Source: Halonotius aquaticus (GTDB lineage Archaea; Halobacteriota; Halobacteria; Halobacteriales; Haloferacaceae). From it: a stretch of 64,000 bases of DNA. Positions within the stretch are counted from its first letter, which is position 1; every line of letters starts with the position of its first letter. This document shows, in pieces, positions 1-64,000 of the stretch. The notes below the pieces were generated by a model. The model was not told where the DNA came from, did not search any database, and saw nothing but the letters and a program-made list of their open reading frames with translations. Made by a program: the position numbers and the translations under genes. The DNA is taken from NCBI RefSeq assembly GCF_003605575.1, contig NZ_QKNY01000018.1, positions 124,001-188,000 of the forward strand, given 5' to 3'.

Positions 1-228
1 ATCGAGGTGGACGTGGGTCGGCAGGATGTAGCTCAACGAGTCGATACCGAGGTCATCGAGGGCGTCGAAAATGTACTCGCGGTTGGTGCCGATCCCAGTG
101 TCGATGACCGCCGGCTCGGCGGTATCGAGGATGTAGACCGCGCCGTAGCCGGCGACATCGTACATGCCGGTGTCGACGTAGTAGAGGTTCGGCCAGTCGG
201 CAACAGCTTCGAGATCACCCGGGGCCAT
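1..228 (-). CDS. MBL-fold metallohydrolase, N-terminal part (cut by window edge)
   Basis: Only the first 76 codons lie in the window; the gene runs off the left edge. The reading contains a beta-strand-rich start, a segment Y-I-L-D-T-A-E-P-A-V-I-D-T-G typical of metallo-beta-lactamase-fold hydrolases, and ends at T-H-V-H-L-D, the beginning of the HxHxDH zinc-binding motif. The ATG at 228 overlaps the TGA of the upstream hydrolase gene by one base (TGATG), so the two are probably translated from one mRNA. The substrate cannot be told: this fold covers glyoxalases, RNases and many others. Confidence 0.8.
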   Translation of the reverse strand, partial: MAPGDLEAVADWPNLYYVDTGMYDVAGYGAVYILDTAEPAVIDTGIGTNREYIFDALDDLGIDSLSYILPTHVHLD

Positions 229-803
229 CAGATCGACAACTCCTGGCTGGTCGTAACCTCACCAAAGAGGAACGCACAGTGATCGACCGCATACTCGCGG
301 TCGCCCTCTTCGATGTAGCCCAGCGCGTCCTCGATAACGACCGGCTTGAAATCCCGCACCCCAGCACTGCCGGCGGTGTGGAACACACAGACGTTGGCGA
401 GGGTGCCACAGATCAGGAGGTCGTCGATCCCGTGAGCGTTTAGCCACCCCTCCAACTCGGTCTGATAGAAGGCGTCGTAGGTGTGTTTGACGACGACGTG
501 ATCGTCGTCGGCAACAGTGAGGTCGTCGACGATCTCGGTGTCCCACGAGTCCTCGACGACGTGTTCGCCCCACCGATCGAACTCGTCGTAGTAGTGAGCA
601 TCATCGAACTGCTCCGGCGGGTGGACATCCCGGGTGTAGACGACCGGCATCCCTGCGTCGTGGGCGCGGTCAACGAGGTCGCCAACCGGTTCGATAGCGT
701 CCTCGCTGCCGGGGGCATACAGCGAGCCATCCGGGTGACAGAAGCCATTTTGCATGTCGACAACGACGAGTGCGGTGCTGTCTGCGTCGTAATCCATACC
801 CAT
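228..803 (-). CDS. Isochorismatase/nicotinamidase-family cysteine hydrolase
   Basis: A 191-residue cytoplasmic hydrolase of the isochorismatase-like fold. Seen: the N-terminal strand A-L-V-V-V-D-M-Q-N-G-F with the catalytic Asp, a Lys in V-V-V-K-H-T, and C-G-T-L-A-N-V-C-V near residue 140, whose second Cys is the expected nucleophile. Members split C-N bonds of nicotinamide and related amides, so a nicotinamidase role in NAD salvage is possible but unproven. The start is ATG 803 (a second ATG lies at 797). A TATA-like TTTATTC on the minus strand about 25 bases upstream suggests a leaderless mRNA. It is divergent from the HerA gene and coupled to the MBL gene. Confidence 0.82.
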   Translation of the reverse strand: MGMDYDADSTALVVVDMQNGFCHPDGSLYAPGSEDAIEPVGDLVDRAHDAGMPVVYTRDVHPPEQFDDAHYYDEFDRWGEHVVEDSWDTEIVDDLTVADDDHVVVKHTYDAFYQTELEGWLNAHGIDDLLICGTLANVCVFHTAGSAGVRDFKPVVIEDALGYIEEGDREYAVDHCAFLFGEVTTSQELSI

Positions 804-890
804 CGGTACTGTCGCCGGCGAATAAAAGCCAGCGACCCCGCCGTCGACAACAGGGGAAAGGAGTTTACCCCCAGGGTGGCACCCCACTGT

Positions 891-2762
891 ATGACGCTGG
901 AGGATTTTAGTGACGTGACCGACGACACCGGCGGGAGCGAGGCAGAATCCGACTCGGTGTCGTCGGCTGACGGCGGGACAGCCACAGGCGACGCGGGAGC
1001 CGACGTGGCCGACAGCCAAGGCGACAACGACACAGACGACCGCGACAGCTTCGAGCGCATCGCCGCCGACGTGGAGGGCGACGACACCGGCATGGGCGCG
1101 CTATCGGTCTCTCAGGGACTTCGCGTCGCCGAGGACGACGATGAGACGACGCTGCGGGCATTCATCACGACCGGCAACCGCGAGGCCGTGCGGATCGGCA
1201 AATACCTCCTTGTTCCCTATCCGGACGACGAAACGCTATTCTGTCGGATTACAGGGTTGGAATACGCCCAGGAGTTCCACGCCGACGACGCCACCGAGAT
1301 CCACGCCCGCCGGATGATGCGGCAGTCGACCTTCGAGGAACGCGACTACAAGTTCATGGCCGATCTTGACCCCGTCGCCGTGCTCTACGAGGAGTACGAC
1401 GAGGAGGGCGAGGTCGAACTCAACCGCCGGATGACCGACCGCGTCCCCAAGCCGGGGGCGATCTTGAAACAGGCGACCGACAGCGAACAGATCAAAACCG
1501 GGCTCAACATCCCCGAGGAGGGTGTCTTCCTCGGGCATCTCTCGGTCGGCGGCGAAAAGGTCGAGACCGCCGCCCAGCCGCCGACGATCGACTACCGGCT
1601 AACCGACGACTACGAGGCTGGCGATCCGCTTGTCTTCCGGCATACCCTCGTCGCCGGCGGCACCGGTTCGGGAAAAACGCATGCCTCGAAAAACATCCTC
1701 CGGCAGTACCTCAGCGACGAGCGCGCGTATCCGATGGACGACGGCCGCACCGTCTCGCCGGCGGTCGTCCAATTCGACCCCCAAGACGAGTACGCTCAGA
1801 TGCACGACGACAACCCCGAACTGGACGACGCCTTCGCCCGCAAACTGGAGCGGGAGAACGTCGCCTACGGCGGCGTCGACGACACGATCGCGCTCGTGCC
1901 AACCGAGGACGGGACGAGCTATCCGGGCGAAGGCCACCGCGCCGAGCAGATCCAGTTTACAGTACCGTTCTCGATGACCAAGGAGCGGCCGTGGCTCGTC
2001 GCCGGCAGCAGCCTCAACGACAACCAGTATTCGGGGCTGCAAACGCTGCTCAATCGGTTCTTCCGACAGTACGGCGAGTCAGGTACCTACAGCCAGTTCA
2101 AAAGCTTCCTTGACGACCCGGCCCTGAAAGAGGAGCTCGACGAGTCCGGCCGCGTCCACGAGGCAACCTTTGACGCGATCAAGCGACGCGTCTTCGGGAT
2201 GCCATCGGGGATTTTCGACCAATCAGCAAAGCCGATCACCGACCTCGACCACCAGCTTGTCCGCCCCGGCGGGCTGACGGTGGTGCCGACCTACCACCTC
2301 TCATCGAGTCGCGCAAAGGAGCTGTGTGTGCTTGCCGTTTCGGCGTATCTGATCGACAACAAGCTCTCGAATGCGCCTGTCAGCGACCGAATCAAGGAGA
2401 CACCGGTCGTGTTGGGGATGGACGAGGCACACAACTTCCTTGCGGATGCCGACACCGTCCAGGCCCGCAAGGTCGTCCAGAAATTTACTGAAGCCGCCAA
2501 ACAAGGTCGCAAGGAGCGGCTTGGGCTCTTTCTCATCACCCAGGATCCACAGGATATCGCCGATCCGGTGTTCAAGCAACTGAATACAAAGTTGGTGCTC
2601 AACCTCGGCGACGAGGATGCGATCAACAGCGTCAACATCCCCGCAAATCTGCAGTCGAAGGTGCCCTACATGGAGAAAGGCCAGTTCGTCGTCTACTCGC
2701 CCGACAACTCCGAGCCCGTCGAGCTAATCGGCCTCCCGACCTGTCTGACACGCCACGACTGA
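891..2762 (+). CDS. HerA-like DNA-translocating ATPase (DUF87 family)
   Basis: A 623-residue P-loop ATPase of the FtsK/HerA superfamily. The first 70 residues are an acidic, low-complexity tail; a HAS-barrel-like segment follows, then Walker A G-G-T-G-S-G-K-T at about 256-263 and Walker B V-V-L-G-M-D-E-A-H at about 507-514, followed by a helicase-like I-T-Q-D-P sensor region. HerA hexamers pump DNA and normally work with NurA nuclease and Mre11-Rad50 in end resection; none of those partners is next to it here. ATG 891 is chosen because the upstream in-frame extension is antisense to the divergent hydrolase gene. Confidence 0.85.
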   Translation: MTLEDFSDVTDDTGGSEAESDSVSSADGGTATGDAGADVADSQGDNDTDDRDSFERIAADVEGDDTGMGALSVSQGLRVAEDDDETTLRAFITTGNREAVRIGKYLLVPYPDDETLFCRITGLEYAQEFHADDATEIHARRMMRQSTFEERDYKFMADLDPVAVLYEEYDEEGEVELNRRMTDRVPKPGAILKQATDSEQIKTGLNIPEEGVFLGHLSVGGEKVETAAQPPTIDYRLTDDYEAGDPLVFRHTLVAGGTGSGKTHASKNILRQYLSDERAYPMDDGRTVSPAVVQFDPQDEYAQMHDDNPELDDAFARKLERENVAYGGVDDTIALVPTEDGTSYPGEGHRAEQIQFTVPFSMTKERPWLVAGSSLNDNQYSGLQTLLNRFFRQYGESGTYSQFKSFLDDPALKEELDESGRVHEATFDAIKRRVFGMPSGIFDQSAKPITDLDHQLVRPGGLTVVPTYHLSSSRAKELCVLAVSAYLIDNKLSNAPVSDRIKETPVVLGMDEAHNFLADADTVQARKVVQKFTEAAKQGRKERLGLFLITQDPQDIADPVFKQLNTKLVLNLGDEDAINSVNIPANLQSKVPYMEKGQFVVYSPDNSEPVELIGLPTCLTRHD

Positions 2763-2834
2763 CCGACGCTAGCGAGGCGGGCGGACACAGTGGGCTGACA
2801 CAGCCCTTTTGCCACCTCGGTGAGAATCCGCAGT

Positions 2835-3692
2835 ATGGAAGTCGGCCTCGTTGCACAACGAGACAACAGCCGGGCGGTGGGTGTCGCCGAGTCGATCCAA
2901 GCCGCCCTCGCCGACGACGGGGTGTCGACACGGCTCGATGCTGCCACCGCCGCCGCGCTGGGGGAGCCGACGATGACGGCCGACACGGTCGGCGACGCGG
3001 CCGCCAACAGCGACGTGGGCGCGTTTGAGGCCTGTGATCTGGTCGTCAGCATCGGCGGCGACGGTACCTTTCTATTTGCCGCACGAGCCGCCGGCGGCAC
3101 GCCGATGTTGGGCGTCAACCTCGGCGAGGTTGGGTTTTTGAACGCTGTCAGCCCAGAGAACGCGGTCGCCGCCGTTCGGGAGGCCGTCGACGCAATCGAA
3201 GCAGACAGCCACGAGATCAGAGAAGCACCACGGCTTACCGCCCAGTGTGGGAGTTTCGAGAGTATCCCCGCGGTCAACGAGATCGTCGTTACCGGGCCAC
3301 GGCGCGGCCCCGGCGGCGGCGCGACGTTCCGGGTGACGATCGACGGATCGGAGTACACCCACAGCCACGCCGACGGCGTGATGATCGCCACACCAACCGG
3401 GAGTACGGCCTACAATCTCAGCGAGGACGGCCCGATCGTCCACCCCTCAATCGGCGCGCTGATCGTCAACGAGATGTGCAGCGTCGACGGAATGCCGCCG
3501 CTAGTCGTTGGGGGTGACTGTGAGGTAACGGTAGCTGTCGACGATGCCGACCACGCTGTCGTCGTCAGCGACGGACGACGCCCTCACGAGATTGAAACAC
3601 CCGCAGAGATCACCGTTTCGCGGGCGGAAACACCGGTGCGACTCGTCGGGCCGGTAGCTGATTTCTTTGCGGCGCTGGATAAACTGTCGTAA
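2835..3692 (+). CDS. nadK: NAD kinase (ATP/polyphosphate-NAD kinase)
   Basis: A 285-residue cytoplasmic enzyme that phosphorylates NAD to NADP. The diagnostic G-G-D-G-T motif is at residues 74-78, and the conserved N-E motif (P-A-V-N-E-I-V) and the T-P-T-G-S-T-A-Y-N segment follow in the right order. Length fits the archaeal family. ATG 2835 gives the natural N-terminus M-E-V-G-L-V; the in-frame GTG at 2820 is possible but adds only five residues. It follows the HerA gene by 72 bases in the same direction, with a weak TATA-like CCTTTTGCC before it. Confidence 0.92.
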   Translation: MEVGLVAQRDNSRAVGVAESIQAALADDGVSTRLDAATAAALGEPTMTADTVGDAAANSDVGAFEACDLVVSIGGDGTFLFAARAAGGTPMLGVNLGEVGFLNAVSPENAVAAVREAVDAIEADSHEIREAPRLTAQCGSFESIPAVNEIVVTGPRRGPGGGATFRVTIDGSEYTHSHADGVMIATPTGSTAYNLSEDGPIVHPSIGALIVNEMCSVDGMPPLVVGGDCEVTVAVDDADHAVVVSDGRRPHEIETPAEITVSRAETPVRLVGPVADFFAALDKLS

Positions 3693-3732
3693 GTCGTCAA
3701 TCAGTCAAGCAACAAAGTGCGGCAGTGTTAGC

Positions 3733-6700
3733 CTACTTGCCCCACTGCTCGACGCGTTTCGGGCGGCTGGCGATCGATTTCACGTCGATCGGTTCATCAC
3801 TCGCCTGGAGCGCTTCAAGCGCGGCATTCGCGCTGGCCGGCGTCGAGAAGTAGGTGATTTCTTCCTCGACAGCGACTTCGAGCAGATCGCGGTCACGCGA
3901 AACGATAATATCGAGTTCGCCAGCGCGGGCGGCATCGATCAGATCGACGGCCTCGCTGAACTCGAAGAACTCACCGAAGCCATCAGCCAGTTCCTCACCG
4001 GCCTCGGTATCGGGGTCTGGGAAGGCCTCAGCTGAGAGGTCAAGCGCGATGGTGCCAGATTTCGGGATCGGCTTGCCGGTGGCATCTTGGGCTTTGTCGT
4101 AGGCCTTGCCAAAGGTGTCGGCACTGCCCATGACCTCGCCGGTCGATTTCATCTCCGGGCCGAGGCGTGGATCTGAGCCCTGCAGGCGGTCGAACGGCAA
4201 CACGACTTCCTTGACGCTGGTCTGTTCGGGGATCTGCTCGGCGGCGTCGATCTCATCCAGCGAACGGCCGGTCATCACCTTTGCGGCGAGTTTGGCGATC
4301 GGGACGCCCGTGGCCTTCGAGACGAAGGGGACAGTACGCGAGGAGCGCGGATTGGCCTCAAGCACGTAGACCTCGCCATCGCGGACAGCGAGTTGGACGT
4401 TGAGCAGGCCGACCGTTTCGAGGGCGGTGGCGATATCCTCGGTCACTTCGCGGACGCGTGCGAGCGTTTCTTCGCTGAGCGAGCGCGGCGGGATCATACA
4501 CGCCGAGTCACCGGAGTGGACGCCCGCACTTTCGACGTGTTCCATGATACCGCCGATCAGCACGTCCTCGCCGTCGGCGACGGCGTCGACATCGAGTTCG
4601 ACCGCATCGCTGAGGAACTCGTCGATGAGGATCGGCTTGTCGGGCGAGACGCGAACGGCCTCCTCGATGTAGTGTTCGAGTTCGGCGTCGTCGTGGACAA
4701 CGCGCATCGCGCGACCGCCGAGGACGTAGCTCGGACGGACGAGAACTGGATAGCCGATGTCGTGGGCGAGTTCGAGGGCCTCGTTTTCCGAGGTCGCCGT
4801 ACCACCCTCCGGCTGGGCAATGCCGAGATCGTCCATCAGTTCGTTGAACCGGTCGCGGTCTTCGGCGAGATCCATCGCCTCGACGGTCGTTCCCATGATC
4901 TCACAATCCAGCCCACGGCGGTCGATCTCGTCTTTGAGGGGGTCGCCGATGTTGACAGAGGTCTGGCCACCGAACTGCACCATTACGCCATCCGCGCCGG
5001 TGGCTTCGACCACGTCGGCAACCTCCTCGGCCGAGATTGGATCGAAGAACAGCCCATCAGAGGTGTCGTAGTCGGTCGAGACCGTCTCTGGGTTGTTGTT
5101 GACGACGTGAGCTTCGACATCCAGATCGCGGAGTGCTTGGACAGCGTGGACTGAGCAGTAGTCGAATTCGACGCCTTGGCCGATCCGGATTGGGCCGCCA
5201 CCGACGACAACGACGCTTTCGGTCTCCTTGTCAACGCGGAGTTCGCCGGCGGCTTCGTCGCCGAGCAGCGGGCCGCTGTGGAACTCCGGTAGGCGCGCGG
5301 AGTAGTAGTATGGAGTTTCAGCTCTGAACTCGCCGGCGCAGGTGTCGACCTGTTTGTAGTTGCGACCCGGGACTTCCTGTTCGATGGTGTCGACATCGAC
5401 GCCGCCGTCAGCGATCTCGGCGATCTCGTTGTTCGTATACCCGGATGTCGCTGCGGGCGTAAAGTCGCCCTCTTGGGCGGCCTGTGCGGAGTCGGCAATG
5501 CGTTTGAACCGCTCGACGTACCACTCCTTGATTCCGGTGAGGTCGATGATCTTCTGAACGGAGTAGCCGCGATCGAAGGCCTCAAACATGGCATAGGGAC
5601 GGTCGGGCGAGGGCCGTTCGAGATACTCGGCTTCCAGGGTTTTGCCGTCGATCTCGTTCCAGTTGACCGCTGGATCGTACTCCGAGGAGCGCAGGGCCTT
5701 CATCAGCGATTCCTCGAAGGTCGAGCCGATCGCCATCGCCTCACCGGTCGATTTCATCGCGGTGTCGATCTCGAAGTCCACGTCGTCGAACTTGTCGATC
5801 GGCCAGCGCGGCACCTTGGTGACAACGTAGTCGATGGCGGGCTCGAAGGCCGCGGTCGTCTCACCGGTGATCTCGTTGGTAATCTCATGGAGGCGTTTGC
5901 CGAGGGCGACCTTCGCGGTCACACGGGCAATGGGGTAGCCCGTCGCCTTCGAGGCGAGTGCCGAGGAGCGCGAAACACGGGGGTTGACCTCGACGACACG
6001 GTACTCGCCGCCTGGGGTGCCGTCGTCGCGCCAGGCGTGTTGGATGTTACAGCCGCCTTCGATCCCGAGTTCGCGGATGACCTTCAGCGCGGAGTCGCGC
6101 ATCTCCTGGTGGCCTTTGTCGGGGATGACCTGGGAGGGTGTGACGACGGTTGACTCGCCGGTGTGGATCCCCATCGGATCGATGTTCTCCATGTTGCAGA
6201 TGATGACCGTCGAGTCGTCGGCATCGCGCATGACCTCATATTCGAGTTCGACCCAGCCCTCGATGGATTCCGTCACGAGGACTTCGCTGTTCCGCGAGAG
6301 ACGCAGGCCCTTGCGAACGCGCTCGACAAGTTCCTCGAAGTCGTCGACGATGCCCGACCCCGATCCGCCGAGCGTGTAGGTCGTGCGGGCGATGACTGGG
6401 AGGCCGCCGACCTCCTCCAAGGCGTCCTCAACGCGGCCGCGGAAGGCTTCCTCGTCGAAATCAGTGACAGATTCGTCCTCATCGAGCGAGATCGTCGTCG
6501 ATTTGGCGACCGGTTCGTCGATTTCCTCCATCCGCTGGCGGAACAGATCACGATCCTCGGTCGCGTAGATCGTGTCGAGTGGGGTGCCCATGATCTCGAC
6601 ATCGTACTCCTCAAGCACGCCCTCCTCGGCGAGTTCAGCGGTAACGTTGAGGCCGGTCTGGCCGCCCAGTCCGGCGATGACGCCGTCGGGGTTTTCTTTT

Positions 6701-6948
6701 CGAATGACTTCGCTGATCGCCTCGGTGTTGATCGGTTCGATGTACACCTCGTCGGCCATCTCTGGATCGGTCATGATCGTCGCCGGGTTGGAGTTGACGA
6801 GGACGACGCGTGCGCCCTCCTCCTGGAGTGCCCGGCAGGCCTGCGCGCCGGAGTAATCGAATTCGGCGGCCTGTCCGATCTGGATCGGGCCGCTGCCGAT
6901 CAACAGGATCGTGCGATCCTCTTCGTCTGTCGCTGACTCATCGCTCAT
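3733..6948 (-). CDS. carB: Carbamoyl-phosphate synthase large subunit
   Basis: A 1071-residue enzyme that makes carbamoyl phosphate from bicarbonate, ATP and ammonia supplied by CarA, feeding pyrimidine and arginine synthesis. It has the expected two homologous ATP-grasp halves: each opens with a G-S/G-G-P-I-x-I-G-Q-x-x-E-F-D-Y motif, and the second starts near residue 570. A C-terminal MGS-like allosteric domain follows. The usual partner carA is not in the window. ATG 6948 sits about 25 bases after a TATA-like TTATTA (6973-6978), so the mRNA is probably leaderless. It ends 40 bases from the convergent NAD kinase. Confidence 0.96.
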   Translation of the reverse strand: MSDESATDEEDRTILLIGSGPIQIGQAAEFDYSGAQACRALQEEGARVVLVNSNPATIMTDPEMADEVYIEPINTEAISEVIRKENPDGVIAGLGGQTGLNVTAELAEEGVLEEYDVEIMGTPLDTIYATEDRDLFRQRMEEIDEPVAKSTTISLDEDESVTDFDEEAFRGRVEDALEEVGGLPVIARTTYTLGGSGSGIVDDFEELVERVRKGLRLSRNSEVLVTESIEGWVELEYEVMRDADDSTVIICNMENIDPMGIHTGESTVVTPSQVIPDKGHQEMRDSALKVIRELGIEGGCNIQHAWRDDGTPGGEYRVVEVNPRVSRSSALASKATGYPIARVTAKVALGKRLHEITNEITGETTAAFEPAIDYVVTKVPRWPIDKFDDVDFEIDTAMKSTGEAMAIGSTFEESLMKALRSSEYDPAVNWNEIDGKTLEAEYLERPSPDRPYAMFEAFDRGYSVQKIIDLTGIKEWYVERFKRIADSAQAAQEGDFTPAATSGYTNNEIAEIADGGVDVDTIEQEVPGRNYKQVDTCAGEFRAETPYYYSARLPEFHSGPLLGDEAAGELRVDKETESVVVVGGGPIRIGQGVEFDYCSVHAVQALRDLDVEAHVVNNNPETVSTDYDTSDGLFFDPISAEEVADVVEATGADGVMVQFGGQTSVNIGDPLKDEIDRRGLDCEIMGTTVEAMDLAEDRDRFNELMDDLGIAQPEGGTATSENEALELAHDIGYPVLVRPSYVLGGRAMRVVHDDAELEHYIEEAVRVSPDKPILIDEFLSDAVELDVDAVADGEDVLIGGIMEHVESAGVHSGDSACMIPPRSLSEETLARVREVTEDIATALETVGLLNVQLAVRDGEVYVLEANPRSSRTVPFVSKATGVPIAKLAAKVMTGRSLDEIDAAEQIPEQTSVKEVVLPFDRLQGSDPRLGPEMKSTGEVMGSADTFGKAYDKAQDATGKPIPKSGTIALDLSAEAFPDPDTEAGEELADGFGEFFEFSEAVDLIDAARAGELDIIVSRDRDLLEVAVEEEITYFSTPASANAALEALQASDEPIDVKSIASRPKRVEQWGK

Positions 6949-6972
6949 TATCCTCGGGGAATACGCTCATCG

Positions 6973-7112
6973 TAATAAGGCCGACGAAAAGTTGCGAGAT
7001 CCGCATCTTCGTTTCGAAATTCGAAGTCGTGTGGTACCACGACCCGTGGACAACTCAGGGTTCTCTCGTTTCGGTAGATTTCAGATCAACACTCAACAGG
7101 GTTTCGAGAGAA
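6973..7112. promoter_or_regulatory. carB upstream region: TATA box plus cluster of palindromes
   Basis: Between vapC and carB (6949-7178) I see no gene. It holds a TATA-like box for carB (TTATTA on the minus strand, 6973-6978), two adjacent TTCGAA palindromes (7013-7018 and 7020-7025), a perfect 10-bp palindrome GTGGTACCAC (7031-7040), and an 8-bp inverted repeat TTCTCTCG/CGAGAGAA (7061-7068, 7105-7112). The TATA assignment is reasonable from spacing; an operator role for the palindromes is a guess. Confidence 0.4.
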
Positions 7113-7178
7113 ACAGGAGCGTACAGAGGGGATCAGCACGTTGTTCAGCCTGTTGAGTTCCGGTTGATCAAACCACCA

Positions 7179-7619
7179 TCATTCCGAGGCAAGGGTTTCT
7201 GGAGCGAGTCGATCAATGACCCCATCAAAATCATCATCGAAGCTCAACAGGCAATCAATATCGTTGGATTCCACCATGGCCACAGAAAAGGCGTCAGTGA
7301 AACTGAGTTCGTGGTCGGCGTAGGTATGCTGGACGGTCACAGCACGGTCGAACAATCGCCGCGAAGAGTACAAGAGTTCGATCGCTGACGGATAGCCATC
7401 ACCTCGAATCCGTCGGCCAAGCTCAAGGCCGGCCTCAACATCACCGGTTCGCATCTGAGTCAGCGTGACCGCCTCGTCGTAGATATATTCGCTTGTCATG
7501 ACCCGGCCGTATTCGGGTGACCGGAGAACCTCGGTCAACGCTTCGGCACCAACCGCATGTCGGCTGGCGTCGGTATCGTGGTGAGCGTAGAAAACGCCGG
7601 TGTCGACGAACACGCTCAT
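7179..7619 (-). CDS. PIN-domain toxin, VapC-type ribonuclease
   Basis: A 146-residue protein of the PIN nuclease fold. The acidic metal-site residues are seen in order: Asp6 in M-S-V-F-V-D-T-G, Glu44/Asp48/Glu49 in the middle, Asp109 in S-F-T-D-A, and Asp128-130 near the end. VapC toxins cleave tRNA or rRNA and are held inactive by a co-expressed antitoxin. The ATG overlaps the stop of the upstream small gene (ATGA), the usual toxin-antitoxin arrangement. Base composition is lower in GC than the flanking carB. The target RNA is unknown. Confidence 0.85.
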   Translation of the reverse strand: MSVFVDTGVFYAHHDTDASRHAVGAEALTEVLRSPEYGRVMTSEYIYDEAVTLTQMRTGDVEAGLELGRRIRGDGYPSAIELLYSSRRLFDRAVTVQHTYADHELSFTDAFSVAMVESNDIDCLLSFDDDFDGVIDRLAPETLASE

Positions 7620-7891
7620 CCGTAGAGGATCTCGTCAATATCGGTTTCATCCGTCTCAACACCTGAGGAAATCTGCCCCTTGTTGAACTGTTCAATGGCA
7701 GCCTCGTTCAGAGCCACTTCTCCGTCACGAAAGGAGTCAATAAAGGTGGATCTATCGTCGGTTACTGAGCGTATTAATTGGGAGAGGATCTCCTGTTGGG
7801 TCACCTTCTTTCCTGTTTTGAGTTTGATCTCAGCCTGCAGTGCCTCAAGTTCAGCTTTCGCCTCCTCATCCATTTTAACAGCGGTCGACAT
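7616..7891 (-). CDS. VapB-type antitoxin
   Basis: A 91-residue acidic protein directly before the PIN toxin, overlapping it by four bases. The N-terminal half (S-T-A-V-K-M-D-E-E-A-K, then a helix with K-V-T-Q-Q-E-I-L-S-Q-L-I) looks like a ribbon-helix-helix DNA-binding antitoxin; the C-terminal half, rich in D and E, would wrap the toxin. ATG 7891 is preferred over the longer in-frame start at 7978 because the AAAAATTAA TATA-like box lies about 27 bases before it and the extension has no antitoxin character. Expected to repress its own operon. Confidence 0.75.
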   Translation of the reverse strand: MSTAVKMDEEAKAELEALQAEIKLKTGKKVTQQEILSQLIRSVTDDRSTFIDSFRDGEVALNEAAIEQFNKGQISSGVETDETDIDEILYG

Positions 7892-7892
7892 A

Positions 7893-7931
7893 CCAATTGG
7901 TTGTAGATGCAACGTAGTTAATTTTTCTACG
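7893..7931. promoter_or_regulatory. vapBC promoter with inverted repeats
   Basis: Immediately before the antitoxin start are a perfect 8-bp palindrome CCAATTGG (7893-7900), an inverted pair GTTG/CAAC (7900-7903 and 7910-7913) and an inverted pair CGTAG/CTACG (7913-7917 and 7927-7931) that brackets the TATA-like TTAATTTTT. Such dyads over the promoter are where an antitoxin would bind to autoregulate. The repeats are seen; binding is inferred. Confidence 0.45.
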
Positions 7932-7993
7932 GTAAGTCGGAGGCAAATATAGTTTTGATTGACGAGGGGTAGCTGCACAACCTCGTTACGGTT

Positions 7994-8953
7994 TCATGAC
8001 TGGTCTCCAACCCCAACACCACCAGCGAGTCGATCGATGCTGACGACGACAGCGGCACCAACGACGGCGACAGCAACGAAAAGCCCGATCAATTCGAGCG
8101 TCCAGCCGCGTCCGGCCTCAGTAAGTTCGATCCCGGTTTGGACGACCGGGGCACGCAGCGCACCAACGATGAGACTCACCAGAAACACCAGCGTCGCCTT
8201 CCGGTAGTGCGCAAGTGCCCACTGCACCGCGTGGGCGACCGTAAACAATCCGACGATGCCACCGAGCAGAAAGACGACAATCGATGGTGTCGTCTCACGA
8301 AGGGCAACCGTGCCGTTGCCACGAACGGCGGCGACGAGCCCATCAGTGAAGGTGCTGAGCGTCGTCGACATGTAGTCATACTGACCGAGCATGAGCAACA
8401 GCAGCGAGCCCGATACACCGGGCAACACCATCGCGGTGACAGCGATCGCACCAGCGACGAAAACAATCGGCAGCGACGTGCCGACCGCGGTCGCAGCGTA
8501 TCCCGAGAGACTGAACGCGAGGAAGACACCAGCGGCAGCAACGATCTTCCGGCCCCGCGTCGCCAGCGAAACCTCACTGTAGAGGACGGCCGCCGAAGCC
8601 CCAATCAGGCCGAAAAAGAAGCCGTAGGTGCCGACAGGCGCAACGTCGAGCAGGACGCTCACCACGCGGAGGATCGTCACCACGGCGGTGAGAATTCCTG
8701 CACCAACTGCAAGGAGAAACCCCACATCAAGCTCTCGAAGCGCGTCGGCGGCATCAGCCCGGTTTGCCGGGTCGATCCCGGCAACAATCCGACGAAGGCG
8801 GCTCGGCTCAACGGCGGTGATCGCGGCGATCAGGCGTTCGTAGATGCCGGTGATTAGGGCGATCGTCCCACCGGAGACGCCTGGGACAGCGTCGGCCGCG
8901 CCCATACAGAGCCCACGTAGGTAGATGCCAACAAACGCACGAAGCGTAATCAT
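7994..8953 (-). CDS. DUF368 membrane protein, PopT-type polyprenyl-phosphate translocase candidate
   Basis: A 319-residue polytopic membrane protein. It carries the DUF368 hallmark twice: M-G-A-A-D-A-V-P-G-V-S-G-G-T at about residues 18-30 and a second L-P-G-V-S-G-S in the middle, as expected of an inverted repeat. Bacterial DUF368 proteins (PopT) were reported as translocases that return undecaprenyl phosphate to the inner leaflet. The gene starts 27 bases after the stop of aglB on the same strand, so it is likely co-transcribed. I infer that it recycles dolichyl phosphate released by AglB. The family assignment is firm; the substrate is inference. Confidence 0.85.
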   Translation of the reverse strand: MITLRAFVGIYLRGLCMGAADAVPGVSGGTIALITGIYERLIAAITAVEPSRLRRIVAGIDPANRADAADALRELDVGFLLAVGAGILTAVVTILRVVSVLLDVAPVGTYGFFFGLIGASAAVLYSEVSLATRGRKIVAAAGVFLAFSLSGYAATAVGTSLPIVFVAGAIAVTAMVLPGVSGSLLLLMLGQYDYMSTTLSTFTDGLVAAVRGNGTVALRETTPSIVVFLLGGIVGLFTVAHAVQWALAHYRKATLVFLVSLIVGALRAPVVQTGIELTEAGRGWTLELIGLFVAVAVVGAAVVVSIDRLAGGVGVGDQS

Positions 8954-8980
8954 CGCCGGGCGTCAGACCTCATCTGCGGA

Positions 8981-11974
8981 TTACCCACTCGCTTGGATCG
9001 ATTGGCCGCCGAGTTGGAGCGGCTGTTCCTCGCTCAACTCGACATCAACGGCCGCGTCGTCGACACCGACCACCTGTGCCTCATCGACAGTCGCGGTGCC
9101 GGTGTAAAGCGCGCCGTCACTTGTTGCTTGGAGGCGGTACTCACTGTTTGCGCGCACGCTGATGTTCGTGTAGCCGTTTTCGGGGCCAAACTCGTCGTAG
9201 CCCGTCGTCGAGTACGGCACCGTGAGCTCGAAGGTACCGTCTGCGTCAGCAGTGGCGTACTGGGTGTAGACAAACTGTCTGTCACTGACGGGGATCTGCA
9301 TCTGAACGGAGGCCTGTACCTCGCTGCCGGCTGGCGCGCCAGAGCCCTCGATCGTTGCACCAGGCACCTTCTCGAAGGTTTTCACCCACGAGGGGTTATT
9401 CCGGAGCAGCGAGCCGGCAGAAGCGTTTGTTTGCTGTTGGAGTCGGCGGTAGCTGCGAAGATAATTGCGGCTCGTGGTGTCGCTGGCTTTGATAAGGCGA
9501 TAGTGCTCAAGGGCGTCAACGCGTTCGGTCGGGTTATCGCCGATGCCACCGAGTTGTGCGCCAGGGTTCTCTTCGACGTAGTCTCTGGCTGCTTCAAGCG
9601 TTTGGAACCGCTGAACGCCGTTTTCGAAGGTTCGAACCGTCGTTTGGCCACCGCCTCGTGTTGGCACGGTCTGTCGTTGAGTATCGAGGACAACCGGGGC
9701 TGGATTGACTGCACTGCCATGATAGGCGTACAACCGGATCATCTGACTCTCGTAGTACCGCTGTGTGCGAAGTCGAACCGGTTGGAGTTGTTGGCCCTGC
9801 GACTTGTACACAACGTCAATGAACTCATTGAAGCTTACATTATCGTTGAACACTGTCGGCGCAGAGAACTTCGAGTTCGGGTTGGCCATCTGGGAGTCGA
9901 TCATGACGTACCGCGTTTGGCCGTCTTCGCCCATCTTCTCGTCGAGGGCGTCTTGTGCGGCCGTCGCATTTGGTGCGAGTAGATAGTTCGCGGCCTCAGT
10001 CGCACCTTGCTGGAACGGGTTGGCGTTTGGGATGCGTTCGCCGTGGACAGTTATCCAGTGACCGTAGTCCCACCACGATTGGACGCCGTACGCCCCGTCT
10101 GGATAGTCGTAGTCACCATTGGCGGGTCGTTCGTAGGTTCCTGTTGGATCCATGGGTTCGGCGTCAGGATCTTCGAGTGTTCCAGGGGCTGGAGTCTCCT
10201 CGTTCATCCACTCTAAGCTGCCATCCCAGATTTCCACGGCACCGGGGCCATTGCTGTTCGGCCCAGCGGTGTCCCATGCCGCAACCGTCGGGAACACAAA
10301 TGGCGCGAGGACAAGGAAGACGATCGTGACACCGGCCATGACTTGCCACCCTTCGAGTGATTCGACGGATTCCCGTACTGAACCAACGGTCGAACGAATG
10401 TCAAGCAAGTCAGAGACTTGGGCGATGAAGATTGCGTTGAACACAGCGACGACGACGGCGAGGTAGTAGTTGAACCGAACCTGGGTGAACGCCGCGGAGA
10501 TAATGAACGCACCCCAGACGAGGAGATAGAGCTCGGTCGCCTCATAGCGATGGCGGAGGGTGGCACCGACGATCAGGCCGGTGCTGATGAGCAAGCCAAG
10601 CACCTGCCAGCTCGTTCCGAAGATCCCAGCGATCTGGTCGACGACAGGTGAGCCGAGATATATCAGGCCGACCGTTGTGAGGGCGGCGGCGACGTAGCCT
10701 GTGTCGCGTGTATCGTTGCTTTGGATCAGTGGGCGAGCGAGGATAACGAGAGCCGCAGCGATTGCAGTGAATAGTGCAAGTCGATACTCGCTGTAAATGA
10801 ATTCGAAGGGAGGGTTATCTGCGAGTGGTGGAGTCGCTTCACCGATCGTCCTCGAACCCGCACCGGCACTAAACCCGATACGGGCGATGAGTGCACCAGT
10901 CAAATCAACAACGAAGGTAGAGAAAGCTGTCGCAGACACAATGATCAATATACCGACAGAAATTGGATACCAGGTTCGATCTAACTCTCGTGTTTCCCAC
11001 TGTCGAGCAAGATACGCAAGGAATAGAGATCCGAGCCCAACACCGAGCGGAAGAATCACTTGGAGGAGTGAATGTTGAGTCGCACTACCGATTGTGAAGC
11101 TCTTTAGCGGCACTAACATCAATAATCCGGTGACCATCATCGAAACTGTACCAACAAACGCCATCGGTTCTGGACTCCGGTCGTGGTATACATCGGTTGT
11201 GATTTTGAGTGCAAAGAAGATGCCAGTGAATCCGACGAGAAGCACACCGGGCGGCCACGCCCACATGTAGAGTGCTGCCGCAACGCCGGCACCGACGGAG
11301 TAAACCAGTGGCCGACGGAGCGCGTCAAGATCACGGTCGACGACGAGTTCCCAAACTGGCTGTGATTGTTGGGCGACGGCGATCGCGGTTACGAAGCCAA
11401 ATACCCCGAGTGTCTGGAAAAAGACCTCAGCCGCGCTATGATCGTAGTAACCGACCAAGCTGTATCGAAGCACCGTCCCAGGAAGAAGGGCGAAGACCGC
11501 AGTTCCGACAAGTGCCGGCCATCGGCCGGTGAATCTGGCTGCGATAAGGTACGCGGGGACGACAGTCGCAGTAAGGAACACCGGCGCGGCAACAAGCATG
11601 ATCAACCCGGCATACTCGGTTGAGGGGTCTCCAAAGCTGGTAAGCAGAATAAAGCCGGAAACGAGCTGGTCGTAGAGCGTCCCGAACTGATCGACGCTCG
11701 TGCCAGTTGGATAGTTCGTCATCGGATCGAACGGCATCGTCGTCGGGAAGTGCTCAAGCAGATAATTGGTCTGCCGGAAGTGATACCACGGGTCGTTGCC
11801 GCGGAACGTCACGCCGCCATCGGTTTGGAAATTCTCCAATGCGCGGAGTCGGACGGCCAACATGAACGCGATGAGAGCCACCAACACTGGAATGTGATAC
11901 ACTTGTTTCAACACATCAGCGGGAGAGTCAGCCTGTTTTACTCCCCGGATGTAGTCGAGCACGGCATCTTTCAT
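8981..11974 (-). CDS. aglB: Dolichyl-phosphooligosaccharide-protein glycotransferase (oligosaccharyltransferase)
   Basis: A 997-residue STT3-family enzyme that moves the lipid-linked glycan to Asn in N-x-S/T sequons outside the cell membrane. The N-terminal half has about 13 hydrophobic segments; an early luminal-type loop holds the G-N-D-P-W-Y-H-F-R motif. The catalytic-domain signature W-W-D-Y-G is at residues 634-638. The C-terminal third is a soluble, beta-rich domain with carboxypeptidase-regulatory-like repeats ending near the stop. ATG 11974 lies about 27 bases after a TATA-like TTATTG (minus strand). It heads an operon with the DUF368 gene and marks the left end of the glycan island. 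Confidence 0.96.
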   Translation of the reverse strand: MKDAVLDYIRGVKQADSPADVLKQVYHIPVLVALIAFMLAVRLRALENFQTDGGVTFRGNDPWYHFRQTNYLLEHFPTTMPFDPMTNYPTGTSVDQFGTLYDQLVSGFILLTSFGDPSTEYAGLIMLVAAPVFLTATVVPAYLIAARFTGRWPALVGTAVFALLPGTVLRYSLVGYYDHSAAEVFFQTLGVFGFVTAIAVAQQSQPVWELVVDRDLDALRRPLVYSVGAGVAAALYMWAWPPGVLLVGFTGIFFALKITTDVYHDRSPEPMAFVGTVSMMVTGLLMLVPLKSFTIGSATQHSLLQVILPLGVGLGSLFLAYLARQWETRELDRTWYPISVGILIIVSATAFSTFVVDLTGALIARIGFSAGAGSRTIGEATPPLADNPPFEFIYSEYRLALFTAIAAALVILARPLIQSNDTRDTGYVAAALTTVGLIYLGSPVVDQIAGIFGTSWQVLGLLISTGLIVGATLRHRYEATELYLLVWGAFIISAAFTQVRFNYYLAVVVAVFNAIFIAQVSDLLDIRSTVGSVRESVESLEGWQVMAGVTIVFLVLAPFVFPTVAAWDTAGPNSNGPGAVEIWDGSLEWMNEETPAPGTLEDPDAEPMDPTGTYERPANGDYDYPDGAYGVQSWWDYGHWITVHGERIPNANPFQQGATEAANYLLAPNATAAQDALDEKMGEDGQTRYVMIDSQMANPNSKFSAPTVFNDNVSFNEFIDVVYKSQGQQLQPVRLRTQRYYESQMIRLYAYHGSAVNPAPVVLDTQRQTVPTRGGGQTTVRTFENGVQRFQTLEAARDYVEENPGAQLGGIGDNPTERVDALEHYRLIKASDTTSRNYLRSYRRLQQQTNASAGSLLRNNPSWVKTFEKVPGATIEGSGAPAGSEVQASVQMQIPVSDRQFVYTQYATADADGTFELTVPYSTTGYDEFGPENGYTNISVRANSEYRLQATSDGALYTGTATVDEAQVVGVDDAAVDVELSEEQPLQLGGQSIQASG

Positions 11975-12062
11975 TAGTTTGCCACAGTCTCAATCAGTCA
12001 ATAAGGCTTGTGAAAGAGATGCCCAAAAACACCTGAAAACTGTTCATCAGGTATGTTTGTAG

Positions 12063-12188
12063 TGCTCTGTTGAATAGTAGTTCTTATCGAGGGTAGTAGA
12101 AATTGAGCCGGGTATGGACAACTGAGATCTGTGATCTCAGAATTAATGTTGTCCAACTTCTGCTCAGTGGCCGCTATTCAACAGAGCA
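12063..12188. mobile_element. 126-bp MITE with 15-bp terminal inverted repeats and 8-bp target duplication
   Basis: The ends are a perfect 15-bp inverted repeat, TGCTCTGTTGAATAG (12063-12077) and its complement (12174-12188). The element is flanked by an exact direct repeat GTTTGTAG (12055-12062 and 12189-12196), the target-site duplication. Inside are nested dyads GGACAAC/GTTGTCC (12116-12122, 12148-12154) and CTGAGAT/ATCTCAG, and no coding capacity. An 8-bp duplication is typical of the ISH1 group of the IS5 family. It sits between the promoters of aglB and the AlkP gene at 12269 and fills most of this 294-base gap. Confidence 0.88.
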
Positions 12189-12268
12189 GTTTGTAGTAGA
12201 CCGAATATCGGTCTGGCAATACTGGGTAGCTCGAAACTCTTATTATTTCAACTCGAACATCAAGAGGT

Positions 12269-13843
12269 ATGAAGATGCTTGTCATCGGTCTTGATGGTCT
12301 TTCGTACAATATGTTAGAAAGATTTGATGTTTCATTTCCGTACTTAGAACATGTGAAAGATACGGGAATCTCTGGAGATTTGATGAGTGTCGACACACCG
12401 ACAACAATTCCTGCGTGGACATCATTTGCGACTGGAAAAGATCCGGGAAGCCATGGTGTCCACAATATGAATCATGTATCAGATGAATATGAATATGGTC
12501 CAGTGAAACCAAATACAACGGATGCAGCAATATACGATTTTCTTGATAATTCACTCTTTCTTAATCTCCCCGCTTCCGCGGGCCGTGTTCCAGCTAGTGA
12601 TGGTACACTCGTTGAGTCGTCAATGTTGGAGAAGACAAAATCAGAGATGGTTCCGGAACCGCTCCATGATCTTGATGCATACGAGAAATACAATCCAATG
12701 CATGACCACTCAAAAAAACAGCGACAGGATGTTTATCGTGATCACCTTCGTGATATCATTGCATCGCGAGAACAGTTCGCCAAAGAAGCATTTGAAAAAC
12801 ACGACCCTAAATTTGGTTTTGTATTATTCTCATCTACTGACTGGGCAGGACATATGCTCTCAAAAATCACTTCAAAAGAAAAACAAGAAAGGTTTTATCG
12901 GACTATTGTCGAAGATATTGCAGACTCAGTCGAACAGCTCGCGAATATGGGTGAGAATGTCATACTGATGAGCGATCACGGATTCGAACATAAACACCAT
13001 ACAATACATCTCTCTGATTGGCTGTACGAACAGGATTATCTCTCGTTAGCATCCAATAATAACAATCAAAATCAAAGTGTTAGCGGCCGCATCGCTAATC
13101 AAGCAGTAGAACTTGGTGTCTCGACCGCACAGGCATTATCAAGTCAATCGGAACGGTTATACGACTTTTTTCGATTGATCCACAATCGGCTTCTTGGGAG
13201 TGGATTGGGTGATCGAATTCACCAAGCTTCCACACCAGATATAGACTATCCCGAGTCGACAGCATGGCAGCTCCGGTATGGCTGTTTATATCTCAATGAT
13301 GATCGCTTTGAGAGCCCACAAGTGAGTTCCGATCAGCGTGATCAGCTCCAAGAGCAACTTGTCTCTGAGCTTCAAGCATTGGCTGTCGACGGCGAGCCGA
13401 TTTTCCGTGACGTACTCACACCTGAAGAGGCATACGCTGACCCGAGTCCCGATATGCCAGACGTAATCTCGCGGCCCGCACCTGGGCATCACGCGATCAC
13501 TCACTGGTCGCCAACCGGCGGCTACACGAGCCCGACCGAGAACTTCGAACACCGTTACCGGGGGCTGATCGCCGCCAAGGGGCCACTGTTCGGCAGCGGC
13601 GAGATCGAGGGGATGTCGATCGTCGACCTGCTGCCGACGCTATTCGCTGCGATGGGCGAACCGCTCTCCCCGGAGTTCGACGGCACGGTGCAGTCCGGGC
13701 TGTTGGCCGAGGAGCCAACCGTCAGCTATCTCGATCCAGAGGCGATCCCAGCGCCACAGGTGCGCGGCGAGAGCCGGGCGGAGGAAGCCGAACGCGAGGC
13801 GGTCGTCGAGGAGCGGCTCGCTGATCTCGGTTACATGGAGTAG
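12269..13843 (+). CDS. Alkaline-phosphatase-superfamily phosphodiesterase (type I PDE/NPP-like), compositionally chimeric
   Basis: A 524-residue hydrolase. Metal and nucleophile motifs are seen: G-L-D-G-L at residues 7-11, T-T-I-P-A-W-T-S-F-A-T-G with the likely Thr nucleophile near 46, S-T-D-W-A-G-H-M and M-S-D-H-G-F. This subfamily hydrolyses phosphodiesters or nucleotide-sugar-type pyrophosphates. The start has a TATA-like CTTATTATTT about 28 bases upstream. The first roughly 370 codons are AT-rich and the last 150 codons are strongly GC-rich like the next genes, so the gene looks like a recombinant. It ends L-A-D-L-G-Y-M-E, a tail shared by the other AlkP proteins here. Confidence 0.85.
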   Translation: MKMLVIGLDGLSYNMLERFDVSFPYLEHVKDTGISGDLMSVDTPTTIPAWTSFATGKDPGSHGVHNMNHVSDEYEYGPVKPNTTDAAIYDFLDNSLFLNLPASAGRVPASDGTLVESSMLEKTKSEMVPEPLHDLDAYEKYNPMHDHSKKQRQDVYRDHLRDIIASREQFAKEAFEKHDPKFGFVLFSSTDWAGHMLSKITSKEKQERFYRTIVEDIADSVEQLANMGENVILMSDHGFEHKHHTIHLSDWLYEQDYLSLASNNNNQNQSVSGRIANQAVELGVSTAQALSSQSERLYDFFRLIHNRLLGSGLGDRIHQASTPDIDYPESTAWQLRYGCLYLNDDRFESPQVSSDQRDQLQEQLVSELQALAVDGEPIFRDVLTPEEAYADPSPDMPDVISRPAPGHHAITHWSPTGGYTSPTENFEHRYRGLIAAKGPLFGSGEIEGMSIVDLLPTLFAAMGEPLSPEFDGTVQSGLLAEEPTVSYLDPEAIPAPQVRGESRAEEAEREAVVEERLADLGYME

Positions 13844-13849
13844 GAGAGC

Positions 13850-13866
13850 GGGAAGTCCGTCTTCCC
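13850..13866 (+). terminator. Stem-loop after the AlkP gene
   Basis: GGGAAG (13850-13855) pairs with CTTCCC (13861-13866) around a 5-nt loop, seven bases after the stop codon. There is no good T-tract, so it may only mark a transcript end or protect it. A TATA-like CTTATACG before the next gene follows. Confidence 0.35.
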
Positions 13867-13928
13867 ACGATAAACTTGCCTCGCAGAGCTTATACGTAGG
13901 CGTTATCAGAACTACTAGCAACAAGCGC

Positions 13929-14627
13929 ATGGTCAGCGAGTCACAGTTCGAAGCGGAACGGAGTCGGAACCAGCGGCCACACGACGCAGTTGACCCCGAG
14001 TCAGTCTTCGAGTCGGTTTCGGTCGTGATCCCGACCGTACGGGAGCGGAACTTCACAGTCGAGAGTCTGCCGGATTGGATCGATCCGATAATCGCCACCG
14101 AAGAGGGGCTTAACGTCGCTCGGAACCGCGGCATCGAGCGGGCCGACGGCGAGTGGATCGTCCTCGTCGACGACGACGTGACATTCCCGACCCGGCTCAC
14201 CGCGTGGCTGATCGATGGGATGCATCCGCTCCATCTGGCTGGACTCGAAGACTACTGGCCGATGGACGGCGTCCTCGGTCGGTTTATCATCTTCCACAAG
14301 TCGCTCTGGAAGCGTATCGGCGGCTTCGATGAATCCCGACCGCACGGTGGCGACACCGACTTCGTCGTCCGGTGTCGAAACGCCGGCGCGTCGGTCATCC
14401 GGCTTCCCCGGCGGCTGATTCCCCACCACGACGCAGCCGGGGAGTTTTCCACCGCCGAACACGTCGAGTGGCTCTCGTATCTCGTCCGTCGACACCCCCG
14501 ACAGATGGTGCCGAAGGCGGCGAAACTCCTGTTGCGGAAGCTCGGTCTCCTCTCGCCGAATCGCGGCGAGTATCCCGACGGCTGGGAGAGTGCCGTCTGG
14601 CGACCGCCCGCTGGAGGTGACGAATGA
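13929..14627 (+). CDS. Glycosyltransferase family 2 (GT-A fold)
   Basis: A 232-residue soluble glycosyltransferase. The N-terminus has the family strand S-V-V-I-P-T-V, an N-V-A-R-N-R-G segment, and the metal-binding V-D-D-D-V at residues 80-84. G-G-F-D-E and G-D-T-D-F-V-V-R at about 138-155 match the GT2 acceptor loop. No membrane segment is evident. It is GC-rich and overlaps the following AlkP-type gene by four bases (ATGA), so the two are translationally coupled. It is likely to add a sugar to the lipid-linked or surface glycan; donor and acceptor cannot be told. Confidence 0.85.
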   Translation: MVSESQFEAERSRNQRPHDAVDPESVFESVSVVIPTVRERNFTVESLPDWIDPIIATEEGLNVARNRGIERADGEWIVLVDDDVTFPTRLTAWLIDGMHPLHLAGLEDYWPMDGVLGRFIIFHKSLWKRIGGFDESRPHGGDTDFVVRCRNAGASVIRLPRRLIPHHDAAGEFSTAEHVEWLSYLVRRHPRQMVPKAAKLLLRKLGLLSPNRGEYPDGWESAVWRPPAGGDE

Positions 14628-16075
14628 CGAACGTTCTGTTAATCATCATGGACAGTGTCCGTGCGCGGAACACCTCGCTATACGGTCACGAACACGAGAC
14701 AACACCGTATTTGTCCGAACTTGCCGACGAGTCGACCGTCTACGAACAGGCCCGCAGCCCCGGAACGTGGAGCCTTCCTAGCCACACCAGCATCTTCACT
14801 GGCTACCACGTCGTCGAACACCGTATCACGCGGGCGCGTCACAAGCTTGAAGGCGGTCATACGATCTTCGAGGAACTCCACGGTGATGGGTATACCACGG
14901 GCGTGTTCTCAGAGAACACGTGGATCACCGATATGGACTGCGGGCTGCGCGACGTCTTCGACACCGTCGAAGGCGCCCGGAACCTGCTGTTCCCCGACGC
15001 TATCGACCCCTCGAACTTCGTGCTCTCGGAGGGACAGGGACAGTACACCCAGTTCCTCCGGGAGTGTCTCGGTCGCGACGATACGCTCCAGTCGCTCGCA
15101 AATGGCGCGTTCACCAAACTTGCGTGGGACTACCCGCGACTGCTCCCGGATCGGTTTACCTCGTCGACGCCTGCCGAGGTGTACGGCGAGCTGTTCCTCG
15201 ATTGGGAGGCCGAACAGTCGGAACCGTGGGCTGCGACGATCAACTTCATGGACGCCCACCTCCCGTACCTCCCGGCCGACGAACACGACCGGTGGGGCGG
15301 CAAACAGCTCCGGGGGCTCCAAGACGAGATGGACGATCAGGTCTGGGAGTTCAACGGCGGCCAGCGACCGTGGTGGCAACGGAAGGCACTGGAGGGGTTG
15401 TACGACGGGACGATCCACCAGATGGACAGCCAGATCGAACGCGTCGTCGAAACCCTCCGCGACCGGGGCGTCCTCGACGACACCCTCCTCATCGTGACCA
15501 GCGACCACGGCGAAGGGTTCGGCGAGCCGAGCCGAATCCGTGGCGACCGGGACAGTCCACGACCGAACGCCCGCGTCGCGGCCCACGGCGCTGGCATCCA
15601 CGAGGTACTGTGTCACGTCCCGCTTGTCGTCCGTCCGCCCGGCGGCAGCGAGGGCGACCGCGTCGACGAGCCGGCGAGCCTCACACAGTTCCCAACCGTG
15701 GTCGAAGAGACGCTCGCCGGCGAGGAGGCATCGTTCGTTCCCGACGAGCCGGTCGTCGTCTCGTCACACGGCCTCGAAGAGCCGATGGAAGAACGGGCCT
15801 CCCGGTATGCCGGGGATCTCTACCGGTTCAACGGGGACTGTCGGGCCGTCTACGAACCCCATGAGGAGACGGTTCGAAAGTACCTCTCGTGGCGCGAGAA
15901 ACGAGGGCGTGTCGACCTCGTGGGCGCGTCGGCATCGTGGCTCGCCTCGGGGACCGACGATGGTGTTGTCGACGAGCGGTTCGGTTCGATTTCGGATCGC
16001 GGGGTGCAAACCGACTCTGGTGCCGAGGTCGACGAGGCGACACAGAAGCGACTTGAAGACTTGGGGTATATGTGA
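14624..16075 (+). CDS. Sulfatase-fold (AlkP superfamily) hydrolase or transferase
   Basis: A 483-residue protein. The metal-site Asp10 is in L-I-I-M-D-S-V-R, the nucleophile region reads W-S-L-P-S-H with Ser50, and a second metal motif is T-S-D-H-G-E-G-F-G. True sulfatases carry C/S-x-P-S-R, which directs formylglycine formation; here His54 replaces Arg, so sulfatase chemistry is uncertain and phospho- or sulfo-group transfer is possible. It is coupled to the GT2 gene before it. It ends L-E-D-L-G-Y-M. No signal peptide is seen, which suggests a cytoplasmic site. Confidence 0.83.
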   Translation: MTNVLLIIMDSVRARNTSLYGHEHETTPYLSELADESTVYEQARSPGTWSLPSHTSIFTGYHVVEHRITRARHKLEGGHTIFEELHGDGYTTGVFSENTWITDMDCGLRDVFDTVEGARNLLFPDAIDPSNFVLSEGQGQYTQFLRECLGRDDTLQSLANGAFTKLAWDYPRLLPDRFTSSTPAEVYGELFLDWEAEQSEPWAATINFMDAHLPYLPADEHDRWGGKQLRGLQDEMDDQVWEFNGGQRPWWQRKALEGLYDGTIHQMDSQIERVVETLRDRGVLDDTLLIVTSDHGEGFGEPSRIRGDRDSPRPNARVAAHGAGIHEVLCHVPLVVRPPGGSEGDRVDEPASLTQFPTVVEETLAGEEASFVPDEPVVVSSHGLEEPMEERASRYAGDLYRFNGDCRAVYEPHEETVRKYLSWREKRGRVDLVGASASWLASGTDDGVVDERFGSISDRGVQTDSGAEVDEATQKRLEDLGYM

Positions 16076-16150
16076 GACAATATTTTTACATATATTGTTG
16101 TCAAGTCCCAACACAGTTTCGAGAATGTTTTTGAGTGCTTCTTTACCCTA

Positions 16151-16348
16151 CTCTGTTGAATATCGATCTGTTCGGCTGAATTCAGGGGTTAGAAGAGTGA
16201 AGACAAGGAATCGACTCTGTCCATGGAAATCGATCTACTCGACTTCGTTGAGCAGTGTCGACGGCTAGTCAAACAAGATTGGGAAAGCATGCGGGCTCGT
16301 CCGCTGGAAGCACGTCATTACAGTACCTCAAACTCTGTTTCTTGGTGA
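16151..16348 (+). pseudogene. Decayed IS5-type transposase, N-terminal remnant with left end
   Basis: At 16223 an ATG opens M-E-I-D-L-L-D-F-V-E-Q-C-R-R-L-V-K-Q, which I recognise as the N-terminus of a common haloarchaeal IS5-family transposase. The homologous reading then jumps frame (L-G-K-H-A-G in the next frame) by an apparent one-base deletion near 16277, and the in-frame reading stops at 16348. Seventy bases before the ATG, CTCTGTTGAATA (16151-16162) matches the end of the MITE at 12063. The rest of the element and its right end are not found. Confidence 0.7.
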
Positions 16349-16768
16349 AATTAAAGAGCGAGATAAACCCTGTAAAATCAGTCGTGGATAAACCCTCCTC
16401 GCTCACAGAACGGCTCTGGCGATGGACATGTGTCAATAAGTGTGCCTATCGGAGTCGCAAGCTCGATCAAGGTATTAGCGTGGCCGCAACGAGAATCTGG
16501 CCTTAGGCCGCTACCTTCCCCCGGTACATACAGTAGTACGCGGGAGCTTGATGTACTGGCAGAGGTCGAGATCGTAGTCCTCGGCCGTTGATTCCGGGGT
16601 TTCACCGATCACACTGCAGATGTGGTGTATATCCATGTTGACGCAGATTTTGAACACCCAGACGGCATGTGGAACACAAACTCTGATACCGTAGGATGAA
16701 TTTGCCACGAAGTGAGTGCGACAAAACAATGCACTGTTCTATTTTACAACGAACGTATATGCACCACG
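16349..16768. other. Non-coding, decayed stretch between IS remnant and VTT gene
   Basis: About 420 bases of intermediate GC. Short open readings on both strands show no recognisable domain and no start signals. It is probably further mobile-element debris next to the transposase remnant. I see no promoter motif I can defend before the ATG at 16769. Confidence 0.4.
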
Positions 16769-17464
16769 ATGACCAATCTACCCCGTAATCAGCTCTTGCG
16801 TACGCTTTTCCTGTTTCTGGGCCTCTGCCTGTTCGCTCTCGTTGGATTCCTCTATACGCCGACAGAGTTCTTTCCTCTGACACAGTTAGGTGATCGGTAT
16901 TGGCTCTTTCTTACCGTCGGGCTGGCGGTATTCTATCTCGTACGGCCGTTCCTCCTATGGCCACTCAGTATATTTTCTGTTTTCATCGGCTATGCCTTTG
17001 GGTTCCCAGACGGGATTCCGTTAGTGTTGCTTGGAACGCTCCTCACGTGCTTTCCCCCGTATCTCATCGCTGCTCGGTTCGACGGCAAATTCGGGTATTT
17101 CAACCGATTTGTAGAACACGGGACAACATTCGTCGAGACAACGGGCGAACTTCGTGGAATGGTCGCGGTACGACTCTCACCCGCACCCGCAGACGCCGTC
17201 TCGTATGGTGCCGGACTCGCAGGAGTCTCGGTACAGGCGTTCGCTGCTGGGACACTCATCGGTGAACTACCGTGGGCGATATTCTATGTGCTCCTTGGGC
17301 GTTCGCTTCGGACGTTTTCAGCTGGTGCGATTCAACAAACGGATATTCGACTCATTCTACTTACTGCAGCAGTGTCAGTTCTCCTCATCGCCCGTCCGCT
17401 GTACGAATTCGTCCGTGGACACGGAGGCCAAGACGATGAAACATCTGGCGATCATTCACGATGA
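16769..17464 (+). CDS. VTT-domain (TVP38/DedA-like) membrane protein
   Basis: A 231-residue protein with an N-terminal membrane segment, a hydrophobic pair around residues 45-90, the conserved G-x-P-L-G-T-L-like loop, and the VTT signature V-R-L-S-P-A-P-A-D-A-V-S-Y-G-A-G-L-A-G-V near residues 135-155, then two more hydrophobic segments. VTT-superfamily proteins include DedA/UptA polyprenyl-phosphate translocases in bacteria and lipid scramblases in eukaryotes, so lipid-carrier transport is plausible here. ATG 16769 is chosen because the earlier in-frame start gives a polar tail unlike the family. The 3' end overlaps the convergent gene by nine bases. Confidence 0.82.
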   Translation: MTNLPRNQLLRTLFLFLGLCLFALVGFLYTPTEFFPLTQLGDRYWLFLTVGLAVFYLVRPFLLWPLSIFSVFIGYAFGFPDGIPLVLLGTLLTCFPPYLIAARFDGKFGYFNRFVEHGTTFVETTGELRGMVAVRLSPAPADAVSYGAGLAGVSVQAFAAGTLIGELPWAIFYVLLGRSLRTFSAGAIQQTDIRLILLTAAVSVLLIARPLYEFVRGHGGQDDETSGDHSR

Positions 17465-18433
17465 ATCGATATCTTCGCGATCCCGAACATACCGATAGCT
17501 GACGAATACTACAGTACCGAGCACAGCCCCATACCAGAGGGTGCCCACTCGGATTACCAGCGTTGAACTGACAGCAATCGCCCGCGAGTAATTGAGGACG
17601 ACGAGCATTCCGACCATACTGGCCTCAGAAGCACCCAAACCACCGGGTAACAGACTCGCAGCACCAACCACGGAGCCAAGCCCGAACACGAATAGTGCCA
17701 CCAGCACCGACGCGTCCGCGACGAACCCTTCCAACACGATCCAGAGTGCGAGCCCTTCGAGACCCCACGCGACGAGACTGATCACGAGTGCCACCCCCAA
17801 CGGTTTCGGTTGGAAGAGACTGTATGTGCTCTCGTAGAACTCTCGGATTTCATCGGCATAAGAACCCACAACTGGTACTGTTTCCAAGAGTACCAAAATT
17901 CGAAGACAGATGGTTCGCCATTGGAGGAGCGCAACCCCGACGAGAAAGACCACAGTGACGCCGATCAACGTCGTGGACGATTGTCGGTACACCACGACTC
18001 CGAGGAACGCAAACGCTGCTAACGCCAAGAGGTCGGTCACGCGTTCTGCACCGACAACCGGTGCCGTCTGATTCACAGGGACATCCTGCTCGTCACGGAG
18101 AAACCACGCCTTCCAGACTTCGCCTGCTTTCCCCGGCGTGATCACCATCATCAATCCACTCACGAATACCAAGAGACTGGTTCGAACTGGGACATCGATC
18201 CCGAGTTCACGAAGGTAATATTCCCACTTCAGAAAGCGGATGCCGTAACTCACGGTCACGAGAGCAAATACGGCACCGATCCGCCACAGCTCAAGTGAGT
18301 CAAGCGCGTCAACGACTGCGGGGGCATCTCCAAACAAAAAGAGCCCGAAAAAGACAGCGACTGTCAACAGTGCTGTTACCCAGAGCCCATGCTTCCGCAC
18401 AGCGTTCTGAATCCGATATAGATAGCCACTCAT
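17456..18433 (-). CDS. LPG-synthase-type (UPF0104/flippase-like) membrane protein
   Basis: A 325-residue polytopic membrane protein with about eight hydrophobic segments and family landmarks: F-L-K-W-E-Y-Y-L-R-E-L-G-I near residue 70, T-P-G-K-A-G-E near 105, A-E-R-V-T-D near 130, and S-L-L-P-G-G-L-G-A-S-E-A near 265. This fold is shared by MprF-type lysyl-phosphatidylglycerol flippases and the C-terminal domain of the haloarchaeal glycosylation protein AglD. Start 18433 gives an ATGA overlap with the PHP gene; the ATG at 18445 is less likely. It probably moves or processes a lipid-linked intermediate. Confidence 0.82.
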   Translation of the reverse strand: MSGYLYRIQNAVRKHGLWVTALLTVAVFFGLFLFGDAPAVVDALDSLELWRIGAVFALVTVSYGIRFLKWEYYLRELGIDVPVRTSLLVFVSGLMMVITPGKAGEVWKAWFLRDEQDVPVNQTAPVVGAERVTDLLALAAFAFLGVVVYRQSSTTLIGVTVVFLVGVALLQWRTICLRILVLLETVPVVGSYADEIREFYESTYSLFQPKPLGVALVISLVAWGLEGLALWIVLEGFVADASVLVALFVFGLGSVVGAASLLPGGLGASEASMVGMLVVLNYSRAIAVSSTLVIRVGTLWYGAVLGTVVFVSYRYVRDREDIDSS

Positions 18434-19068
18434 ATGTTCAAGCAAGTTAGCGCATCGTTGAGTTTGGTTGCAATATGGCCGGAAAGATAGCCTCCTCGAC
18501 CACCAGTCTCTGTTAAGTCTTCCCGAATCGCATCAAGGACCGGCCCATCACATTTCGTGTAAGCCCGTCCTACTTCCATCGGAAAGTGGGCATCACTTCC
18601 GCCCGTGAGAGAGAGGTCATGTTGCTCTGCGAACGAGCGTGCATTCCGATTGTAATGGGGAACGATACAGCGTGAGTTTAGTACTTCGACGCCGTCGATG
18701 TGGGCCGCAATCTCGTCTAACTCGTCGGTGTAGTATTCCCGGAATTTGTCAAACGGGTGCGACAGGATAGCAAGCCCCTCCTGCTCGTGAATCGCGTGAA
18801 TGACCGTTAACGGATCGGCCTGTGGCGGTACCTCGGTCACATCGAGAGCGAGCAAATGTCCCTGTGTCGTCGTTACCTCAACGCCGGGAATCACGGTCAG
18901 ACTCTCCGGTGCGAGTGCGTTTACCGCATCGTACCCTTCAAGCGTGTCGTGATTCGTGATCGCAAGCCCGTCCAGCTCAGCGTCAACCGCCGCCTCAACG
19001 ATATCCTCGGGGCTGGCTCGCGAACAGGGGGACGCGTCAGTATGTACCTGCAAATCATACCGATTCAT
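18430..19068 (-). CDS. PHP-domain metallophosphoesterase
   Basis: A 212-residue protein of the PHP fold. Metal ligands are clear: H9 and D11 in L-Q-V-H-T-D, H40 and D41 in I-T-N-H-D-T, a Glu in P-G-V-E-V-T, H in I-L-S-H-P-F, and G-G-S-D-A-H near the end. PHP proteins hydrolyse phosphoesters; the substrate here is unknown. It is translationally coupled on both sides: ATGA with the UbiA-like remnant before it and ATGA with the membrane protein after it, so all three were once one operon acting on a lipid-linked sugar phosphate. Confidence 0.85.
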   Translation of the reverse strand: MNRYDLQVHTDASPCSRASPEDIVEAAVDAELDGLAITNHDTLEGYDAVNALAPESLTVIPGVEVTTTQGHLLALDVTEVPPQADPLTVIHAIHEQEGLAILSHPFDKFREYYTDELDEIAAHIDGVEVLNSRCIVPHYNRNARSFAEQHDLSLTGGSDAHFPMEVGRAYTKCDGPVLDAIREDLTETGGRGGYLSGHIATKLNDALTCLNI

Positions 19069-19235
19069 CGAAGCACCTCAACTGCGAGTTCGGGGACATT
19101 ATAGAGGACAGCAATAGCGACGAGGCCCCAGAGGACAAGGTTCACGATCGAAGGACGGTCTGTGAGGAGGTATTCCGGTTGTCCAGCGACCGCATCAATC
19201 GTTAGATATCGAACGCCAGCTGAGAAAGTCGCTAA
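19065..19235 (-). pseudogene. C-terminal remnant of a UbiA-type prenyltransferase-like membrane protein
   Basis: Fifty-six codons are open from an in-frame TAG (19236-19238) to a TGA that overlaps the PHP start by four bases. The reading has no start codon in place and ends in a hydrophobic helix (S-I-V-N-L-V-L-W-G-L-V-A-I-A-V-L-Y). The segment R-Y-L-T-I-D-A-V-A-G-Q-P-E-Y-L-L-T-D-R-P resembles the C-terminus of decaprenyl-phosphate phosphoribosyltransferase-like UbiA proteins, from memory of that family. The retained stop/start coupling shows that it was the first gene of the PHP operon; its 5' part is gone. Confidence 0.55.
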
Positions 19236-19242
19236 CTAGGCA

Positions 19243-19410
19243 GTGCCAATTGAGCCGATCGATCAGGAACTTGTCTTGGAAAACCAACTACCGAGCAAAC
19301 AGAGAGACCGAGATCCGGTGACTGAGTTGCTCGAAGAGCTGATAGGTTGTAGTTCACTTGCCGAAGCCGAGGCAAAGAACTTACCAACAGCGATAAGCAA
19401 ACGTATTTAA
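19243..19410 (+). CDS. Small open reading frame, unrecognised
   Basis: A possible 55-codon gene with a GTG start at 19243, reading P-I-E-P-I-D-Q-E-L-V-L-E-N-Q-L and a helical E-L-L-E-E-L-I segment, ending S-K-R-I. It begins next to the truncated end of the UbiA-like remnant. It could be a fragment of a lost gene or mobile element. No ribosome-binding site or promoter is evident. I do not recognise it and would not be surprised if it is not expressed. The rest of 19411-19471 is AT-rich promoter-like sequence. Confidence 0.22.
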   Translation: MPIEPIDQELVLENQLPSKQRDRDPVTELLEELIGCSSLAEAEAKNLPTAISKRI

Positions 19411-19471
19411 GTAACACTCGATATCGTAATAAAACCCATGTTCTTAATGCAACCTCTTCAGAATTAATTCT

Positions 19472-20005
19472 ATGGAGGAGTCAGAGCCAGTCATCATTGA
19501 CTTGGGCGCCGGTACAGATCCCGATCCACGAGCTACAATAACGGCAGATATTGCCCAACTTCCCGGTCTAAATATCCAATTCGATCTTGATTCTCAGCCG
19601 TGGCCGATCAAGAACGGAACCATTGATGGCATCATTGCGAGACATGTGTTCGAGCATCTTGTCGATGTCGAAGGCGCGCTAGAAGAAGCTTCAAGAATAT
19701 TGAAACCAGGGGGATGGTTGGAATTTGATGTTCCTCTTGGACGTCCGAACAAGACGGATCCGACGCATAAGAACACATGGACATGGACGACGCCGGAATT
19801 TTTCGCAAGCGGTGGGACACGTAACTATTACTATGATCTTCCTTTCGCACTTGAAGACCGCTCTATGACGGTCTGGTTCGAAGGCCCATTATCGAAACTA
19901 TCACCACTGTATCGAACGTTCGTTGATGTATACGGGCCTGGAGATTGGGTATCCGGTACCCCATATATGGCCGGTACTCTGACTGTCCGATTTCGGAGAG
20001 ACTAG
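19472..20005 (+). CDS. Class I SAM-dependent methyltransferase
   Basis: A 177-residue protein with motif I I-I-D-L-G-A-G-T at about residues 8-14, an acidic residue at the end of strand 2, D-G-I-I-A-R-H-V-F-E-H-L (post-motif I, typical of Methyltransf_11), and L-K-P-G-G-W-L-E-F-D near residue 88. Within a glycan island it most likely methylates a sugar, but this is inferred from position. The gene is clearly less GC-rich than neighbours, as is the GT4 gene two bases after its stop, so the pair probably arrived together. Confidence 0.82.
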   Translation: MEESEPVIIDLGAGTDPDPRATITADIAQLPGLNIQFDLDSQPWPIKNGTIDGIIARHVFEHLVDVEGALEEASRILKPGGWLEFDVPLGRPNKTDPTHKNTWTWTTPEFFASGGTRNYYYDLPFALEDRSMTVWFEGPLSKLSPLYRTFVDVYGPGDWVSGTPYMAGTLTVRFRRD

Positions 20006-20007
20006 TC

Positions 20008-21045
20008 ATGAGAATCTGTCTGATCGGGACGCTTCCAGAAGCAGATCGCGAGGCACACAAAGGGCCTGAGCGAACCACGATTGGATTAGCTGAGTCACTC
20101 TCTAACCGGGGTCACGAAATTGTGGTTGTCTCGGATGAAGGCGAGAGTGCAACCGTTGATGTTCCGGCGCGGATTATCGGTGAAAATCTATCTCCGGGTG
20201 TAGACCGTCTCGTTCGGTTCTATCTCAGAGTTCGTCGAGAGATCGATTATAATTCGTTTGATATTATCCATGCATGGCGGCCAGTTCCTGATGCGGATGT
20301 CTTCTCGATTCACTCCGTGGATGCCGCAAACTCTGTAGAGGAACACCGTCCAGGTAGCTTTTCTTTACGTTTCAGGGCCGGAGCGAAGCTTGAGCTATTA
20401 GGAAAAAGATTTGCAGCTTCCCGAGCTGCACGTACCGTTGTGACTGCCGTCCAGAACGTTATTGACGCGACGAATCATGGTATCGAACCAAATCGTGTAA
20501 TTCCGGTCGGTGTGAATAAATCATTCATCCAGCAGAACGAGGTGATTGACAACGAGATAGAGATTCTCTGCGTAGGTCGTATTGAACCGAGGAAGAATCA
20601 AGCGTTTCCGGCTGCACATACCCCAAAGAGATACTCCCTTCGACTCGTTGGCCCGTGTTCAACTGATTATATATCGGAGGTAGAACAATTTGAAACCCGT
20701 TGGGAAGGAAAACTTTCCTCCGAAGAACTGATGAGTGCCTATCGGGAGGCGGACGTATTTGTACTTCCGAGTATTTTTGAAGGTTTCGGCCTGACTGCGG
20801 TCGAAGCGATGGCTGCCGGCACTCCTATTGTGGTTGCTGATACGTGTGGCGTGGCAGAACACGTATACGACGAACCCATTGGTGGTGTATATAAATTCGG
20901 TGATATCGAATCCTATCAGCGTCAACTCGAACGCATCGTCAACAACCGAGTAGAGTATGGACAGAACGCACAGAGATACGTCAAGGAGAATCTAACTTGG
21001 GACACCATCGCCGCTCAGTACGAACGAGAATATGAGAGGGTTTAG
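20008..21045 (+). CDS. Glycosyltransferase family 4 (GT-B fold)
   Basis: A 345-residue retaining-type glycosyltransferase. The N-terminal domain opens R-I-C-L-I-G-T-L-P; the C-terminal domain has C-V-G-R-I-E-P-R-K-N near residue 190 and the GT4 nucleotide-sugar site S-I-F-E-G-F-G-L-T-A-V-E-A-M-A-A-G-T-P near residue 255. ATG 20008 lies two bases after the methyltransferase stop, with no room for a separate promoter, so the two are co-transcribed. AT-rich relative to the surrounding genome, suggesting import. The sugar donor is unknown. Confidence 0.88.
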   Translation: MRICLIGTLPEADREAHKGPERTTIGLAESLSNRGHEIVVVSDEGESATVDVPARIIGENLSPGVDRLVRFYLRVRREIDYNSFDIIHAWRPVPDADVFSIHSVDAANSVEEHRPGSFSLRFRAGAKLELLGKRFAASRAARTVVTAVQNVIDATNHGIEPNRVIPVGVNKSFIQQNEVIDNEIEILCVGRIEPRKNQAFPAAHTPKRYSLRLVGPCSTDYISEVEQFETRWEGKLSSEELMSAYREADVFVLPSIFEGFGLTAVEAMAAGTPIVVADTCGVAEHVYDEPIGGVYKFGDIESYQRQLERIVNNRVEYGQNAQRYVKENLTWDTIAAQYEREYERV

Positions 21046-21086
21046 TATCATTGGCTACCTAGAGAGTATTCGGTGACTCTTGACCG

Positions 21087-22007
21087 ATGACGAATCCGAT
21101 CTACTCTATTGCTGTCTGCAACTTCAATATGGCAGACACACTTGAGCCCTCACTCCGGAGTATGGTGAACCAAATTCCTGAAGACGACTATGAAGTGGTA
21201 GTTGTCGATGGAGGCTCTACGGACGGTAGCCGTGACATCCTCCGCTCACTGGAGGCCGAATACCCTAATCTTCGCGCCATTCTCGACCGCGCCGACGAAT
21301 GCAATCATCTTGGCGGTGACCGGAATATTTCCTTCGAAGAAGCTCGCGGTGAATATGTGCTTGAATCAATGGACACCGACGATTGCTATTTTGAGGGTAT
21401 CGTCAGGGACTTCGTCTCTATTTATCATCAGATCGAATCGGTCGTCGACTACCCGTACTTCCTATCCGGGACTGGCATCAACATGGCACCTCGCAAACTC
21501 CTGCTTGACGTGCCGTACTACGATCTTGGAGGGGCCGAAGATCGTGATCTGTACAGACGCCTATTCGTCCGTGACACACCCTTATGGATCGATCATGGTC
21601 CCATCTCCGAGGAGATCGGATATCACATGAACTGGCGGGACGAACTCCGGCGTGATATACATGGAAAGATCTGTGATTTCCAGTCAGGCATCACACTCGC
21701 GTCCGCGCTCCGCTGGTCGCTCTCCCACGAGCGACACTGGATTCTCGAACGCAACCGTGGTTTTATTTTAAATACACTCAAGAAACCGTATGATCTTTTC
21801 ACACACTGCTACGCCTATTGGAAGGCCAACGGTCGGGAACACCATGACGCACCACCCAGTTTTGAACGAAAAGGAACGCTAGAACAGAAGATTGCTGAGG
21901 TGAAAAAAACGCTCCCCGACCTCGAATCGGCATACGGGTTCGAAGTCGACCGCGAATCGTTCAGCGAGGCAGGATACGAGGCGTTCGTGGAATACGCAGA
22001 ACCGTAG
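21087..22007 (+). CDS. Glycosyltransferase family 2
   Basis: A 306-residue protein. The start Y-S-I-A-V-C-N-F-N is the GT2 first strand, V-V-V-D-G-G-S-T-D-G-S near residue 38 binds the nucleotide, and M-D-T-D-D near residue 94 is the metal-binding DxD region. The last third lacks membrane segments and is rich in charged residues. It lies 41 bases after the GT4 gene in the same direction and converges with the frameshifted AlkP gene, 15 bases away. GC rises toward its end. Expected to extend the same glycan. Confidence 0.84.
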   Translation: MTNPIYSIAVCNFNMADTLEPSLRSMVNQIPEDDYEVVVVDGGSTDGSRDILRSLEAEYPNLRAILDRADECNHLGGDRNISFEEARGEYVLESMDTDDCYFEGIVRDFVSIYHQIESVVDYPYFLSGTGINMAPRKLLLDVPYYDLGGAEDRDLYRRLFVRDTPLWIDHGPISEEIGYHMNWRDELRRDIHGKICDFQSGITLASALRWSLSHERHWILERNRGFILNTLKKPYDLFTHCYAYWKANGREHHDAPPSFERKGTLEQKIAEVKKTLPDLESAYGFEVDRESFSEAGYEAFVEYAEP

Positions 22008-22022
22008 CCGTGCCACCAACGA

Positions 22023-23362
22023 TCAGTCGAGATGGCCGAGTTCTTCCAACCGCTGTCGTGCCTCGTCGGTGACATCGTCGGGGACACCGCCGTCGCCGTC
22101 TTCAAGGAGTCGGTTGGGAATCTTCGACCGATACGCACGGCGTTTTTCCGGGTTATCGGCGGAGAGATCGGTTCGTTCGGCGGGATCGGCTGCGAGATCG
22201 TACAGCTCCGCGTCGTCCCCGATATTGATATATTTCCAGCCGTCAGCCCGAACGGCGACAACTGGAACATCAGCAGCGAACGAGCCACGCGTGATCGGTT
22301 CGCGGGGAGCTGACTCCCTGAGATCCGTTCCGAGGAACGCTTCCGGTGGGTCGACATCGTGTAAGCGACAAACTGTCGGTGCGATATCGACTAACTCACG
22401 GGTCTCGTCGACCTCCAGCGGAAGGTTCGATGTTCCCTCGGACGTTTTCATGAACATCGGCACCCGAATCAGCTCCTCATACGGATGGTTCCGGTGGAAG
22501 TAGAGGCCGTGCTCGCCGAACTCCTCGCCGTGGTCCGCCGTGAGAACCACCGACGTGTCCTCCCACAGTCCATCGTCGGCCAGCCCGTCGAACAACCGCG
22601 AGACGTGTTCGGAAGTGTACCGGATCGCCGAGTCGTAGAGGTCGACCAGCAGCGATCGCTGGTCGTCGTCGATCGTCTCCGGGTCGACGCCCGCATTCGC
22701 CATCAGATCGAGGATTTCGGATCGGTCGAGATCAGGGCCGTAGGCCGGAGAATCGGCGTTGATCGCGTACGGTCGGTGGGGGTCCATGTAGTGAACCCAT
22801 AGGCAGAACGGCTCCTCCGCCTCCCGGATGAATTCGAGTGCCCGATCAGTCGTGGTTTCGGCACTCTCGAAAACGGCGACCTCGTGGATGAGCGAGGCCG
22901 GGACGACAGCCTCCTGAACCGTACGGGCGAGATCGAACACACCGAGTCGTTGTAGGGCTGGACGAACCGTATCGAACAGCCCGCGGGCGAGTTTGTTGGT
23001 CGTCGGGACGGCTTCGTCGTGGCTTGCCTGACCGACAAAATCCTCGTAGACATCCATCCCGTGGACATCGTCGAACTTCGACGCGAAAAACGTGTTTGAG
23101 TGGATCGCCCCGGTTCGAACATCGTCTGGCAATGCCGATCCGATCGTCGGGCCGGAACGGACGGCACTGTTGCCATCGTATCGGGAGGTGAGCATGGACG
23201 GCACGAGATGCCAGTGTACGTGCCGTTGACGATCGTTTGGTCGAACTTGACACCACCGGCCTCAAGCAGCCGGTTGGCAACCGGGAGTGTGTCCCGCTCG
23301 TAGCCATACTGCGAGAGGTGGTCACGGCGAACCGCATCGAGCGTGACAATAAGCGTGTTCAC
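22023..23362 (-). pseudogene. Sulfatase-fold (AlkP superfamily) gene with a frameshift in the active-site motif
   Basis: Two readings join into one AlkP-family protein of about 446 residues. From a GTG at 23362, N-T-L-I-V-T-L-D-A-V-R-R-D runs to G-T-Y-T-G-I-S near 23204. The rest continues in another frame from P-S-M-L-T-S-R-Y-D-G to the stop at 22023, with T-A-D-H-G-E-E-F-G metal motif and the tail L-E-E-L-G-H-L-D. The total length is one base short of a whole number of codons, so a single base is missing around 23199-23204, exactly at x of the S-x-P-S nucleophile motif. Otherwise undecayed, so a recent mutation or an assembly error are both possible. Confidence 0.78.
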
Positions 23363-23460
23363 GAAAGGCGGAACGAAGAGTAGGGTAAAGTAATGAACAG
23401 TTATCGGATCGAGTGGACAGACCACTCAATTTAATATGGCGCCATTGAAAGCTGAGATCA

Positions 23461-24870
23461 ATGCGTAATGTCGTGTTGGTCTGTCTCGACGCGATCCGGA
23501 AAGACTTCTTCGACGAGTACGCGGGACGACTGCGCGACCGGGCGGGCATCGAGTACGTACAGGCCAGAGCGGTCAGCGGCTGGAGCGTCCCGAGCCACGC
23601 CTCGATGCTCACCGGGACATTACCGCACGAACACGAGATTCACACGTTCGACCGTGACTTCTCAGGACTGAAACGAGAGGAGACGTTTCTCGGCGACCTC
23701 CCTGACCACGAGGCACTCGGTGCGAGTGCGAACGTATATGCGAGCGACGCGTTCGGATTCGACGGGTTGTTCGACGCCTACCGGAGCGTCTCGCCGGATC
23801 GACGGTTCCCGGAAGGGTTGGACGCCGAACGCTGGGGGCAAAAGGCCGACGAGACCGGCCTCGCACGATACCTCGCGTTTCTCCGGTCGGCACTCAGCCA
23901 CGAACACCCACTCTCGAGTATCGCCAACGGTGTGCTCGTCGAGATCGACGACAGGCTCGCGGATGCCCCCTTCGAGAAACCGTTGGACGACGGCGCAAAC
24001 ATCGTCGCCCGTGAAGCGAGACGACTCGTTTCAGCGGCCCCCGAACCGTTCGTCCTCTTTACCAATTTCATGGACGTTCACGGACCGTTGACACCCGTTC
24101 GGGCCTACGACAGCAGTCTGTACGACGCCTCGCCGTCGTGGTCCTCGCGGGCTTTCGACGGCCGAGCCGTCGAGCACGGCGAGATTGACGAGATCCGGGA
24201 CGATATCGAACACCACCGGGATCTGTATGCCGCCGCGACCGACTACCTCGACCAGGTCGTCAACGACCTCGTCGACTGGCTCCACTCGAAGACCGACGAA
24301 GAGACGACAGTGGTCGTCACCGCCGACCACGGCGAGAATCTCGGCTACGAGGCCGACCGCCGGCTGTTCGCCCACCGGAGCGGGCTCACGGAGGGACTGT
24401 TACACGTCCCACTGCTCGTGTTGAATCCACCCGAAGGAGTGGATCAGATCGTCGACGACTACGTCTCGCAGCTCCGTCTCGGCGAACTCCTGACGGGGCT
24501 GGCTACCGGAACCGTTCTGGACGTGACCGACGACGTGATCCCGGCCGAACGGATCGGGTTCAACATCCCGGTGAACCCGAACGCGACGCCGCTCCGTGAC
24601 GAGGATCGTGCGATACGGGTCGCCTACGAGGGCACCGCGAAATACCAGTGGGATTCCCTCGGCAACCGGTATCGGTACCGGCTGGATCGGGACCGACCCT
24701 CGTGGCAGCAGCTTGAGGCGGAGGACGTAGACGTCTCCGACTACGAGTCGACGCTGTTCGGGGTTCCGATAGAGGAGTACAGACAGCGGGTCGAAACGTC
24801 GTCGGCGGATCGAACTGCCAGCGTCGACGACGCCGTCGAACAGCGACTCACGGACCTCGGCTACCGCTGA
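23461..24870 (+). CDS. Sulfatase-fold (AlkP superfamily) hydrolase or transferase, tandem copy A
   Basis: A 469-residue protein. Asp10 in V-C-L-D-A-I-R-K-D, Ser42 in W-S-V-P-S-H, and V-T-A-D-H-G-E-N-L-G are the expected metal and nucleophile motifs; the Arg of the sulfatase signature is replaced by His46. It is closely related along its whole length to the next gene, a tandem duplicate. It ends L-T-D-L-G-Y-R. The ATG follows a TATA-like TTTAATATGG by about 25 bases, so it may be leaderless. It is divergent from the frameshifted AlkP gene. It has no signal peptide. Confidence 0.84.
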   Translation: MRNVVLVCLDAIRKDFFDEYAGRLRDRAGIEYVQARAVSGWSVPSHASMLTGTLPHEHEIHTFDRDFSGLKREETFLGDLPDHEALGASANVYASDAFGFDGLFDAYRSVSPDRRFPEGLDAERWGQKADETGLARYLAFLRSALSHEHPLSSIANGVLVEIDDRLADAPFEKPLDDGANIVAREARRLVSAAPEPFVLFTNFMDVHGPLTPVRAYDSSLYDASPSWSSRAFDGRAVEHGEIDEIRDDIEHHRDLYAAATDYLDQVVNDLVDWLHSKTDEETTVVVTADHGENLGYEADRRLFAHRSGLTEGLLHVPLLVLNPPEGVDQIVDDYVSQLRLGELLTGLATGTVLDVTDDVIPAERIGFNIPVNPNATPLRDEDRAIRVAYEGTAKYQWDSLGNRYRYRLDRDRPSWQQLEAEDVDVSDYESTLFGVPIEEYRQRVETSSADRTASVDDAVEQRLTDLGYR

Positions 24871-24926
24871 ACGACCCGAAAACAGTCTCGAAGAGTACTT
24901 ACTAATCGACCGGACAACCATAGCCA

Positions 24927-26321
24927 ATGAGGAATATTGTTTTGCTGTGTCTCGACACGGTTCGCAAGGATTTCTTCGACGAGTACGCGCCACGACTCGT
25001 CGACCGAGCGGATATCGTCTACGACGGCTGCCGGGCGGCGAGTTCGTGGAGTGCCCCGAGTCACGCCTCTATGTTTACCGGACAGCTCCCCAGCGAACAC
25101 GGGATCCACGCCTACCAGCGGAACTTTTCGGTCATCGATCGGGAAGACACGTTCCTCGGTGAACTCCCGGAATATCAGGCACTCGGTGCGAGTTCGAATG
25201 TGTGGGCGGGGTCGTCGTTCGGGTTCGACAGGCTGTTCGATAGCTTCTCCGATGTTTCTCCCGATCAACGGTTCCCGGAGGGAATCGATGTCGCCCGGTT
25301 CGGTCAGGAGACGGAAGTAACTGGACTCTCTCGGCAGGTGGCGTTCCTTCGGAGTGCGTTGGCACACGACTACCCACTGAAGAGCCTCGCAAACGGCGCA
25401 GCAGTCCAACTCGACCGGATATTCCAACGGCTTCCCCTCCCGAAACCGTTCGATGACGGTGCCTCGCTGCTCGAACGGGAGCTTGGGACGCAGATCGAAT
25501 CTTCGAATGAGCCGTTCTTCGGCTTCGTGAACTTCATGGACGCCCACGGACCGGTTCACCACGCTCGCGGCTACGACCGATCGCTCCACGACGCCCCGCT
25601 GTCGTGGACGGCTCGGACTGTCGACCTCGAAGGGCGGATTCGGGCAGGCGACGAAGAGACGCTGGGCTGGTACCGGGATCTGTATGGCACATCGATCGAT
25701 TATCTCGACCGTCGCATCATCGACTTCGTCGACCGGATACAGGCGGCCACCGACCGCGAGACGACCGTCGTCGTCACCGCGGATCACGGAAACGACCTCG
25801 CGTTGACCGACGAACAACACTGGGGCCACAACGGGACCCGGCTTACAGAAGCGTTGCTGCACGTCCCGCTGGTCGTTCTCAACGCACCGGGCGACCACGA
25901 GGAGCAACAGACCGACCTCGTCTCACATCTCGAACTGCCGGAGCTACTGGTCGGACTGGCGAACGGAGAGCGTCCGGATATCACCGGCACCGACGTTCGC
26001 GCCGAGCGGATCGGGAACAGTGGCTCGATGGAACAGCTCGAAGCCGGGGAGATGCCGCCGGAGGACAACATGGTCACACGGGCACTGTACGGAGACGGCG
26101 TGAAACACGTCTGGGACCACCACGGCAACGGGGCAACCTACCGACTCAATCCCGACCGGCCCTGTTGGGAACAGACGGGGGCGGGTGAGTTCGATATCGA
26201 CGAGCTCGATGCCGCCTTCGAGACGGATATCGAGACGGTCGCACAGGCGAGCCGGTCGGTAGATTCGCTTGAACTCGACGACGGCACCGCAGACCGACTG
26301 CGGGAGCTAGGATACCTGTGA
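24927..26321 (+). CDS. Sulfatase-fold (AlkP superfamily) hydrolase or transferase, tandem copy B
   Basis: A 464-residue paralogue of the preceding gene, sharing the start M-R-N-x-V-L-x-C-L-D, the block R-K-D-F-F-D-E-Y, S-A-P-S-H (Ser42), F-R/F-L-R-S-A-L and N-F-M-D-x-H-G-P. The late metal motif reads V-T-A-D-H-G-N-D, with Asn replacing the Glu of copy A, so the two may differ in activity. It ends L-R-E-L-G-Y-L. The gap to copy A is 56 bases. The substrate is probably a modified sugar, inferred from its neighbours. Confidence 0.83.
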   Translation: MRNIVLLCLDTVRKDFFDEYAPRLVDRADIVYDGCRAASSWSAPSHASMFTGQLPSEHGIHAYQRNFSVIDREDTFLGELPEYQALGASSNVWAGSSFGFDRLFDSFSDVSPDQRFPEGIDVARFGQETEVTGLSRQVAFLRSALAHDYPLKSLANGAAVQLDRIFQRLPLPKPFDDGASLLERELGTQIESSNEPFFGFVNFMDAHGPVHHARGYDRSLHDAPLSWTARTVDLEGRIRAGDEETLGWYRDLYGTSIDYLDRRIIDFVDRIQAATDRETTVVVTADHGNDLALTDEQHWGHNGTRLTEALLHVPLVVLNAPGDHEEQQTDLVSHLELPELLVGLANGERPDITGTDVRAERIGNSGSMEQLEAGEMPPEDNMVTRALYGDGVKHVWDHHGNGATYRLNPDRPCWEQTGAGEFDIDELDAAFETDIETVAQASRSVDSLELDDGTADRLRELGYL

Positions 26322-26490
26322 TTAATACACAAACCCCTCAAACGGTAGTTACCGGCGAACAGTCTCCATCTCACAGTCTATGGATAAACTGTAGCGTCGG
26401 CAGACACAGCCGCCGACAGAATATCAGCATCCACAGCGCACTACCAGCCGACGGATCTCGTTCCCATCATCAGTCTAAGGAGGGTATGTG

Positions 26491-27933
26491 ATGGTCGGAC
26501 GAGATACCACAAACATATCGATCGGCCGAGAAGCGTTCCTCAATGTCGGCGCAAAATTCATCCAAGCCGTACTCGGGTTCGCGGGGGTTATCGTCCTCAC
26601 TCGGTCACTGGGGAGCGACGGCCTCGGACGCTACCGGACGGTTCTCGCGGCAGGATTCTTCATACTGTCGCTCTCCGAGAGTATCGCAGATGTCATCAGA
26701 AAACGGATTGCAGAAGTCGACACTAACCCCGAAAAATATCTGACGTTCGGACTGCTAATTCACGGAGGAGTAACAGCTGTTACCGTCGTGGGGTTATTCG
26801 TGGCACATTCGATAGCCGTCCCGTACTTCGGATCGATTCCACTGACAGCCGGCGTCGCCATCGTCGTCGCATCGCTCGGATTCTTTACTATTATGAACTC
26901 TTATCAGGCAGGTATCGGCTACCCGGCGAGAGGAACGTGGTTTGATAGTCTTCGATCAGCCTTAACGCTCGGCGCACAGGTCGCGGTGCTGGTGGCAGGA
27001 TTTCAGGCGTTCGGTGTCATCATCGGGTTCGGTATCGCTACTGTCGTCACAGGAGTGTTCGTCTGGCTCTCAGTTCGTCCCTCTGTAAAGATTCCGACAA
27101 GGCAAACAGTCGACCGGACGTTTGAGTATGCTCGCTACTCGGTGCCTTCTTCATTTCTGGGACGGTTCTATCAATCCGCGGATCCGCTTTTGATCCGTTC
27201 GTTTGCCGGGGCCAGTGCTGTCGGCTACTATACGCTTGCCTCACAACTCGCACAGCCGGGAGCCCTGTTCGCAAGCACAATCAGCAGTGTGCTCTCGGTC
27301 AAATCGAGCGGTGTCGACTCAGTGGGCGGAGATGTTCGGCGGGATCTCATCAACTCGGCCACGTATTCCGGGCTGATTTCGGTTCCGGTTCTGTTCGGCG
27401 CGTTTGCGATCTCGGATGCCATCATGCAGTCGGGGCTCTTTGGATCGACCTTCGGGAACGCTCCCGGAGCCGTTCTCGTCGGGATCGCACTAATGCAGGT
27501 GTTGACCGCATATCAAAAACCATTCAGTTCGGCTATCGGCGGTGTCGACCGCCCAGACATCATCTTTCGGGTAAGTCTACTCGTTACAGGTATCTATGTG
27601 CCAGCAGCAGTCGGTCTCGGGCAGTTCTACGGTCTGCTTGGCGTCGTCGCAGGAACCGTGATTGCAGAGACAGTTCGCCTCGTTGTGTACCAGTATATGG
27701 CCGTTAAACTGTTCGATGGGGCCGTGTTCCCGAAACCAGTCGGACACCAGTTGTTCGCTGCTGGCGTGATGTTCGGCGTCGTCGAAGGGCTCTCGCGGGT
27801 GACGAACCCCGACCGACTCACAGTGCTCGGCCTGCTCATCGGTATCGGGGTGGGTGTGTACTTCTCCTCACTACTGCTCGTCAGTCAACACTTCCGTGCA
27901 ACGATCAGCCGGACACTCGATGAGTTCCAGTGA
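26491..27933 (+). CDS. Wzx-type polysaccharide/lipid-linked glycan flippase
   Basis: A 480-residue membrane protein of the MATE-like Wzx/RfbX family with about 12-14 hydrophobic segments. The N-terminus (N-V-G-A-K-F-I-Q-A-V-L-G-F-A-G-V, then T-R-S-L-G-S-D-G-L-G-R-Y) is typical. It is expected to flip the assembled dolichol-linked oligosaccharide to the outer face for AglB, the role assigned to AglR in Haloferax. ATG 26491 is chosen over GTG 26488 because a strong AAGGAGG (26477-26483 region) stands seven bases before it, an unusual Shine-Dalgarno sequence in this mostly leaderless genome. Confidence 0.87.
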   Translation: MVGRDTTNISIGREAFLNVGAKFIQAVLGFAGVIVLTRSLGSDGLGRYRTVLAAGFFILSLSESIADVIRKRIAEVDTNPEKYLTFGLLIHGGVTAVTVVGLFVAHSIAVPYFGSIPLTAGVAIVVASLGFFTIMNSYQAGIGYPARGTWFDSLRSALTLGAQVAVLVAGFQAFGVIIGFGIATVVTGVFVWLSVRPSVKIPTRQTVDRTFEYARYSVPSSFLGRFYQSADPLLIRSFAGASAVGYYTLASQLAQPGALFASTISSVLSVKSSGVDSVGGDVRRDLINSATYSGLISVPVLFGAFAISDAIMQSGLFGSTFGNAPGAVLVGIALMQVLTAYQKPFSSAIGGVDRPDIIFRVSLLVTGIYVPAAVGLGQFYGLLGVVAGTVIAETVRLVVYQYMAVKLFDGAVFPKPVGHQLFAAGVMFGVVEGLSRVTNPDRLTVLGLLIGIGVGVYFSSLLLVSQHFRATISRTLDEFQ

Positions 27934-27962
27934 GTCGACCGCCTCACGACTGAACGTCCGCA

Positions 27963-29009
27963 TTAGTCGGCCGACTCGACCGCGTTTTGGTAGATGAATT
28001 CGAGATCGTCGACCGCCTGATCCCACGTCGGCAGTGGCTCGTTCGGCGCGCTCAATGGCTGGGCACGACCGACAGCGTCAGCCAGCGACGCAGGGTCGGC
28101 ACTAACGCAGTCGTCCCGCCGGGCCCAGTCACGGAGCCCTTTCGAGGGCCGAACGACGGCCGGTGTCCCAGCGGCCAGCGCCTCGCCGACGGTGATCCCT
28201 GCGGCTTCGACCGACGACATCGAGACGAACACGTTGGCGCTGGCGTACTGTTGTGCGAGCTCCGAATCGGGAACGTAGCCGAGGAACTCCACGCGGTCGT
28301 CGACGCCTTCCGCACGGGCACAGGCTTCGAGAGCATCGCGATACGGCCCGTCGCCAGCCACACGAAGCCGATACTCGGGGAGGTCGATCAGTGCTCGAAT
28401 TACGTGTTGGACGCCTTTGTACTCGACTAGCCGACCGACCGTCAGGAGAGTCGGATCAGTGTTGTCGACTGGGGTCACCGACTGGAACCGGTCGACATCG
28501 ATCCCATTGGGGATAACCGTCGACCCGACATCGAAGTCCGCTGCCAACTGATCCCGTTCCCACGTCGAGACGGCGACGACTGCAGCAGCCTTTCCGAAGA
28601 CAACCCGACCGACAGGCCGATAGAGCGACAACAGTCTGTCACGGAGCGAATCAGCCGAACCACCATGGTAGTGAGGGGTACAGACGACCGGTACGCGGCT
28701 CCCGAGAGTGCCGAGCGCGAACGGAAACGAGTGGTAGTTGTGTGCGTGGACGATATCGAACTCGCTGCGTCGAACCAGCGGGGCGATTCCGACGGCGAGA
28801 TGGAAGGCGTCGGTCGGGCCGACCGGTGTGAACCGCCTGACAAAGACGCCGTCACGAACGGTCGTCTCCGCGAGTCCGGAGGCGGCGTCGGAAGCGATCA
28901 CGGTGACGGTGTGGCCGCGGTCGACCAGCCGGGTTGCGAGCTGTTCGACGTGAGTTTCGACACCGCCGGTGTGTGGACAATACTGTGAGGTAACAAAGCC
29001 GATGTGCAT
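27963..29009 (-). CDS. Glycosyltransferase family 4 (GT-B fold)
   Basis: A 348-residue enzyme. The N-terminus M-H-I-G-F-V-T-S-Q-Y and H-T-G-G-V-E-T-H-V are the acceptor-side loop of GT4 enzymes; L-T-V-G-R-L-V-E-Y-K-G near residue 190 and S-S-V-E-A-A-G-I-T-V-G-E-A-L-A-A-G-T-P near residue 275 form the donor site. It starts two bases after the stop of the GT2 gene, so the two are one operon. It converges with the Wzx-type gene. GC-rich and ordinary in codon use. Donor sugar unknown. Confidence 0.88.
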   Translation of the reverse strand: MHIGFVTSQYCPHTGGVETHVEQLATRLVDRGHTVTVIASDAASGLAETTVRDGVFVRRFTPVGPTDAFHLAVGIAPLVRRSEFDIVHAHNYHSFPFALGTLGSRVPVVCTPHYHGGSADSLRDRLLSLYRPVGRVVFGKAAAVVAVSTWERDQLAADFDVGSTVIPNGIDVDRFQSVTPVDNTDPTLLTVGRLVEYKGVQHVIRALIDLPEYRLRVAGDGPYRDALEACARAEGVDDRVEFLGYVPDSELAQQYASANVFVSMSSVEAAGITVGEALAAGTPAVVRPSKGLRDWARRDDCVSADPASLADAVGRAQPLSAPNEPLPTWDQAVDDLEFIYQNAVESAD

Positions 29010-29011
29010 AC

Positions 29012-30169
29012 TCAGAGTCCCTCCCGCATCGCGTCATCGATCTCCCATGCCACGTCGACGTCCCCCCACACCAATCGCAGGCTGGCGATGAGCAACGAGA
29101 GGTAGGCGTCGACAACCGCATGCAGCGGCTGCAGTGGACCGAGTAGTTCCTTCGATCCGGCGATCAAAAACAGCCCCCCGAGAAGGGGAACCAGCAGTCC
29201 AGCCGGCCCGGCAGCGACCAGCCCGAACAGCGTGCCGACAGCGGCAGTCGCTGCCACCATCCACGGGCCGACGATCATCAGGCCCCAGTTGAGTGGGAGC
29301 ACGAGCCAGCCGTATCGACCGTAGTTCCCCAGCGCGTCACGGTGTCGAAGGAGTTGCTGGAGGAGGCCGACCGCACGCCGGTCCTTCCGCGTGCGCCGCC
29401 CGGAGAGCGAGGAGCTACCGCACTCGGCGAACTCGATCGCCGGATCCATCACGATGCGACCGCCGTTCCGACGCAACTGGACGGCAATCGCCGTGTCGTC
29501 GGCGATGGTGTCGACCGAGAGGGGTTCGAACTCGGCCCGACGAAACGCGAAACACGGGCCGTGAACGAGAAACGTCGAATCGAGACGAGTCTCGAACGAC
29601 TGGAGCATCGCAAGCAGGTCTCGGTAATCCGACTCAACGATCGAGCCGCCGATAACGTCGGTCTGCCGACCAGTAACACCCGAGACTGACGGGTCAGCTA
29701 ACACGGCGACTGCCTTGGGGATCGCATCGGGTGCGAGCCGTGCATCCGCGTCCGTACGGAAAATAACCTCTCCGGACGAAGCGGGTATCGCCTCGTTGAG
29801 GGCAGCGGCGACGCCACCCCGGTCACCGGTGTCGACCACACGCAACGTCGCAGCCGTCTCCCTTCGATGGAAAAACGCTCTCGCTCGGACAGCGGTGTCA
29901 TCCGTACTGTCATCAGCAAGGACGATCTCCAGTTGTGCCGCCGGATACGTCGTCTCCAACAGGTTTGTGAGCCGGTCTTCGATAATGGCTGCCTCGTTGT
30001 ACGTCGGGATAACTAAACTGACCGTCGGGATCCACGTCTCGTCGCGGGCGACAGCCGGGCGGTTGTTCGAGAGCCGAGAGAGACACAGCAGCAGGAGCAG
30101 AACGGGGACGACAATAACAACAGACAGACAGAGCCACGCACCTGTTGTCAATTCTGTTCGCAGTGCCAC
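29012..30169 (-). CDS. Membrane-bound glycosyltransferase family 2
   Basis: A 385-residue protein with one N-terminal membrane helix (L-C-L-S-V-V-I-V-V-P-V-L-L-L-L), a GT2 catalytic domain with V-S-L-V-I-P-T-Y-N-E-A, L-A-D-D-S-T-D-D and R-T-D-A-D-A-R, a later A-D-D-T-A-I-A, and two or three C-terminal helices. This is the architecture of CesA/hyaluronan-synthase-like and dolichyl-sugar synthases. GTG 30169 is chosen over an earlier ATG because a TATA-like TTTATA lies about 25 bases upstream, placing the RNA start at the codon. It leads the GT4 gene. Confidence 0.85.
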   Translation of the reverse strand: MALRTELTTGAWLCLSVVIVVPVLLLLLCLSRLSNNRPAVARDETWIPTVSLVIPTYNEAAIIEDRLTNLLETTYPAAQLEIVLADDSTDDTAVRARAFFHRRETAATLRVVDTGDRGGVAAALNEAIPASSGEVIFRTDADARLAPDAIPKAVAVLADPSVSGVTGRQTDVIGGSIVESDYRDLLAMLQSFETRLDSTFLVHGPCFAFRRAEFEPLSVDTIADDTAIAVQLRRNGGRIVMDPAIEFAECGSSSLSGRRTRKDRRAVGLLQQLLRHRDALGNYGRYGWLVLPLNWGLMIVGPWMVAATAAVGTLFGLVAAGPAGLLVPLLGGLFLIAGSKELLGPLQPLHAVVDAYLSLLIASLRLVWGDVDVAWEIDDAMREGL

Positions 30170-30190
30170 AGGAAAGATAGTATGTGGAAA

Positions 30191-30196
30191 TATAAA
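30191..30196 (-). promoter_or_regulatory. TATA-like box of the GT2-GT4 operon
   Basis: TTTATA on the minus strand, with its centre about 25 bases before GTG 30169. This spacing predicts a leaderless mRNA and decides the start of the GT2 gene. Confidence 0.55.
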
Positions 30197-30230
30197 TCTC
30201 TGCTGATATCTGGTATGAGACGATCCGAGC

Positions 30231-30979
30231 GGCGGGAATCTCGGTATCCGGCCTGTGTTGTCAGTCGAGGAGATCACCTTCGACGATGTCGCCTTCAGCT
30301 ACAACAACGACGAGCAGGTGCTCGATGGCATCTCCTTCGACGTTGCTCGCGGCGGGTTTGTCGCCTTCGTCGGCTAATCCGGGGCGGGCAAATCGACGAT
30401 CGTCTCGCTACTGGCTCGCTTCTACGAGCCCGATGCCAGCAAGATTCTCGCCGACGGCACGCCGATCAGGACGTTCGATCTCCAGGGGTGGCGTGAGCAG
30501 ATCGCGGTTGTCCGCCGATGACTGTTCATCTTCGATGATACACTTGAAGGAAATCCGACAGTAGGCAACCGTGAAGCGACCCGAAAAGAGGTCGAACGGG
30601 TCTGTGAGATCGCCATGGTCGATGAGCTCCCAAACGGCTATAACTCACAGCTCGGCGACGATGGCGTCCGGCTCTCTGGCGGTCAACGCCAGCGGATCGC
30701 CGTCGCTCGCGCGCTGCTGACCGACGCTGACTTTCTCGTCCTCGATGAGGCGACCAGCGATCTCGATTCGGGTATCGAAGCCAACCTCCAAGCGTCGATC
30801 GAATCGATGGATCGAGAGGTTGGGATCATCGCCATCGCCCACCGGTTGTCGACGATCCAGAACGCTGATCGAACTATACCCTTGAGAACGGCCAGATTGT
30901 CGAATCCGGGACACACAGCGAGTTGATCGAGGCGTCGGGAACGTACGCCGCACTAATTGACATGCAGTCGAGACGCTGA
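30231..30979 (+). pseudogene. Broken ABC-exporter gene, ATP-binding domain remnant
   Basis: The reading gives a full nucleotide-binding domain of an MsbA/LmrA-type exporter: V-E-E-I-T-F-D-D-V-A-F-S-Y, Walker A, R-L-S-G-G-Q-R-Q-R signature, L-V-L-D-E-A-T-S Walker B and A-H-R-L-S-T switch. It is dead: a TAA at 30375-30377 replaces a residue inside Walker A (G-*-S-G-A-G-K-S-T), a TGA lies in frame at 30519-30521, and a one-base loss near 30873 shifts the last 35 codons (T-L-E-N-G-Q-I-V-E-S-G in the new frame, stop at 30977). The membrane domain is missing. The joined region explains most of the gap between the GT2 and SDR genes. Confidence 0.88.
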
Positions 30980-31051
30980 TCCTCTCAGCAGGAGGTATTT
31001 CACCTAACGCAGAATCAACATAGTCATTAATCGCGGTGGTAAGATGCGAGT

Positions 31052-31975
31052 ATGCAGAACCAACGCGTTCTCGTCACTGGTGGCGCGGGCTTTATTGGCT
31101 CGAATCTCGCCAACCATCTTGCTGCGGACAACGAAGTAATCGCTGTCGACGATACCTATCTCGGGACACCGGAAAATCTCGACGACACTGTCGAGTTCGT
31201 CGAAGCCTCGGTGCTCGATGACGACTTGCCGGCCGATGTCGATGTGCTGTTCCATCTCGCCGCGCTTTCCTCGCGGAACATGCACGAGGAAAACCCACAA
31301 CGCGGCTGCCGTGTCAATATTGAGGGCTTCGTCAATACCGTCGAACAGGTCAAAGAGTACGGCTGTGAGACCGTTGTTTACGCCTCAACATCCTCGATCT
31401 ACGGGAGTCGAACTGAACCCTCGCCGGAAAGTATGGCTGTCGAATCCCAGACTGCCTACGAGGCCTCAAAGCTCGCCCGCGAACGCTACGCCGAGTACTA
31501 CGCCCACCATCACGACATGAACATGGCCGGGCTGCGTTTCTTCTCTGTGTATCAGGGGTTCGGCGGCAACGAGGAACACAAAGGCGAGTACGCCAACACG
31601 GTCGCGCAGTTCGCCGACGCCATCGCCAACGGCGAGGCTCCGGAGCTGTTCGGCGACGGCAGCCAAACGCGGGATTTCACCCACGTCAAGGATGTCGCCC
31701 GCGCCTGCGAACTCGCCGCCGACCACGAACTGACGGGCGTCTATAACGTCGGTACCGAGGAAGCCTACACATTCAACGAGATGGTCGAGATGATCAATGA
31801 CGCGCTTGGTACCGACATCGATCCCGAATACATCGAGTGCCCCTTCGACGGCTACGTTCACGATACAATGGCCGACATCTCGAAGTTCCACGAAGCGACC
31901 GGTTGGGAGCCACAGATCAGCTTCGAAGAGGGCGTCGAACGCGTCTGTGAGCCATATCTCGGTGAGAAAGCCTAA
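31052..31975 (+). CDS. NAD-dependent epimerase/dehydratase (extended SDR), nucleotide-sugar type
   Basis: A 307-residue enzyme acting on a UDP-, GDP- or dTDP-sugar. The Rossmann motif T-G-G-A-G-F-I-G is at residues 9-16, the catalytic Tyr136 and Lys140 in Y-E-A-S-K, and S-S-I-Y-G and F-S-V-Y-Q-G-F-G follow in the order of UDP-glucose 4-epimerase relatives. It marks the right end of the glycan island and should supply an activated sugar to the transferases. Its own promoter is suggested by a TATA-like stretch before 31052. The exact sugar and reaction cannot be read from sequence. Confidence 0.88.
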   Translation: MQNQRVLVTGGAGFIGSNLANHLAADNEVIAVDDTYLGTPENLDDTVEFVEASVLDDDLPADVDVLFHLAALSSRNMHEENPQRGCRVNIEGFVNTVEQVKEYGCETVVYASTSSIYGSRTEPSPESMAVESQTAYEASKLARERYAEYYAHHHDMNMAGLRFFSVYQGFGGNEEHKGEYANTVAQFADAIANGEAPELFGDGSQTRDFTHVKDVARACELAADHELTGVYNVGTEEAYTFNEMVEMINDALGTDIDPEYIECPFDGYVHDTMADISKFHEATGWEPQISFEEGVERVCEPYLGEKA

Positions 31976-32000
31976 GCCGAAAATAGAGAAGATACCGGTT

Positions 32001-33410
32001 CTATTCGTCGGTGCCAAGAATGACGCGGTGGGTCATCGATTCGGGATCAAGCACCTCGTCGGCTTCTTCCTCGGTCAGATATCCCTCGTCGACAGCGACT
32101 TCTTTCACGGTCTTGCCTTCGGCGAGTGCCTGTTTTGCCACCTTGCTAGCCTTGTCGTAGCCGATGGCCGGATTGAGCGCGGTCGCCAGCGCCATGCTCT
32201 GCTCGACTTGGTCGGCGCAGTGTTCCTCGTTGGCTTCCAGTTTGGCGACGAACCGCTCGGCGAAGACCTCGGAGCCGTTGGCAATGAGCTCGGCCGACTG
32301 CAGGAGGTTGTGGGCCAACACGGGTTTGTAGAGATTCAGATCGATCTGGCCGTCGGCTGCGCCAGCCGAGACGGCGGCGTCGTTGCCGACAACCTGTGTG
32401 TGGAGTTGGTTGACTGCTTCGGCGACGACGGGATTGATCTTGCCGGGCATGATCGACGATCCCGGTTGGTTCTCCGGCTGTTCGATCTCGCCGAGGCCGT
32501 TGCGCGGCCCGGAGGCCAGCAAGCGGAGGTCGTTGGCGATCTTGTTCAGCGAGCCGGCCACGGTTCGGAGCGCGCCGTGAGCCTCGCTCATCGCGTCGTG
32601 GGCAGCTTGGGCTTCGAAGTGGTTGTCAGCCTCGCGGAACGGCAGCCCGGTTTCCTCGGCGATATACTCGGCGGCGCGCTCAGGGAACTCGGGGTGGGTG
32701 TTGAGGCCGGTGCCGGTCGCGGTGCCGCCAAGCGCGAGTTCGGCAAGGTGGGGCTGTGCGCTCTCGACGCGGTCGACTCCTTTCTCGATTTGGGTGCGGT
32801 AGCCGCCGAACTCCTGGCCGAGTCGAACCGGCGTTGCGTCCTGGAGGTGCGTGCGGCCGGTTTTGACCACGCTATCGAACTCGTCTTCTTTCTCTGCGAG
32901 TTCGTCGGCCAGCGTTTCGAGTGCGGGCACAACGTCGTTAGCGAGGGCTTCGAGGCTGGCGACGTGCATCGCCGTCGGGATCACGTCGTTGCTTGATTGG
33001 CCGTAGTTGACGTGATCGTTCGGGTGGACAGCGCGGTCGCCGATCTCGTGGCCCATGAGTTCGGCGGCGCGGTTGGCGATGACCTCGTTGGCGTTCATAT
33101 TCGAGGAGGTGCCCGACCCGGTTTGGAACACGTCGACTGGGAACTGATCGTCGTGGTCGCCGGCGATGACCTCGTCGGCCGCATCGATGATCGCTTGGGC
33201 GATTTCGTCGTCGACGAGGTCGAGATCGCGGTTGGCCTGCGCCGAGGCTTTCTTCACGATGCCGAGCGCGCGGACGAACCGGCGGCCGAAGCTGATCCCT
33301 GAGATAGGGAAGTTTTCGACGGCGCGTTGGGTCTGGGCACCCCAGTAGGCGTCGGCCGGGACTTGCATCTCACCGAGACTATCGGATTCCGTACGGTAGT
33401 CGTCTGACAT
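32001..33410 (-). CDS. fumC: Fumarate hydratase, class II
   Basis: A 469-residue enzyme of the citric-acid cycle that hydrates fumarate to malate; iron-free and tetrameric in the family. The signature G-S-S-I-M-P-G-K-I-N-P is near residue 318, and G-S-G-T-S-S-N-M-N-A-N-E near residue 100 and T-G-R-T-H-L-Q-D-A-T-P near residue 190 are the other two superfamily blocks. Length is normal. The start ATG 33410 follows M-S-D-D-Y-R-T-E-S-D. It converges with the SDR gene, 25 bases away. Confidence 0.95.
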   Translation of the reverse strand: MSDDYRTESDSLGEMQVPADAYWGAQTQRAVENFPISGISFGRRFVRALGIVKKASAQANRDLDLVDDEIAQAIIDAADEVIAGDHDDQFPVDVFQTGSGTSSNMNANEVIANRAAELMGHEIGDRAVHPNDHVNYGQSSNDVIPTAMHVASLEALANDVVPALETLADELAEKEDEFDSVVKTGRTHLQDATPVRLGQEFGGYRTQIEKGVDRVESAQPHLAELALGGTATGTGLNTHPEFPERAAEYIAEETGLPFREADNHFEAQAAHDAMSEAHGALRTVAGSLNKIANDLRLLASGPRNGLGEIEQPENQPGSSIMPGKINPVVAEAVNQLHTQVVGNDAAVSAGAADGQIDLNLYKPVLAHNLLQSAELIANGSEVFAERFVAKLEANEEHCADQVEQSMALATALNPAIGYDKASKVAKQALAEGKTVKEVAVDEGYLTEEEADEVLDPESMTHRVILGTDE

Positions 33411-33478
33411 ACCAAAACCAACGGTCGAATCCGGGGTAAAAGCTACTGATTGCCGTGCAGGTGTTGCGTTTCGCTCCG

Positions 33479-33742
33479 TTACTCGGCGTGGGCCTCGTAT
33501 TCCGCGGGCGTGTAGGTCGTGAGCTCGATGGCGTGGATGTCGGTCGTCATGTGCTCGCCCAGCGCGTCGTAGACCTGCTGGTGTTGATCGACCAGCGTTT
33601 CACCCTCGAAAGCCGGCGAGATGACAGTAGCGGCGAAATGGGCGTCCTCGAACTCCTCGTCGACGCTGCGGGGACGGCTGACGGTTGCCTCACAATCCTC
33701 GATCCCAGCTTCGATAGCGGCCTCGATGTCGGCGGCGTCCAT
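33479..33742 (-). CDS. BolA/IbaG-family protein
   Basis: An 87-residue protein matching the BolA fold: A-A-D-I-E-A-A-I-E-A-G-I at the N-terminus, H-F-A-A-T-V-I-S-P-A-F-E-G in the middle, and V-D-Q-H-Q-Q-V-Y-D-A-L with H-A-I-E-L-T-T-Y-T-P-A at the end. BolA proteins work with monothiol glutaredoxins in iron-sulfur handling; no glutaredoxin is nearby. ATG 33742 is used because the longer reading covers the neighbouring FEN1 end. It follows FEN1 on the same strand after 46 bases. Confidence 0.85.
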   Translation of the reverse strand: MDAADIEAAIEAGIEDCEATVSRPRSVDEEFEDAHFAATVISPAFEGETLVDQHQQVYDALGEHMTTDIHAIELTTYTPAEYEAHAE

Positions 33743-33788
33743 ACCGGATACCCGGTGGCAACCCACAAAAACGCGCGGACTTCGAGAA

Positions 33789-34769
33789 TCAGCTCCAGCG
33801 GTCGAGGCCGGTCTGGACGACAGCTGACTCGATCCGCTCAAAGCCGCGTTCGACTTCGTCGGCGTCGACTTCCCACTCCTCAGTAACATAGGCGCGAGCG
33901 GCGTCGAGATCCGGGTCGATGTCGCTCTCTATCTCGTAGTCGTCGGTGACCGGCGGATCGAAAAACAGCTCCCGGATTCGGTCGGCGAACTCGATGTGCT
34001 CGCCGCGGGCCTCCAAGACGCCGAAGAGGTCGCCGTGTTCCGTGATCAGTTTGACGCCGGTTTTCGGCCCGATCCCGCTGATGCCCTCGTTGAAATCGGT
34101 GCCACAGAGCATCGCCACGTCGACCAACTGTTCGTAGGTGATCTCGTGCTCGTCGAGGGTCGGCTGGAGTTCCATCAGTTCGGGATGGCCCTTGCTCGTC
34201 AACTCCCGGAGGGTGCTGGGCGCGCCGAACAGCAGCGTGTCGTAATCCTCGCTGCCGACGTAGTCGGCGTCGCCGATCTTGTTCATGTAGGCCGCTTGGG
34301 CCTCGCCCTCGGCGGGGGCGTCGATGTAGGGCACGTCAAGCAGGGCGAGCAGGTCACGGGTCGTCTCCTGAATCGTCTCGGTGAGTTGGACGGTGCGGGC
34401 CGACAGGCGAGCGGCTTCGATGCTGTCGCCGGCGGCTTCGGCTTCCGCGAGGCGTTCTTCGGCCTGCTCGCGTTGCTCGCGGCGTTTCTCGACCTCGTCG
34501 TCCTTGAGTTCGGTGACGCCGCCATCGAAAACGAAAATCGGCGTCAGGTCGTGTTCGAAGAACTTCGGGAGGCCCTGGACGACGCCGATCAGGTTAGCGA
34601 CCTCAGTGCCGTCATCGGTGGTGTAGATCGCGTCATCAGTCCATTTGACCGTTGTCGTTAGATACCGATACAGCCAGTTGTGGGCGTCGACAGCGACGGT
34701 GCTGCCCTCAATATCCGCGAACGGACACTCCGAGAGGGCCGCCAGCGAGCGAAGATCCGAATTTCCCAT
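33789..34769 (-). CDS. fen: Flap endonuclease 1
   Basis: A 326-residue structure-specific nuclease that removes 5' flaps in Okazaki-fragment maturation and base-excision repair. The N-terminal block with [11 protein letters not shown], the internal E-G-E-A-Q-A-A-Y and S-E-D-Y-D-T-L-L-F acidic metal ligands, and the helix-hairpin-helix G-I-G-P-K-T-G near residue 235 are all present. The C-terminus ends Q-T-G-L-D-R-W-S, a PCNA-binding box with one aromatic residue where two are usual. ATG 34769 gives M-G-N-S-D, the processed N-terminus the enzyme needs. Confidence 0.95.
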
Positions 34770-34825
34770 ATCGAGCGAACGGATGCCGGCGGCTTGAAAC
34801 TCTCGAGTCAATTCGTAAAAGTCAG

Positions 34826-35467
34826 CTACTGATCATCGACAGCCGACAGCAACATCGGTGGCGCAACGTCACCGTGCTCCGCGAGAAACTCGGTTTCCGC
34901 CGTCGACAACCCTTCGCGCTCACGGAAGACGTCGAGCCCGCGCTGGTAGCCCGATTGCGACGCGACGGCTGGCTCACCGATGGGACGATCAAGCACAAGC
35001 TCGGCCAGTCCCGTCTCCCGGTCAGTGTAGGTGAAGCCGGCCTTGTAGAGCGCGTGATACGAGAAGGCGTTGTTGACCGCGATGGCGATGCGGTCGTAGC
35101 CAGCCGCGGCTGCCTTCGAGGTCAGAAATGCGACCAGCTGCGGGCCGAGTTGTTGGCCGTCACCGCGAAGATCGTCCCGCACCGTCAGATAGCGGATTTT
35201 CAGCGTCGATGGATCAGTTCGATCCGGACTAAACGTGATCGCGGCGAGGATGTTGTCGGCAAAATCAGCTTCGTCGACGCCGTCCGGCAGCGACGCCACC
35301 GACTCGGGATCGGTATCCACAGTTTCTGTCGCGCGCTCGGCAGTGTCGCCGCGGATCACCGCCACGCCAGTCCCGCCGGTGACGAACTTCCCGGCGTAGC
35401 TGAACCGGCGGTAATCGAGCCGCAAGGTGGGGTCGGCCTCGGCCCAGCCCAGCAGCGCGAACTCCAT
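34826..35467 (-). CDS. GNAT-family N-acetyltransferase
   Basis: A 213-residue protein. The acetyl-CoA-binding core is seen as [16 protein letters not shown] near residues 105-120, followed by a helix and the motif B strand with [12 protein letters not shown]. The acceptor is unknown. ATG 35467 gives M-E-F-A-L-L-G-W; the upstream start only adds residues antisense to the next gene. It is divergent from the methyltransferase gene (62 bases) and upstream of FEN1 on the same strand. Confidence 0.8.
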
Positions 35468-35528
35468 ACACCGGCATAGCGGCGGCACCGACAAGAGTGC
35501 TTTTGCCGACGGCCCCCGAGGACGACGT

Positions 35529-36140
35529 ATGCACGGCCTCGGCGACGTTCGCTTCTTCGATCGGGTTGCCCGCCTCTACGATTGGGTGATGCCGGCAGCT
35601 GATCAGCAGTCGCTGGCGGCAGCCCTCTCGCGGGCCGACGGCGACATCGACCGCCTACTTGACTTCGGCGGCGGCACCGGCCGGGCGACCATCGCCGTCG
35701 ACGCCGCCGAGCGCACTGTCGTCGATATCTCTCGACCGATGCTGCGTCGCGCGCAAGCACGGACGGCCAGTGGGCCAGGACGACCAGCTGATCCATCTGG
35801 CCCGCTGGCGACGGTGCAGGGCGATGCCGGTCGGCTGGCTGTTGGCGACAATACTATCGACGCCGCAATCGTCGTCGACGCATTCCACCATATGCCAGCG
35901 CAGGCAGCCGTCGTCAGCGAGGCCCAGCGCGTGCTTCGACCGGGCGGCGTCTTCGTCGTTCGTGAGTTCGATCCGAGCCACCCGCTTGGCTGGCTGCTGG
36001 CTCGCGGCGAACACAGCATCGGCATGAACTCGACGTTCCACACGCCGGCCGAACTCGCCGAGCTGCTCGCCGACGCTGGGTTTGAAGTCGAGATACTCGA
36101 CGCGGGATTCGAGTACACCGTCGTCGGGACGAACCGCTGA
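35529..36140 (+). CDS. Class I SAM-dependent methyltransferase
   Basis: A 203-residue protein of the Methyltransf_11/UbiE-like group: L-D-F-G-G-G-T-G-R at about residues 40-48, D-I-S-R-P-M-L near residue 66, V-V-D-A-F-H-H-M-P near 120 and L-R-P-G-G-V-F-V-V-R-E-F near 140. The F-F-D-R-V-A-R-L-Y-D-W start resembles menaquinone/ubiquinone methyltransferases, but the substrate is not certain. A DUF3054 membrane gene follows after 30 bases. Confidence 0.83.
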   Translation: MHGLGDVRFFDRVARLYDWVMPAADQQSLAAALSRADGDIDRLLDFGGGTGRATIAVDAAERTVVDISRPMLRRAQARTASGPGRPADPSGPLATVQGDAGRLAVGDNTIDAAIVVDAFHHMPAQAAVVSEAQRVLRPGGVFVVREFDPSHPLGWLLARGEHSIGMNSTFHTPAELAELLADAGFEVEILDAGFEYTVVGTNR

Positions 36141-36170
36141 ACGTTTTACCGCCCAGTCGAAGGGGTTGGT

Positions 36171-36572
36171 ATGCTCAACGATCGCGTCGATACGGCCGGC
36201 CTCCCGCTGGCCGTCGGGGATCTGCTGGCGATCCTCGGCGTGTTGACGATTGGCATGGTACAGCACGGCTCACTGTTCGATCAGGGCGGAATCGATTTCG
36301 CTCACGCGGGCGGCGTCTACGCACCCTTCGTCATCGGGTGGCTCATCGGTGCTGTCGTGATCGGGGCCTACTCCGCGGGCGCAGGCGAGTCCGCGAAGGC
36401 GGCGATCCCGCTGGGGCTCCGGGCGTGGGTAGTCGCCGCATTCGTGGGATTCGCGCTGCGAGCGACGGTGTTTACGGGTGGGCTCGCGCCGATCTTCGTG
36501 GCGATCACGCTCCTGCTCACCGGCGCGCTGATCGCCGGGTTCCGCTGGCTCTTTTTCAAGATCGTCGGTTAA
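36171..36572 (+). CDS. DUF3054 membrane protein
   Basis: A 133-residue protein with four predicted membrane helices (about residues 10-30, 50-70, 82-100 and 105-125), and the conserved G-D-L-L-A-I-L-G in helix 1 and P-L-G-L-R-A-W in the third. The family is known from haloarchaea and actinobacteria, without an assigned function. It follows the methyltransferase in the same direction and converges with the ABC permease gene. Confidence 0.8.
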   Translation: MLNDRVDTAGLPLAVGDLLAILGVLTIGMVQHGSLFDQGGIDFAHAGGVYAPFVIGWLIGAVVIGAYSAGAGESAKAAIPLGLRAWVVAAFVGFALRATVFTGGLAPIFVAITLLLTGALIAGFRWLFFKIVG

Positions 36573-36588
36573 GAAGCCGCGACCGGTT

Positions 36589-38196
36589 CTACTCCATCCG
36601 GTAGCCTTCGACCGTTCGGCGCGCATAGAGGAACGAAAACAGGCCGAATGCGACGCCCAGCACCGCCGTTATGGCAATCCCAACGCCGCCGAAGACGACC
36701 GGCGAGACGCCGAGGGTGTCGGCGACGAGGTGGGTGATGACACCGGTGTGCGTGAGCAACAGCGGGAGCGCAACGATGGAGACGATCAGCGAGTAGATGA
36801 CGAAGGCGAACGTACTCGGAATAATCGCCTTCCGGCTTCGGGAGACGCTGACGGCCTCGTGTCGCGGGAAGGCCGCGCCGATCCCGGTCGCAATCGGGCC
36901 GGCACAGCCCGCCAGCACGACTGTCCCGACGGTCAGCGTCGCAACCGACGCGAGCGACTGCGGGCCGGCAATTCCGAGCGCGACGACCGCGAGCGTCGTC
37001 GCCGGCAGGCCGAGGAGCGCGCCCGCAACGAGGTGGCCGCCAACGAGTGCGCGCGCCGGATCGGGGCTCAACACCGTCGCTGGCAACACCGCCCCCTCGT
37101 TGCCGACGACGTTGAGCGTGAACAACGCACCCGTGATCCACGCCCCACAAAACGCCACCAACACCGGGAACGAGCCAGCAACGCTGCCGGTCTGGACGGT
37201 TTCCATGATCGGCGTCACCAGTATGAACGCCGGGTAGATCGCATACGACAGCGAGATCGGCGCGCGGCGGGCCCGCGTCCAATCGACGGCGACGACGCCG
37301 GCGATGGGCTGGGGAAGCCAACTGAGAACTCGCCCGCCGGTCGCGTCGGTCGGCGTCGCCGTCGATTTCGTCGTTTCGAGCCCGTCGGCGTACCAGAGCC
37401 AGCCCGCCAGCCGCGTCAGAACGGGTGCGCCAACGACGAGCCCACCGGCAACGACGACCAGCCCACCGCCGGCGCGGCCAGGGGAGGCGTCAACGCCGGC
37501 GGCGAGCAGTGCGGCCTCGCCAACCCAGCCGATGGGCGTCGGCGTGAGAACCCCGATCAGCGGGCCGAGGACGTCCGAGGTCGAGTTCGAGAAGAGAACC
37601 GCAAAGTACGCCAGAAAGCCGGCGACGAAGGCGACCGTTCGCAGCCGGTAGAGCAGCCGGGAGCGAACACCGCCGTTCTTGACCAGGAGGGCGACCCCGA
37701 CCCCAGTGGCAAAGCCGGTCGCTGCCAGCAGTGTGGCCGCCACAAAGACGACCGGCGCGGCAGCCAGCGAGCCGGAACCGACAGCGAAGGCGATGGCCGC
37801 CAGTGCGAGGACGATGACTGTTGGAGTCCCAAGTACCGTCGCCTCGGCAGCGAACAGCCCAGCCAACAGCTGGCCGTGGGAGATCGTCGTCAGCAGCCCG
37901 TCGCGGTTGTCGGGATCGAGCAGCGACGTATAGCCGCGGATCCCGCCGAAAACGGCGGTAGCCAGCCAGATCCCGACGGCGACCTGTCTGGCGAAACGGA
38001 TCGGCGTCGATACCGCGCCGGTGAGCGCGCTGCCAGCGAAGTAGGCACCGCCGACAATGACGCCGACGGCGGGGAGCAGAAACAACACCATCAGCGCGAT
38101 CCCGAGCAGTTGGCTCGGATTGTCCCGCAGGGTCCGCCAGCGACGACGGAGTTCGGTACGACCGACCGTCCGGGTTCGCTGCCACGAGACCGACAT
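36589..38196 (-). CDS. ABC-2-type transporter permease
   Basis: A 535-residue polytopic membrane protein with about 12 hydrophobic stretches after a basic N-terminus (R-R-R-W-R-T-L-R). It starts directly after the stop of the ATPase gene, so it forms the membrane half of a two-gene exporter. The substrate is unknown; haloarchaeal pairs of this type are linked to drug, lipid or peptide export and to resistance. GC is very high (long antisense open readings lie over it and are artefacts). Confidence 0.83.
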   Translation of the reverse strand: MSVSWQRTRTVGRTELRRRWRTLRDNPSQLLGIALMVLFLLPAVGVIVGGAYFAGSALTGAVSTPIRFARQVAVGIWLATAVFGGIRGYTSLLDPDNRDGLLTTISHGQLLAGLFAAEATVLGTPTVIVLALAAIAFAVGSGSLAAAPVVFVAATLLAATGFATGVGVALLVKNGGVRSRLLYRLRTVAFVAGFLAYFAVLFSNSTSDVLGPLIGVLTPTPIGWVGEAALLAAGVDASPGRAGGGLVVVAGGLVVGAPVLTRLAGWLWYADGLETTKSTATPTDATGGRVLSWLPQPIAGVVAVDWTRARRAPISLSYAIYPAFILVTPIMETVQTGSVAGSFPVLVAFCGAWITGALFTLNVVGNEGAVLPATVLSPDPARALVGGHLVAGALLGLPATTLAVVALGIAGPQSLASVATLTVGTVVLAGCAGPIATGIGAAFPRHEAVSVSRSRKAIIPSTFAFVIYSLIVSIVALPLLLTHTGVITHLVADTLGVSPVVFGGVGIAITAVLGVAFGLFSFLYARRTVEGYRME

Positions 38197-39018
38197 CTAT
38201 CGCTCCGTCGCCGCCGCGTCGGGCACGCCAGCGGTGTCGACATCGTTGTTGTCGGGGACAGCCGTCGCCGCTGTCGACGATTCGGTCGTCACCGACAGGA
38301 ACACGTCTTCCAGCGTCGAATCGTCGCCGGCTTCGGCGGCTGCCGTCAGTTCCGCCGGTGCGCCCTCGGCGACGATTTGGCCCTCGTAGAGCACGCCGAC
38401 GGTGTCGGCGAGTTCCTCGACGACCGAGAGGATGTGCGTCGAGAGGAAGACCGTCTGGCCGTTGTCGGTCAAGTCGTCGATGGCGTCGATGACGGTGCGT
38501 GCGGCACGGGGGTCGAGCCCGCTGGTCGGCTCATCGAGGAAGACGACATCGGGTTCATGGAGGAGCGCCTGAATCAGCCCGATCTTCTGGCGCATCCCCT
38601 TCGAGTAGTCGTCGAGCCGGCGGTCGGCGTCGTCGGTGAGATCGAAACGGTCGAGCCACTGAGTGATTCGGTCGGTGGTCGGCCCCGGTGGGAGGTCGCG
38701 GAGGCGGGCGAAATACTGGAGCTGTTCGCGGCCGGTGAGTTCGTCGAAGACCGGTGGCTCCTCGGGCAGATAGCCAACGTGTTGCCTGACGCCCTCGCGG
38801 TCGGTGATCGATGTGTCGAGGATCGCAGCGTCACCGCTGGTCGACGCGGTCAGCGTCGTCAACATTCGCATCGTGGTCGTCTTGCCCGCGCCGTTTGGCC
38901 CAAGAAACCCGTAGACTGAGCCCTGCTCGACGGTGAGATCGATCCCGTCGACGACCGGCTCCCCGTCGAAGGTCTTGGTCAACTCGCGGGCGGTGATCGC
39001 CGGTGGCTCGTCGGTCAT
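38197..39018 (-). CDS. ABC-2-type transporter ATP-binding protein
   Basis: A 273-residue ATPase. Walker A G-P-N-G-A-G-K-T-T is at residues 40-48, the signature reads Y-S-K-G-M-R-Q-K near 138, and Walker B V-V-F-L-D-E-P-T-S-G-L-D-P near 160, followed by the S-T-H-I-L switch His. The variant signature S-K-G-M is typical of CcmA/NatA-type ABC-2 exporters. About 35 acidic residues trail the ATPase fold. Its TAG is immediately followed by the ATG of the permease gene. Confidence 0.92.
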   Translation of the reverse strand: MTDEPPAITARELTKTFDGEPVVDGIDLTVEQGSVYGFLGPNGAGKTTTMRMLTTLTASTSGDAAILDTSITDREGVRQHVGYLPEEPPVFDELTGREQLQYFARLRDLPPGPTTDRITQWLDRFDLTDDADRRLDDYSKGMRQKIGLIQALLHEPDVVFLDEPTSGLDPRAARTVIDAIDDLTDNGQTVFLSTHILSVVEELADTVGVLYEGQIVAEGAPAELTAAAEAGDDSTLEDVFLSVTTESSTAATAVPDNNDVDTAGVPDAAATER

Positions 39019-39183
39019 CGGTGGCCCGTCGACACGAGTGTGGTTACCAGCGACGGCGTCGATACTGGACGCTCGGAGGTGGGAGGGCCGAACATGCTGT
39101 TGGGTGTCTGTTTCGGAAAGAATCGCATAAACGCTGTGATGTGAGCGATTGAACCTTCCGCACAGTCGGGAACCGTAGCATTG

Positions 39184-39196
39184 CTATAAGTTATAG
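39184..39196. promoter_or_regulatory. Perfect dyad CTATAAGTTATAG in a divergent promoter region
   Basis: A 13-bp interrupted palindrome with a central G, in the 261-base gap between the ABC ATPase gene and the small membrane protein. A TATA-like TTTATTA near 39246-39252 serves the gene at 39280. The dyad may be an operator or a TATA element for the leftward gene; nothing else is recognised in the gap. Confidence 0.35.
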
Positions 39197-39279
39197 AAAC
39201 GTTTGATGTGGCCACGTAGAAGTCACGAACAAACCACGAGAAAAATTTATTAGTGATTTTGCCGTAGTATACAATAGCC

Positions 39280-39495
39280 ATGGCACAGTACTACGACTAC
39301 GTACTCGGCGTGATTCCGCTGGTGTTGGTCGGCCTCACCACCCTCCTCACGCTCGCCGGGTTCGAGCTCACCACCGCGATCCCGGTCGGGGCTGGCGTTG
39401 CCGCGCTCATCATCGGCCACGCGCTGTTCGTCAACATGCCGACCCAGCCGACGGCGGAATCGGCCGAGGCGTCCCAGCGAGTCAACGCCGAATAG
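39280..39495 (+). CDS. Small two-helix membrane protein, unknown function
   Basis: A 71-residue protein with two hydrophobic helices (about residues 8-27 and 33-51) and a short polar tail. The opening A-Q-Y-Y-D-Y-V-L-G and the composition are common to small haloarchaeal membrane proteins, but I assign no function. A TATA-like box about 30 bases before the ATG supports real expression. Confidence 0.7.
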   Translation: MAQYYDYVLGVIPLVLVGLTTLLTLAGFELTTAIPVGAGVAALIIGHALFVNMPTQPTAESAEASQRVNAE

Positions 39496-39550
39496 CGCGC
39501 GAATCGTTCCGTGACGACCCTTTTTGCCCGTGTGGCGTCGAGATGGATGT

Positions 39551-40549
39551 GTGACTGAGACGCTATTTCTCACCAGCGACGATGTGGCGGGACTGGCGAC
39601 ACCAGCGGAGTACGTCGAGCGCGTCGTCGACGGCTATCGGCAGCGCGGGGAGGGCGCGCCAGCCGAGCCCCGCACCGCGCTGTTCGGTGACGATCCGGCA
39701 GGCATGTTGACGAGCTACAGTGCGATCCTCCCCGAAGACGGCTACATGGGCGGGTATACCTACAGTGCCGGCTTCGGTGCGGGCGACGCATGGTTCATGA
39801 CACCGCTGTTCGACGCCGACAGCGGCGAGCCGCTGGCGCTGCTGGACGGCGCGAGCATGAACCCGTTCAAAACCGGCGCGACCGGCGCGGTCGCCGTTGA
39901 CACCTTAGCCCGCGACGATGCCGAGACGGTCGGCCTCATCGGTTCCGGCCCGCAAGCGCGTGGGCAGCTCCGCGCGACGGCGACAGTGCGGGATCTCACC
40001 GCGGTCGACGTCTACTCGCCGACACAGGCCAACCGAGAGGCATTTGCTGACGAGATGACCGAGACGCTCGGCGTCGATGTCACCGCCGTCAATTCGAGTG
40101 CGGCCGCCGTCGCCGACGCAGATATCGTCATCACCGCAACGACCGCTGGCGAGCCGGTCTTCGACGGCGACGAGTTGGCTCCCGGGACGCATGTGACCGC
40201 AATGGGACAGTACAATCCGAGCAAACGCGAACTCGATACCACGACCATCGAACGGAGCACCTATGTCCCGGATCTCCGCGATCGCGCCACACAGGACGCC
40301 GGGGCACTGCTGCACACAATCGAAACAGGGGTCGTGACTGAGTCGCATATCCATGCCGAACTCGGCAATATCGTCGCCGGCAACGCCGCGGGCCGGACGA
40401 GCGACGACGAAATCACCGTCTTCGATAGCGGCGGGACAGCCATCGAGACAGTGGCGGCGGCGGGCATGCTCTATGAGCGTGCTCGCGAGCAGGGTCTCGG
40501 TTCGACAATCGAGTTCGCCCCAGCGAGCGACGCGTTGACTGGAAAATAG
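39551..40549 (+). CDS. Ornithine cyclodeaminase/mu-crystallin/alanine dehydrogenase family protein
   Basis: A 332-residue NAD(P)-dependent enzyme. The Rossmann site V-G-L-I-G-S-G-P-Q-A-R-G-Q is near residue 120, preceded by N-P-F-K-T-G-A-T-G, and an M-G-Q-Y-N-P segment near 215 matches the family. Members deaminate ornithine or alanine, or reduce related imines; which one applies cannot be told. GTG 39551 is chosen because no ATG is in frame near the family N-terminus (T-E-T-L-F-L-T). It converges with pelota, 16 bases away. Confidence 0.85.
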   Translation: MTETLFLTSDDVAGLATPAEYVERVVDGYRQRGEGAPAEPRTALFGDDPAGMLTSYSAILPEDGYMGGYTYSAGFGAGDAWFMTPLFDADSGEPLALLDGASMNPFKTGATGAVAVDTLARDDAETVGLIGSGPQARGQLRATATVRDLTAVDVYSPTQANREAFADEMTETLGVDVTAVNSSAAAVADADIVITATTAGEPVFDGDELAPGTHVTAMGQYNPSKRELDTTTIERSTYVPDLRDRATQDAGALLHTIETGVVTESHIHAELGNIVAGNAAGRTSDDEITVFDSGGTAIETVAAAGMLYERAREQGLGSTIEFAPASDALTGK

Positions 40550-40565
40550 ATCGCGGGAGCAGGAA

Positions 40566-41633
40566 TTACTGTAGGCGATACCGTAGTAGCGCGGCGATTC
40601 CGCCGAAACTATCGAGCTGTTGGCCGGGCTGGAAATCCGACGAGAACACCGTGATCTCGCCGCCCTGCTGTTCGACGGTTTCGATCACGTCGTTGATGTC
40701 GAGCTCCCAGTCGCCGTCGCCCTGTCGTTCGTCCCGCAGGCGATTGTCGAGGATCAACAGTTCCTCGACCGCGCCGAAGTCAGCGGCCTTCTGGACTTCG
40801 TCGATCCCATAGGCCGCTTTCGCGCCGTCGGCGATCCGCTCCATCAGTTCGTCGATGGTTTCGGCCTCGCGAGCGATCCGGGTTTCGTCCTGTACCTCCT
40901 CGACCGCGCCGCGTTTCAGCACTTCGTGGACGCCGCGGCCGCCCGCACTGGAGGTGTCGACGACGGTGATCAGGTCGGCGAGGTTGCGGTACTCCTCCTC
41001 AATGTAGTCGCGGGCGTCCTGCTTCGTGAACCCGGGGCCGGCGAGGATGATCGCGTCGGTGTCGAGGTGGCCGAGGGCGTCGCCTAACTCGGCGAACAGT
41101 TCCTCGCGCGGGCGGGAGTACTCGCCCTTGCCCGTGGGTTTGGTGAAGGAGGCGTACTCGTCGACGCCGTACTCCTTGACGAGGTGGATGTAAGCCTCGC
41201 CTTCCTCGACGGTGGCGATAGCGACATCGGGGCTGTCGGCGGCCTCCTCGGCCTCCTCGATGCGCTCGATCTGGTCGGCCTTGAACTGCTTTTCAATCGT
41301 CAATTCGTCGTGGGCTTCGACGTTGAGCGTGTGGTGGTGGCCGAGTTGATCCTCGCGGGAGCAGCCCGTGATCTCGCCGCCGACGCGCAGCCGGTTGGCG
41401 AAGCGCGCGAACTCCACATCCGAGACCTCGATGGTCACCGAGAGGTGTTCGCGCTGACCGCCGGTGTCGCGCATCTGGTCGTCGTCGCGTTGGATGCGCC
41501 GGGTGGTGTCGCCGGAGACGAGATCGCCCGGTTCGAGGACGTAGGAGAGATGCCAGAGGTCGTCGACGGTTTCGGGCGTGAGCGTCAGCCGCTCGCGGCC
41601 GGCCTCGCCCTGCCCGCGACTCGAAATTCGCAT
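40566..41633 (-). CDS. pelA: Pelota, mRNA-surveillance and ribosome-rescue factor
   Basis: A 355-residue eRF1-like protein that with aEF1A releases stalled ribosomes. The N-terminal Sm-like domain opens M-R-I-S-S-R-G-Q and contains the D-V-E-F-x-x-F-A-N-R-L-R-V-x-G segment; the central domain has [10 protein letters not shown] near residue 195; and the C-terminal domain holds Y-G-I-D-E-V and V-E-E-L-L-I-L-D-N. The GGQ loop of eRF1 is absent, as expected. A single-copy core gene. Confidence 0.94.
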
Positions 41634-41755
41634 AGCGGGTGTTCAGGTGGCGCGGTAACAACGCTTGTGTTCTGGCGTGAATCATTCGTCAACACCCACC
41701 ATGCAAACAAACGTGGAGACTAATATTATGACAATGGGATTATTTATTCGTAGCA

Positions 41756-42664
41756 ATGACTCGGGATAGAGACAAGGACAAGGATCTTGCTGAAGACTTC
41801 TGGAAAAAATCAGACACCGAGAGCGTAGTTGATTTTGAAATCGCCTTAGCGGCTTTCTTAGCAACTGTAGTTCTAACATTTCCAACTCAGGAAGCACCTT
41901 GGATTGGAAAAGTTGCTGCATCAGCAGTCTTATTAATCACCTTGATTCGACGTATCGCAATAGCCAGTCCTTACGCGCAAGAAGACAAAATCATGAACCG
42001 GACAACACGGTTGATCGAATTTTTTACAGCGACTTGTGTGATCGTGATTTTTATTTCACTTTCCGAATATTTTTCAGAGTTGTCCGGTAGTTCGGTTCTG
42101 CTACACTTTTCGGTAACAACGGTAGTTATCTTGTTTATTTTAGTTATTTTGCATGAATTTGTATTTCTTGATTATCTAATCTGGTGGTATGCTAAATTTG
42201 ACCAAAAAGAAACTCGTGGAGATAAGTTTGAGCCAATTTGGAGAGACCTCAAGACAATTTCATATTGGGGAACCAGGGCAAGAAGAAATCGAGAATCTTG
42301 GAAGGAGTTATCTAATAATATCGATTCTACGCTTGCAGAACCATCTGATCTACTCGATGATTTTGAGTTTTCTAAGTTCATAAGAAGTGTGTTTGTTCTA
42401 GTTCTCTTTTATTTCGCTATTAGTATCCCATCTGGACTATTTACCATCTCATCAGGCAATATTTTGTTATTTCTAGCCTTTCCAGCAGTTGTCTTTGCTC
42501 GTGACCATGCCTGTTTTTTGTATGTAGGCTATGGCAATACCTCATATGAGGAGTTTAGAAAACCGGTATGGGAGATTTCACTCTGGTCTGCAACGTATAT
42601 GCTAATCGTAATTCGTTTACTCGGTTATACACCATTCGGTAAATTGCTGAATTGGTATTGGTGA
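41756..42664 (+). CDS. AT-rich orphan membrane protein, unknown function
   Basis: A 302-residue protein with a strongly charged N-terminus (T-R-D-R-D-K-D-K-D) and six or seven hydrophobic segments (about residues 28-42, 52-70, 87-107, 117-147, 214-235, 240-255 and 272-290), with a charged cytoplasmic-type loop of about 60 residues in between (R-A-R-R-N-R-E-S-W-K-E-L). No family is recognised. Base composition is far lower in GC than anything adjacent, so it was probably acquired recently. A TAATATTA element about 30 bases upstream may be its promoter. No partner gene accompanies it. Confidence 0.75.
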   Translation: MTRDRDKDKDLAEDFWKKSDTESVVDFEIALAAFLATVVLTFPTQEAPWIGKVAASAVLLITLIRRIAIASPYAQEDKIMNRTTRLIEFFTATCVIVIFISLSEYFSELSGSSVLLHFSVTTVVILFILVILHEFVFLDYLIWWYAKFDQKETRGDKFEPIWRDLKTISYWGTRARRNRESWKELSNNIDSTLAEPSDLLDDFEFSKFIRSVFVLVLFYFAISIPSGLFTISSGNILLFLAFPAVVFARDHACFLYVGYGNTSYEEFRKPVWEISLWSATYMLIVIRLLGYTPFGKLLNWYW

Positions 42665-42706
42665 ATCGGTAAAGCAATAAGAGTGGATGAGAACCAAGCT
42701 GATCCC

Positions 42707-43780
42707 TTAGTCCGATTCAACGACCTGCTCAAGCCCCGACTGCTCCATTCCGGACTCCACGAGCACGCCGTGGGCACTCTCGCGTTCCTTCGCGCCGTCG
42801 GAGACTTTCACGAACACCGCGTTCTCGCGGGCCTCAGAGATCGTCTGCCCGCCGCAGTAGCTCAGCCCCGAGCGAATCCCAGCGAGGAACTCCTCAGTCA
42901 ACGGCGCGAGCAGGCCTTTGTACGGCGTCAACGCCTCGACGCCCTCGCCGGAATCGACGTTGATGTCCTTATCCTCGCGGTCGTCGTTGGCCGCCGTCGA
43001 GGCCATCCCGCGAGAGCGTTTGAACCGCTCGCCGTTGCGCGTGACGACGCGGCCCGGTGCCTCATCGGTGCCGGCGAAGAAGCCGCCCATCATCACCGTC
43101 TCCGCGCCGGCCATCAGTGCCTTCGCGGCGTCGCCGGAGTTCTGAATCCCGCCGTCGGCCATGACCGTGATGCCGAGTTCGTCGGCGCGGTCAGCACACT
43201 CATCGACCGCCGAGAGCTGTGGGTAGCCCGCGCCGGCGACCTCACGGGTCGTGCAGTGCGAACCCGGCCCGACGCCGACTTTCACGCAGTCCGCGCCCGA
43301 GTCGTACAGATCCTCGACAGCATCGGGCGTGACGACGTTGCCGGCGATCAGTTCGGGATCGTACTCCGCGCGAATCTCCGCGACGGCGTCGAGTGCGCGC
43401 TCCATGTGTCCGTGAGCGACATCGAGGACGACGGCGTCGCCGCCAGCGTTCAAAATCGCCTCCGTGCGGTCAAGATAGTTCTCGTCGATGCCGACCGCCG
43501 CGGCGACGGGGCCGCCCTGCTCGGCGACCTCGCGGACTTCCGCGGCCTGCTCCCCGATCGAGAGGAAGCGGTGGATGACGCCCAGTCCGCCGAGGTCGGC
43601 CAGTGCGGCTGCCGTGTCGGCTTCGGTGACGGTGTCCATCGCCGCGCTGACGACGGGGATGTCCAGCGAGAGCGACGGCGTCAACCGTGCGGTGAGGTCG
43701 ATTTCGCTTCGACTATCCACAGCCGACCGCTGTGGAACCAGCAATGCGTCTCCGTACGAGAGTCCGGTGCGAATCTCCAT
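42707..43780 (-). CDS. IMP dehydrogenase/GMP reductase family protein without CBS domains
   Basis: A 357-residue TIM-barrel enzyme of purine nucleotide interconversion. The active-site loop [11 protein letters not shown] holds Cys176, and D-G-G-I, M-M-G-G-F and R-G-M-A-S follow in family order. The CBS pair found in most IMP dehydrogenases is absent, so GMP reductase or a minimal IMP dehydrogenase are both possible. His175 stands where most members have Ile/Met before the Cys. A TATA-like TTAATATC at 43811-43818 lies about 30 bases before the ATG. Confidence 0.85.
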
Positions 43781-43810
43781 GTGTAACCCTCGTGAAGGAC
43801 GGGCTAAGCG

Positions 43811-43943
43811 ATATTAACGCTGTCCCTGACGACCCATGCTACCGCGTTACAAACGATTTAGTAGCTGGGGTGTATATATTGAAGGAACACACGTCACGCC
43901 TGCGGGACTCCATGTGTAACCAACCCCGTTCTGTGACGTGTGT
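43811..43943. promoter_or_regulatory. Upstream region of the IMPDH/GMPR gene: TATA box, inverted repeat and duplicated start context
   Basis: The 247-base gap to purM contains a TATA-like box (43811-43818, minus strand), a perfect 11-bp inverted repeat ACACACGTCAC/GTGACGTGTGT (43887-43897 and 43933-43943), and a second copy (43908-43921) of the 14 bases around the start codon of this gene (first copy 43775-43788). The second copy opens a 24-codon reading (43913 to 43839) on the same strand. Function unknown; a purine-responsive leader or operator is a guess. Confidence 0.4.
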
Positions 43944-44027
43944 CTCTAGTCGTGAGCAACGGGTATGTTTTAGCCGCCAGCAACGCAATTTTCAGCCCGC
44001 GAGCGACGCTGCTATCGGTCGATTCTG

Positions 44028-45023
44028 CTACAGATCGAGGCCGCGAATCGAGACGCCAGCTCCGGCGTCGTGGTCGTCGCTCGCTTCGACGTGACCGATC
44101 ACCCGGCCGTCGGTCGCGGCTGCGAGATCAGCGGCGGTTGCGTCGTCGCCGACGGCAGCGACGAAGCCGGTACCCATGTTGAACGTCGTGTGCATCTCGG
44201 CGTCGGAAACGTTGCCCTGCTCTTGGACAAAGTCAAAGACGGGCTGGGCGTCGAAGGGGTCGTCAACGACGTAGCGGTGCTCGCCGAGCCGCTGGAGGTT
44301 CCCCCAGCCGCCGCCGGTGATGTGGGCCGCGCCGCGAACGCCGTGGGCGCGCATCGGTGTCAACAACTCAGTATAGATCCGCGTCGGCTCCAGTAGGGCC
44401 TCGCCGATGGTCTCGTAGCCCTCAAACGGGCAGCGGTCGGTGTACTCGTGGTCGCGGGTCGTCGCCGTCCGCGCCAGCGTGAGCCCGTTGGAGTGGATTC
44501 CCGAGGACGCCCAGCCGACGAGCGTATCACCCGGTTCGGCCGCGCCGTCGAAAAGGCCGTCTTTGTCGGCGAGGCCAACGCAGGCACCCGCGAGATCAAG
44601 GCCCTTGACCACTTCCGGCATCACCGCGGTTTCGCCGCCGACGAGCTCGATATCGGCCTGGTCGGCTCCGGCGGCCAGCCCCTCGCCGATCTGTTCGGCG
44701 AAGTTGTCGTCGGGCTCGTCGATCGCGAGATAGTCGACGAAGGCGACCGGCCGGACGCCGGCGGCGACGAGGTCGTTGACGTTCATCGCGATGCAGTCGA
44801 TACCGACCGTCGAGTAATCGCCGAGGGCTTCGGCGACGAGCAGTTTCGTCCCGACGCCGTCAGTCGCTAAGGCGAGATATCGGTCGCCGATATCGAGTAA
44901 GCCGGCGTAGTCGCCCTCGCTGTCGCCGACCGCGTCGATCAGCGCGGCCGTCGCCGACTCGCTGGCTTCGATATCGACGCCCGTGTCGGCGTAGGTGAGT
45001 TCGTCGTCCGCGTCGTCAGTCAT
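44028..45023 (-). CDS. purM: Phosphoribosylformylglycinamidine cyclo-ligase
   Basis: A 331-residue enzyme that closes the imidazole ring to AIR in purine synthesis. The order of motifs fits: Y-A-D-T-G-V-D-I at the start, A-L-A-T-D-G-V-G-T-K near 50, N-V-N-D-L-V-A-A-G-V-R-P near 80, G-G-E-T-A-V-M-P-E near 128 and S-S-G-I-H-S-N-G near 170. The C-terminal domain follows with H-I-T-G-G-G-W-G-N. Length is family-typical. It lies on the same strand as the IMPDH/GMPR-type gene, 247 bases ahead of it. Confidence 0.95.
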   Translation of the reverse strand: MTDDADDELTYADTGVDIEASESATAALIDAVGDSEGDYAGLLDIGDRYLALATDGVGTKLLVAEALGDYSTVGIDCIAMNVNDLVAAGVRPVAFVDYLAIDEPDDNFAEQIGEGLAAGADQADIELVGGETAVMPEVVKGLDLAGACVGLADKDGLFDGAAEPGDTLVGWASSGIHSNGLTLARTATTRDHEYTDRCPFEGYETIGEALLEPTRIYTELLTPMRAHGVRGAAHITGGGWGNLQRLGEHRYVVDDPFDAQPVFDFVQEQGNVSDAEMHTTFNMGTGFVAAVGDDATAADLAAATDGRVIGHVEASDDHDAGAGVSIRGLDL

Positions 45024-45074
45024 ACCTCACAGCGCGGGCAGCGAACACAAAAGCGCGATGATTCGGCGGGTCGC

Positions 45075-45725
45075 TTAGATGATGCTGATATCGAGCGTCG
45101 TCCACGCGATGTAGGTCAACGCCGCACTCAGGAGGAACGTCCCGCCCCAGACCGGTTTGCTCCACCCGATAACGGTCTTCCCATCAAGTGGGCCGAACGG
45201 CACGAGATTGAACGCCGCCAGAAACAGGTTGACGATGATCCCGAGTTGGCCGAGCAAGACAAGCAGCCCTAGATTTAGCCCGATGCCACCGAGATACACA
45301 GGCAGAAAGACCGCCGCCAACACGAGATTCATCACCGGGCCGGCGATGGCGATGTGGCCGTGTTCTTTTGCGTTCAGGTAGCCGCGGTGGTGTACCGCGC
45401 CGGGCGCGGCAAAAATGAACCCGAGTAGCGCGCTCATCACAGCCAGAAACAGCATGTTGTAGTCGGCCCGAAACTCCGCGACCTGGCCGTAGTTGACGGC
45501 GACGACCTTGTGGGCGAGTTCGTGCAGCAGGAAGGCAACACCCGCCGTCAACAGACTCACGCCGAGCAACACGACCAGCGGAAGGCCGACCATCGCCAGC
45601 AGGTTCGGCCCACCGCCGGCGAAAAAGATCGTGAAGGCCAGCCCCAAGGCAGCCCAGGCGACCAGCAGATCACGCACCTCACGCGTGCTGAACTCGTAGT
45701 CGCCGATCTGATAGGCGGTGCTCAT
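45075..45725 (-). CDS. Site-2-protease-like membrane metalloprotease (M50)
   Basis: A 216-residue protein with about five or six membrane helices. The zinc motif H-E-L-A-H is at residues 68-72, inside a helix, and the distal N-L-V-P-F-G-P-L-D-G motif that supplies the third ligand is near residue 172. It is a minimal M50 enzyme without PDZ or CBS domains. It cuts within membranes; substrates are unknown. Its ATG overlaps the stop of the TraB gene by four bases. Confidence 0.88.
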   Translation of the reverse strand: MSTAYQIGDYEFSTREVRDLLVAWAALGLAFTIFFAGGGPNLLAMVGLPLVVLLGVSLLTAGVAFLLHELAHKVVAVNYGQVAEFRADYNMLFLAVMSALLGFIFAAPGAVHHRGYLNAKEHGHIAIAGPVMNLVLAAVFLPVYLGGIGLNLGLLVLLGQLGIIVNLFLAAFNLVPFGPLDGKTVIGWSKPVWGGTFLLSAALTYIAWTTLDISII

Positions 45726-47422
45726 GTGATCGTCCTCCAGATCAGTTCCGCACTGTTGCGCGCGCCGTCAAGCATGAGCTGTGAGATCCCATCGACACCG
45801 CCGAGTTCGGTGCCAAGCAGAGGGAGGATGTAGCTCACAAACAGCGCGCTGGCGACAATGCTCCCGACGTTCGTCAGGGCGACAACCATGATCAGCTTGA
45901 ACAGTGGGACATCGAACATCTCACCGAGGATCTCGCCGATCGGTTTCCTCTCATCGGAGAGCAGATCGTTGAGCGTCCCGATATCGCCGACGTTGACCGT
46001 CAGATGCCGAAGCTCGACGTAGCCGGCAAACCAGCCGGGCGCGAGGGCGGGATTGATCGAGGTCATCCACGCGACCGCACCGCCGACGCCGGCCGACGAC
46101 CACCGCGCGCCAGCAAGCTTGGCGAAGCCGGCGGCGAACACCGCGTTGATCAGGAACCACGCGCCGAACACGCGCAGCAGGAAGGCGTTTTGCACGCCGG
46201 CCATCGCCAACAGCACGAAGAAACTCACAAACGCGACCGAGAGCACGATCCCGATGATCTTCCCCCACGGGATCCCGCGACCGGTCTCTTCGCCGACCAG
46301 CGTGTTCATCGGCGGCAACGAGGCGGGATCGTCAAGATAACCCTCGATCCCCGCGCGGTGGCCGGCACCAACGACCGCCAGCACGTCGTAGCCAGCATCC
46401 CGAAGGCCGACAAGCTGGTGGGCGATGTAGGCGTCGCGCTCGTCGATCAACGCTTCCGCGCCGCCGGGGCTGAACTGCCGGAACTCCTCCATCATCACCG
46501 TCACCACGTCGGCGTCGGTCAGCTCTTCGATGTCCATCTCGTCGATGCCACCTTCCGGTGCTGGGCCACTCGGGCCAAGCAGCCCGATCACCACAGCAGC
46601 GACCAGCCCGAGTGCGAGCCCGCCGACGAGGCCAAGCGTGAGGCTGCCGATGATCGTCACAGCGAAGCCGCCAAGCAGCGAGCCGACGAGGGCGTCGGCA
46701 ACACCGGAGGCGGCAACGACGGAGGCAACCGCCCAGCCACCGCCAAGCGAGGCAACTAAACGGCGATCAGCACCAAGCGCGAGGCCGGCGAGTTGATCAA
46801 TGAGGAGGGCAGCAGCGAGGCCGAGCAGGCCGCTTGCGGCAGCGCGAAGATAGACCGCCTCGGTGATACCGACCGCGCCACCAAAGAGGGCGAGTGCGGG
46901 ACCGGCGACCAGGCCGACGATGAGGCCGACCATCACGCCGACAACACGGCTGTCGGTGACGCCGAAGGCGAGGCCGCCGACCATCCGCAGCTTTTCGGTG
47001 ATCGTCATCCGCGCCCAGAACCGCTGGATCGTCTCCTGAATGTCGCGGTCGACGAGGGCGACGTCGATGCCGTGTTCCTCGGCGGATTCGACGGCGGCCA
47101 GCATATCCGCGCCGGGGTCGATATCGAACTGCTCGCCAAGACGAGTTTGGACGTACGACAGCATCCAGTAGGCGAGAAATTGGAAGACAGTGTTTCCCTG
47201 CAGCAGGTCGCTGGCGTCGAGGTCGTCGGGCTCGTGGCCCTTCAGTTGGCGGTAGCGACCGTCGTCGAGTTCGACGGCGACGATATCCGGCTGCTCGTCG
47301 GCGATCGCGGTTTCGACCTCCTCGACGCTGGCCTGGGAGACGTGGGCGGTCCCGATGACCGATACCGACCCTTCGCCGTCGGATGGCTCGGTTCGGGGCG
47401 GTCGATCCGCGGGCTCAGTCAT
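45722..47422 (-). CDS. TraB/PrgY-family membrane protein (TIKI-superfamily)
   Basis: A 566-residue protein. The N-terminal domain has the TraB signature V-I-G-T-A-H-V-S at about residues 22-29 and I-V-A-V-E-L-D near residue 48, the two conserved positions of the TIKI/TraB fold of presumed metalloproteases. Seven or so membrane helices follow; the mid-part is rich in Gly/Ala helices. PrgY/TraB proteins block pheromone signals in enterococci; the archaeal role is unknown. It is translationally coupled to the M50 protease gene after it. Confidence 0.87.
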   Translation of the reverse strand: MTEPADRPPRTEPSDGEGSVSVIGTAHVSQASVEEVETAIADEQPDIVAVELDDGRYRQLKGHEPDDLDASDLLQGNTVFQFLAYWMLSYVQTRLGEQFDIDPGADMLAAVESAEEHGIDVALVDRDIQETIQRFWARMTITEKLRMVGGLAFGVTDSRVVGVMVGLIVGLVAGPALALFGGAVGITEAVYLRAAASGLLGLAAALLIDQLAGLALGADRRLVASLGGGWAVASVVAASGVADALVGSLLGGFAVTIIGSLTLGLVGGLALGLVAAVVIGLLGPSGPAPEGGIDEMDIEELTDADVVTVMMEEFRQFSPGGAEALIDERDAYIAHQLVGLRDAGYDVLAVVGAGHRAGIEGYLDDPASLPPMNTLVGEETGRGIPWGKIIGIVLSVAFVSFFVLLAMAGVQNAFLLRVFGAWFLINAVFAAGFAKLAGARWSSAGVGGAVAWMTSINPALAPGWFAGYVELRHLTVNVGDIGTLNDLLSDERKPIGEILGEMFDVPLFKLIMVVALTNVGSIVASALFVSYILPLLGTELGGVDGISQLMLDGARNSAELIWRTIT

Positions 47423-47550
47423 TGGCCGCGTTTGTCCACCGGCGGGTTTACCAGTGTCGGAGTCAGCGTTTGGCAGCCACAGCGAGTGGAGCGTGGAGCC
47501 ACCACCACCCGCAGGAACAGCTATTCATACGTCCCACCCAAAGGGTGAGT

Positions 47551-48051
47551 ATGTCACACGATGCAGCGGTCGAGGGGATCGGAATGGGCGTCGGTCCCGA
47601 CGGAACCAACGTCCCCGCCGTCATCCTCACCGCACGCGACGAATACCTCCCGATCTTCATCACCAGCGATCAGGCACAGTCGATCCGCCATTCCCTCTCG
47701 GGCGAGCCCTTCGAGCGACCGCTGACACACGATCTGCTCGTCGAGATGGTCACCGAGTTCGGCGGCGCGATCGACGGCGTCCGGATCGACGAGTTGGCCG
47801 ACGGTACCTTCTACGCCAAGATCGACGCCGAGCGATACGTCGACGGCCAGCCAGAAACGTTCGCCTTCGATGCCCGCCCCAGCGATGCCATCGCCCTCGC
47901 CGTCCGCAGTGAGTGTCCGATCAGCGTCTCGGATGAGATCCTCGATGCTGCCGGGCGCGATCCAGACGAGATCGAGGTCGAAAAGCCGGAACCTGACCGC
48001 GACGACGAACTGGTGCCGGACGATCTGTTTTCCGACGACCCCGACGAGTAG
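47551..48051 (+). CDS. Bifunctional nuclease (BFN/DUF151) family protein
   Basis: A 166-residue protein. The DUF151 core is seen as P-A-V-I-L-T-A-R-D-E-Y-L-P-I-F-I near residues 22-38, a Q-A-x-S-I helix, R-P-L-T-H-D-L-L near 57, and A-R-P-S-D-A-I-A-L-A near 110. Plant relatives cut DNA and RNA; archaeal function is not established. The last 25 residues are acidic. ATG 47551 has a TATA-like CTATTCATACG about 28 bases upstream. Its TAG is followed directly by the convergent stop of the HtrA-like gene. Confidence 0.85.
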   Translation: MSHDAAVEGIGMGVGPDGTNVPAVILTARDEYLPIFITSDQAQSIRHSLSGEPFERPLTHDLLVEMVTEFGGAIDGVRIDELADGTFYAKIDAERYVDGQPETFAFDARPSDAIALAVRSECPISVSDEILDAAGRDPDEIEVEKPEPDRDDELVPDDLFSDDPDE

Positions 48052-49194
48052 CTACGCGTCCGGTAGTTTTCCAAGCGTCACGTCGACGACGATCTCTTCG
48101 CCATCTCGGAGGACTCGGATCGGGACTGTCTGTCCGGGGCGGGTTTCCAAGGCAAGCACCCGGCTTAACTCGTCGGTATTGTCGATCTCGCTGCCGCCGA
48201 TCGCCAGAATCACGTCGCCACCAGTCGGGATAGCCGCCGCGCCGGATTGCGGCTGGTCTGGCGTTGGCTCGTCAGGTGTCGGCTCGGAGCCGTTTGTTGG
48301 GGGGTCGTCGGCGTCGCTATCGTTGCTATCGTCAGAATCTGAGTCCGCGTCGTCGCTGCCGGTGATACTCGGCTGTAAGATCCCATCGCTGGGGCCGCCG
48401 TCAGTTGTTTCGACGACCAACACGCCACGCGGGCGATCGAGGCCGTTGGCGTCGGCGATCTGTGGTTCGACCGTGAGAATCGTCACGCCGAGATAGGAGT
48501 GGTCGTAGCTCCCCGTCTCACGGAGTTCGGGGATCACCCGCGTTGCCAGCTCAGCCGAGACCGCGAAGCCAACGTTGCCGCCCTGCGAGGCGAAGACGAC
48601 GCCCGCAACGTCGCCCGCGAGGTCGACCAGCGGGCCGCCGCTGGAACCGGAGTTGACCTCGGTGTCGGTCTGGATCGCCGCCGGGATCGAAAACCGGCTG
48701 AGCCCTTGGACGGAGCGGCCGCGTGCACTGACGATCCCCCGTGACAACGACTCGCTGAGGCCGAACGGCGCGCCGATGGCAACGACCTCCGCGCCGACCG
48801 GCGTCGGCTCAGTCACGAATGACAGCGTCTTCGGCACCGACACCGATGAATCGAGTTCAAGTACCGCGAGATCGCTGTGTCGATCCGAGCCGACAACGCT
48901 GGCGTCAGCCCACTGGCCGTCAGCCAGCCGAACCGTGACCTCAGATCCGGGGTCGACGACATGGTGATTGGTGACGATCGTCCGCGGATCGATCGCGAAC
49001 CCGGATCCTTGGCCTACCTTCCGGTCGTTTTCGGCAACGTGGACAACGACAACAGCAGGCAGTACCTCGTTGTAGACTCGGGTGTATGGGCTCTCGCCGC
49101 CCTCACTGTCAGTCCCTTGCGGCGCGGCGCAGCCGGCAACCGCAGCCGCACCCGTCGCAACCGACGCCAACAGCGCGCGTCGCGTCTGTTCCAT
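48052..49194 (-). CDS. HtrA-like serine protease, Tat-type lipoprotein with PDZ domain
   Basis: A 380-residue surface protease. The N-terminus has T-R-R-A-L-L-A and a lipobox V-A-G-C (Cys22), typical of haloarchaeal Tat lipoproteins. The trypsin-like domain carries His78 (T-N-H-H-V-V), Asp108 (H-S-D-L-A-V-L) and Ser185 (G-S-S-G-G-P-L). A PDZ-like domain near residues 235-370 is interrupted by a linker of about 35 Asp/Ser/Pro/Thr-rich residues. It should degrade or check misfolded proteins outside the membrane. ATG 49194 is the start that gives the signal sequence. Confidence 0.9.
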   Translation of the reverse strand: MEQTRRALLASVATGAAAVAGCAAPQGTDSEGGESPYTRVYNEVLPAVVVVHVAENDRKVGQGSGFAIDPRTIVTNHHVVDPGSEVTVRLADGQWADASVVGSDRHSDLAVLELDSSVSVPKTLSFVTEPTPVGAEVVAIGAPFGLSESLSRGIVSARGRSVQGLSRFSIPAAIQTDTEVNSGSSGGPLVDLAGDVAGVVFASQGGNVGFAVSAELATRVIPELRETGSYDHSYLGVTILTVEPQIADANGLDRPRGVLVVETTDGGPSDGILQPSITGSDDADSDSDDSNDSDADDPPTNGSEPTPDEPTPDQPQSGAAAIPTGGDVILAIGGSEIDNTDELSRVLALETRPGQTVPIRVLRDGEEIVVDVTLGKLPDA

Positions 49195-49294
49195 ACACGG
49201 AGGGGCGTCGCCGCCGGCAAAAACAGTCCGATCAGCGGCGGCGAGCCACCCAGGCGACGACCACACTTATTCCGCGCGTCGGTATAGCTGGGGT

Positions 49295-49756
49295 ATGCCA
49301 GTCACCGCCGAGCCGCCCGACCCCCCAACGCTCGAATCGGTCGATCCAAACGAGTACGAGGACGCCGAGGTCGTCGGCGACACCGACTACCGACGCGAGG
49401 AGATCGAGACCTTTCTGCGGGAAGGCGCGTGGGCCGAGGCCTTCGAGGCGTGGGCCGCCGACACCGATCTCGACGACGACGGCTTCGAGATCGTCATCGA
49501 CATCGAGATGCTCCAGCACTTCGATTTCTTCTGGGATGGGTTTGCCGACCGGGTCGGCTACCACGCCCCTGGCATCCCCGAGGACTGGAAACAGCGCGAT
49601 CTCCATCCCGACCTCGATAGCTGGGCGACGGTGTCGGCGATCAACGCCGGGCTGACCGAACTCGGCCAGCAGGTCTGTGAGGTACTCTACGACGAGTATA
49701 TCGACTGGGAATCGGAGTACGAAGCCCCCGACGATCTGCCGGATTTTGATGACTGA
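49295..49756 (+). CDS. Acidic conserved-type haloarchaeal protein, unknown function
   Basis: A 153-residue soluble protein, very acidic, with several aromatic residues (F-D-F-F-W-D-G-F, D-W-K-Q-R-D, D-S-W-A-T-V) that suggest a folded helical domain. No family is recognised. Its TGA lies inside cobT: the cobT ATG is eight bases before it, so the two are coupled. A TATA-like CTTATTCC precedes the ATG by about 28 bases, so this gene probably leads the cobT transcript. Confidence 0.7.
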   Translation: MPVTAEPPDPPTLESVDPNEYEDAEVVGDTDYRREEIETFLREGAWAEAFEAWAADTDLDDDGFEIVIDIEMLQHFDFFWDGFADRVGYHAPGIPEDWKQRDLHPDLDSWATVSAINAGLTELGQQVCEVLYDEYIDWESEYEAPDDLPDFDD

Positions 49757-50813
49757 CGCGTCGACATCGGCTGGGGACGACACCTCAATCGCGGTGTCGA
49801 TCCCACCGCTGGATGAAACGGCCCACGAGGCGGCACAGGAGCGACAGACACAGCTACTCAAACCGCCCGGCAGCCTCGGTCGCCTCGAATCGATGGCCGT
49901 CGATATCGCCGCCATGCAGTCGACGCCGACCCCGAGTGTCGACCCCGCAGTGATCCTCACGCTGGCGGCCGACCACGGCGTCACAGCGGAGGGCGTCAGT
50001 GCCTACCCGAAATCGGTGACCGCCGCGATGGTCGACGCTGTCGCCAGCGGCGATGCCGCGATCAACGCGCTGGCTAGGGCCAACAAGATCACCACCCACG
50101 TCGTCGACATGGGCGTCGACGGGGACGTGCCAGCGAGCGTCATCGACCATCATATCGCCGATGGCACCGCGAACATGACGGTCGAGCCCGCACTGACGAC
50201 CACGCAGGCACACGAGTCGATCGCTGCCGGGCGGGCACTCGTCGAGGAGCACGCCGCCGAGGCTGGTGTCATCGGCTTCGGCGATCTGGGGATCGGCAAC
50301 ACGACCGCCAGCGCGGCGATCACCGCCGCGCTAACTGAGACCACGGTCGAGGAGATAACGGGCCACGGCACCGGAATCGACGAGGCAACCCGACAGCAAA
50401 AGATCGAAACGATCGAGCGGGCACTCGCGGTGACCGATCCCAACACCGACGACCCGCTTGACGTGCTCCGGTGTGTCGGCGGCTTCGAGATCGGCGGACT
50501 CGTTGGGGTGACGCTTGCGGCCGCCAGCCGGCGGATTCCGGTCGTCGTCGACGGCGTTGTGACGGGGGCAGCCGCCGTCGTGGCCGCCGAAATCGACGAG
50601 CGCGTCAGCGACTATCTGCTTGGCTCGCACGTCTCAACGGAGCCGGCCCATGCGGTGCAACTGGACGCCCTCGACAGTCCGCCCTGTCTCGACTACGAGA
50701 TGGGCCTCGGCGAAGGCACCGGTGCGGCGGTTGCGATCGGTACCTACCGGGCGGCCTGCCGGGCCCACACCGAGATGGCGACGTTCGCTGACGCCGGCCT
50801 CGACGACGCCTAA
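49749..50813 (+). CDS. cobT: Nicotinate-nucleotide-dimethylbenzimidazole phosphoribosyltransferase family protein
   Basis: A 354-residue enzyme that activates the lower ligand base for cobalamin. Family landmarks: K-P-P-G-S-L-G-R-L-E near residue 38, A-A-D-H-G-V near 77, G-F-G-D-L-G-I-G-N-T-T near 180 and D-Y-E-M-G-L-G-E-G-T-G near 318, which includes the catalytic Glu region. No other cobalamin gene is in the window. It overlaps the acidic gene before it by eight bases. Confidence 0.93.
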   Translation: MTDASTSAGDDTSIAVSIPPLDETAHEAAQERQTQLLKPPGSLGRLESMAVDIAAMQSTPTPSVDPAVILTLAADHGVTAEGVSAYPKSVTAAMVDAVASGDAAINALARANKITTHVVDMGVDGDVPASVIDHHIADGTANMTVEPALTTTQAHESIAAGRALVEEHAAEAGVIGFGDLGIGNTTASAAITAALTETTVEEITGHGTGIDEATRQQKIETIERALAVTDPNTDDPLDVLRCVGGFEIGGLVGVTLAAASRRIPVVVDGVVTGAAAVVAAEIDERVSDYLLGSHVSTEPAHAVQLDALDSPPCLDYEMGLGEGTGAAVAIGTYRAACRAHTEMATFADAGLDDA

Positions 50814-50831
50814 CCGTGGCGATTGGCGCGA

Positions 50832-51242
50832 TCACCCCTCGCCGGCCTGGTAGATCTGCGTCTCGGTGCCGTCCTCGTAGATCGCATAGACCTCGATCTG
50901 ATCTTGATCGACGGTTTTCTCCTGGCCGGAGACCTGCAGTGTGTCGAGGAGGTTGCCCTCGGTATCACGGATTTCGACGTAGGCGGCGTCACCGGGGTTT
51001 GTCCATGTGACAGTCGTTCCGACCGCAGTCGACTGGGTATCGACCGAGACATCTCTGTCAGGAGTGTCATCGTCGGCCTGATTTTGTTGTAGGCCGCGGT
51101 CGTCAAACTCACCGCTAAACACCGCCGCACCGACGACAGCGGCTGTCGAGGAGGTGATGACCAGCAGGATCGCAACACTCAGAATGTTGATAATATCGAT
51201 GACCGCGCGTTCTGACGAGCGGTCGGTGTGACTGATACTCAT
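50832..51242 (-). CDS. Pilin-like secreted protein with N-terminal hydrophobic helix
   Basis: A 136-residue protein. A short polar start with S-E-R-A-V precedes a 25-residue hydrophobic helix (I-I-N-I-L-S-V-A-I-L-L-V-I-T), as in archaeal type IV pilins and archaellins; the exact prepilin-peptidase site is not obvious. The rest is a small beta-rich domain with G-T-T-V-T-W-T-N-P-G and E-I-R-D-T-E-G-N-L-L-D, like the DUF1628/pilin_N group. Single gene, divergent from gpmI across 212 bases in which I see no other gene. It could be an adhesive pilin or an unprocessed membrane-anchored protein. Confidence 0.72.
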   Translation of the reverse strand: MSISHTDRSSERAVIDIINILSVAILLVITSSTAAVVGAAVFSGEFDDRGLQQNQADDDTPDRDVSVDTQSTAVGTTVTWTNPGDAAYVEIRDTEGNLLDTLQVSGQEKTVDQDQIEVYAIYEDGTETQIYQAGEG

Positions 51243-51454
51243 AGACAGGTGTGCTCCCCCGAGCAGCGGCGATTGGTCGATGTGAGGAGGCCAGTGGCAA
51301 AAAACCCACCGGCACGGCTGAATGGGTGGAAACCGGCGATTCCACCACAGTGGGCGTCGATACACAGCGACTGCTGGGTCGTTGCGCAGAAACGACGACC
51401 ACAGGCATCGACACAAAGGGAACTGTCATTACCCCAGCGGGCGAGGGCCGACAC

Positions 51455-52975
51455 ATGCGAGGCGCGCTCATCGTACTTGACGGCTGGGGACTCGGCGATC
51501 ACGACGGCCGCGATGCGGTGCGGGCGGCCGAGACACCGACATTCGACCGACTGCGCCAGACAGGCGCGTTCGGCACGCTGCGCACTCATGGCCGACGCGT
51601 CGGCCTCCCAGAGGGCCAGATGGGCAACAGCGAGGTTGGCCATCTCAACATCGGCGCGGGCCGGGTCGTCAGACAGGCCTACACGCGGATCGTCGACTCG
51701 ATCGACGACGGCAGCTTCCGCGACAATGACGCGCTCAATGACGCCCTCAGCTACGCCGACGACCACGACGGCGCGGTACACCTGATGGGACTGGTCAGCG
51801 ACGGCGGCGTCCACTCGGATATCTCTCATTTCCAAGCGCTCATCGAACTCGCCGCCGATCGCGGTGTCGACGCAGTCACCCACGCCTTCACCGACGGGCG
51901 AGATACAGCCCCGAAATCCGGCGCGGGCCATCTCGAAACGATCACAGAAACGGCCGCCGACCACGGCACCGGTGATGTCGCTACCGTCTCCGGCCGCTAC
52001 TACGCGATGGATCGTGACGTTAATTGGGAGCGGACAAACCGCGCCTACGATGCGATCGTCAACCGCGAGGCTGACCACGAGGCCGACACAGCGGTTGCGG
52101 CAGTCGAGGACAGCTACGCCCGCGACGACACCGACGAGTTCATCGAGCCGACGCTGGTCGCCGACCAACCGGCACTGGCCGACGGCGATGCGATCATCTT
52201 CGTCAATTTCCGGGCCGACCGCGCCCGCCAACTGGTGCGGATGCTCGCCGACATCGAGCCGGAGTGGGGGGTCGAGACCAGCCCGCCGGATACCAAGCTG
52301 GTGACGATGACCCAGTACGACAAGACGTTCGACCTTGATGTCGCCTACCCGCCGGAACAGCCCGCAAACACCCTCGGCGAGGTCGTCGCCGACGCCAGCC
52401 TCGACCAGCTGCGGCTTGCGGAATCCGAAAAATACCCCCACGTAACCTACTTTCTCAACGGGGGCCGGGAGATCGAGTTCGACGGCGAGCGCCGCGAGAT
52501 CATTAAAAGCCCGGCGGTGGCAACCTACGACCTCCAACCCGAGATGCACGCCGAGACGGTGACCGACACCGCCATCGACATCATCGAGGCCGACGACCCC
52601 GAGTTGCTCGTTGTCAACTACGCGAACCCGGATATGGTCGGCCACACCGGCGACTACGAGGCCGCCATCAGCGCCGTCGAGACGGTCGACGAGCAGCTTG
52701 GCCGGCTTGCCGAAACGATTCAGGCCGCTGGCGGCCATCTCATCGTGACGGCCGACCACGGCAACGCCGACGACATGGGTACCGAAGCCGACCCCCACAC
52801 TGCTCACACATTCAATCCCGCACCCGTCATCTACATCTCGCCGGATGGCGACGACGGCGGGCAGACGATGCGGGACGGCGGCGCGCTCTGTGACCTTGCG
52901 CCGACGCTGTTGGAGTTGATGGAACTACCGACGCCCGAGGAGATGACCGGCGACCCACTGCTTGAGGACGCCTGA
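51455..52975 (+). CDS. gpmI: 2,3-bisphosphoglycerate-independent phosphoglycerate mutase
   Basis: A 506-residue dimanganese enzyme interconverting 3- and 2-phosphoglycerate in glycolysis. V-L-D-G-W-G at residues 7-12 and the phosphoserine loop M-G-N-S-E-V-G-H (Ser59) are present; G-L-V-S-D-G-G-V-H-S, F-T-D-G-R-D-T and V-T-A-D-H-G-N-A-D follow in order. This is the long bacterial type, not the short archaeal aPGAM. ATG 51455 gives M-R-G-A-L-I-V; the longer upstream reading is over a divergent promoter. Confidence 0.95.
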   Translation: MRGALIVLDGWGLGDHDGRDAVRAAETPTFDRLRQTGAFGTLRTHGRRVGLPEGQMGNSEVGHLNIGAGRVVRQAYTRIVDSIDDGSFRDNDALNDALSYADDHDGAVHLMGLVSDGGVHSDISHFQALIELAADRGVDAVTHAFTDGRDTAPKSGAGHLETITETAADHGTGDVATVSGRYYAMDRDVNWERTNRAYDAIVNREADHEADTAVAAVEDSYARDDTDEFIEPTLVADQPALADGDAIIFVNFRADRARQLVRMLADIEPEWGVETSPPDTKLVTMTQYDKTFDLDVAYPPEQPANTLGEVVADASLDQLRLAESEKYPHVTYFLNGGREIEFDGERREIIKSPAVATYDLQPEMHAETVTDTAIDIIEADDPELLVVNYANPDMVGHTGDYEAAISAVETVDEQLGRLAETIQAAGGHLIVTADHGNADDMGTEADPHTAHTFNPAPVIYISPDGDDGGQTMRDGGALCDLAPTLLELMELPTPEEMTGDPLLEDA

Positions 52976-53046
52976 GGATACCTGACGGCAGCATCGACAG
53001 CTGCGAGAGACGGTACGGTTTTGCCGACCGGCATGCATCCACCTGT

Positions 53047-53775
53047 ATGCCCGATTTTGCGCTCAGTTTTGATGAGTTTGTTCTCGCCGCCTCGACCGAC
53101 AGCCTCGCCGATGAGCCGGCGGCCCGCGAGCACGCCGACGCCGTTGAGTTCCGACTTGATCTCGCTGATGACCCACTCGAACAGCTGAGCGCCTACGACG
53201 GCGAGCTTCCGATTATCGCCACCAACCGCGCCGCGTGGGAAGCCGGCGGCGCGAGCGATGAGACCGAGCGACTTCTCACCGTAGAGACGGCGCTTGAAGA
53301 CGATGCCGTCGCCGCGATCGACCTCGAATGCCGCGCCCTCGATGGGAGTGTGGCTGCGGCCGACACCGAGACCGCTCAACAGGTACGGACGAGTGCCCGC
53401 GAGGCGGGAGTGCCCGTGATCGCTTCGATCCATGACTTTGAGGCGACACCGCCACGCGAGAAACTGACCGCGCTGTTGGATCGCGCAGCCGACGCCGGCA
53501 CAGTTGGCAAACTCGCTACGACCGCCCACGACCGCGGTGACGCGCTTGCGTTGCTGTCCGCAACCCACGAGGCAACAGCAGCCGGCAAGACGGTGGCGAC
53601 GATGGGGATGGGCGCGGCCGGCCAACACACCCGCGCGGTCGCCCCGATCTACGGCTCGGCGATCGGCTACGCGCCGGTCGAGGCCGCCGAGGCGACCGCG
53701 CCGGGGCAGTACCCGCTTGCGACACTCCGGGAGTTAGTCGACGGGCTAGCGACGCCGACGAACAACGATGTTTAA
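53047..53775 (+). CDS. aroD: 3-dehydroquinate dehydratase, type I
   Basis: A 242-residue Schiff-base enzyme of the shikimate pathway. The catalytic His129 (A-S-I-H-D-F) and Lys155 (G-T-V-G-K-L-A) are present, with E-F-R-L-D-L near residue 34 for substrate binding. It makes 3-dehydroshikimate from the product of the type II synthase encoded at 56147-57316, three kilobases away on the other strand. TATA-like GGTTTTGCC lies before the ATG. Confidence 0.92.
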   Translation: MPDFALSFDEFVLAASTDSLADEPAAREHADAVEFRLDLADDPLEQLSAYDGELPIIATNRAAWEAGGASDETERLLTVETALEDDAVAAIDLECRALDGSVAAADTETAQQVRTSAREAGVPVIASIHDFEATPPREKLTALLDRAADAGTVGKLATTAHDRGDALALLSATHEATAAGKTVATMGMGAAGQHTRAVAPIYGSAIGYAPVEAAEATAPGQYPLATLRELVDGLATPTNNDV

Positions 53776-53799
53776 CACGGACATGGTCTAATCCGGGGT

Positions 53800-54267
53800 A
53801 TGGACAGCGCACGACGACGGGTGTTGGTGACCGCCCTTCTCGCCCTCGCCGGCGCGATGATTGGGGTGCCGGGGGTCGGTCACGCGTATCTTCGTCGCTG
53901 GAAACGCTCGCTGCTGTGGCTGACGGTGACGCTTGGGGCGGGAATCTTGCTACTCAGCTACTACGTGCCGGATCCCTCGACGCTCGATCCCTTTGATTTC
54001 GACGCCATCCCGATGGAGGTGCGGCTCACCATCTTCGTCATCACGGCCGTCAGCGTCTTTGATGCGACGCTGTTGGCGTATCTTGATGGCCGGTCGACAG
54101 CCGGGATCGGCAGCGACGACGAACCAAGCGAGGAGGGAACACGCTCGTGTCCGCACTGCGGTAAGCCGACCGATGCGGATCTCGATTTCTGCACGTGGTG
54201 TACCGAGCCGCTTGCCGACACCGACGCAGTCGACGACACATCGACCGAGCCCGATCAGCCGAAGTGA
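53800..54267 (+). CDS. Membrane protein with C-terminal zinc ribbon
   Basis: A 155-residue protein with three hydrophobic helices (about residues 9-28, 40-58 and 75-93), a short acidic linker and a zinc ribbon C-P-H-C-G near residue 114 with C-T-W-C about 14 residues later. A short tail rich in Asp/Thr ends it. This arrangement is common in haloarchaea and without assigned function. It follows aroD by 24 bases and may share its transcript. Confidence 0.78.
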   Translation: MDSARRRVLVTALLALAGAMIGVPGVGHAYLRRWKRSLLWLTVTLGAGILLLSYYVPDPSTLDPFDFDAIPMEVRLTIFVITAVSVFDATLLAYLDGRSTAGIGSDDEPSEEGTRSCPHCGKPTDADLDFCTWCTEPLADTDAVDDTSTEPDQPK

Positions 54268-54306
54268 GCTACTGAGCAGGTAGGCGATACAGCCCGCTGT
54301 GTCAGA

Positions 54307-55530
54307 TTACGTGGGTTGCGGCTCTGTTCCATCGAGTCGACCAGCGAGCCGCTCGAAGGGAGCCGAATATCGCATCAGCGTCGTCCCCACAACAGCCATG
54401 ACCAACACGTAGCCGACGGCAAACGCGCTGATCCGGTCGGCGACCGGCTGTGGAAGCGTTCCGTTGGCAGCCCCCGACACCGCCAGCGTGGCGATAATCA
54501 ACGAAAACTCCCCGCGAGTCGTCATCGCGAGTGCGACCCGCGTCGAGCGCCGAGTGTCGAGACCAAAGGTTTGCCCGCCAAGAAACCCGCTGAGGAGTTT
54601 CGTCGGCGTGGAGACGATAACCGCGGCTGCAATTGCCCCGGCGACGCCAGCGACCGCAAGTGGATCAGTGACAAGGCCGATCCAAAAGAAGAAGACGGCG
54701 GCGAAGACATCCCGAAGCGGTTCAAGCAGCTCCTCGATGTGAGTGACATGTGTCGTCGAGGAGACGGCCATCCCAACGAAGAAAGCCGCGACCGCCTCGC
54801 TGACACCGAGCGAGAGGGCGATCCCGGCGACAGCGACGGTCAATCCGATCGTCCGCAACACGACGGATTCGTTGGTGTCGCCATCGAGGAGTCGCTCCAA
54901 GACAGGGGTTCCAAACTGGACGCCGACGAACAACAGGGCAATGAAGCCGAGCCCGATACCGACAGCGGTCGCCGCCGCACGGATGTCGCCACCGCCAAGC
55001 ACAACCGCGGTCGTCACCGCGAGATACACCGCGATCAACAGATCCTCATACACCAACGTGCCGAGTACCGGTTCGGCCTCGTCGTTTGCGATCCAGCCCA
55101 GATCCAACAGCGATTTCGTGATGATAGCTGATGAGGAGATGTAGACGATCCCGGCGACCAGTATGGCCGGGAGCACCGACCCAAACAGCAGCCAACCGAA
55201 GGCGAAGCCGACCGGGAAGTTGATGAGCGCGTCTATCGTCCCCGCGGTGCTGATTTGTCGCCGCCGCGCAAGCAGGCGATCGAGGTTGAACTCCAAGCCA
55301 AGAAAAAAGAGGAGAAAGACGATCCCAAGTTCCGCGCCGATCGCGATGAACTCGGTTTCGGCGATGTAGAGATCGCCGCCAGCGAGCGGGAGGCGACCAA
55401 AGACGTACTCGCTGGCAGCCATCCCAACGAGGATATAGAAGGGGATGACTGACTGGCCAAGCCGGTCGGCTCCCCAGCCGACAGTGGCGATTGCTGCGAA
55501 CATGACGCCGACTTCGAGCAGGTTAGCCAC
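54307..55530 (-). CDS. Cation:proton antiporter (CPA2/Kef/KhtU-type)
   Basis: A 407-residue membrane protein with 12 or 13 hydrophobic segments. F-F-L-G-L-E-F near residue 82 and L-G-T-L-V-Y-E-D-L-L near residue 155 are CPA2 landmarks, the latter with the ion-site Asp region; T-T-R-G-E-F-S near 345 is typical of Kef/KhtU. It follows a TrkA_C protein on the same strand, so the pair matches the KhtTU potassium/proton antiporter. GTG 55530 is preferred over TTG 55566 because of a GGAG about ten bases upstream and a normal hydrophobic start. Confidence 0.87.
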   Translation of the reverse strand: MANLLEVGVMFAAIATVGWGADRLGQSVIPFYILVGMAASEYVFGRLPLAGGDLYIAETEFIAIGAELGIVFLLFFLGLEFNLDRLLARRRQISTAGTIDALINFPVGFAFGWLLFGSVLPAILVAGIVYISSSAIITKSLLDLGWIANDEAEPVLGTLVYEDLLIAVYLAVTTAVVLGGGDIRAAATAVGIGLGFIALLFVGVQFGTPVLERLLDGDTNESVVLRTIGLTVAVAGIALSLGVSEAVAAFFVGMAVSSTTHVTHIEELLEPLRDVFAAVFFFWIGLVTDPLAVAGVAGAIAAAVIVSTPTKLLSGFLGGQTFGLDTRRSTRVALAMTTRGEFSLIIATLAVSGAANGTLPQPVADRISAFAVGYVLVMAVVGTTLMRYSAPFERLAGRLDGTEPQPT

Positions 55531-55587
55531 ACAGATCCACTCCTCGTCGGGAAAGGGTGTTCGCAACCGGCTGTAGTCTCATCGCAA

Positions 55588-56073
55588 TCATGCCTCACCG
55601 GCAAGGAGGGCCTCGAAGGACGCACACTGCTCGTCGGTGCCGGTGACGACGAGGGTATCGCCCTCCTGCAGCGTCGTCTCCGGGCCGGGGCTTTCGACGG
55701 TCGCGCCGTCGCGCTCGATGGCGACAACGGTGGCACCGGTCGTCGCACCGATATCGGCCGCTCGGATCGTAGTCGCCGCGAGCGGGGAGCCGGGCGGCAC
55801 CTCATACCACTCCAACAGCAGCCCACCAGGCAGCGTCGTTTCCTGTTTTTCGGCCTCGATGGGCTGGAAGTATGCGCCTTCGAGGATCGTCCCGATGGTA
55901 CGGGCGAGGTCATCGGAGAGCTCAAACAGTTTCTCCGAATCCGCATCCGGATCGGGCCGCCGAAACACCTCCCGCTTTCCCGTGTTGTGAGTGACGATAA
56001 CCAGATCGCCGTCGCCGATGTCGACGACGTGTTTCTTCCCCACGCCGGGGAGGTCGCTTTCTTCGATAGTCAT
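55588..56073 (-). CDS. TrkA_C-domain regulatory subunit (KhtT-like)
   Basis: A 161-residue soluble protein. The N-terminal half (E-S-D-L-P-G-V-G-K-K and V-I-V-T-H-N-T-G-K-R-E-V-F) is the KhtT N-domain; the C-terminal half, about residues 78-160, is an RCK_C/TrkA_C domain with A-A-T-T-I-R-A-A-D-I-G and L-Q-E-G-D-T-L-V-V-T-G. In Bacillus, KhtT gates the antiporter and binds c-di-AMP. The antiporter gene starts 57 bases after its stop. Confidence 0.86.
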   Translation of the reverse strand: MTIEESDLPGVGKKHVVDIGDGDLVIVTHNTGKREVFRRPDPDADSEKLFELSDDLARTIGTILEGAYFQPIEAEKQETTLPGGLLLEWYEVPPGSPLAATTIRAADIGATTGATVVAIERDGATVESPGPETTLQEGDTLVVTGTDEQCASFEALLAGEA

Positions 56074-56146
56074 ACGCCTACAGGCAGTCGGCAGCGTCTA
56101 AAAACCGATGGTCGGTGTCGAGAGGCGAATCGACACCGGCTTGGGC

Positions 56147-57316
56147 TTATTTTTCGATAATGCTCTCTTCGACGGCCTCGCCGAAGTGCCGGGCGACATC
56201 CTCGTAGTACAGCAGCATCTCGTCGCCGGCTTCGAGATCGGTGACGGCCTTTCGGCCCTCGCTGGTGGCGACCTTGATCGTCTCGGCGTTTTGGAGCAGC
56301 GTCTCGATGCGGTCGCCGTCGATCTCCAACTCCACCCGAAACATCGGCCGTTTTTCGATTTTGACGCGGCCAACGATGGCTTCCCGGGTGTTGCCGTCGG
56401 TGTCGACGACCTGTACCTCGTCGCCGCTTTTGAGCTCCGAGAGGTATTTCGTGCCGCCGTCGGGCGTCCGAACGTAGGCGTGTACCGCGCCGGCGTTGAC
56501 GCGGAACGGCCGGGAGGCAACGTAGGGCGATTCGGCGGTTTCGGCGTGGACGAAGAACAGCCCACGGGACATCGAGCCGATGAGCATCCCTTCATCGTGA
56601 TCCATCAGGCTCCCGGTGTCGATACAGACTCGGTCGGCCATCCCGGCGCGTTCGACATCGAGAACCTCGCCGTACGTCAGATCGAGCGTTTCACGCTCGG
56701 CGGCATCACGGACGTCGACCGTGTTGCGGATCTCGTCGGGGTTGTCGGTGTCGAGCAGGACGCCATCCGCGCCGAGTTCCAGCGTCTCGAAGGCGGTTTG
56801 GGCCTCCTCGGCGGTGGTGACGCCGGCCAGCAGATCGGTCTCCTCGCCGATACGGGCGATCAGGTTTTCCAGCGGGATGATCGTCCAATCCTCGCCGATG
56901 ACGACGGTGTAGTCGGCATCTTCGGCGGCGGCCTCGGCGAAGGCCTCATAGTTTTCATCGAAGATCCGAACGTACGCGCCCTGCGGGCCGGTGCGACCGC
57001 GACGGAGCGTCGAGAGGTCGGCGGAGCCGGCGAAATCCGAGGGGAGATCGACCGTCCCGTCGCCTTCGCCGTCTTTGCCGACGAAGTAGGCGTCGGCGGC
57101 CGCACCCTCGGCGGCTGGTTCAGCCTCATCGACCATGTCAGCATCCGAGCGGAAGGCGGCGACGTTGATATCGCCGAGTTCGCGGACGCGGTCGACATCG
57201 TCCTCGTCGACGAGTACCCAGTCGACGCCGGCCTCGATGGCGGTCGTGATCCGTTGTTTGCGCGTCTCCCAGTCGCCGACATCATCGTCGGCTTTGATCC
57301 AGACGGTGCGTGTCAT
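56147..57316 (-). CDS. 3-dehydroquinate synthase, type II
   Basis: A 389-residue enzyme of the archaeal entry to the shikimate pathway that converts the aldol-condensed precursor to 3-dehydroquinate with NAD. The N-terminal W-I-K-A-D, D-G-V-L-L-D-T near residue 198, V-C-I-D-T-G-S-L near 230 and the conserved G-S-M-S-R-G-L-F-F-V-H-A-E-T near 247-260 match the family. The C-terminal 100 residues form the beta-rich cap. The partner aldolase gene is not in the window; aroD is 2.4 kb away. Confidence 0.93.
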   Translation of the reverse strand: MTRTVWIKADDDVGDWETRKQRITTAIEAGVDWVLVDEDDVDRVRELGDINVAAFRSDADMVDEAEPAAEGAAADAYFVGKDGEGDGTVDLPSDFAGSADLSTLRRGRTGPQGAYVRIFDENYEAFAEAAAEDADYTVVIGEDWTIIPLENLIARIGEETDLLAGVTTAEEAQTAFETLELGADGVLLDTDNPDEIRNTVDVRDAAERETLDLTYGEVLDVERAGMADRVCIDTGSLMDHDEGMLIGSMSRGLFFVHAETAESPYVASRPFRVNAGAVHAYVRTPDGGTKYLSELKSGDEVQVVDTDGNTREAIVGRVKIEKRPMFRVELEIDGDRIETLLQNAETIKVATSEGRKAVTDLEAGDEMLLYYEDVARHFGEAVEESIIEK

Positions 57317-57429
57317 TACCGGGCTGTCAGTCCGCGTCGGCTTGAACATGGCGGAAGCGCGCGGTTGGCAACATGGTGATGGCTCTATTGACGGTGATTC
57401 CATCAACTCCAAATCAATCGGTAAGAGAG

Positions 57430-57503
57430 CGGGCTGGACGCGATTTGAACACGCGACCGACGGATTAAGAGTCCGTCGCTCTGCCAAACTGAGCTACCAG
57501 CCC
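57430..57503 (-). tRNA. tRNA-Lys (anticodon CTT)
   Basis: A complete cloverleaf is seen on the minus strand. Acceptor stem GGGCTGG/CCAGCCC (57497-57503 with 57431-57437) plus discriminator G at 57430; D arm GCTC/GAGC; anticodon stem ACGGA/TCCGT around CTCTTAA, giving CTT; T arm GCGTG/CGCGT with loop TTCAAAT (the stem has one mismatch-tolerant pair). No CCA is encoded and no intron is present. Confidence 0.95.
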
Positions 57504-57653
57504 TCGGCGTAGGCTACCGGACACCGCCTAAAAGGGGTTTCCTTTCGACCCGCCTAATCGGTGGCGCTATCGCCACCGACCACCACCGGGTGCGGGGCGG
57601 CTGCTGTCGAAACGGACGCTGTTAAGTGCGTACCGCAGCGAGTATCGACAACA

Positions 57654-59105
57654 ATGAGCCCTGGTGTGACCGGCTCCTCACGGTCGACCTACGCGATCCT
57701 TGGCTGTGGCAGCGTTGGCCACGCCGTCGCCGAGGATCTTGCCGAGGCGGATAACGACGTGCTCATCCTCGATAAGGACGCCGACCGGGTTGAGGCCCTG
57801 CGCGATCAGGATCTCAACGCGACGGTACAAGACATCAGCGAGCCCTCGGTCGCCGAGGCGGTCGCCGACCGCGATATCCTGCTGGTGTTGGCCTCCGATA
57901 TCGAGGCAAACAAGGCGGCGGTCGCGGCGATCCGAGAGGCCGGCGGCGATCAGTACATCGTCGTTCGAGCCTCCGATCCCGTCAGCCAAGACGAGCTCAG
58001 CGAGCTCGGGGCGGATATCGTTGTCAACCCCTCGGAGGTGATCGCCGACTCCGCGCTGCGCAGCCTCGAATCCGGCGAACTCCAGTATAAGGCCCGGCAA
58101 CTCGCCGATATCCTCGAATCGACGGAGGGCCGGCTGGCGATTCTCACACAGGACAGCCCTGATCCCGATTCGATCGCCAGTGCGACCGCGCTGCAGGCGA
58201 TCGCCGCCGAGTTCGGCGTCGAGGCCGACATCCGCTATGAGGGCGATATCGGCCACCAAGAGAACCGCGCATTCGTCAACCTGCTTGGGATCGAACTGCT
58301 GGCCAGCGACGACGAGCCCGCAATCGAGGAGTACGACCGAATCGCCCTCGTCGATAACGTCCAGTCCGGCAGCGACGACCCGGCCTTCGAGATCGATATT
58401 CTCATCGACCACTACGAACCCGACGAGGAGGTCGACGCCCCCTTCGTCGACGTGCGGACAAACCTCTCCTCGACGTCGACGATCCTCACCAAATATCTCC
58501 AGGAGTTCGATCTCGGCCCCAGCGAGACGGTTGCTACCGCCCTGCTGTATGGGATTCGGGCGGAAACACTGGATTTCAAGCGAGATACGACACCCGCGGA
58601 TCTGACCGCCGCCGCCTACCTCCACCCCTTCGCCAACCACGACACCCTCGAACAGGTCGAGTCGCCGTCGATGTCGCCGGAGACGCTGGATGTGCTGGCC
58701 GAGGCGATCCAGAGCCGCGAGGTACAGGGCAGTCATCTGTTTTCGACAGCCGGCTTTATCCGCGATCGGGATGCCTTAGAGCAGGCCGCCCAGTATCTGT
58801 TGGATCTGGAAGGGATCACTACCAGCGCGGTCTTTGGGATCGTCGACGAGAAGATCATCGTTGCCGCCCGCTCGAAGGATATCCGGATCGATATCGGCAG
58901 CGTCCTTGAGGGCGCCTTCGAAAACAGCGGCGATATTATCGGCCACTCCACCCAGGGCAGCGTCGAGGTACCGTTGGGGATCTTCACCGGCATCGAGGCC
59001 AGCGAAGACAACCGCGAGACGCTGCTGGAGTTGACCGAGGAAGCTGTCAGAAAGAAGCTCTTTGCGGCGCTGGGCGTCGAAGGCAGCGATACAAACGGGT
59101 CTTAG
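57654..59105 (+). CDS. RCK(TrkA_N)-DHH-DHHA1 phosphoesterase
   Basis: A 483-residue protein. Residues 1-130 are an NAD-binding RCK domain (A-I-L-G-C-G-S-V-G, acidic D-K-D at the end of strand 2). A DHH phosphoesterase core follows: S-P-D-P-D-S-I-A-S near 168-176, L-V-D-N near 232 and the DHH position reading D-H-Y at 252-254, then a DHHA1 domain with G-S-V-E-V-P-L near 450. The family is proposed to cut cyclic or linear nucleotides such as c-di-AMP or pApA. Tyr replaces the last His of the name motif. ATG 57654 gives the family N-terminus. Confidence 0.88.
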   Translation: MSPGVTGSSRSTYAILGCGSVGHAVAEDLAEADNDVLILDKDADRVEALRDQDLNATVQDISEPSVAEAVADRDILLVLASDIEANKAAVAAIREAGGDQYIVVRASDPVSQDELSELGADIVVNPSEVIADSALRSLESGELQYKARQLADILESTEGRLAILTQDSPDPDSIASATALQAIAAEFGVEADIRYEGDIGHQENRAFVNLLGIELLASDDEPAIEEYDRIALVDNVQSGSDDPAFEIDILIDHYEPDEEVDAPFVDVRTNLSSTSTILTKYLQEFDLGPSETVATALLYGIRAETLDFKRDTTPADLTAAAYLHPFANHDTLEQVESPSMSPETLDVLAEAIQSREVQGSHLFSTAGFIRDRDALEQAAQYLLDLEGITTSAVFGIVDEKIIVAARSKDIRIDIGSVLEGAFENSGDIIGHSTQGSVEVPLGIFTGIEASEDNRETLLELTEEAVRKKLFAALGVEGSDTNGS

Positions 59106-59392
59106 GCGACGGCTTCGTCGGTCTCGTCGGTCTCTTGGAGGCGTTCGATCGTGCTGTTGACGAGGACAACGTCGCCGACGGCTCGTACCCACCGATAGGG
59201 GATCAACACACCCTTGCCGGGGCCGACAGTGTCGGCAAACAGTTCGTCGTTGAGTTCGCCGACCGCCAGACTCGTGACCGATTCGGCATCCAAGTTCAGC
59301 TGTACGTCCTCGATCTCGCCGACAAACACACCATTGTTCGAGTAAACCTCGCGGCCGACGAGCGTCGTGATCTCTTGGGGAGTCCCGTCCAT
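59102..59392 (-). CDS. PRC-barrel domain protein
   Basis: A 96-residue protein. L-V-G-R-E-V-Y-S-N-N-G-V-F-V-G-E-I-E-D-V near residues 10-30 is the PRC-barrel opening, and V-L-I-P-Y-R-W-V-R-A-V-G-D-V-V-L-V near residues 60-78 is its last strand. Archaeal single-PRC proteins act in RNA or cell-division machinery (CdpB-like), but which one this is cannot be told here. Its stop overlaps that of the convergent RCK-DHH gene by four bases. Confidence 0.8.
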   Translation of the reverse strand: MDGTPQEITTLVGREVYSNNGVFVGEIEDVQLNLDAESVTSLAVGELNDELFADTVGPGKGVLIPYRWVRAVGDVVLVNSTIERLQETDETDEAVA

Positions 59393-59506
59393 GCACCTAC
59401 CGTTGGGGGCACCGATAATAAGATTTCGTGGTCGACAGACAGGTGTCAGACATTGGTGCGTTGATCACAGCAGTACCAACCCACTACCACCGACCGGGAG
59501 CAACGC

Positions 59507-60310
59507 TTACCGCAGCATCGATTCCTCGCCGTCAAGTTCGGTCAGCGGGAGGGGCGTCGACTCTCCGCGCCAGTGATCGAGGCGGCTGTTGGCCCACGAG
59601 ACGGCGTCGTCGCCGCTGTTGCGGATCAGCGCGCGGCCGCCACTGTCGTCGATCACCAGCAAGCCGGCCGTCGATCCCATGGGGCGGTCGACGACGACAA
59701 GGCCGTGGGACGGCGTTGTATCGAGCAAGCGAAGGTCGGCACCGGCCTCCTGGAGTGCAGCCAGGGAGTCGGGGTAGGTGTCGACGAGTGCCGACACGAC
59801 CGAATCGGTGACGACGATCTCAACGGTCTCCGTGTTGTCGGTCGCCAACGTGCAGGCTTCGATCAGCTGTGGGAACACCGCCGGACAAAGAATGCGGATC
59901 GACTGGGCCTCACCCAGCAGCGCGCAAAGCGCGGAGATCGGCTGATGGGGCGTCGCCTGCGTGGCGGTGATGATCGTCGCATCATCAAGCATTGACCGAT
60001 CGATCTGCTGGGTTGGCGGGAGTTCAGCAAAGACATCGCCCGCCGAGAGCAGTTCGGCCGTCTGAGCTTTGAATCGGTAATACTCCGAGAGTAACAGTTC
60101 GCCGAGGAGCGTCCGCCGGTAGCCCTCCGGCGATCGGGTCACGAGGCCAGCGGCTTCGAGATCACGGATGCTTCGATCGACAGTCGAGCGTGAGGGTGGT
60201 ACCGCCTCGACGATATCGCGTTTCTCACAGCCGGCGACATCGACAGCGTACAACACCGACTCCCGCTGAATAAGCGTCGATAACACATCGGATGGGTCAG
60301 TGGCAACCAT
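59507..60310 (-). CDS. HTH transcriptional regulator with C-terminal sensor domain
   Basis: A 267-residue DNA-binding protein. The N-terminus forms a winged helix (about residues 10-60: R-D-I-V-E-A-V-P-P-S-R-S-T-V-D-R-S-I-R-D-L, then L-V-T-R-S-P-E-G-Y). The rest is a DUF1724/TrmB-like effector domain with L-V-T-D-S-V-V-S and R-L-L-D-T-T-P-S-H-G-L-V-V-V-D. Such haloarchaeal regulators often control their own or a neighbour's gene. A perfect 12-bp palindrome sits before its start. ATG 60310 is the family-like start. Confidence 0.8.
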   Translation of the reverse strand: MVATDPSDVLSTLIQRESVLYAVDVAGCEKRDIVEAVPPSRSTVDRSIRDLEAAGLVTRSPEGYRRTLLGELLLSEYYRFKAQTAELLSAGDVFAELPPTQQIDRSMLDDATIITATQATPHQPISALCALLGEAQSIRILCPAVFPQLIEACTLATDNTETVEIVVTDSVVSALVDTYPDSLAALQEAGADLRLLDTTPSHGLVVVDRPMGSTAGLLVIDDSGGRALIRNSGDDAVSWANSRLDHWRGESTPLPLTELDGEESMLR

Positions 60311-60332
60311 TGGTGAACGTGCGGGAACCCCG

Positions 60333-60344
60333 TATACCGGTATA
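60333..60344. promoter_or_regulatory. Perfect palindrome TATACCGGTATA, putative operator
   Basis: Twelve bases, self-complementary, 23-34 bases before the start of the HTH regulator. It overlaps the expected TATA/transcription-start region. A TATA-like TATATTTAAA follows at 60356-60365 and can be read in either direction. Autorepression is plausible but not shown. Confidence 0.5.
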
Positions 60345-60466
60345 AACAACCGTGATATATTTAAACGTTCGTCACGCGGCGACGCGTTCGTGCAGACGGT
60401 GATGTAAAGCTATACCCCACTAACACAGTAATTGCCGGAGTGCCTCTGACAACCCGGCGATCCTGT

Positions 60467-60556
60467 CGGTCGCCCTGCCCGGACGACCGCGTTATGCTTG
60501 TCGACCCTGCCCGGATCGACAGGCTGCACCGGCCGACTTGCCCGGGTCGGCTTGGT
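60467..60556 (+). repeat. Three tandem stem-loops with shared loop sequence (candidate structured RNA or phased DNA sites)
   Basis: Hairpin 1: CGGTCG/CGACCG (60467-60472, 60484-60489) around CCCTGCCCGGA. Hairpin 2: TGTCGA/TCGACA (60499-60504, 60516-60521) around the identical CCCTGCCCGGA, extendable by a T-G and two G-C pairs. Hairpin 3: GCCGAC/GTCGGC (60532-60537, 60546-60551) around TTGCCCGG. Loop cores repeat every 31-32 bases. Stems differ but still pair, and the wobble pairs work only for plus-strand RNA. A TATA-like box at 60356-60365 with no gene behind it could drive it. The rest of 60366-60466 and 60557-60664 holds no gene I can defend. Confidence 0.6.
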
Positions 60557-60664
60557 ACTGTCACGCTGGCTGCCAGTTGGCGGCCGCACGACACTTTTCA
60601 ACAACCCACCAGTAACATCGATGTCGCCTGTAGTTCTTTACGGCTGGCGGTTCACTGACGTGAC

Positions 60665-61267
60665 ATGAGTCAGACTGACGCTGACGCGACTGTGAGTATC
60701 GTTGGCGGCGGCCCCGCCGGTCTGAGTGCCGCACTGTTTACCCAGAAAAACGGCCTCCAGACCCGCGTTTTCGACACTGACGGAACGTGGATGCACAAAG
60801 CCCACCTCTTCAACTATCTCGGCGTTGGCTCCCAGGACGGCACGGCGTTCATGGAGACCGCCCGCCGACAGGTCGATAGCTTCGGCGTCGAGCGACACCA
60901 AGGCGAGGAGGTCACGGACGTGACCGCGACAGACGACGCTTTCAGCCTCGAAACCGCCGAGGGCAGCTACGACGCCGACTACGTCGTGTTGGCGACGGGT
61001 GCCAACCGCGATCTCGCCGAGTCACTGGGCTGTGCCTTCAACGGCGATGTCGTCGATGTCGGCGTCGACATGGAAACCAGCGTCAACGACGCCTACGCGA
61101 CCGGCGCGATGGTACGCGCCGAAGAATGGCAAGCAGTCATCTCAGCCGGTGACGGCGCGGCCGCCGCGCTCAACATCCTCTCGAAGGAGAAAGGCGAACA
61201 CTTCCACGACTTCGACGTGCCCGCTGACGCCGATGGCGTCTTCGGTGCGATGAGCGACGAGGCGTAG
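60665..61267 (+). CDS. Short FAD-dependent oxidoreductase (thioredoxin-reductase-like fold)
   Basis: A 200-residue protein. The FAD-binding G-G-G-P-A-G is at residues 14-19, the second dinucleotide stretch V-V-L-A-T-G-A near 105, and a C-terminal V-D-M-E-T-S-V-N-D-A-Y-A-T-G matches the last strand-helix of the thioredoxin-reductase FAD domain. The NADPH domain and its redox C-x-x-C are absent, so it is a half-size relative rather than a reductase. ATG 60665 is about 28 bases after a TATA-like TTCTTTACGG, and the repeat hairpins lie upstream of that promoter. Confidence 0.82.
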   Translation: MSQTDADATVSIVGGGPAGLSAALFTQKNGLQTRVFDTDGTWMHKAHLFNYLGVGSQDGTAFMETARRQVDSFGVERHQGEEVTDVTATDDAFSLETAEGSYDADYVVLATGANRDLAESLGCAFNGDVVDVGVDMETSVNDAYATGAMVRAEEWQAVISAGDGAAAALNILSKEKGEHFHDFDVPADADGVFGAMSDEA

Positions 61268-61344
61268 GTCGACAGCGAGGCTCGTCGCCACCGCGGCCGC
61301 CGAAGACCACAACGTTTGACACGGATGCCCCCGACAATGAGGGT

Positions 61345-62832
61345 ATGCAATTCGATCGAACGAGCGGCGTTTTCCTACATCTCACCTCGCTGCCGGGGCC
61401 ACACGGTATCGGCGATCTCGGCGCGGGCGCCCGGGAGTTCCTCTCGTTTTTGGAGACAGCCGAACAGACCTACTGGCAGTTCTGCCCGCTGGGGCCGACC
61501 TCGGCGGCCCATGGCAACTCGCCGTACCAGTCGTTTTCGGCCTTCGCGGGCAACCCGCTGCTGATCAGCCTTGATCGACTCGTCGACGACGGCTGGCTGA
61601 CCGACGACGATCTCGAACCTGTCCCCGATTTCGACCCCCACGCCGTCGAGTACGAGCGCGTCGCCGAGTACAAACGCGACAAGCTCAGAGCCGCCCACGA
61701 GCGGTTCGACGAGACGGCAACCAAGGACGACCGTGCGGCCCTCGCCGAGTTCCGCGACTCCGAGCCGTGGGTCGAGGACTACGCGCTGTTCCGCGCGCTC
61801 AAACAGAAATACGACGGCGTCGCGTGGATCGATTGGCCCGAGCCGATCCGCACCCGCGAAGATGACGCGCTCGACGAGGCGCGCGAAGAACTCAGCGGGG
61901 AAATCGAGTACCGCGTGCTCGTCCAGTACTGGTTCGACAAACAGTGGCAGGCGTTCAAAGAAGACGCCGAGGACACCGATATCAAACTTGTCGGCGACGT
62001 GCCGATCTACGTTGGCCTCGACAGCGCGGACGTGTGGGCCAGCCCCGAGGCGTTCCAACTTGACGACCAGAATCGGCCAACAGCGGTCGCCGGCGTCCCG
62101 CCGAACAGCGGCGACGATGGGCAAAAGTGGGGCAACCCGCTGTACGACTGGGGGACGCTCGCCGACAACGACTACGACTGGTGGGCCCGCCGGCTTGATC
62201 GGCTCTTTGGACAGGTCGATGTGACGCGACTCGATCACTTCCAAGGCTTTCTGGAATACTGGGCGATCCCAACCCATGCTGACTCCGCAGCGGAGGGCGA
62301 GTGGCGCGACGGCCCCGCCTACGACTTCTTCGAGACAATTCGGGATCGGCTTGGCGAACTCCCGTTTATCGCTGAGGATCTCGGGTTCCCGGACGCCGAA
62401 CTCAACGCCTTAATGGACGAGTTCGGCTTCCCCGGCATGCGCGTCCCGCAGTACGCCGACTGGTGTCAGGACGGCAACACCCACCAGCCGATGAACTACC
62501 CAAAAAATGCCGTGGGCTACACGTCGACCCACGACACCAACACGTTCCAGGGCTACTACAACGATCTCGGTGACCGCCAGCGCGAGTGTCTCCACTACAA
62601 CCTCGGTGTCGACGGCGGCGACATCCATTGGTCGATGATCGAGGCCGTCTGGCGATCCGATGCGGTCTTGGCGTTCACGACGATGCAGGATCTGCTTGCC
62701 CTCGACAGCCACGCCCGGTTCAACACGCCCGGCACCGCCGAGGGCAACTGGACGTGGCGGGTTACCAGCGATGGGCTTGACGAGGACATCGCAAACAAGC
62801 TCGGCACGATGACGATGATCGAGCTTCGATAA
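61345..62832 (+). CDS. malQ: 4-alpha-glucanotransferase
   Basis: A 495-residue GH77 enzyme that moves maltodextrin units between alpha-glucans. L-T-S-L-P-G-P-H-G-I-G-D-L-G near residues 13-26, V-T-R-L-D-H-F-Q-G with the nucleophilic Asp near 296, I-A-E-D-L-G with the acid/base near 350, and T-S-T-H-D-T-N-T near 395 are all present. Length is normal, and the C-terminus is not extended. It suggests storage or turnover of glycogen-like glucan; no other glycogen gene is here. Confidence 0.94.
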   Translation: MQFDRTSGVFLHLTSLPGPHGIGDLGAGAREFLSFLETAEQTYWQFCPLGPTSAAHGNSPYQSFSAFAGNPLLISLDRLVDDGWLTDDDLEPVPDFDPHAVEYERVAEYKRDKLRAAHERFDETATKDDRAALAEFRDSEPWVEDYALFRALKQKYDGVAWIDWPEPIRTREDDALDEAREELSGEIEYRVLVQYWFDKQWQAFKEDAEDTDIKLVGDVPIYVGLDSADVWASPEAFQLDDQNRPTAVAGVPPNSGDDGQKWGNPLYDWGTLADNDYDWWARRLDRLFGQVDVTRLDHFQGFLEYWAIPTHADSAAEGEWRDGPAYDFFETIRDRLGELPFIAEDLGFPDAELNALMDEFGFPGMRVPQYADWCQDGNTHQPMNYPKNAVGYTSTHDTNTFQGYYNDLGDRQRECLHYNLGVDGGDIHWSMIEAVWRSDAVLAFTTMQDLLALDSHARFNTPGTAEGNWTWRVTSDGLDEDIANKLGTMTMIELR

Positions 62833-62889
62833 CGACGCTCGGCCGCGGAACCGAAACCCCGAAACCCGCTGTTTGCGACCTATTGTGTA

Positions 62890-63804
62890 ATGGAGACAGG
62901 CGTCATTCCGGTCGACGACCTCGACGGCCCCTTCGATCTGCAGTCGACGGTCGAAAGCGGCCAGAGCTATCTGTGGAGTCGGCTCGACGGGAAGATGTAC
63001 ACCACCGACGACGCCCACGGTGGGCAGGCGTGGTACGAAACAGTCGTCCCGCCGCTCGACGGCGTCAGCGACGAGCAGGCTGTCGTCCGTGTCCGGCAGG
63101 TCGACGACCGAATCGAGTGGGAGTCGACGACCGACGCCGTCCCGATCCTCACCCACCTCCTGCGGCTCGACGACGATCTCACCGAAATCACCGCTGACGC
63201 GCCCGACGAGCCACTGTTCGACCGCGCCTTCGAGCAGTACCGCGGGATGCGACTCGTCCGCGATCCGCCGTTTGCCTGCCTCGTTTCATTCATCTGTTCG
63301 GCCCAGATGCGGGTGAGCCGAATACACGGGATGCAACAACGACTCGCCGCCGAGTACGGCGAAAGCGTCGAGTTCGACGGCCGCACCTATCAGGCGTTTC
63401 CGACGCCCGAGGCGTTGGCCGCCCGCACCGAAGCGGAGTTGCGCGATCTCAGCCTCGGCTACCGCGCGCCGTACGTCCAACGGACGGCTGAGATGGTCGC
63501 CGGCGGCGAGGCCGACCCGGCTGATGCCGTTGGTCGGGAGTACGAGGCTGCCCGCGAGTATCTCACCCAGTTCGTCGGCGTCGGCGACAAGGTCGCCGAC
63601 TGCGTGCTGTTGTTCTCGCTTGGCTACCTCGAAGCGATCCCGTTGGATACGTGGATTCGGACTGCTATCGAGGAGTACTACCCCGACTGTGAGCAGGGCA
63701 CCTACGCCGAAACGTCGCGGGCGATCCGCGAGCGGTTCGGCGGCGAGTACGCCGGCTACGTCCAGACCTACGTGTTCCATTACCTCCGAAATGGCGGCGA
63801 GTAA
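62890..63804 (+). CDS. 8-oxoguanine DNA glycosylase (OGG1-type)
   Basis: A 304-residue base-excision repair enzyme with lyase activity. The helix-hairpin-helix G-V-G-D-K-V-A-D-C holds the catalytic Lys234, and the Asp of P-L-D-T-W-I (Asp253) completes the active site, matching the Lys249/Asp268 pair of human OGG1. The N-terminal TBP-like domain (S-G-Q-S-Y-L-W near 23-29) and C-S-A-Q-M-R near 136 fit the family. A TATA-like stretch precedes it. Confidence 0.9.
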   Translation: METGVIPVDDLDGPFDLQSTVESGQSYLWSRLDGKMYTTDDAHGGQAWYETVVPPLDGVSDEQAVVRVRQVDDRIEWESTTDAVPILTHLLRLDDDLTEITADAPDEPLFDRAFEQYRGMRLVRDPPFACLVSFICSAQMRVSRIHGMQQRLAAEYGESVEFDGRTYQAFPTPEALAARTEAELRDLSLGYRAPYVQRTAEMVAGGEADPADAVGREYEAAREYLTQFVGVGDKVADCVLLFSLGYLEAIPLDTWIRTAIEEYYPDCEQGTYAETSRAIRERFGGEYAGYVQTYVFHYLRNGGE

Positions 63805-63878
63805 GTCGAGAGCGACGGCTTCGGGGGAGCTGTCGTTGCAGCCGAACTTTCATACTTGCCGCCGTGCTACAGACGCAC

Positions 63879-64000
63879 ATGGACTGCCGAGTCGTCGTCG
63901 ACGCTGCGGTATCGGTGTACGACGTAGAAACAGTCGATGAGGCTGTCCGCATTGCGATCTCGAAGACCGGCGAGCTGCTGAACCCGGATCTCAACTACGT
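63879..64000 (+). CDS. DUF555 (UPF0212) family protein, N-terminal part (cut by window edge)
   Basis: The first 40 codons read M-D-C-R-V-V-V-D-A-A-V, then V-Y-D-V-E-T-V-D-E-A-V-R-I-A-I-S-K-T-G and L-N-P-D-L-N-Y-V, which is the conserved start of archaeal DUF555 proteins, small and of unknown function. It continues beyond 64000. It has its own promoter-like spacing after the ogg gene. Confidence 0.85.
   Translation, partial: MDCRVVVDAAVSVYDVETVDEAVRIAISKTGELLNPDLNY

Follow-up and report, generated by a model that had tools for sequence, protein, structure and literature searches.

The aglB-DUF368 locus and its glycosylation island

The window (the whole stretch of 64,000 nucleotides of Halonotius aquaticus DNA analysed here) holds an oligosaccharyltransferase gene, aglB, followed by a gene of the DUF368 family, within an island of glycosylation genes. 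The features referred to below are:

7994-8953, (-) strand: candidate polyprenyl-phosphate translocase of the DUF368/PopT type, 319 aa; PF04018 E 6.8e-64, 216.2 bits against a cut-off of 26
8405-8422, (-) strand: second motif, PGVSGS, DUF368 codons 178-183; all of 60 sequences share P178, G179, S181 and G182
8864-8884, (-) strand: first motif, PGVSGGT, DUF368 codons 24-30; all of 60 sequences share P24, G25, S27, G28 and T30
8954-8980, (-) strand: spacer from the aglB stop to the DUF368 start, 27 nt, operon-like, read from the sequence
8981-11974, (-) strand: aglB, archaeal oligosaccharyltransferase, 997 aa; TIGR04154 829.7 bits against 450
12269-13843 and 14624-16075: phosphodiesterase/sulfatase-type genes
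13929-14627, (+) strand: GT2-type glycosyltransferase; PF00535 27.2 bits against 23.3
16712-17464, (+) strand: VTT/DedA-superfamily membrane protein, start codon uncertain; PF09335 60.6 bits against 33.9
17456-18445, (-) strand: LPG_synthase_TM/flippase-like protein; PF03706 140.5 bits, TIGR00374 95 bits against 43.2
19945-21045: GT1 gene
21087-22007: second GT2 gene
26488-27933, (+) strand: Wzx-type polysaccharide flippase; PF01943 48.8 bits against 28.2

The DUF368 gene lies directly downstream of aglB, as an earlier note on this DNA had claimed; it is on the same strand, 27 nt past the aglB stop, and the genome has no other gene of this family. The aglB product is an AglB by its profile score, and it contains the AglB domains PF22627 (70.7 bits) and PF18079 (61.8 bits). 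The same note had placed a VTT/TVP38-type gene about five kilobases away in the same island, and this also holds: the VTT gene is 4.7 kb from the aglB start, on the opposite strand, and 7.8 kb from DUF368. Its product belongs to the VTT domain family and scores 26.2 of the 250 bits required by the UptA equivalog NF052604. At its 3' end the gene overlaps the flippase-like gene tail to tail by 9 nt (the two together span 16712-18445), and the glycosyltransferase and sulfatase-type genes around it are joined by epimerase genes. Counting those at 22023-23204 (on the (-) strand), 23461-24870 and 24927-26321, there are five sulfatase/phosphodiesterase-type genes in the one island, which may serve in the modification of surface glycans. 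For the outward movement of the charged carrier, the Wzx-type flippase is a candidate in its own right. A promoter and terminator scan, which recognizes bacterial sigma-70 sites only, gave sites no more numerous than in shuffled sequence.

The match of the window DUF368 protein to PF04018 spans positions 1-228 of the 246 in the profile, placing it in the same Pfam family as the undecaprenyl-phosphate (und-P) translocases of Vibrio cholerae (VCA0040) and Staphylococcus aureus (SAOUHSC_00846). It reaches 80.3 of 400 bits on the PopT equivalog NF052563 and 175 of 400 bits on the Vibrio-type equivalog NF052564; judged by these profiles, it is a member of the same superfamily as both but of a different curated equivalog. 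PopT is reportedly the subject of a paper by Roney and Rudner. Unlike the bacterial genes, the window gene adjoins the gene of an N-glycosylation oligosaccharyltransferase, in a group whose carriers are described as dolichyl phosphates.

The two halves of the protein are repeats of one another (residues 1-150 against 151-319, hhalign probability 98.0, E 1.8e-13), and each carries a PGxSG segment, at residues 24-28 and 178-182, that is invariant across 60 sequences with a mean column identity of 42%; given the repeat, the second motif is the equivalent of the first. That two repeated halves, each with a conserved PGxSG, define the family is our own reading and not a curated rule. An AlphaFold2 model of the protein is all-helical (mean pLDDT 91.6), with short helices beginning at each PGxSG segment (28-34 and 182-188). 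These may be paired membrane-dipping hairpins, as would suit a carrier with symmetric halves. No sequence relative was found in the PDB at E <= 1, Foldseek returned no solved relative at E <= 0.001, and the best structural match to the model, VIA with Z 8.6, lies inside the background stated for such models.

The PGxS motif also occurs in BacA/UppP, a polyprenyl-pyrophosphate phosphatase that acts on the same lipid class outside the cell, and prompted a comparison of the two families; the profile similarity is not significant (hhalign probability 8.5), and kinship is not supported. The BacA/UppP reading frames in this comparison were chosen by what we take to be the motif of that family.

Pairing of DUF368 with aglB across the Halobacteria

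We searched 212 genomes of the class, evenly drawn with one per species, with PF04018 and TIGR04154. DUF368 is present in 209 of them and aglB in 209, with both in 208. Tabulating the neighbours of DUF368, as the earlier note had proposed, shows that in 149 of these 208 genomes it follows aglB on the same strand, in 138 with no more than 600 bp between profile ends and in 11 within 5 kb; in none of the 208 does it lie upstream of aglB, or on the opposite strand, within 5 kb. Elsewhere DUF368 is found far off on the same contig (32 genomes) or on another contig (27), and in at least one genome, G161, the separation may reflect a contig break, since DUF368 begins at base 254 of its contig. Chance would put the gene within 5 kb downstream at a rate of about 0.07% per genome, compared with the 149 of 208 seen, and the pairing exceeds chance. 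Because related genomes are not independent counts, a tree and the spread over families form a safer basis. Each of the nine family groups with both genes includes linked genomes, so that a lack of linkage elsewhere, which the earlier note had named as telling against its reading, is not what we find. By genus (n=68), 45 are wholly linked, 4 are mixed and 19 have no linked genome, the last including one genus without DUF368.

When named species were scanned, DUF368 was found just downstream in 63 of 80 aglB loci; the taxa with the pair include Halococcus, Haladaptatus, Halorussus, Halorubrum, Haloquadratum and several Haloferax species, and in Halobacterium salinarum DSM 3754 the gap is 2 nt. 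Seventeen loci have no adjacent DUF368, two of which (L157, L167) end within about 1 kb of aglB and one (L148) within 2.1 kb; none of the four Halobellus loci, nor the Haloarcula locus, has DUF368 beside aglB.

For a closer view of spacing and neighbours, 95 loci of the class (the window and 94 others, chosen genus-wide and with extra copies included) were studied in full, of which 56 are linked. The two genes overlap or are at most 6 nt apart in 29 linked loci, with gaps of -4 and -1 common; 50 gaps are below 160 nt and six exceed 1.4 kb. Each gene was taken to begin at its earliest possible start codon, and single values may therefore be off. Five of the six large gaps contain aglM (NF041297, 713-754 bits against a cut-off of 670), and the order aglB, aglM on the other strand, then DUF368 is seen in Haloferax larsenii, H. 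elongans, H. massiliensis and Halogeometricum limi. Loci of several Haloferax, Halogeometricum and Haloquadratum have aglM in this intermediate place (L145, L150, L154, L208, L169), as do related genomes (L013, L019, L020, L030, L033).

DUF368 is the sole constant gene beside aglB in the 56 linked loci. The next commonest family, glycosyltransferases with an AglG-type (glucuronosyltransferase) representative, occurs in 36, on mixed strands and in mixed places, and every remaining real gene family in at most 26; these counts leave out open frames antisense to aglB and DUF368. Since the flanking families change between loci, gene order in general is not kept, whereas the pair is. In 14 loci where DUF368 is absent behind aglB, we saw no constant substitute gene. 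Around the 39 unlinked DUF368 copies there is no recurrent glycosylation gene; the most frequent neighbours are a MutS-type gene and a family without assignment, each in 10.

Genes for an FAD-binding protein, an Fe-S cluster (CCG) protein and an FGGY-type kinase recur downstream of DUF368 in about 23-26 of the 56 linked loci (for example L051:1447-2907, L097:10316-11653 and L082:467-2011); they look like a glycerol-3-phosphate dehydrogenase set with a glycerol kinase.

The pair can also be placed in the best-studied agl system. According to the available part of the DUF368 paper, the H. volcanii protein HVO_RS12060 partly complements a Vibrio delta-vca0040 mutant, which lacks a candidate und-P translocase (PMC9876793), and two other papers, in their available parts, give aglB as HVO_RS12050, aglG as RS12045 and aglI as RS12040. 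From the tags, the protein tested by rescue is an aglB neighbour, and since locus tags step by five, its gene is the second after aglB. The gene between should be aglM, both by published data (HVO_1531 is aglM of H. volcanii; PMC3871713, available text) and by the order in the sister species. The agl clusters had been drawn with aglM (HVO_1531) as the last gene in Haloferax or aglB (VNG1068G) in Halobacterium. The available text of the DUF368 paper (PMC9876793) makes no mention of aglB, nor do the agl-cluster papers, in the portions at hand, mention DUF368. A search of the open full-text literature, with subscription papers and preprints outside its scope, gave no paper that names both DUF368 and aglB, and searches of the open literature on DUF368/COG2035 in archaea or on und-P in Haloferax gave none joining DUF368 and agl.

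History and retention of the pair

A rooted tree was built from the 95 DUF368 copies of the class and 7 outgroup copies (out of 18; one long-branched row was dropped and ten were unused). All of its deepest branches are linked copies, so linkage is most simply ancestral, and six changes between the linked and unlinked states are needed. A second DUF368 clade, with SH-aLRT support of 96, collects 33 of the 39 sampled unlinked copies; it is nested in the branch of f1, the family of the window, spans families f1, f3, f4 and f8, and is never beside aglB. An earlier tree gave the same clade. We infer that it moved between families and replaced a lost aglB-linked copy, whereas the other six unlinked copies, placed among linked relatives, look like simple moves. 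A linked copy and a second DUF368 copy occur together in thirteen genomes. The loci in the unlinked clade are L021, L036, L038, L040, L042-L044, L046-L050, L056, L060-L062, L066, L068, L069, L071, L072, L074, L075, L078, L081, L084, L087, L088, L090, L094, L096, L099 and L105.

Loss of linkage is rarely loss of the gene: DUF368 is present in 208 of the 209 genomes with aglB, and 59 of the 60 that have no linked copy retain it elsewhere. The exception, G021, has aglB, no DUF368 and two VTT genes; conversely, G117 has DUF368 and no AglB above the cut-off, with a weak STT3-type match only. These two genomes are natural tests of the pairing. Two fragmented assemblies, G186 and G205, have neither gene.

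Outside the class the arrangement is different. In the other classes of the phylum DUF368 is present in 37 of 241 genomes, and it lies within 5 kb of aglB in none of the 37 and within 25 kb in five (by eye). Family f29 has it 12-15 kb from aglB in four of its five DUF368 genomes, and in G306 the distance is about 20 kb (by eye). In L113, the one sister-class locus annotated, the intervening genes are mostly unrelated (for example TiaS and a thermosome subunit, besides one glycosyltransferase), and we therefore do not count this proximity as support.

VTT genes (E <= 0.001) occur in 12 of 16 DUF368-negative and 7 of 15 DUF368-positive genomes outside the class, a difference too weak to call the two families alternatives there. 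Since four of the 16 DUF368-negative genomes have neither gene, other solutions to carrier return must exist.

A candidate return route for the glycan carrier

With each round of N-glycosylation a used lipid phosphate is left behind on the opposite face of the membrane, and which protein returns it is, to our knowledge, not settled in archaea or eukaryotes. In H. volcanii dolichyl phosphate carries the glycan, which AglB transfers outside the cell (PMC3871713, in its available text). We consider it probable that DUF368 is the inward translocase of AglB-released dolichyl phosphate in haloarchaea, a proposal that extends from the gene pair to transport as such, to dolichyl phosphate as the substrate, to the inward direction and to AglB as the main source. 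AglB would take the glycan off dolichyl phosphate outside, where the bare lipid phosphate would stay; DUF368, made from the gene right behind aglB, would then return it to the inner leaflet, and glycosyltransferases would reload it there.

The distribution of BacA/UppP bears on which form of the lipid is returned. It was found in 30 of 59 class genomes (G000-G058) and is absent from that of the window. DUF368 is near-universal by comparison, which fits the return of a monophosphate, where moving is needed and dephosphorylation is not. Movement of the carrier thus seems to be required and BacA-type dephosphorylation not, in a comparison that covers BacA/UppP as its one phosphatase family.

The earlier note had cast DUF368 as the missing return step in archaea. 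Within haloarchaea the linkage is conserved and most simply ancestral, and the gene is kept in 208 of 209 aglB genomes, and this part of the proposal gains from what has grown from one genome into a class-wide, old and nearly obligatory pairing, tied to a published rescue result. As a statement about archaea it is too broad: 204 of the 241 sister-class genomes have no DUF368, so we regard the pair as a haloarchaeal arrangement and not as the general archaeal answer. DUF368 is the best candidate for the return of the carrier to the inside of the cell in haloarchaea.

DUF368 might have a wider remit: when the cell is under high-salt or alkaline stress, it might recycle polyprenyl phosphate for every envelope pathway, with the aglB operon a matter of co-expression and AglB one source of several. 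Sit et al. suggested that the enrichment of DUF368 in Halobacteria reflects salt adaptation (PMC9876793, available text), the 59 of 208 genomes with DUF368 away from aglB work without linkage, and G117 retains the gene without a canonical AglB. Most of this mechanism is common to the return step that we favour, and an order and strand that stay constant across all nine groups with both genes, together with the frequent gene overlaps, point to AglB specifically. We regard the wider remit as unlikely in this form.

An outward role, in which DUF368 is the flippase for the lipid-linked oligosaccharide that feeds AglB, would lead one to expect the same linkage. The haloarchaeal papers, in the parts available, leave the crossing of the charged carrier open, with AglR and Agl15 as partial candidates. 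These H. volcanii membrane proteins belong to the same glycosylation pathways and are proposed to act on dolichyl-phosphate carriers, but for outward movement of the charged form; their genes lie at other places inside or outside the agl cluster, and they are not DUF368 proteins (PMC3871713, available text). Three points argue against such a role for DUF368: a mutant in a candidate translocase of bare und-P is rescued in part by the H. volcanii protein (PMC9876793, in the part available), one conserved family of 42% identity stands beside sets of glycosyltransferases that change from genome to genome, and the island in the window has a Wzx-type flippase of its own. An outward flippase is, in our estimate, quite improbable.

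The VTT/DedA protein of the island is another conceivable return transporter. DedA-type proteins are reported to have the return role in bacteria (PMC10127716, available text), and UptA/DedA members of the VTT superfamily, a Pfam family separate from DUF368, are proposed there for the same step (PMC10127716, PMC12826051; both in their available parts). VTT homologues occur in 199 of 212 class genomes (E <= 1e-12), and G021, which has no DUF368, carries two. However, among the 143 genomes whose VTT positions were listed, out of the 199 with a match, only 5, the window included, have a VTT gene within 30 kb of aglB; on this count VTT is not a conserved neighbour of aglB, and the part of the earlier note that set both superfamilies beside aglB is not supported for this one. 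To judge by these data, it is by chance that the window has its VTT gene near aglB. With the low score on the UptA equivalog in addition, we think it very doubtful that in this island VTT returns the dolichyl phosphate and DUF368 plays an accessory part.

That the pair is a mere relic of an old gene order, with no functional tie, would be in keeping with the several losses of linkage (six changes among 95 class sequences) without visible loss of either gene, but is hardly credible, as the neighbours on either side are not kept in the same genomes, so that slow rearrangement in general cannot explain the pair, and the gene ends are coupled.

We lean, by a little, towards a fuller reading, in which Halobacteria have a carrier cycle of two genes, one for the oligosaccharyltransferase and one for a translocase dedicated to the return of dolichyl phosphate. 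The two would have shared one operon, with coupled translation, from the base of the class onward, and in some lineages the second, separately located DUF368 clade would have replaced the linked copy and taken over its job. The comparative data single out one gene, HVO_RS12060 of the tractable Haloferax volcanii, and tie it to the oligosaccharyltransferase; they also join two lines of work that stood apart in the literature searched, on bacterial DUF368 translocases and on haloarchaeal agl clusters. If the two-gene cycle is true, DUF368 would be the first dolichyl-phosphate return transporter to be assigned in protein N-glycosylation, whatever the pathway.

Follow-up and report, generated by a model that had tools for sequence, protein, structure and literature searches.

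A putative small RNA gene of haloarchaea with conserved complementarity to the start codon of rosR

The analysed window, a 64-kb stretch of Halonotius aquaticus DNA, holds three consecutive hairpins with a common loop core and differing stems between a divergent HTH regulator gene and a FAD gene, and the question raised by this locus is what such an array does. An earlier note on this DNA had proposed a structured plus-strand small RNA (sRNA) or riboregulator of the FAD gene, or else a set of phased protein-binding sites. The analysis points to a small RNA gene, uncatalogued before and found in many salt-loving archaea, of which the array would form the middle part.

59507-60310, minus strand: divergent HTH regulator gene with FilR1_middle and HVO_A0261_N domains, the commonest neighbour of the RNA; functional link putative
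About 60434-60600, plus strand: predicted RNA gene as a whole, with the hairpin array as its middle part
60467-60489, plus strand: hairpin H1, CGGTCG (60467-60472), loop CCCTGCCCGGA (60473-60483), CGACCG (60484-60489); covarying stem
60499-60521, plus strand: hairpin H2, TGTCGA (60499-60504), loop CCCTGCCCGGA (60505-60515), TCGACA (60516-60521); covarying stem
60532-60551, plus strand: hairpin H3, GCCGAC (60532-60537), loop TTGCCCGG (60538-60545), GTCGGC (60546-60551); covarying stem

The three consecutive hairpins with differing, pairing stems were confirmed at these positions, as was the spacing of 32 and 31 between their loop cores (at 60476, 60508 and 60539). Within the window CCTGCCCGG was found just twice, both copies lying in the array. 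The folding energy of 60440-60580 was unremarkable taken alone (z -1.5); for 60434-60600, the RNA boundaries found later, z was -2.7 and 1 of 200 shuffles was equally stable. In relatives, a stem of at least 5 bp was present at 94 of the 107 distinct TGCCCG[GA] sites 3' of a 5' stem-loop described below (mean 8.6 bp), compared with 36 of 254 control sites of this motif elsewhere in those loci (mean 3.1), and swapping arms between the TGCCCG[GA] hairpins left a stem of this length at a mean of 46 and a maximum of 58 of the 107. Individual copies carried 0-3 TGCCCGG/TGCCCGA hairpins, mostly 1, with varying stems and the loop core kept. Covarying RNA secondary structure was found in the 5' stem-loop and in the TGCCCG[GA] hairpins alike, which supports the proposed structured sRNA on the plus strand, with stem covariation about a constant loop. 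Phased DNA-binding sites are unsupported, because hairpin number varies and spacing is not kept among relatives.

The intergenic region was used for a DNA search of 60 related genomes, which returned conserved copies whose best-conserved part starts upstream of the array. The most conserved piece of the RNA is a 5' stem-loop, P1, which lies 5' of the array and was absent from the earlier account.

60399-60409, plus strand: GTGATGTAAAG box, predicted core promoter (BRE and TATA-like element, about -35 to -25)
60434-60458, plus strand: P1, 5' stem-loop GCCGG-A-GTGCCTCTGACA-AC-CCGGC; its first G is the probable transcription start
60440-60451, plus strand: seed GTGCCTCTGACA, the 12-nt P1 loop, exact complement of the rosR start TGTCAGAGGCAC
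60568-60598, plus strand: terminator-like hairpin GGCTGCC-AGTT-GGCGGCC, then TTTT at 60595-60598

P1 follows the pattern GCCGG-R-GTGCCTCTGACA-N(1-2)-CCGGC in relatives, with compensatory stem changes to GTCGG/CCGAC (L012, L020) and GCTGG/CCAGC (L106). The spacing from the GTGATGTAAAG box to the 5' stem is constant in relatives, with no indels. When 61 distinct upstream regions were aligned on the P1 stem, the A/T fraction was 0.79-0.98 at -29 to -26, positions -11/-10 were A/T-rich, and the initiator consisted of a pyrimidine at -1 and G at +1. This promoter and initiator profile places the start of the RNA probably at 60434 rather than at about 60388, as had been suggested. The promoter-like box noted before at 60356-60365 (TATATTTAAA) is present and lies upstream of the predicted 60399-60409 promoter; some Halobellus loci without the divergent HTH gene have no TATATTTAAA-type box but retain the -28 box. 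The GTGANNTAAAG box was first taken for a box-C motif or mini-ORF, a reading given up in view of the promoter profile. At the 3' end, relatives (L002-L007) have a comparable GGCTRCC..GGYGGCCG hairpin and T-run, and a terminator-like hairpin with a T-run is present downstream of the TGCCCG[GA] hairpins in many copies. As sequence features, the promoter/initiator profile and the terminator-like hairpin fit a free-standing transcription unit.

The exact P1 pattern was found at 54 loci in a collection of 85,000 species (one genome per prokaryote species), all of them haloarchaeal and including Haloferax, Halobellus, Halogeometricum, Haloquadratum, Natrialba, Natronococcus, Halorarius and Halovivax. 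Of 392 haloarchaeal genomes, 117 gave a match to a covariance model of the RNA; a single match was the rule, and several Haloferax genomes had 2-4 copies each. The architecture shared by these 117 genomes is the 5' stem-loop, then mostly 1-3 TGCCCGG/A hairpins, then the terminator-like hairpin. The covariance models of Rfam 15 gave no relevant match at gathering or permissive thresholds, and viral contigs held no exact copy of the RNA.

The 12-nt loop of P1 is a perfect complement of the rosR mRNA start AUGUCAGAGGCAC. Its reverse complement TGTCAGAGGCAC has exactly one further site in the Halonotius aquaticus genome, at the gene start ATGTCAGAGGCAC, and TGTCAGAGGCAC occurs at the same orthologous gene start in three other genera. 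The product of this gene matches the hsRosR structures in the PDB (6ez1, 6qfd); RosR is a PadR-type regulator of the oxidative-stress response in Halobacterium that contains no cysteines, its oxidant sensing being unexplained (PMC4287449). A TATA box stands about 22-30 nt before the ATG, from which the rosR mRNA is probably leaderless or nearly so. The seed-rosR duplex has a predicted energy of -24.1 kcal/mol; the lowest value for any of 335 other ATG windows in the 64-kb stretch was -19.1.

The test of the target in 392 genomes followed its post hoc observation in 4. The 13-mer ATGTCAGAGGCAC was present in 338 of the 392 haloarchaeal genomes and its reversed control, counted by hand, in 18. 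Codon statistics were taken from 41 genomes, mostly selected for carrying the RNA: codon 2 of rosR was TCA in 41/41, although just 4 of the 102 other Ser codons were TCA; GCA stood at codon 4 in 39/40, as against 49 of 208 other Ala codons. At 27 other degenerate invariant positions the commonest codon averaged 0.66. Such frozen rare codons indicate that the nucleotide sequence itself is constrained at the rosR start. Many rosR starts (L223-L246) also carry a palindrome, TGACAT-N10-ATGTCA, that spans the start codon, is possibly the operator of another regulator and could add a DNA-level constraint there.

The seed was present in 283 of 392 haloarchaeal genomes (reversed control about 101, hand count), where sites followed by T were not counted, so that rosR starts were left out. 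Of the 338 genomes that have the target 273 had the seed, as did 10 of the 54 that lack the target (hand counts; Fisher p 5e-19, not corrected for phylogeny), and the exact target was present in 115 of the 117 genomes having the model-defined RNA (hand counts). The target occurs without an exact seed in 65 of 338 genomes, and in g83, g79 and some relatives pairing is lost at the 5' end of the seed.

Changes on the two sides tend to match in particular lineages. In genus g3 the target ends in GGCAG and the RNA loop has CTGCC, a compensatory change at the outermost pair; in genome G118 the target reads GAGTCAC and is matched by a candidate hairpin (L291, loop GTGACTCTGACA, GTGACTC) of putative orthology to the RNA; and in G259 the target has changed to GGCGC with a G-U wobble pair preserved. 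Within genus g6, 11 genomes have both RNA and target, and the two that lack the RNA also lack the target (G077, ATGACGGAAGTTC; G090, ATGGCAGAAGTAC). The target is changed in G038, G099 and G382 too, where a matching RNA was looked for and not found. Complementarity to an mRNA encoded elsewhere is thus conserved, with covariation in two lineages and with co-loss, and comparison gives good support to the predicted pairing of the seed with rosR.

Because the 5' loop is an exact 12-base complement of the rosR mRNA start, the RNA probably controls the amount of RosR. We consider it likely that a trans-acting sRNA reduces RosR synthesis by pairing across the start codon of a nearly leaderless rosR mRNA. 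The sRNA, of about 165 nt, would be transcribed independently from 60434 to near the T-run at 60595-60598. Its 5' hairpin would display the 12-nt seed GUGCCUCUGACA, which would pair with the rosR mRNA from the U and G of the start codon through codons 2-5. Covering the start codon of a probably leaderless mRNA has a block of initiation as its simplest outcome, by which start-codon recognition, and with it RosR synthesis, would be reduced and the RosR regulon tuned. The TGCCCGG loops may serve as a second conserved contact surface, with further targets, a GGGCA slightly downstream in some rosR mRNAs, or a protein as possible partners. YGGGCA was found at +14 to +60 of rosR in 15 of 41 genomes, compared with 0-6 of 41 in later stretches; pairing of this second loop with rosR is suggestive and is not claimed, as the encoded Gly-Ile segment could explain the motif and most genomes have no such site.

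The same evidence of seed-target pairing would apply if the RNA stabilised or activated the rosR mRNA, or if an abundant mRNA titrated the RNA in a reciprocal effect. Archaeal sRNAs that stabilise mRNAs are known, a precedent being sRNA154 of Methanosarcina as cited in PMC13286277. With the mRNA probably leaderless, stable pairing at its start codon is nevertheless expected to prevent initiation, and we regard an effect of this kind as unlikely. It is rather improbable that the TGCCCGG loops carry the main activity of the RNA, whether by luring away an RNA-binding protein as a decoy or by acting on many mRNAs, with the rosR match secondary: the core is conserved in 107 hairpins whose stems change, but the hairpins number 0-3 and mostly 1, the loops are absent or altered in some copies, and the nearly invariant part is the seed, which tracks the target across genomes. 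We hold it quite improbable that GTGCCTCTGACA is a DNA site of a regulator, such as RosR itself, at the starts of rosR and of the RNA gene, with no RNA-RNA pairing involved. Both sites do lie near transcription starts, and the TGACAT-N10-ATGTCA palindrome shares TGACA with the seed; the seed, however, is not a dyad, the stem whose loop holds it varies with the lineage (P1; CCAAATCG/CGATTTTGG in genus g12; GCATGCCG in G118), and the published RosR site of H. salinarum, TCGnCGACGAGnTCGnCGAC (PMC4287449), is unrelated to it. The palindrome is likewise unlike that published site.

A leader or riboregulator of the FAD gene, which starts at 60665 in the same direction, is extremely unlikely and was dropped, since that gene adjoins the element in just 4 of 54 named loci (the FilR1-type HTH gene does so in 29), the next gene elsewhere is different or convergent, and the terminator-like hairpin and T-run stand before it. 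The element is probably a free-standing gene and not a FAD leader. Genes for a TrkA_N-DHH protein and a PRC-barrel protein (57561-59392 of the window) adjoin the HTH-RNA pair, a position that the former keeps in 20 of the 54 named loci and the latter in 15.

The proposed start-codon pairing can be set beside known RNAs. Bacterial trans-acting sRNAs pair at translation starts, and multi-hairpin examples with C-rich loops include 6C RNA, cuckoo/CcsR-type RNAs and the staphylococcal UCCC-loop RNAs. Like these, the putative rosR-pairing RNA would be a free-standing gene, and it has a seed in a hairpin loop, repeated hairpins with a fixed C-rich loop and its own terminator-like hairpin; unlike them it is archaeal, unrelated in sequence and without an Rfam match, and its seed would cover the AUG of a probably leaderless mRNA rather than a Shine-Dalgarno site. 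RNAs of the CsrB/RsmY type sequester a protein, CsrA, which binds their many repeated GGA hairpins. Repeated hairpins with a common loop and differing stems are shared with them, but the loop here is TGCCCGG and the most conserved part is another hairpin, P1; in place of many GGA hairpins, 0-3 TGCCCG[GA] hairpins were found, mostly 1. CsrA is reported absent from H. volcanii (PMC6104027).

Haloferax copies lie between a DUF123 gene and the FilR1-type gene, near lactate genes, in the order DUF123 gene, RNA, FilR1-type gene, aminotransferase, SRPBCC, HVO_1697-like and HVO_1696-like genes, from which the copy of Haloferax volcanii is predicted to lie near HVO_1697. The literature was searched and no paper naming an sRNA near HVO_1697 was found. 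From the same species, rancRNA_s194 (97 nt, minus-strand chromosomal gene, reported near HVO_2011) is described as conserved in Haloferax only, with short reads ending in C-stretches (PMC6104027). It resembles the Haloferax copies in size (97 nt and about 95 nt) and as a minus-strand chromosomal gene, but its HVO_2011 neighbourhood is not the expected HVO_1697 one and read ends in C-stretches do not fit; by reported neighbourhood and read pattern, identity with rancRNA_s194 seems less likely. Another Haloferax volcanii sRNA, SHOxi, is tied to oxidative stress; PMC12482152, citing Gelsinger 2021, gives it as 254 nt, encoded on plasmid pHV3 and targeting malic enzyme mRNA. Compared by that description, the two have in common a haloarchaeal host, base pairing and a tie to oxidative stress, probable for the rosR-pairing RNA, and differ in that the Haloferax copies lie in another neighbourhood and have rosR as their predicted target.

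The seed also occurs in other settings. Genera g12 and g14, mostly missed by the model, carry a different conserved RNA candidate with the same seed, held in g12 by the loop of a CCAAATCG/CGATTTTGG stem, with a C-rich hairpin coming next (g12/g14 type with a CCCCCC loop). A further conserved seed context, CTGTGCCTCTGACAACCGGGGCGGTC...CCGCCCTG, in family f17 (L356-L362) looks like another scaffold, and L272 in G062 is a minimal candidate, a single hairpin CGGTCGG-TGTGCCTCTGACAAACACG-TCCGACCG with the seed in its loop and a T-run after it. The same seed in differing scaffolds (P1, g12/g14, f17) makes the pairing appear older than the RNA scaffolds.

Paralogues in the genus Haloferax (L105-L113, L139, L140, L144, L146, L183) have GCCGGGGTGCCTCTGACANNAAACRCCGGC followed by hairpins such as AACCGAGATGCCCGCTCGGTT; there are several per genome in scattered neighbourhoods, and in several of them TTTAATA or TTATAC stands about 30 nt upstream, at the position matching the -28 promoter box. 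In genus g41 (G238, G048, G161, G247; L353, L354, L369), G238 has 33 occurrences of the seed GTGCCTCTGACA[A/C/G], and G048 and G161 have 14 apiece; G048 has 16 RosR-like matches, and the g41 seeds are found near RosR paralogues, as though the sRNA had multiplied together with the regulator. Several genomes of genus g46 carry seed pairs in opposite orientation exactly 155 bp apart (L351, L352), and the pair in G179 has a rosR-like start next to it.

Seed pairs of genus g46: G179:C4:32305/32460, G133:C4:6234/6389, G146:C70:9201/9356, G212:C5, G234:C13, G096:C4

To our knowledge, few archaeal sRNAs have a known target, and RNA control of leaderless archaeal mRNAs is poorly known. The comparisons made here suggest that a widespread family of sRNAs has a single specific target with which it covaries, namely the start codon of rosR, the gene of a master regulator of oxidative stress, and whether the RNA sets the RosR level becomes directly testable in the genetically tractable Haloferax. 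The chances seem to us evenly balanced that an old pairing between GUGCCUCUGACA and the rosR AUG region persists in most haloarchaea, that the RNA surrounding the seed was meanwhile rebuilt several times, and that in some genomes (g41) it multiplied with RosR paralogues. If true, this would amount to class-wide sRNA control of a master stress regulator by start-codon occlusion of a leaderless mRNA.
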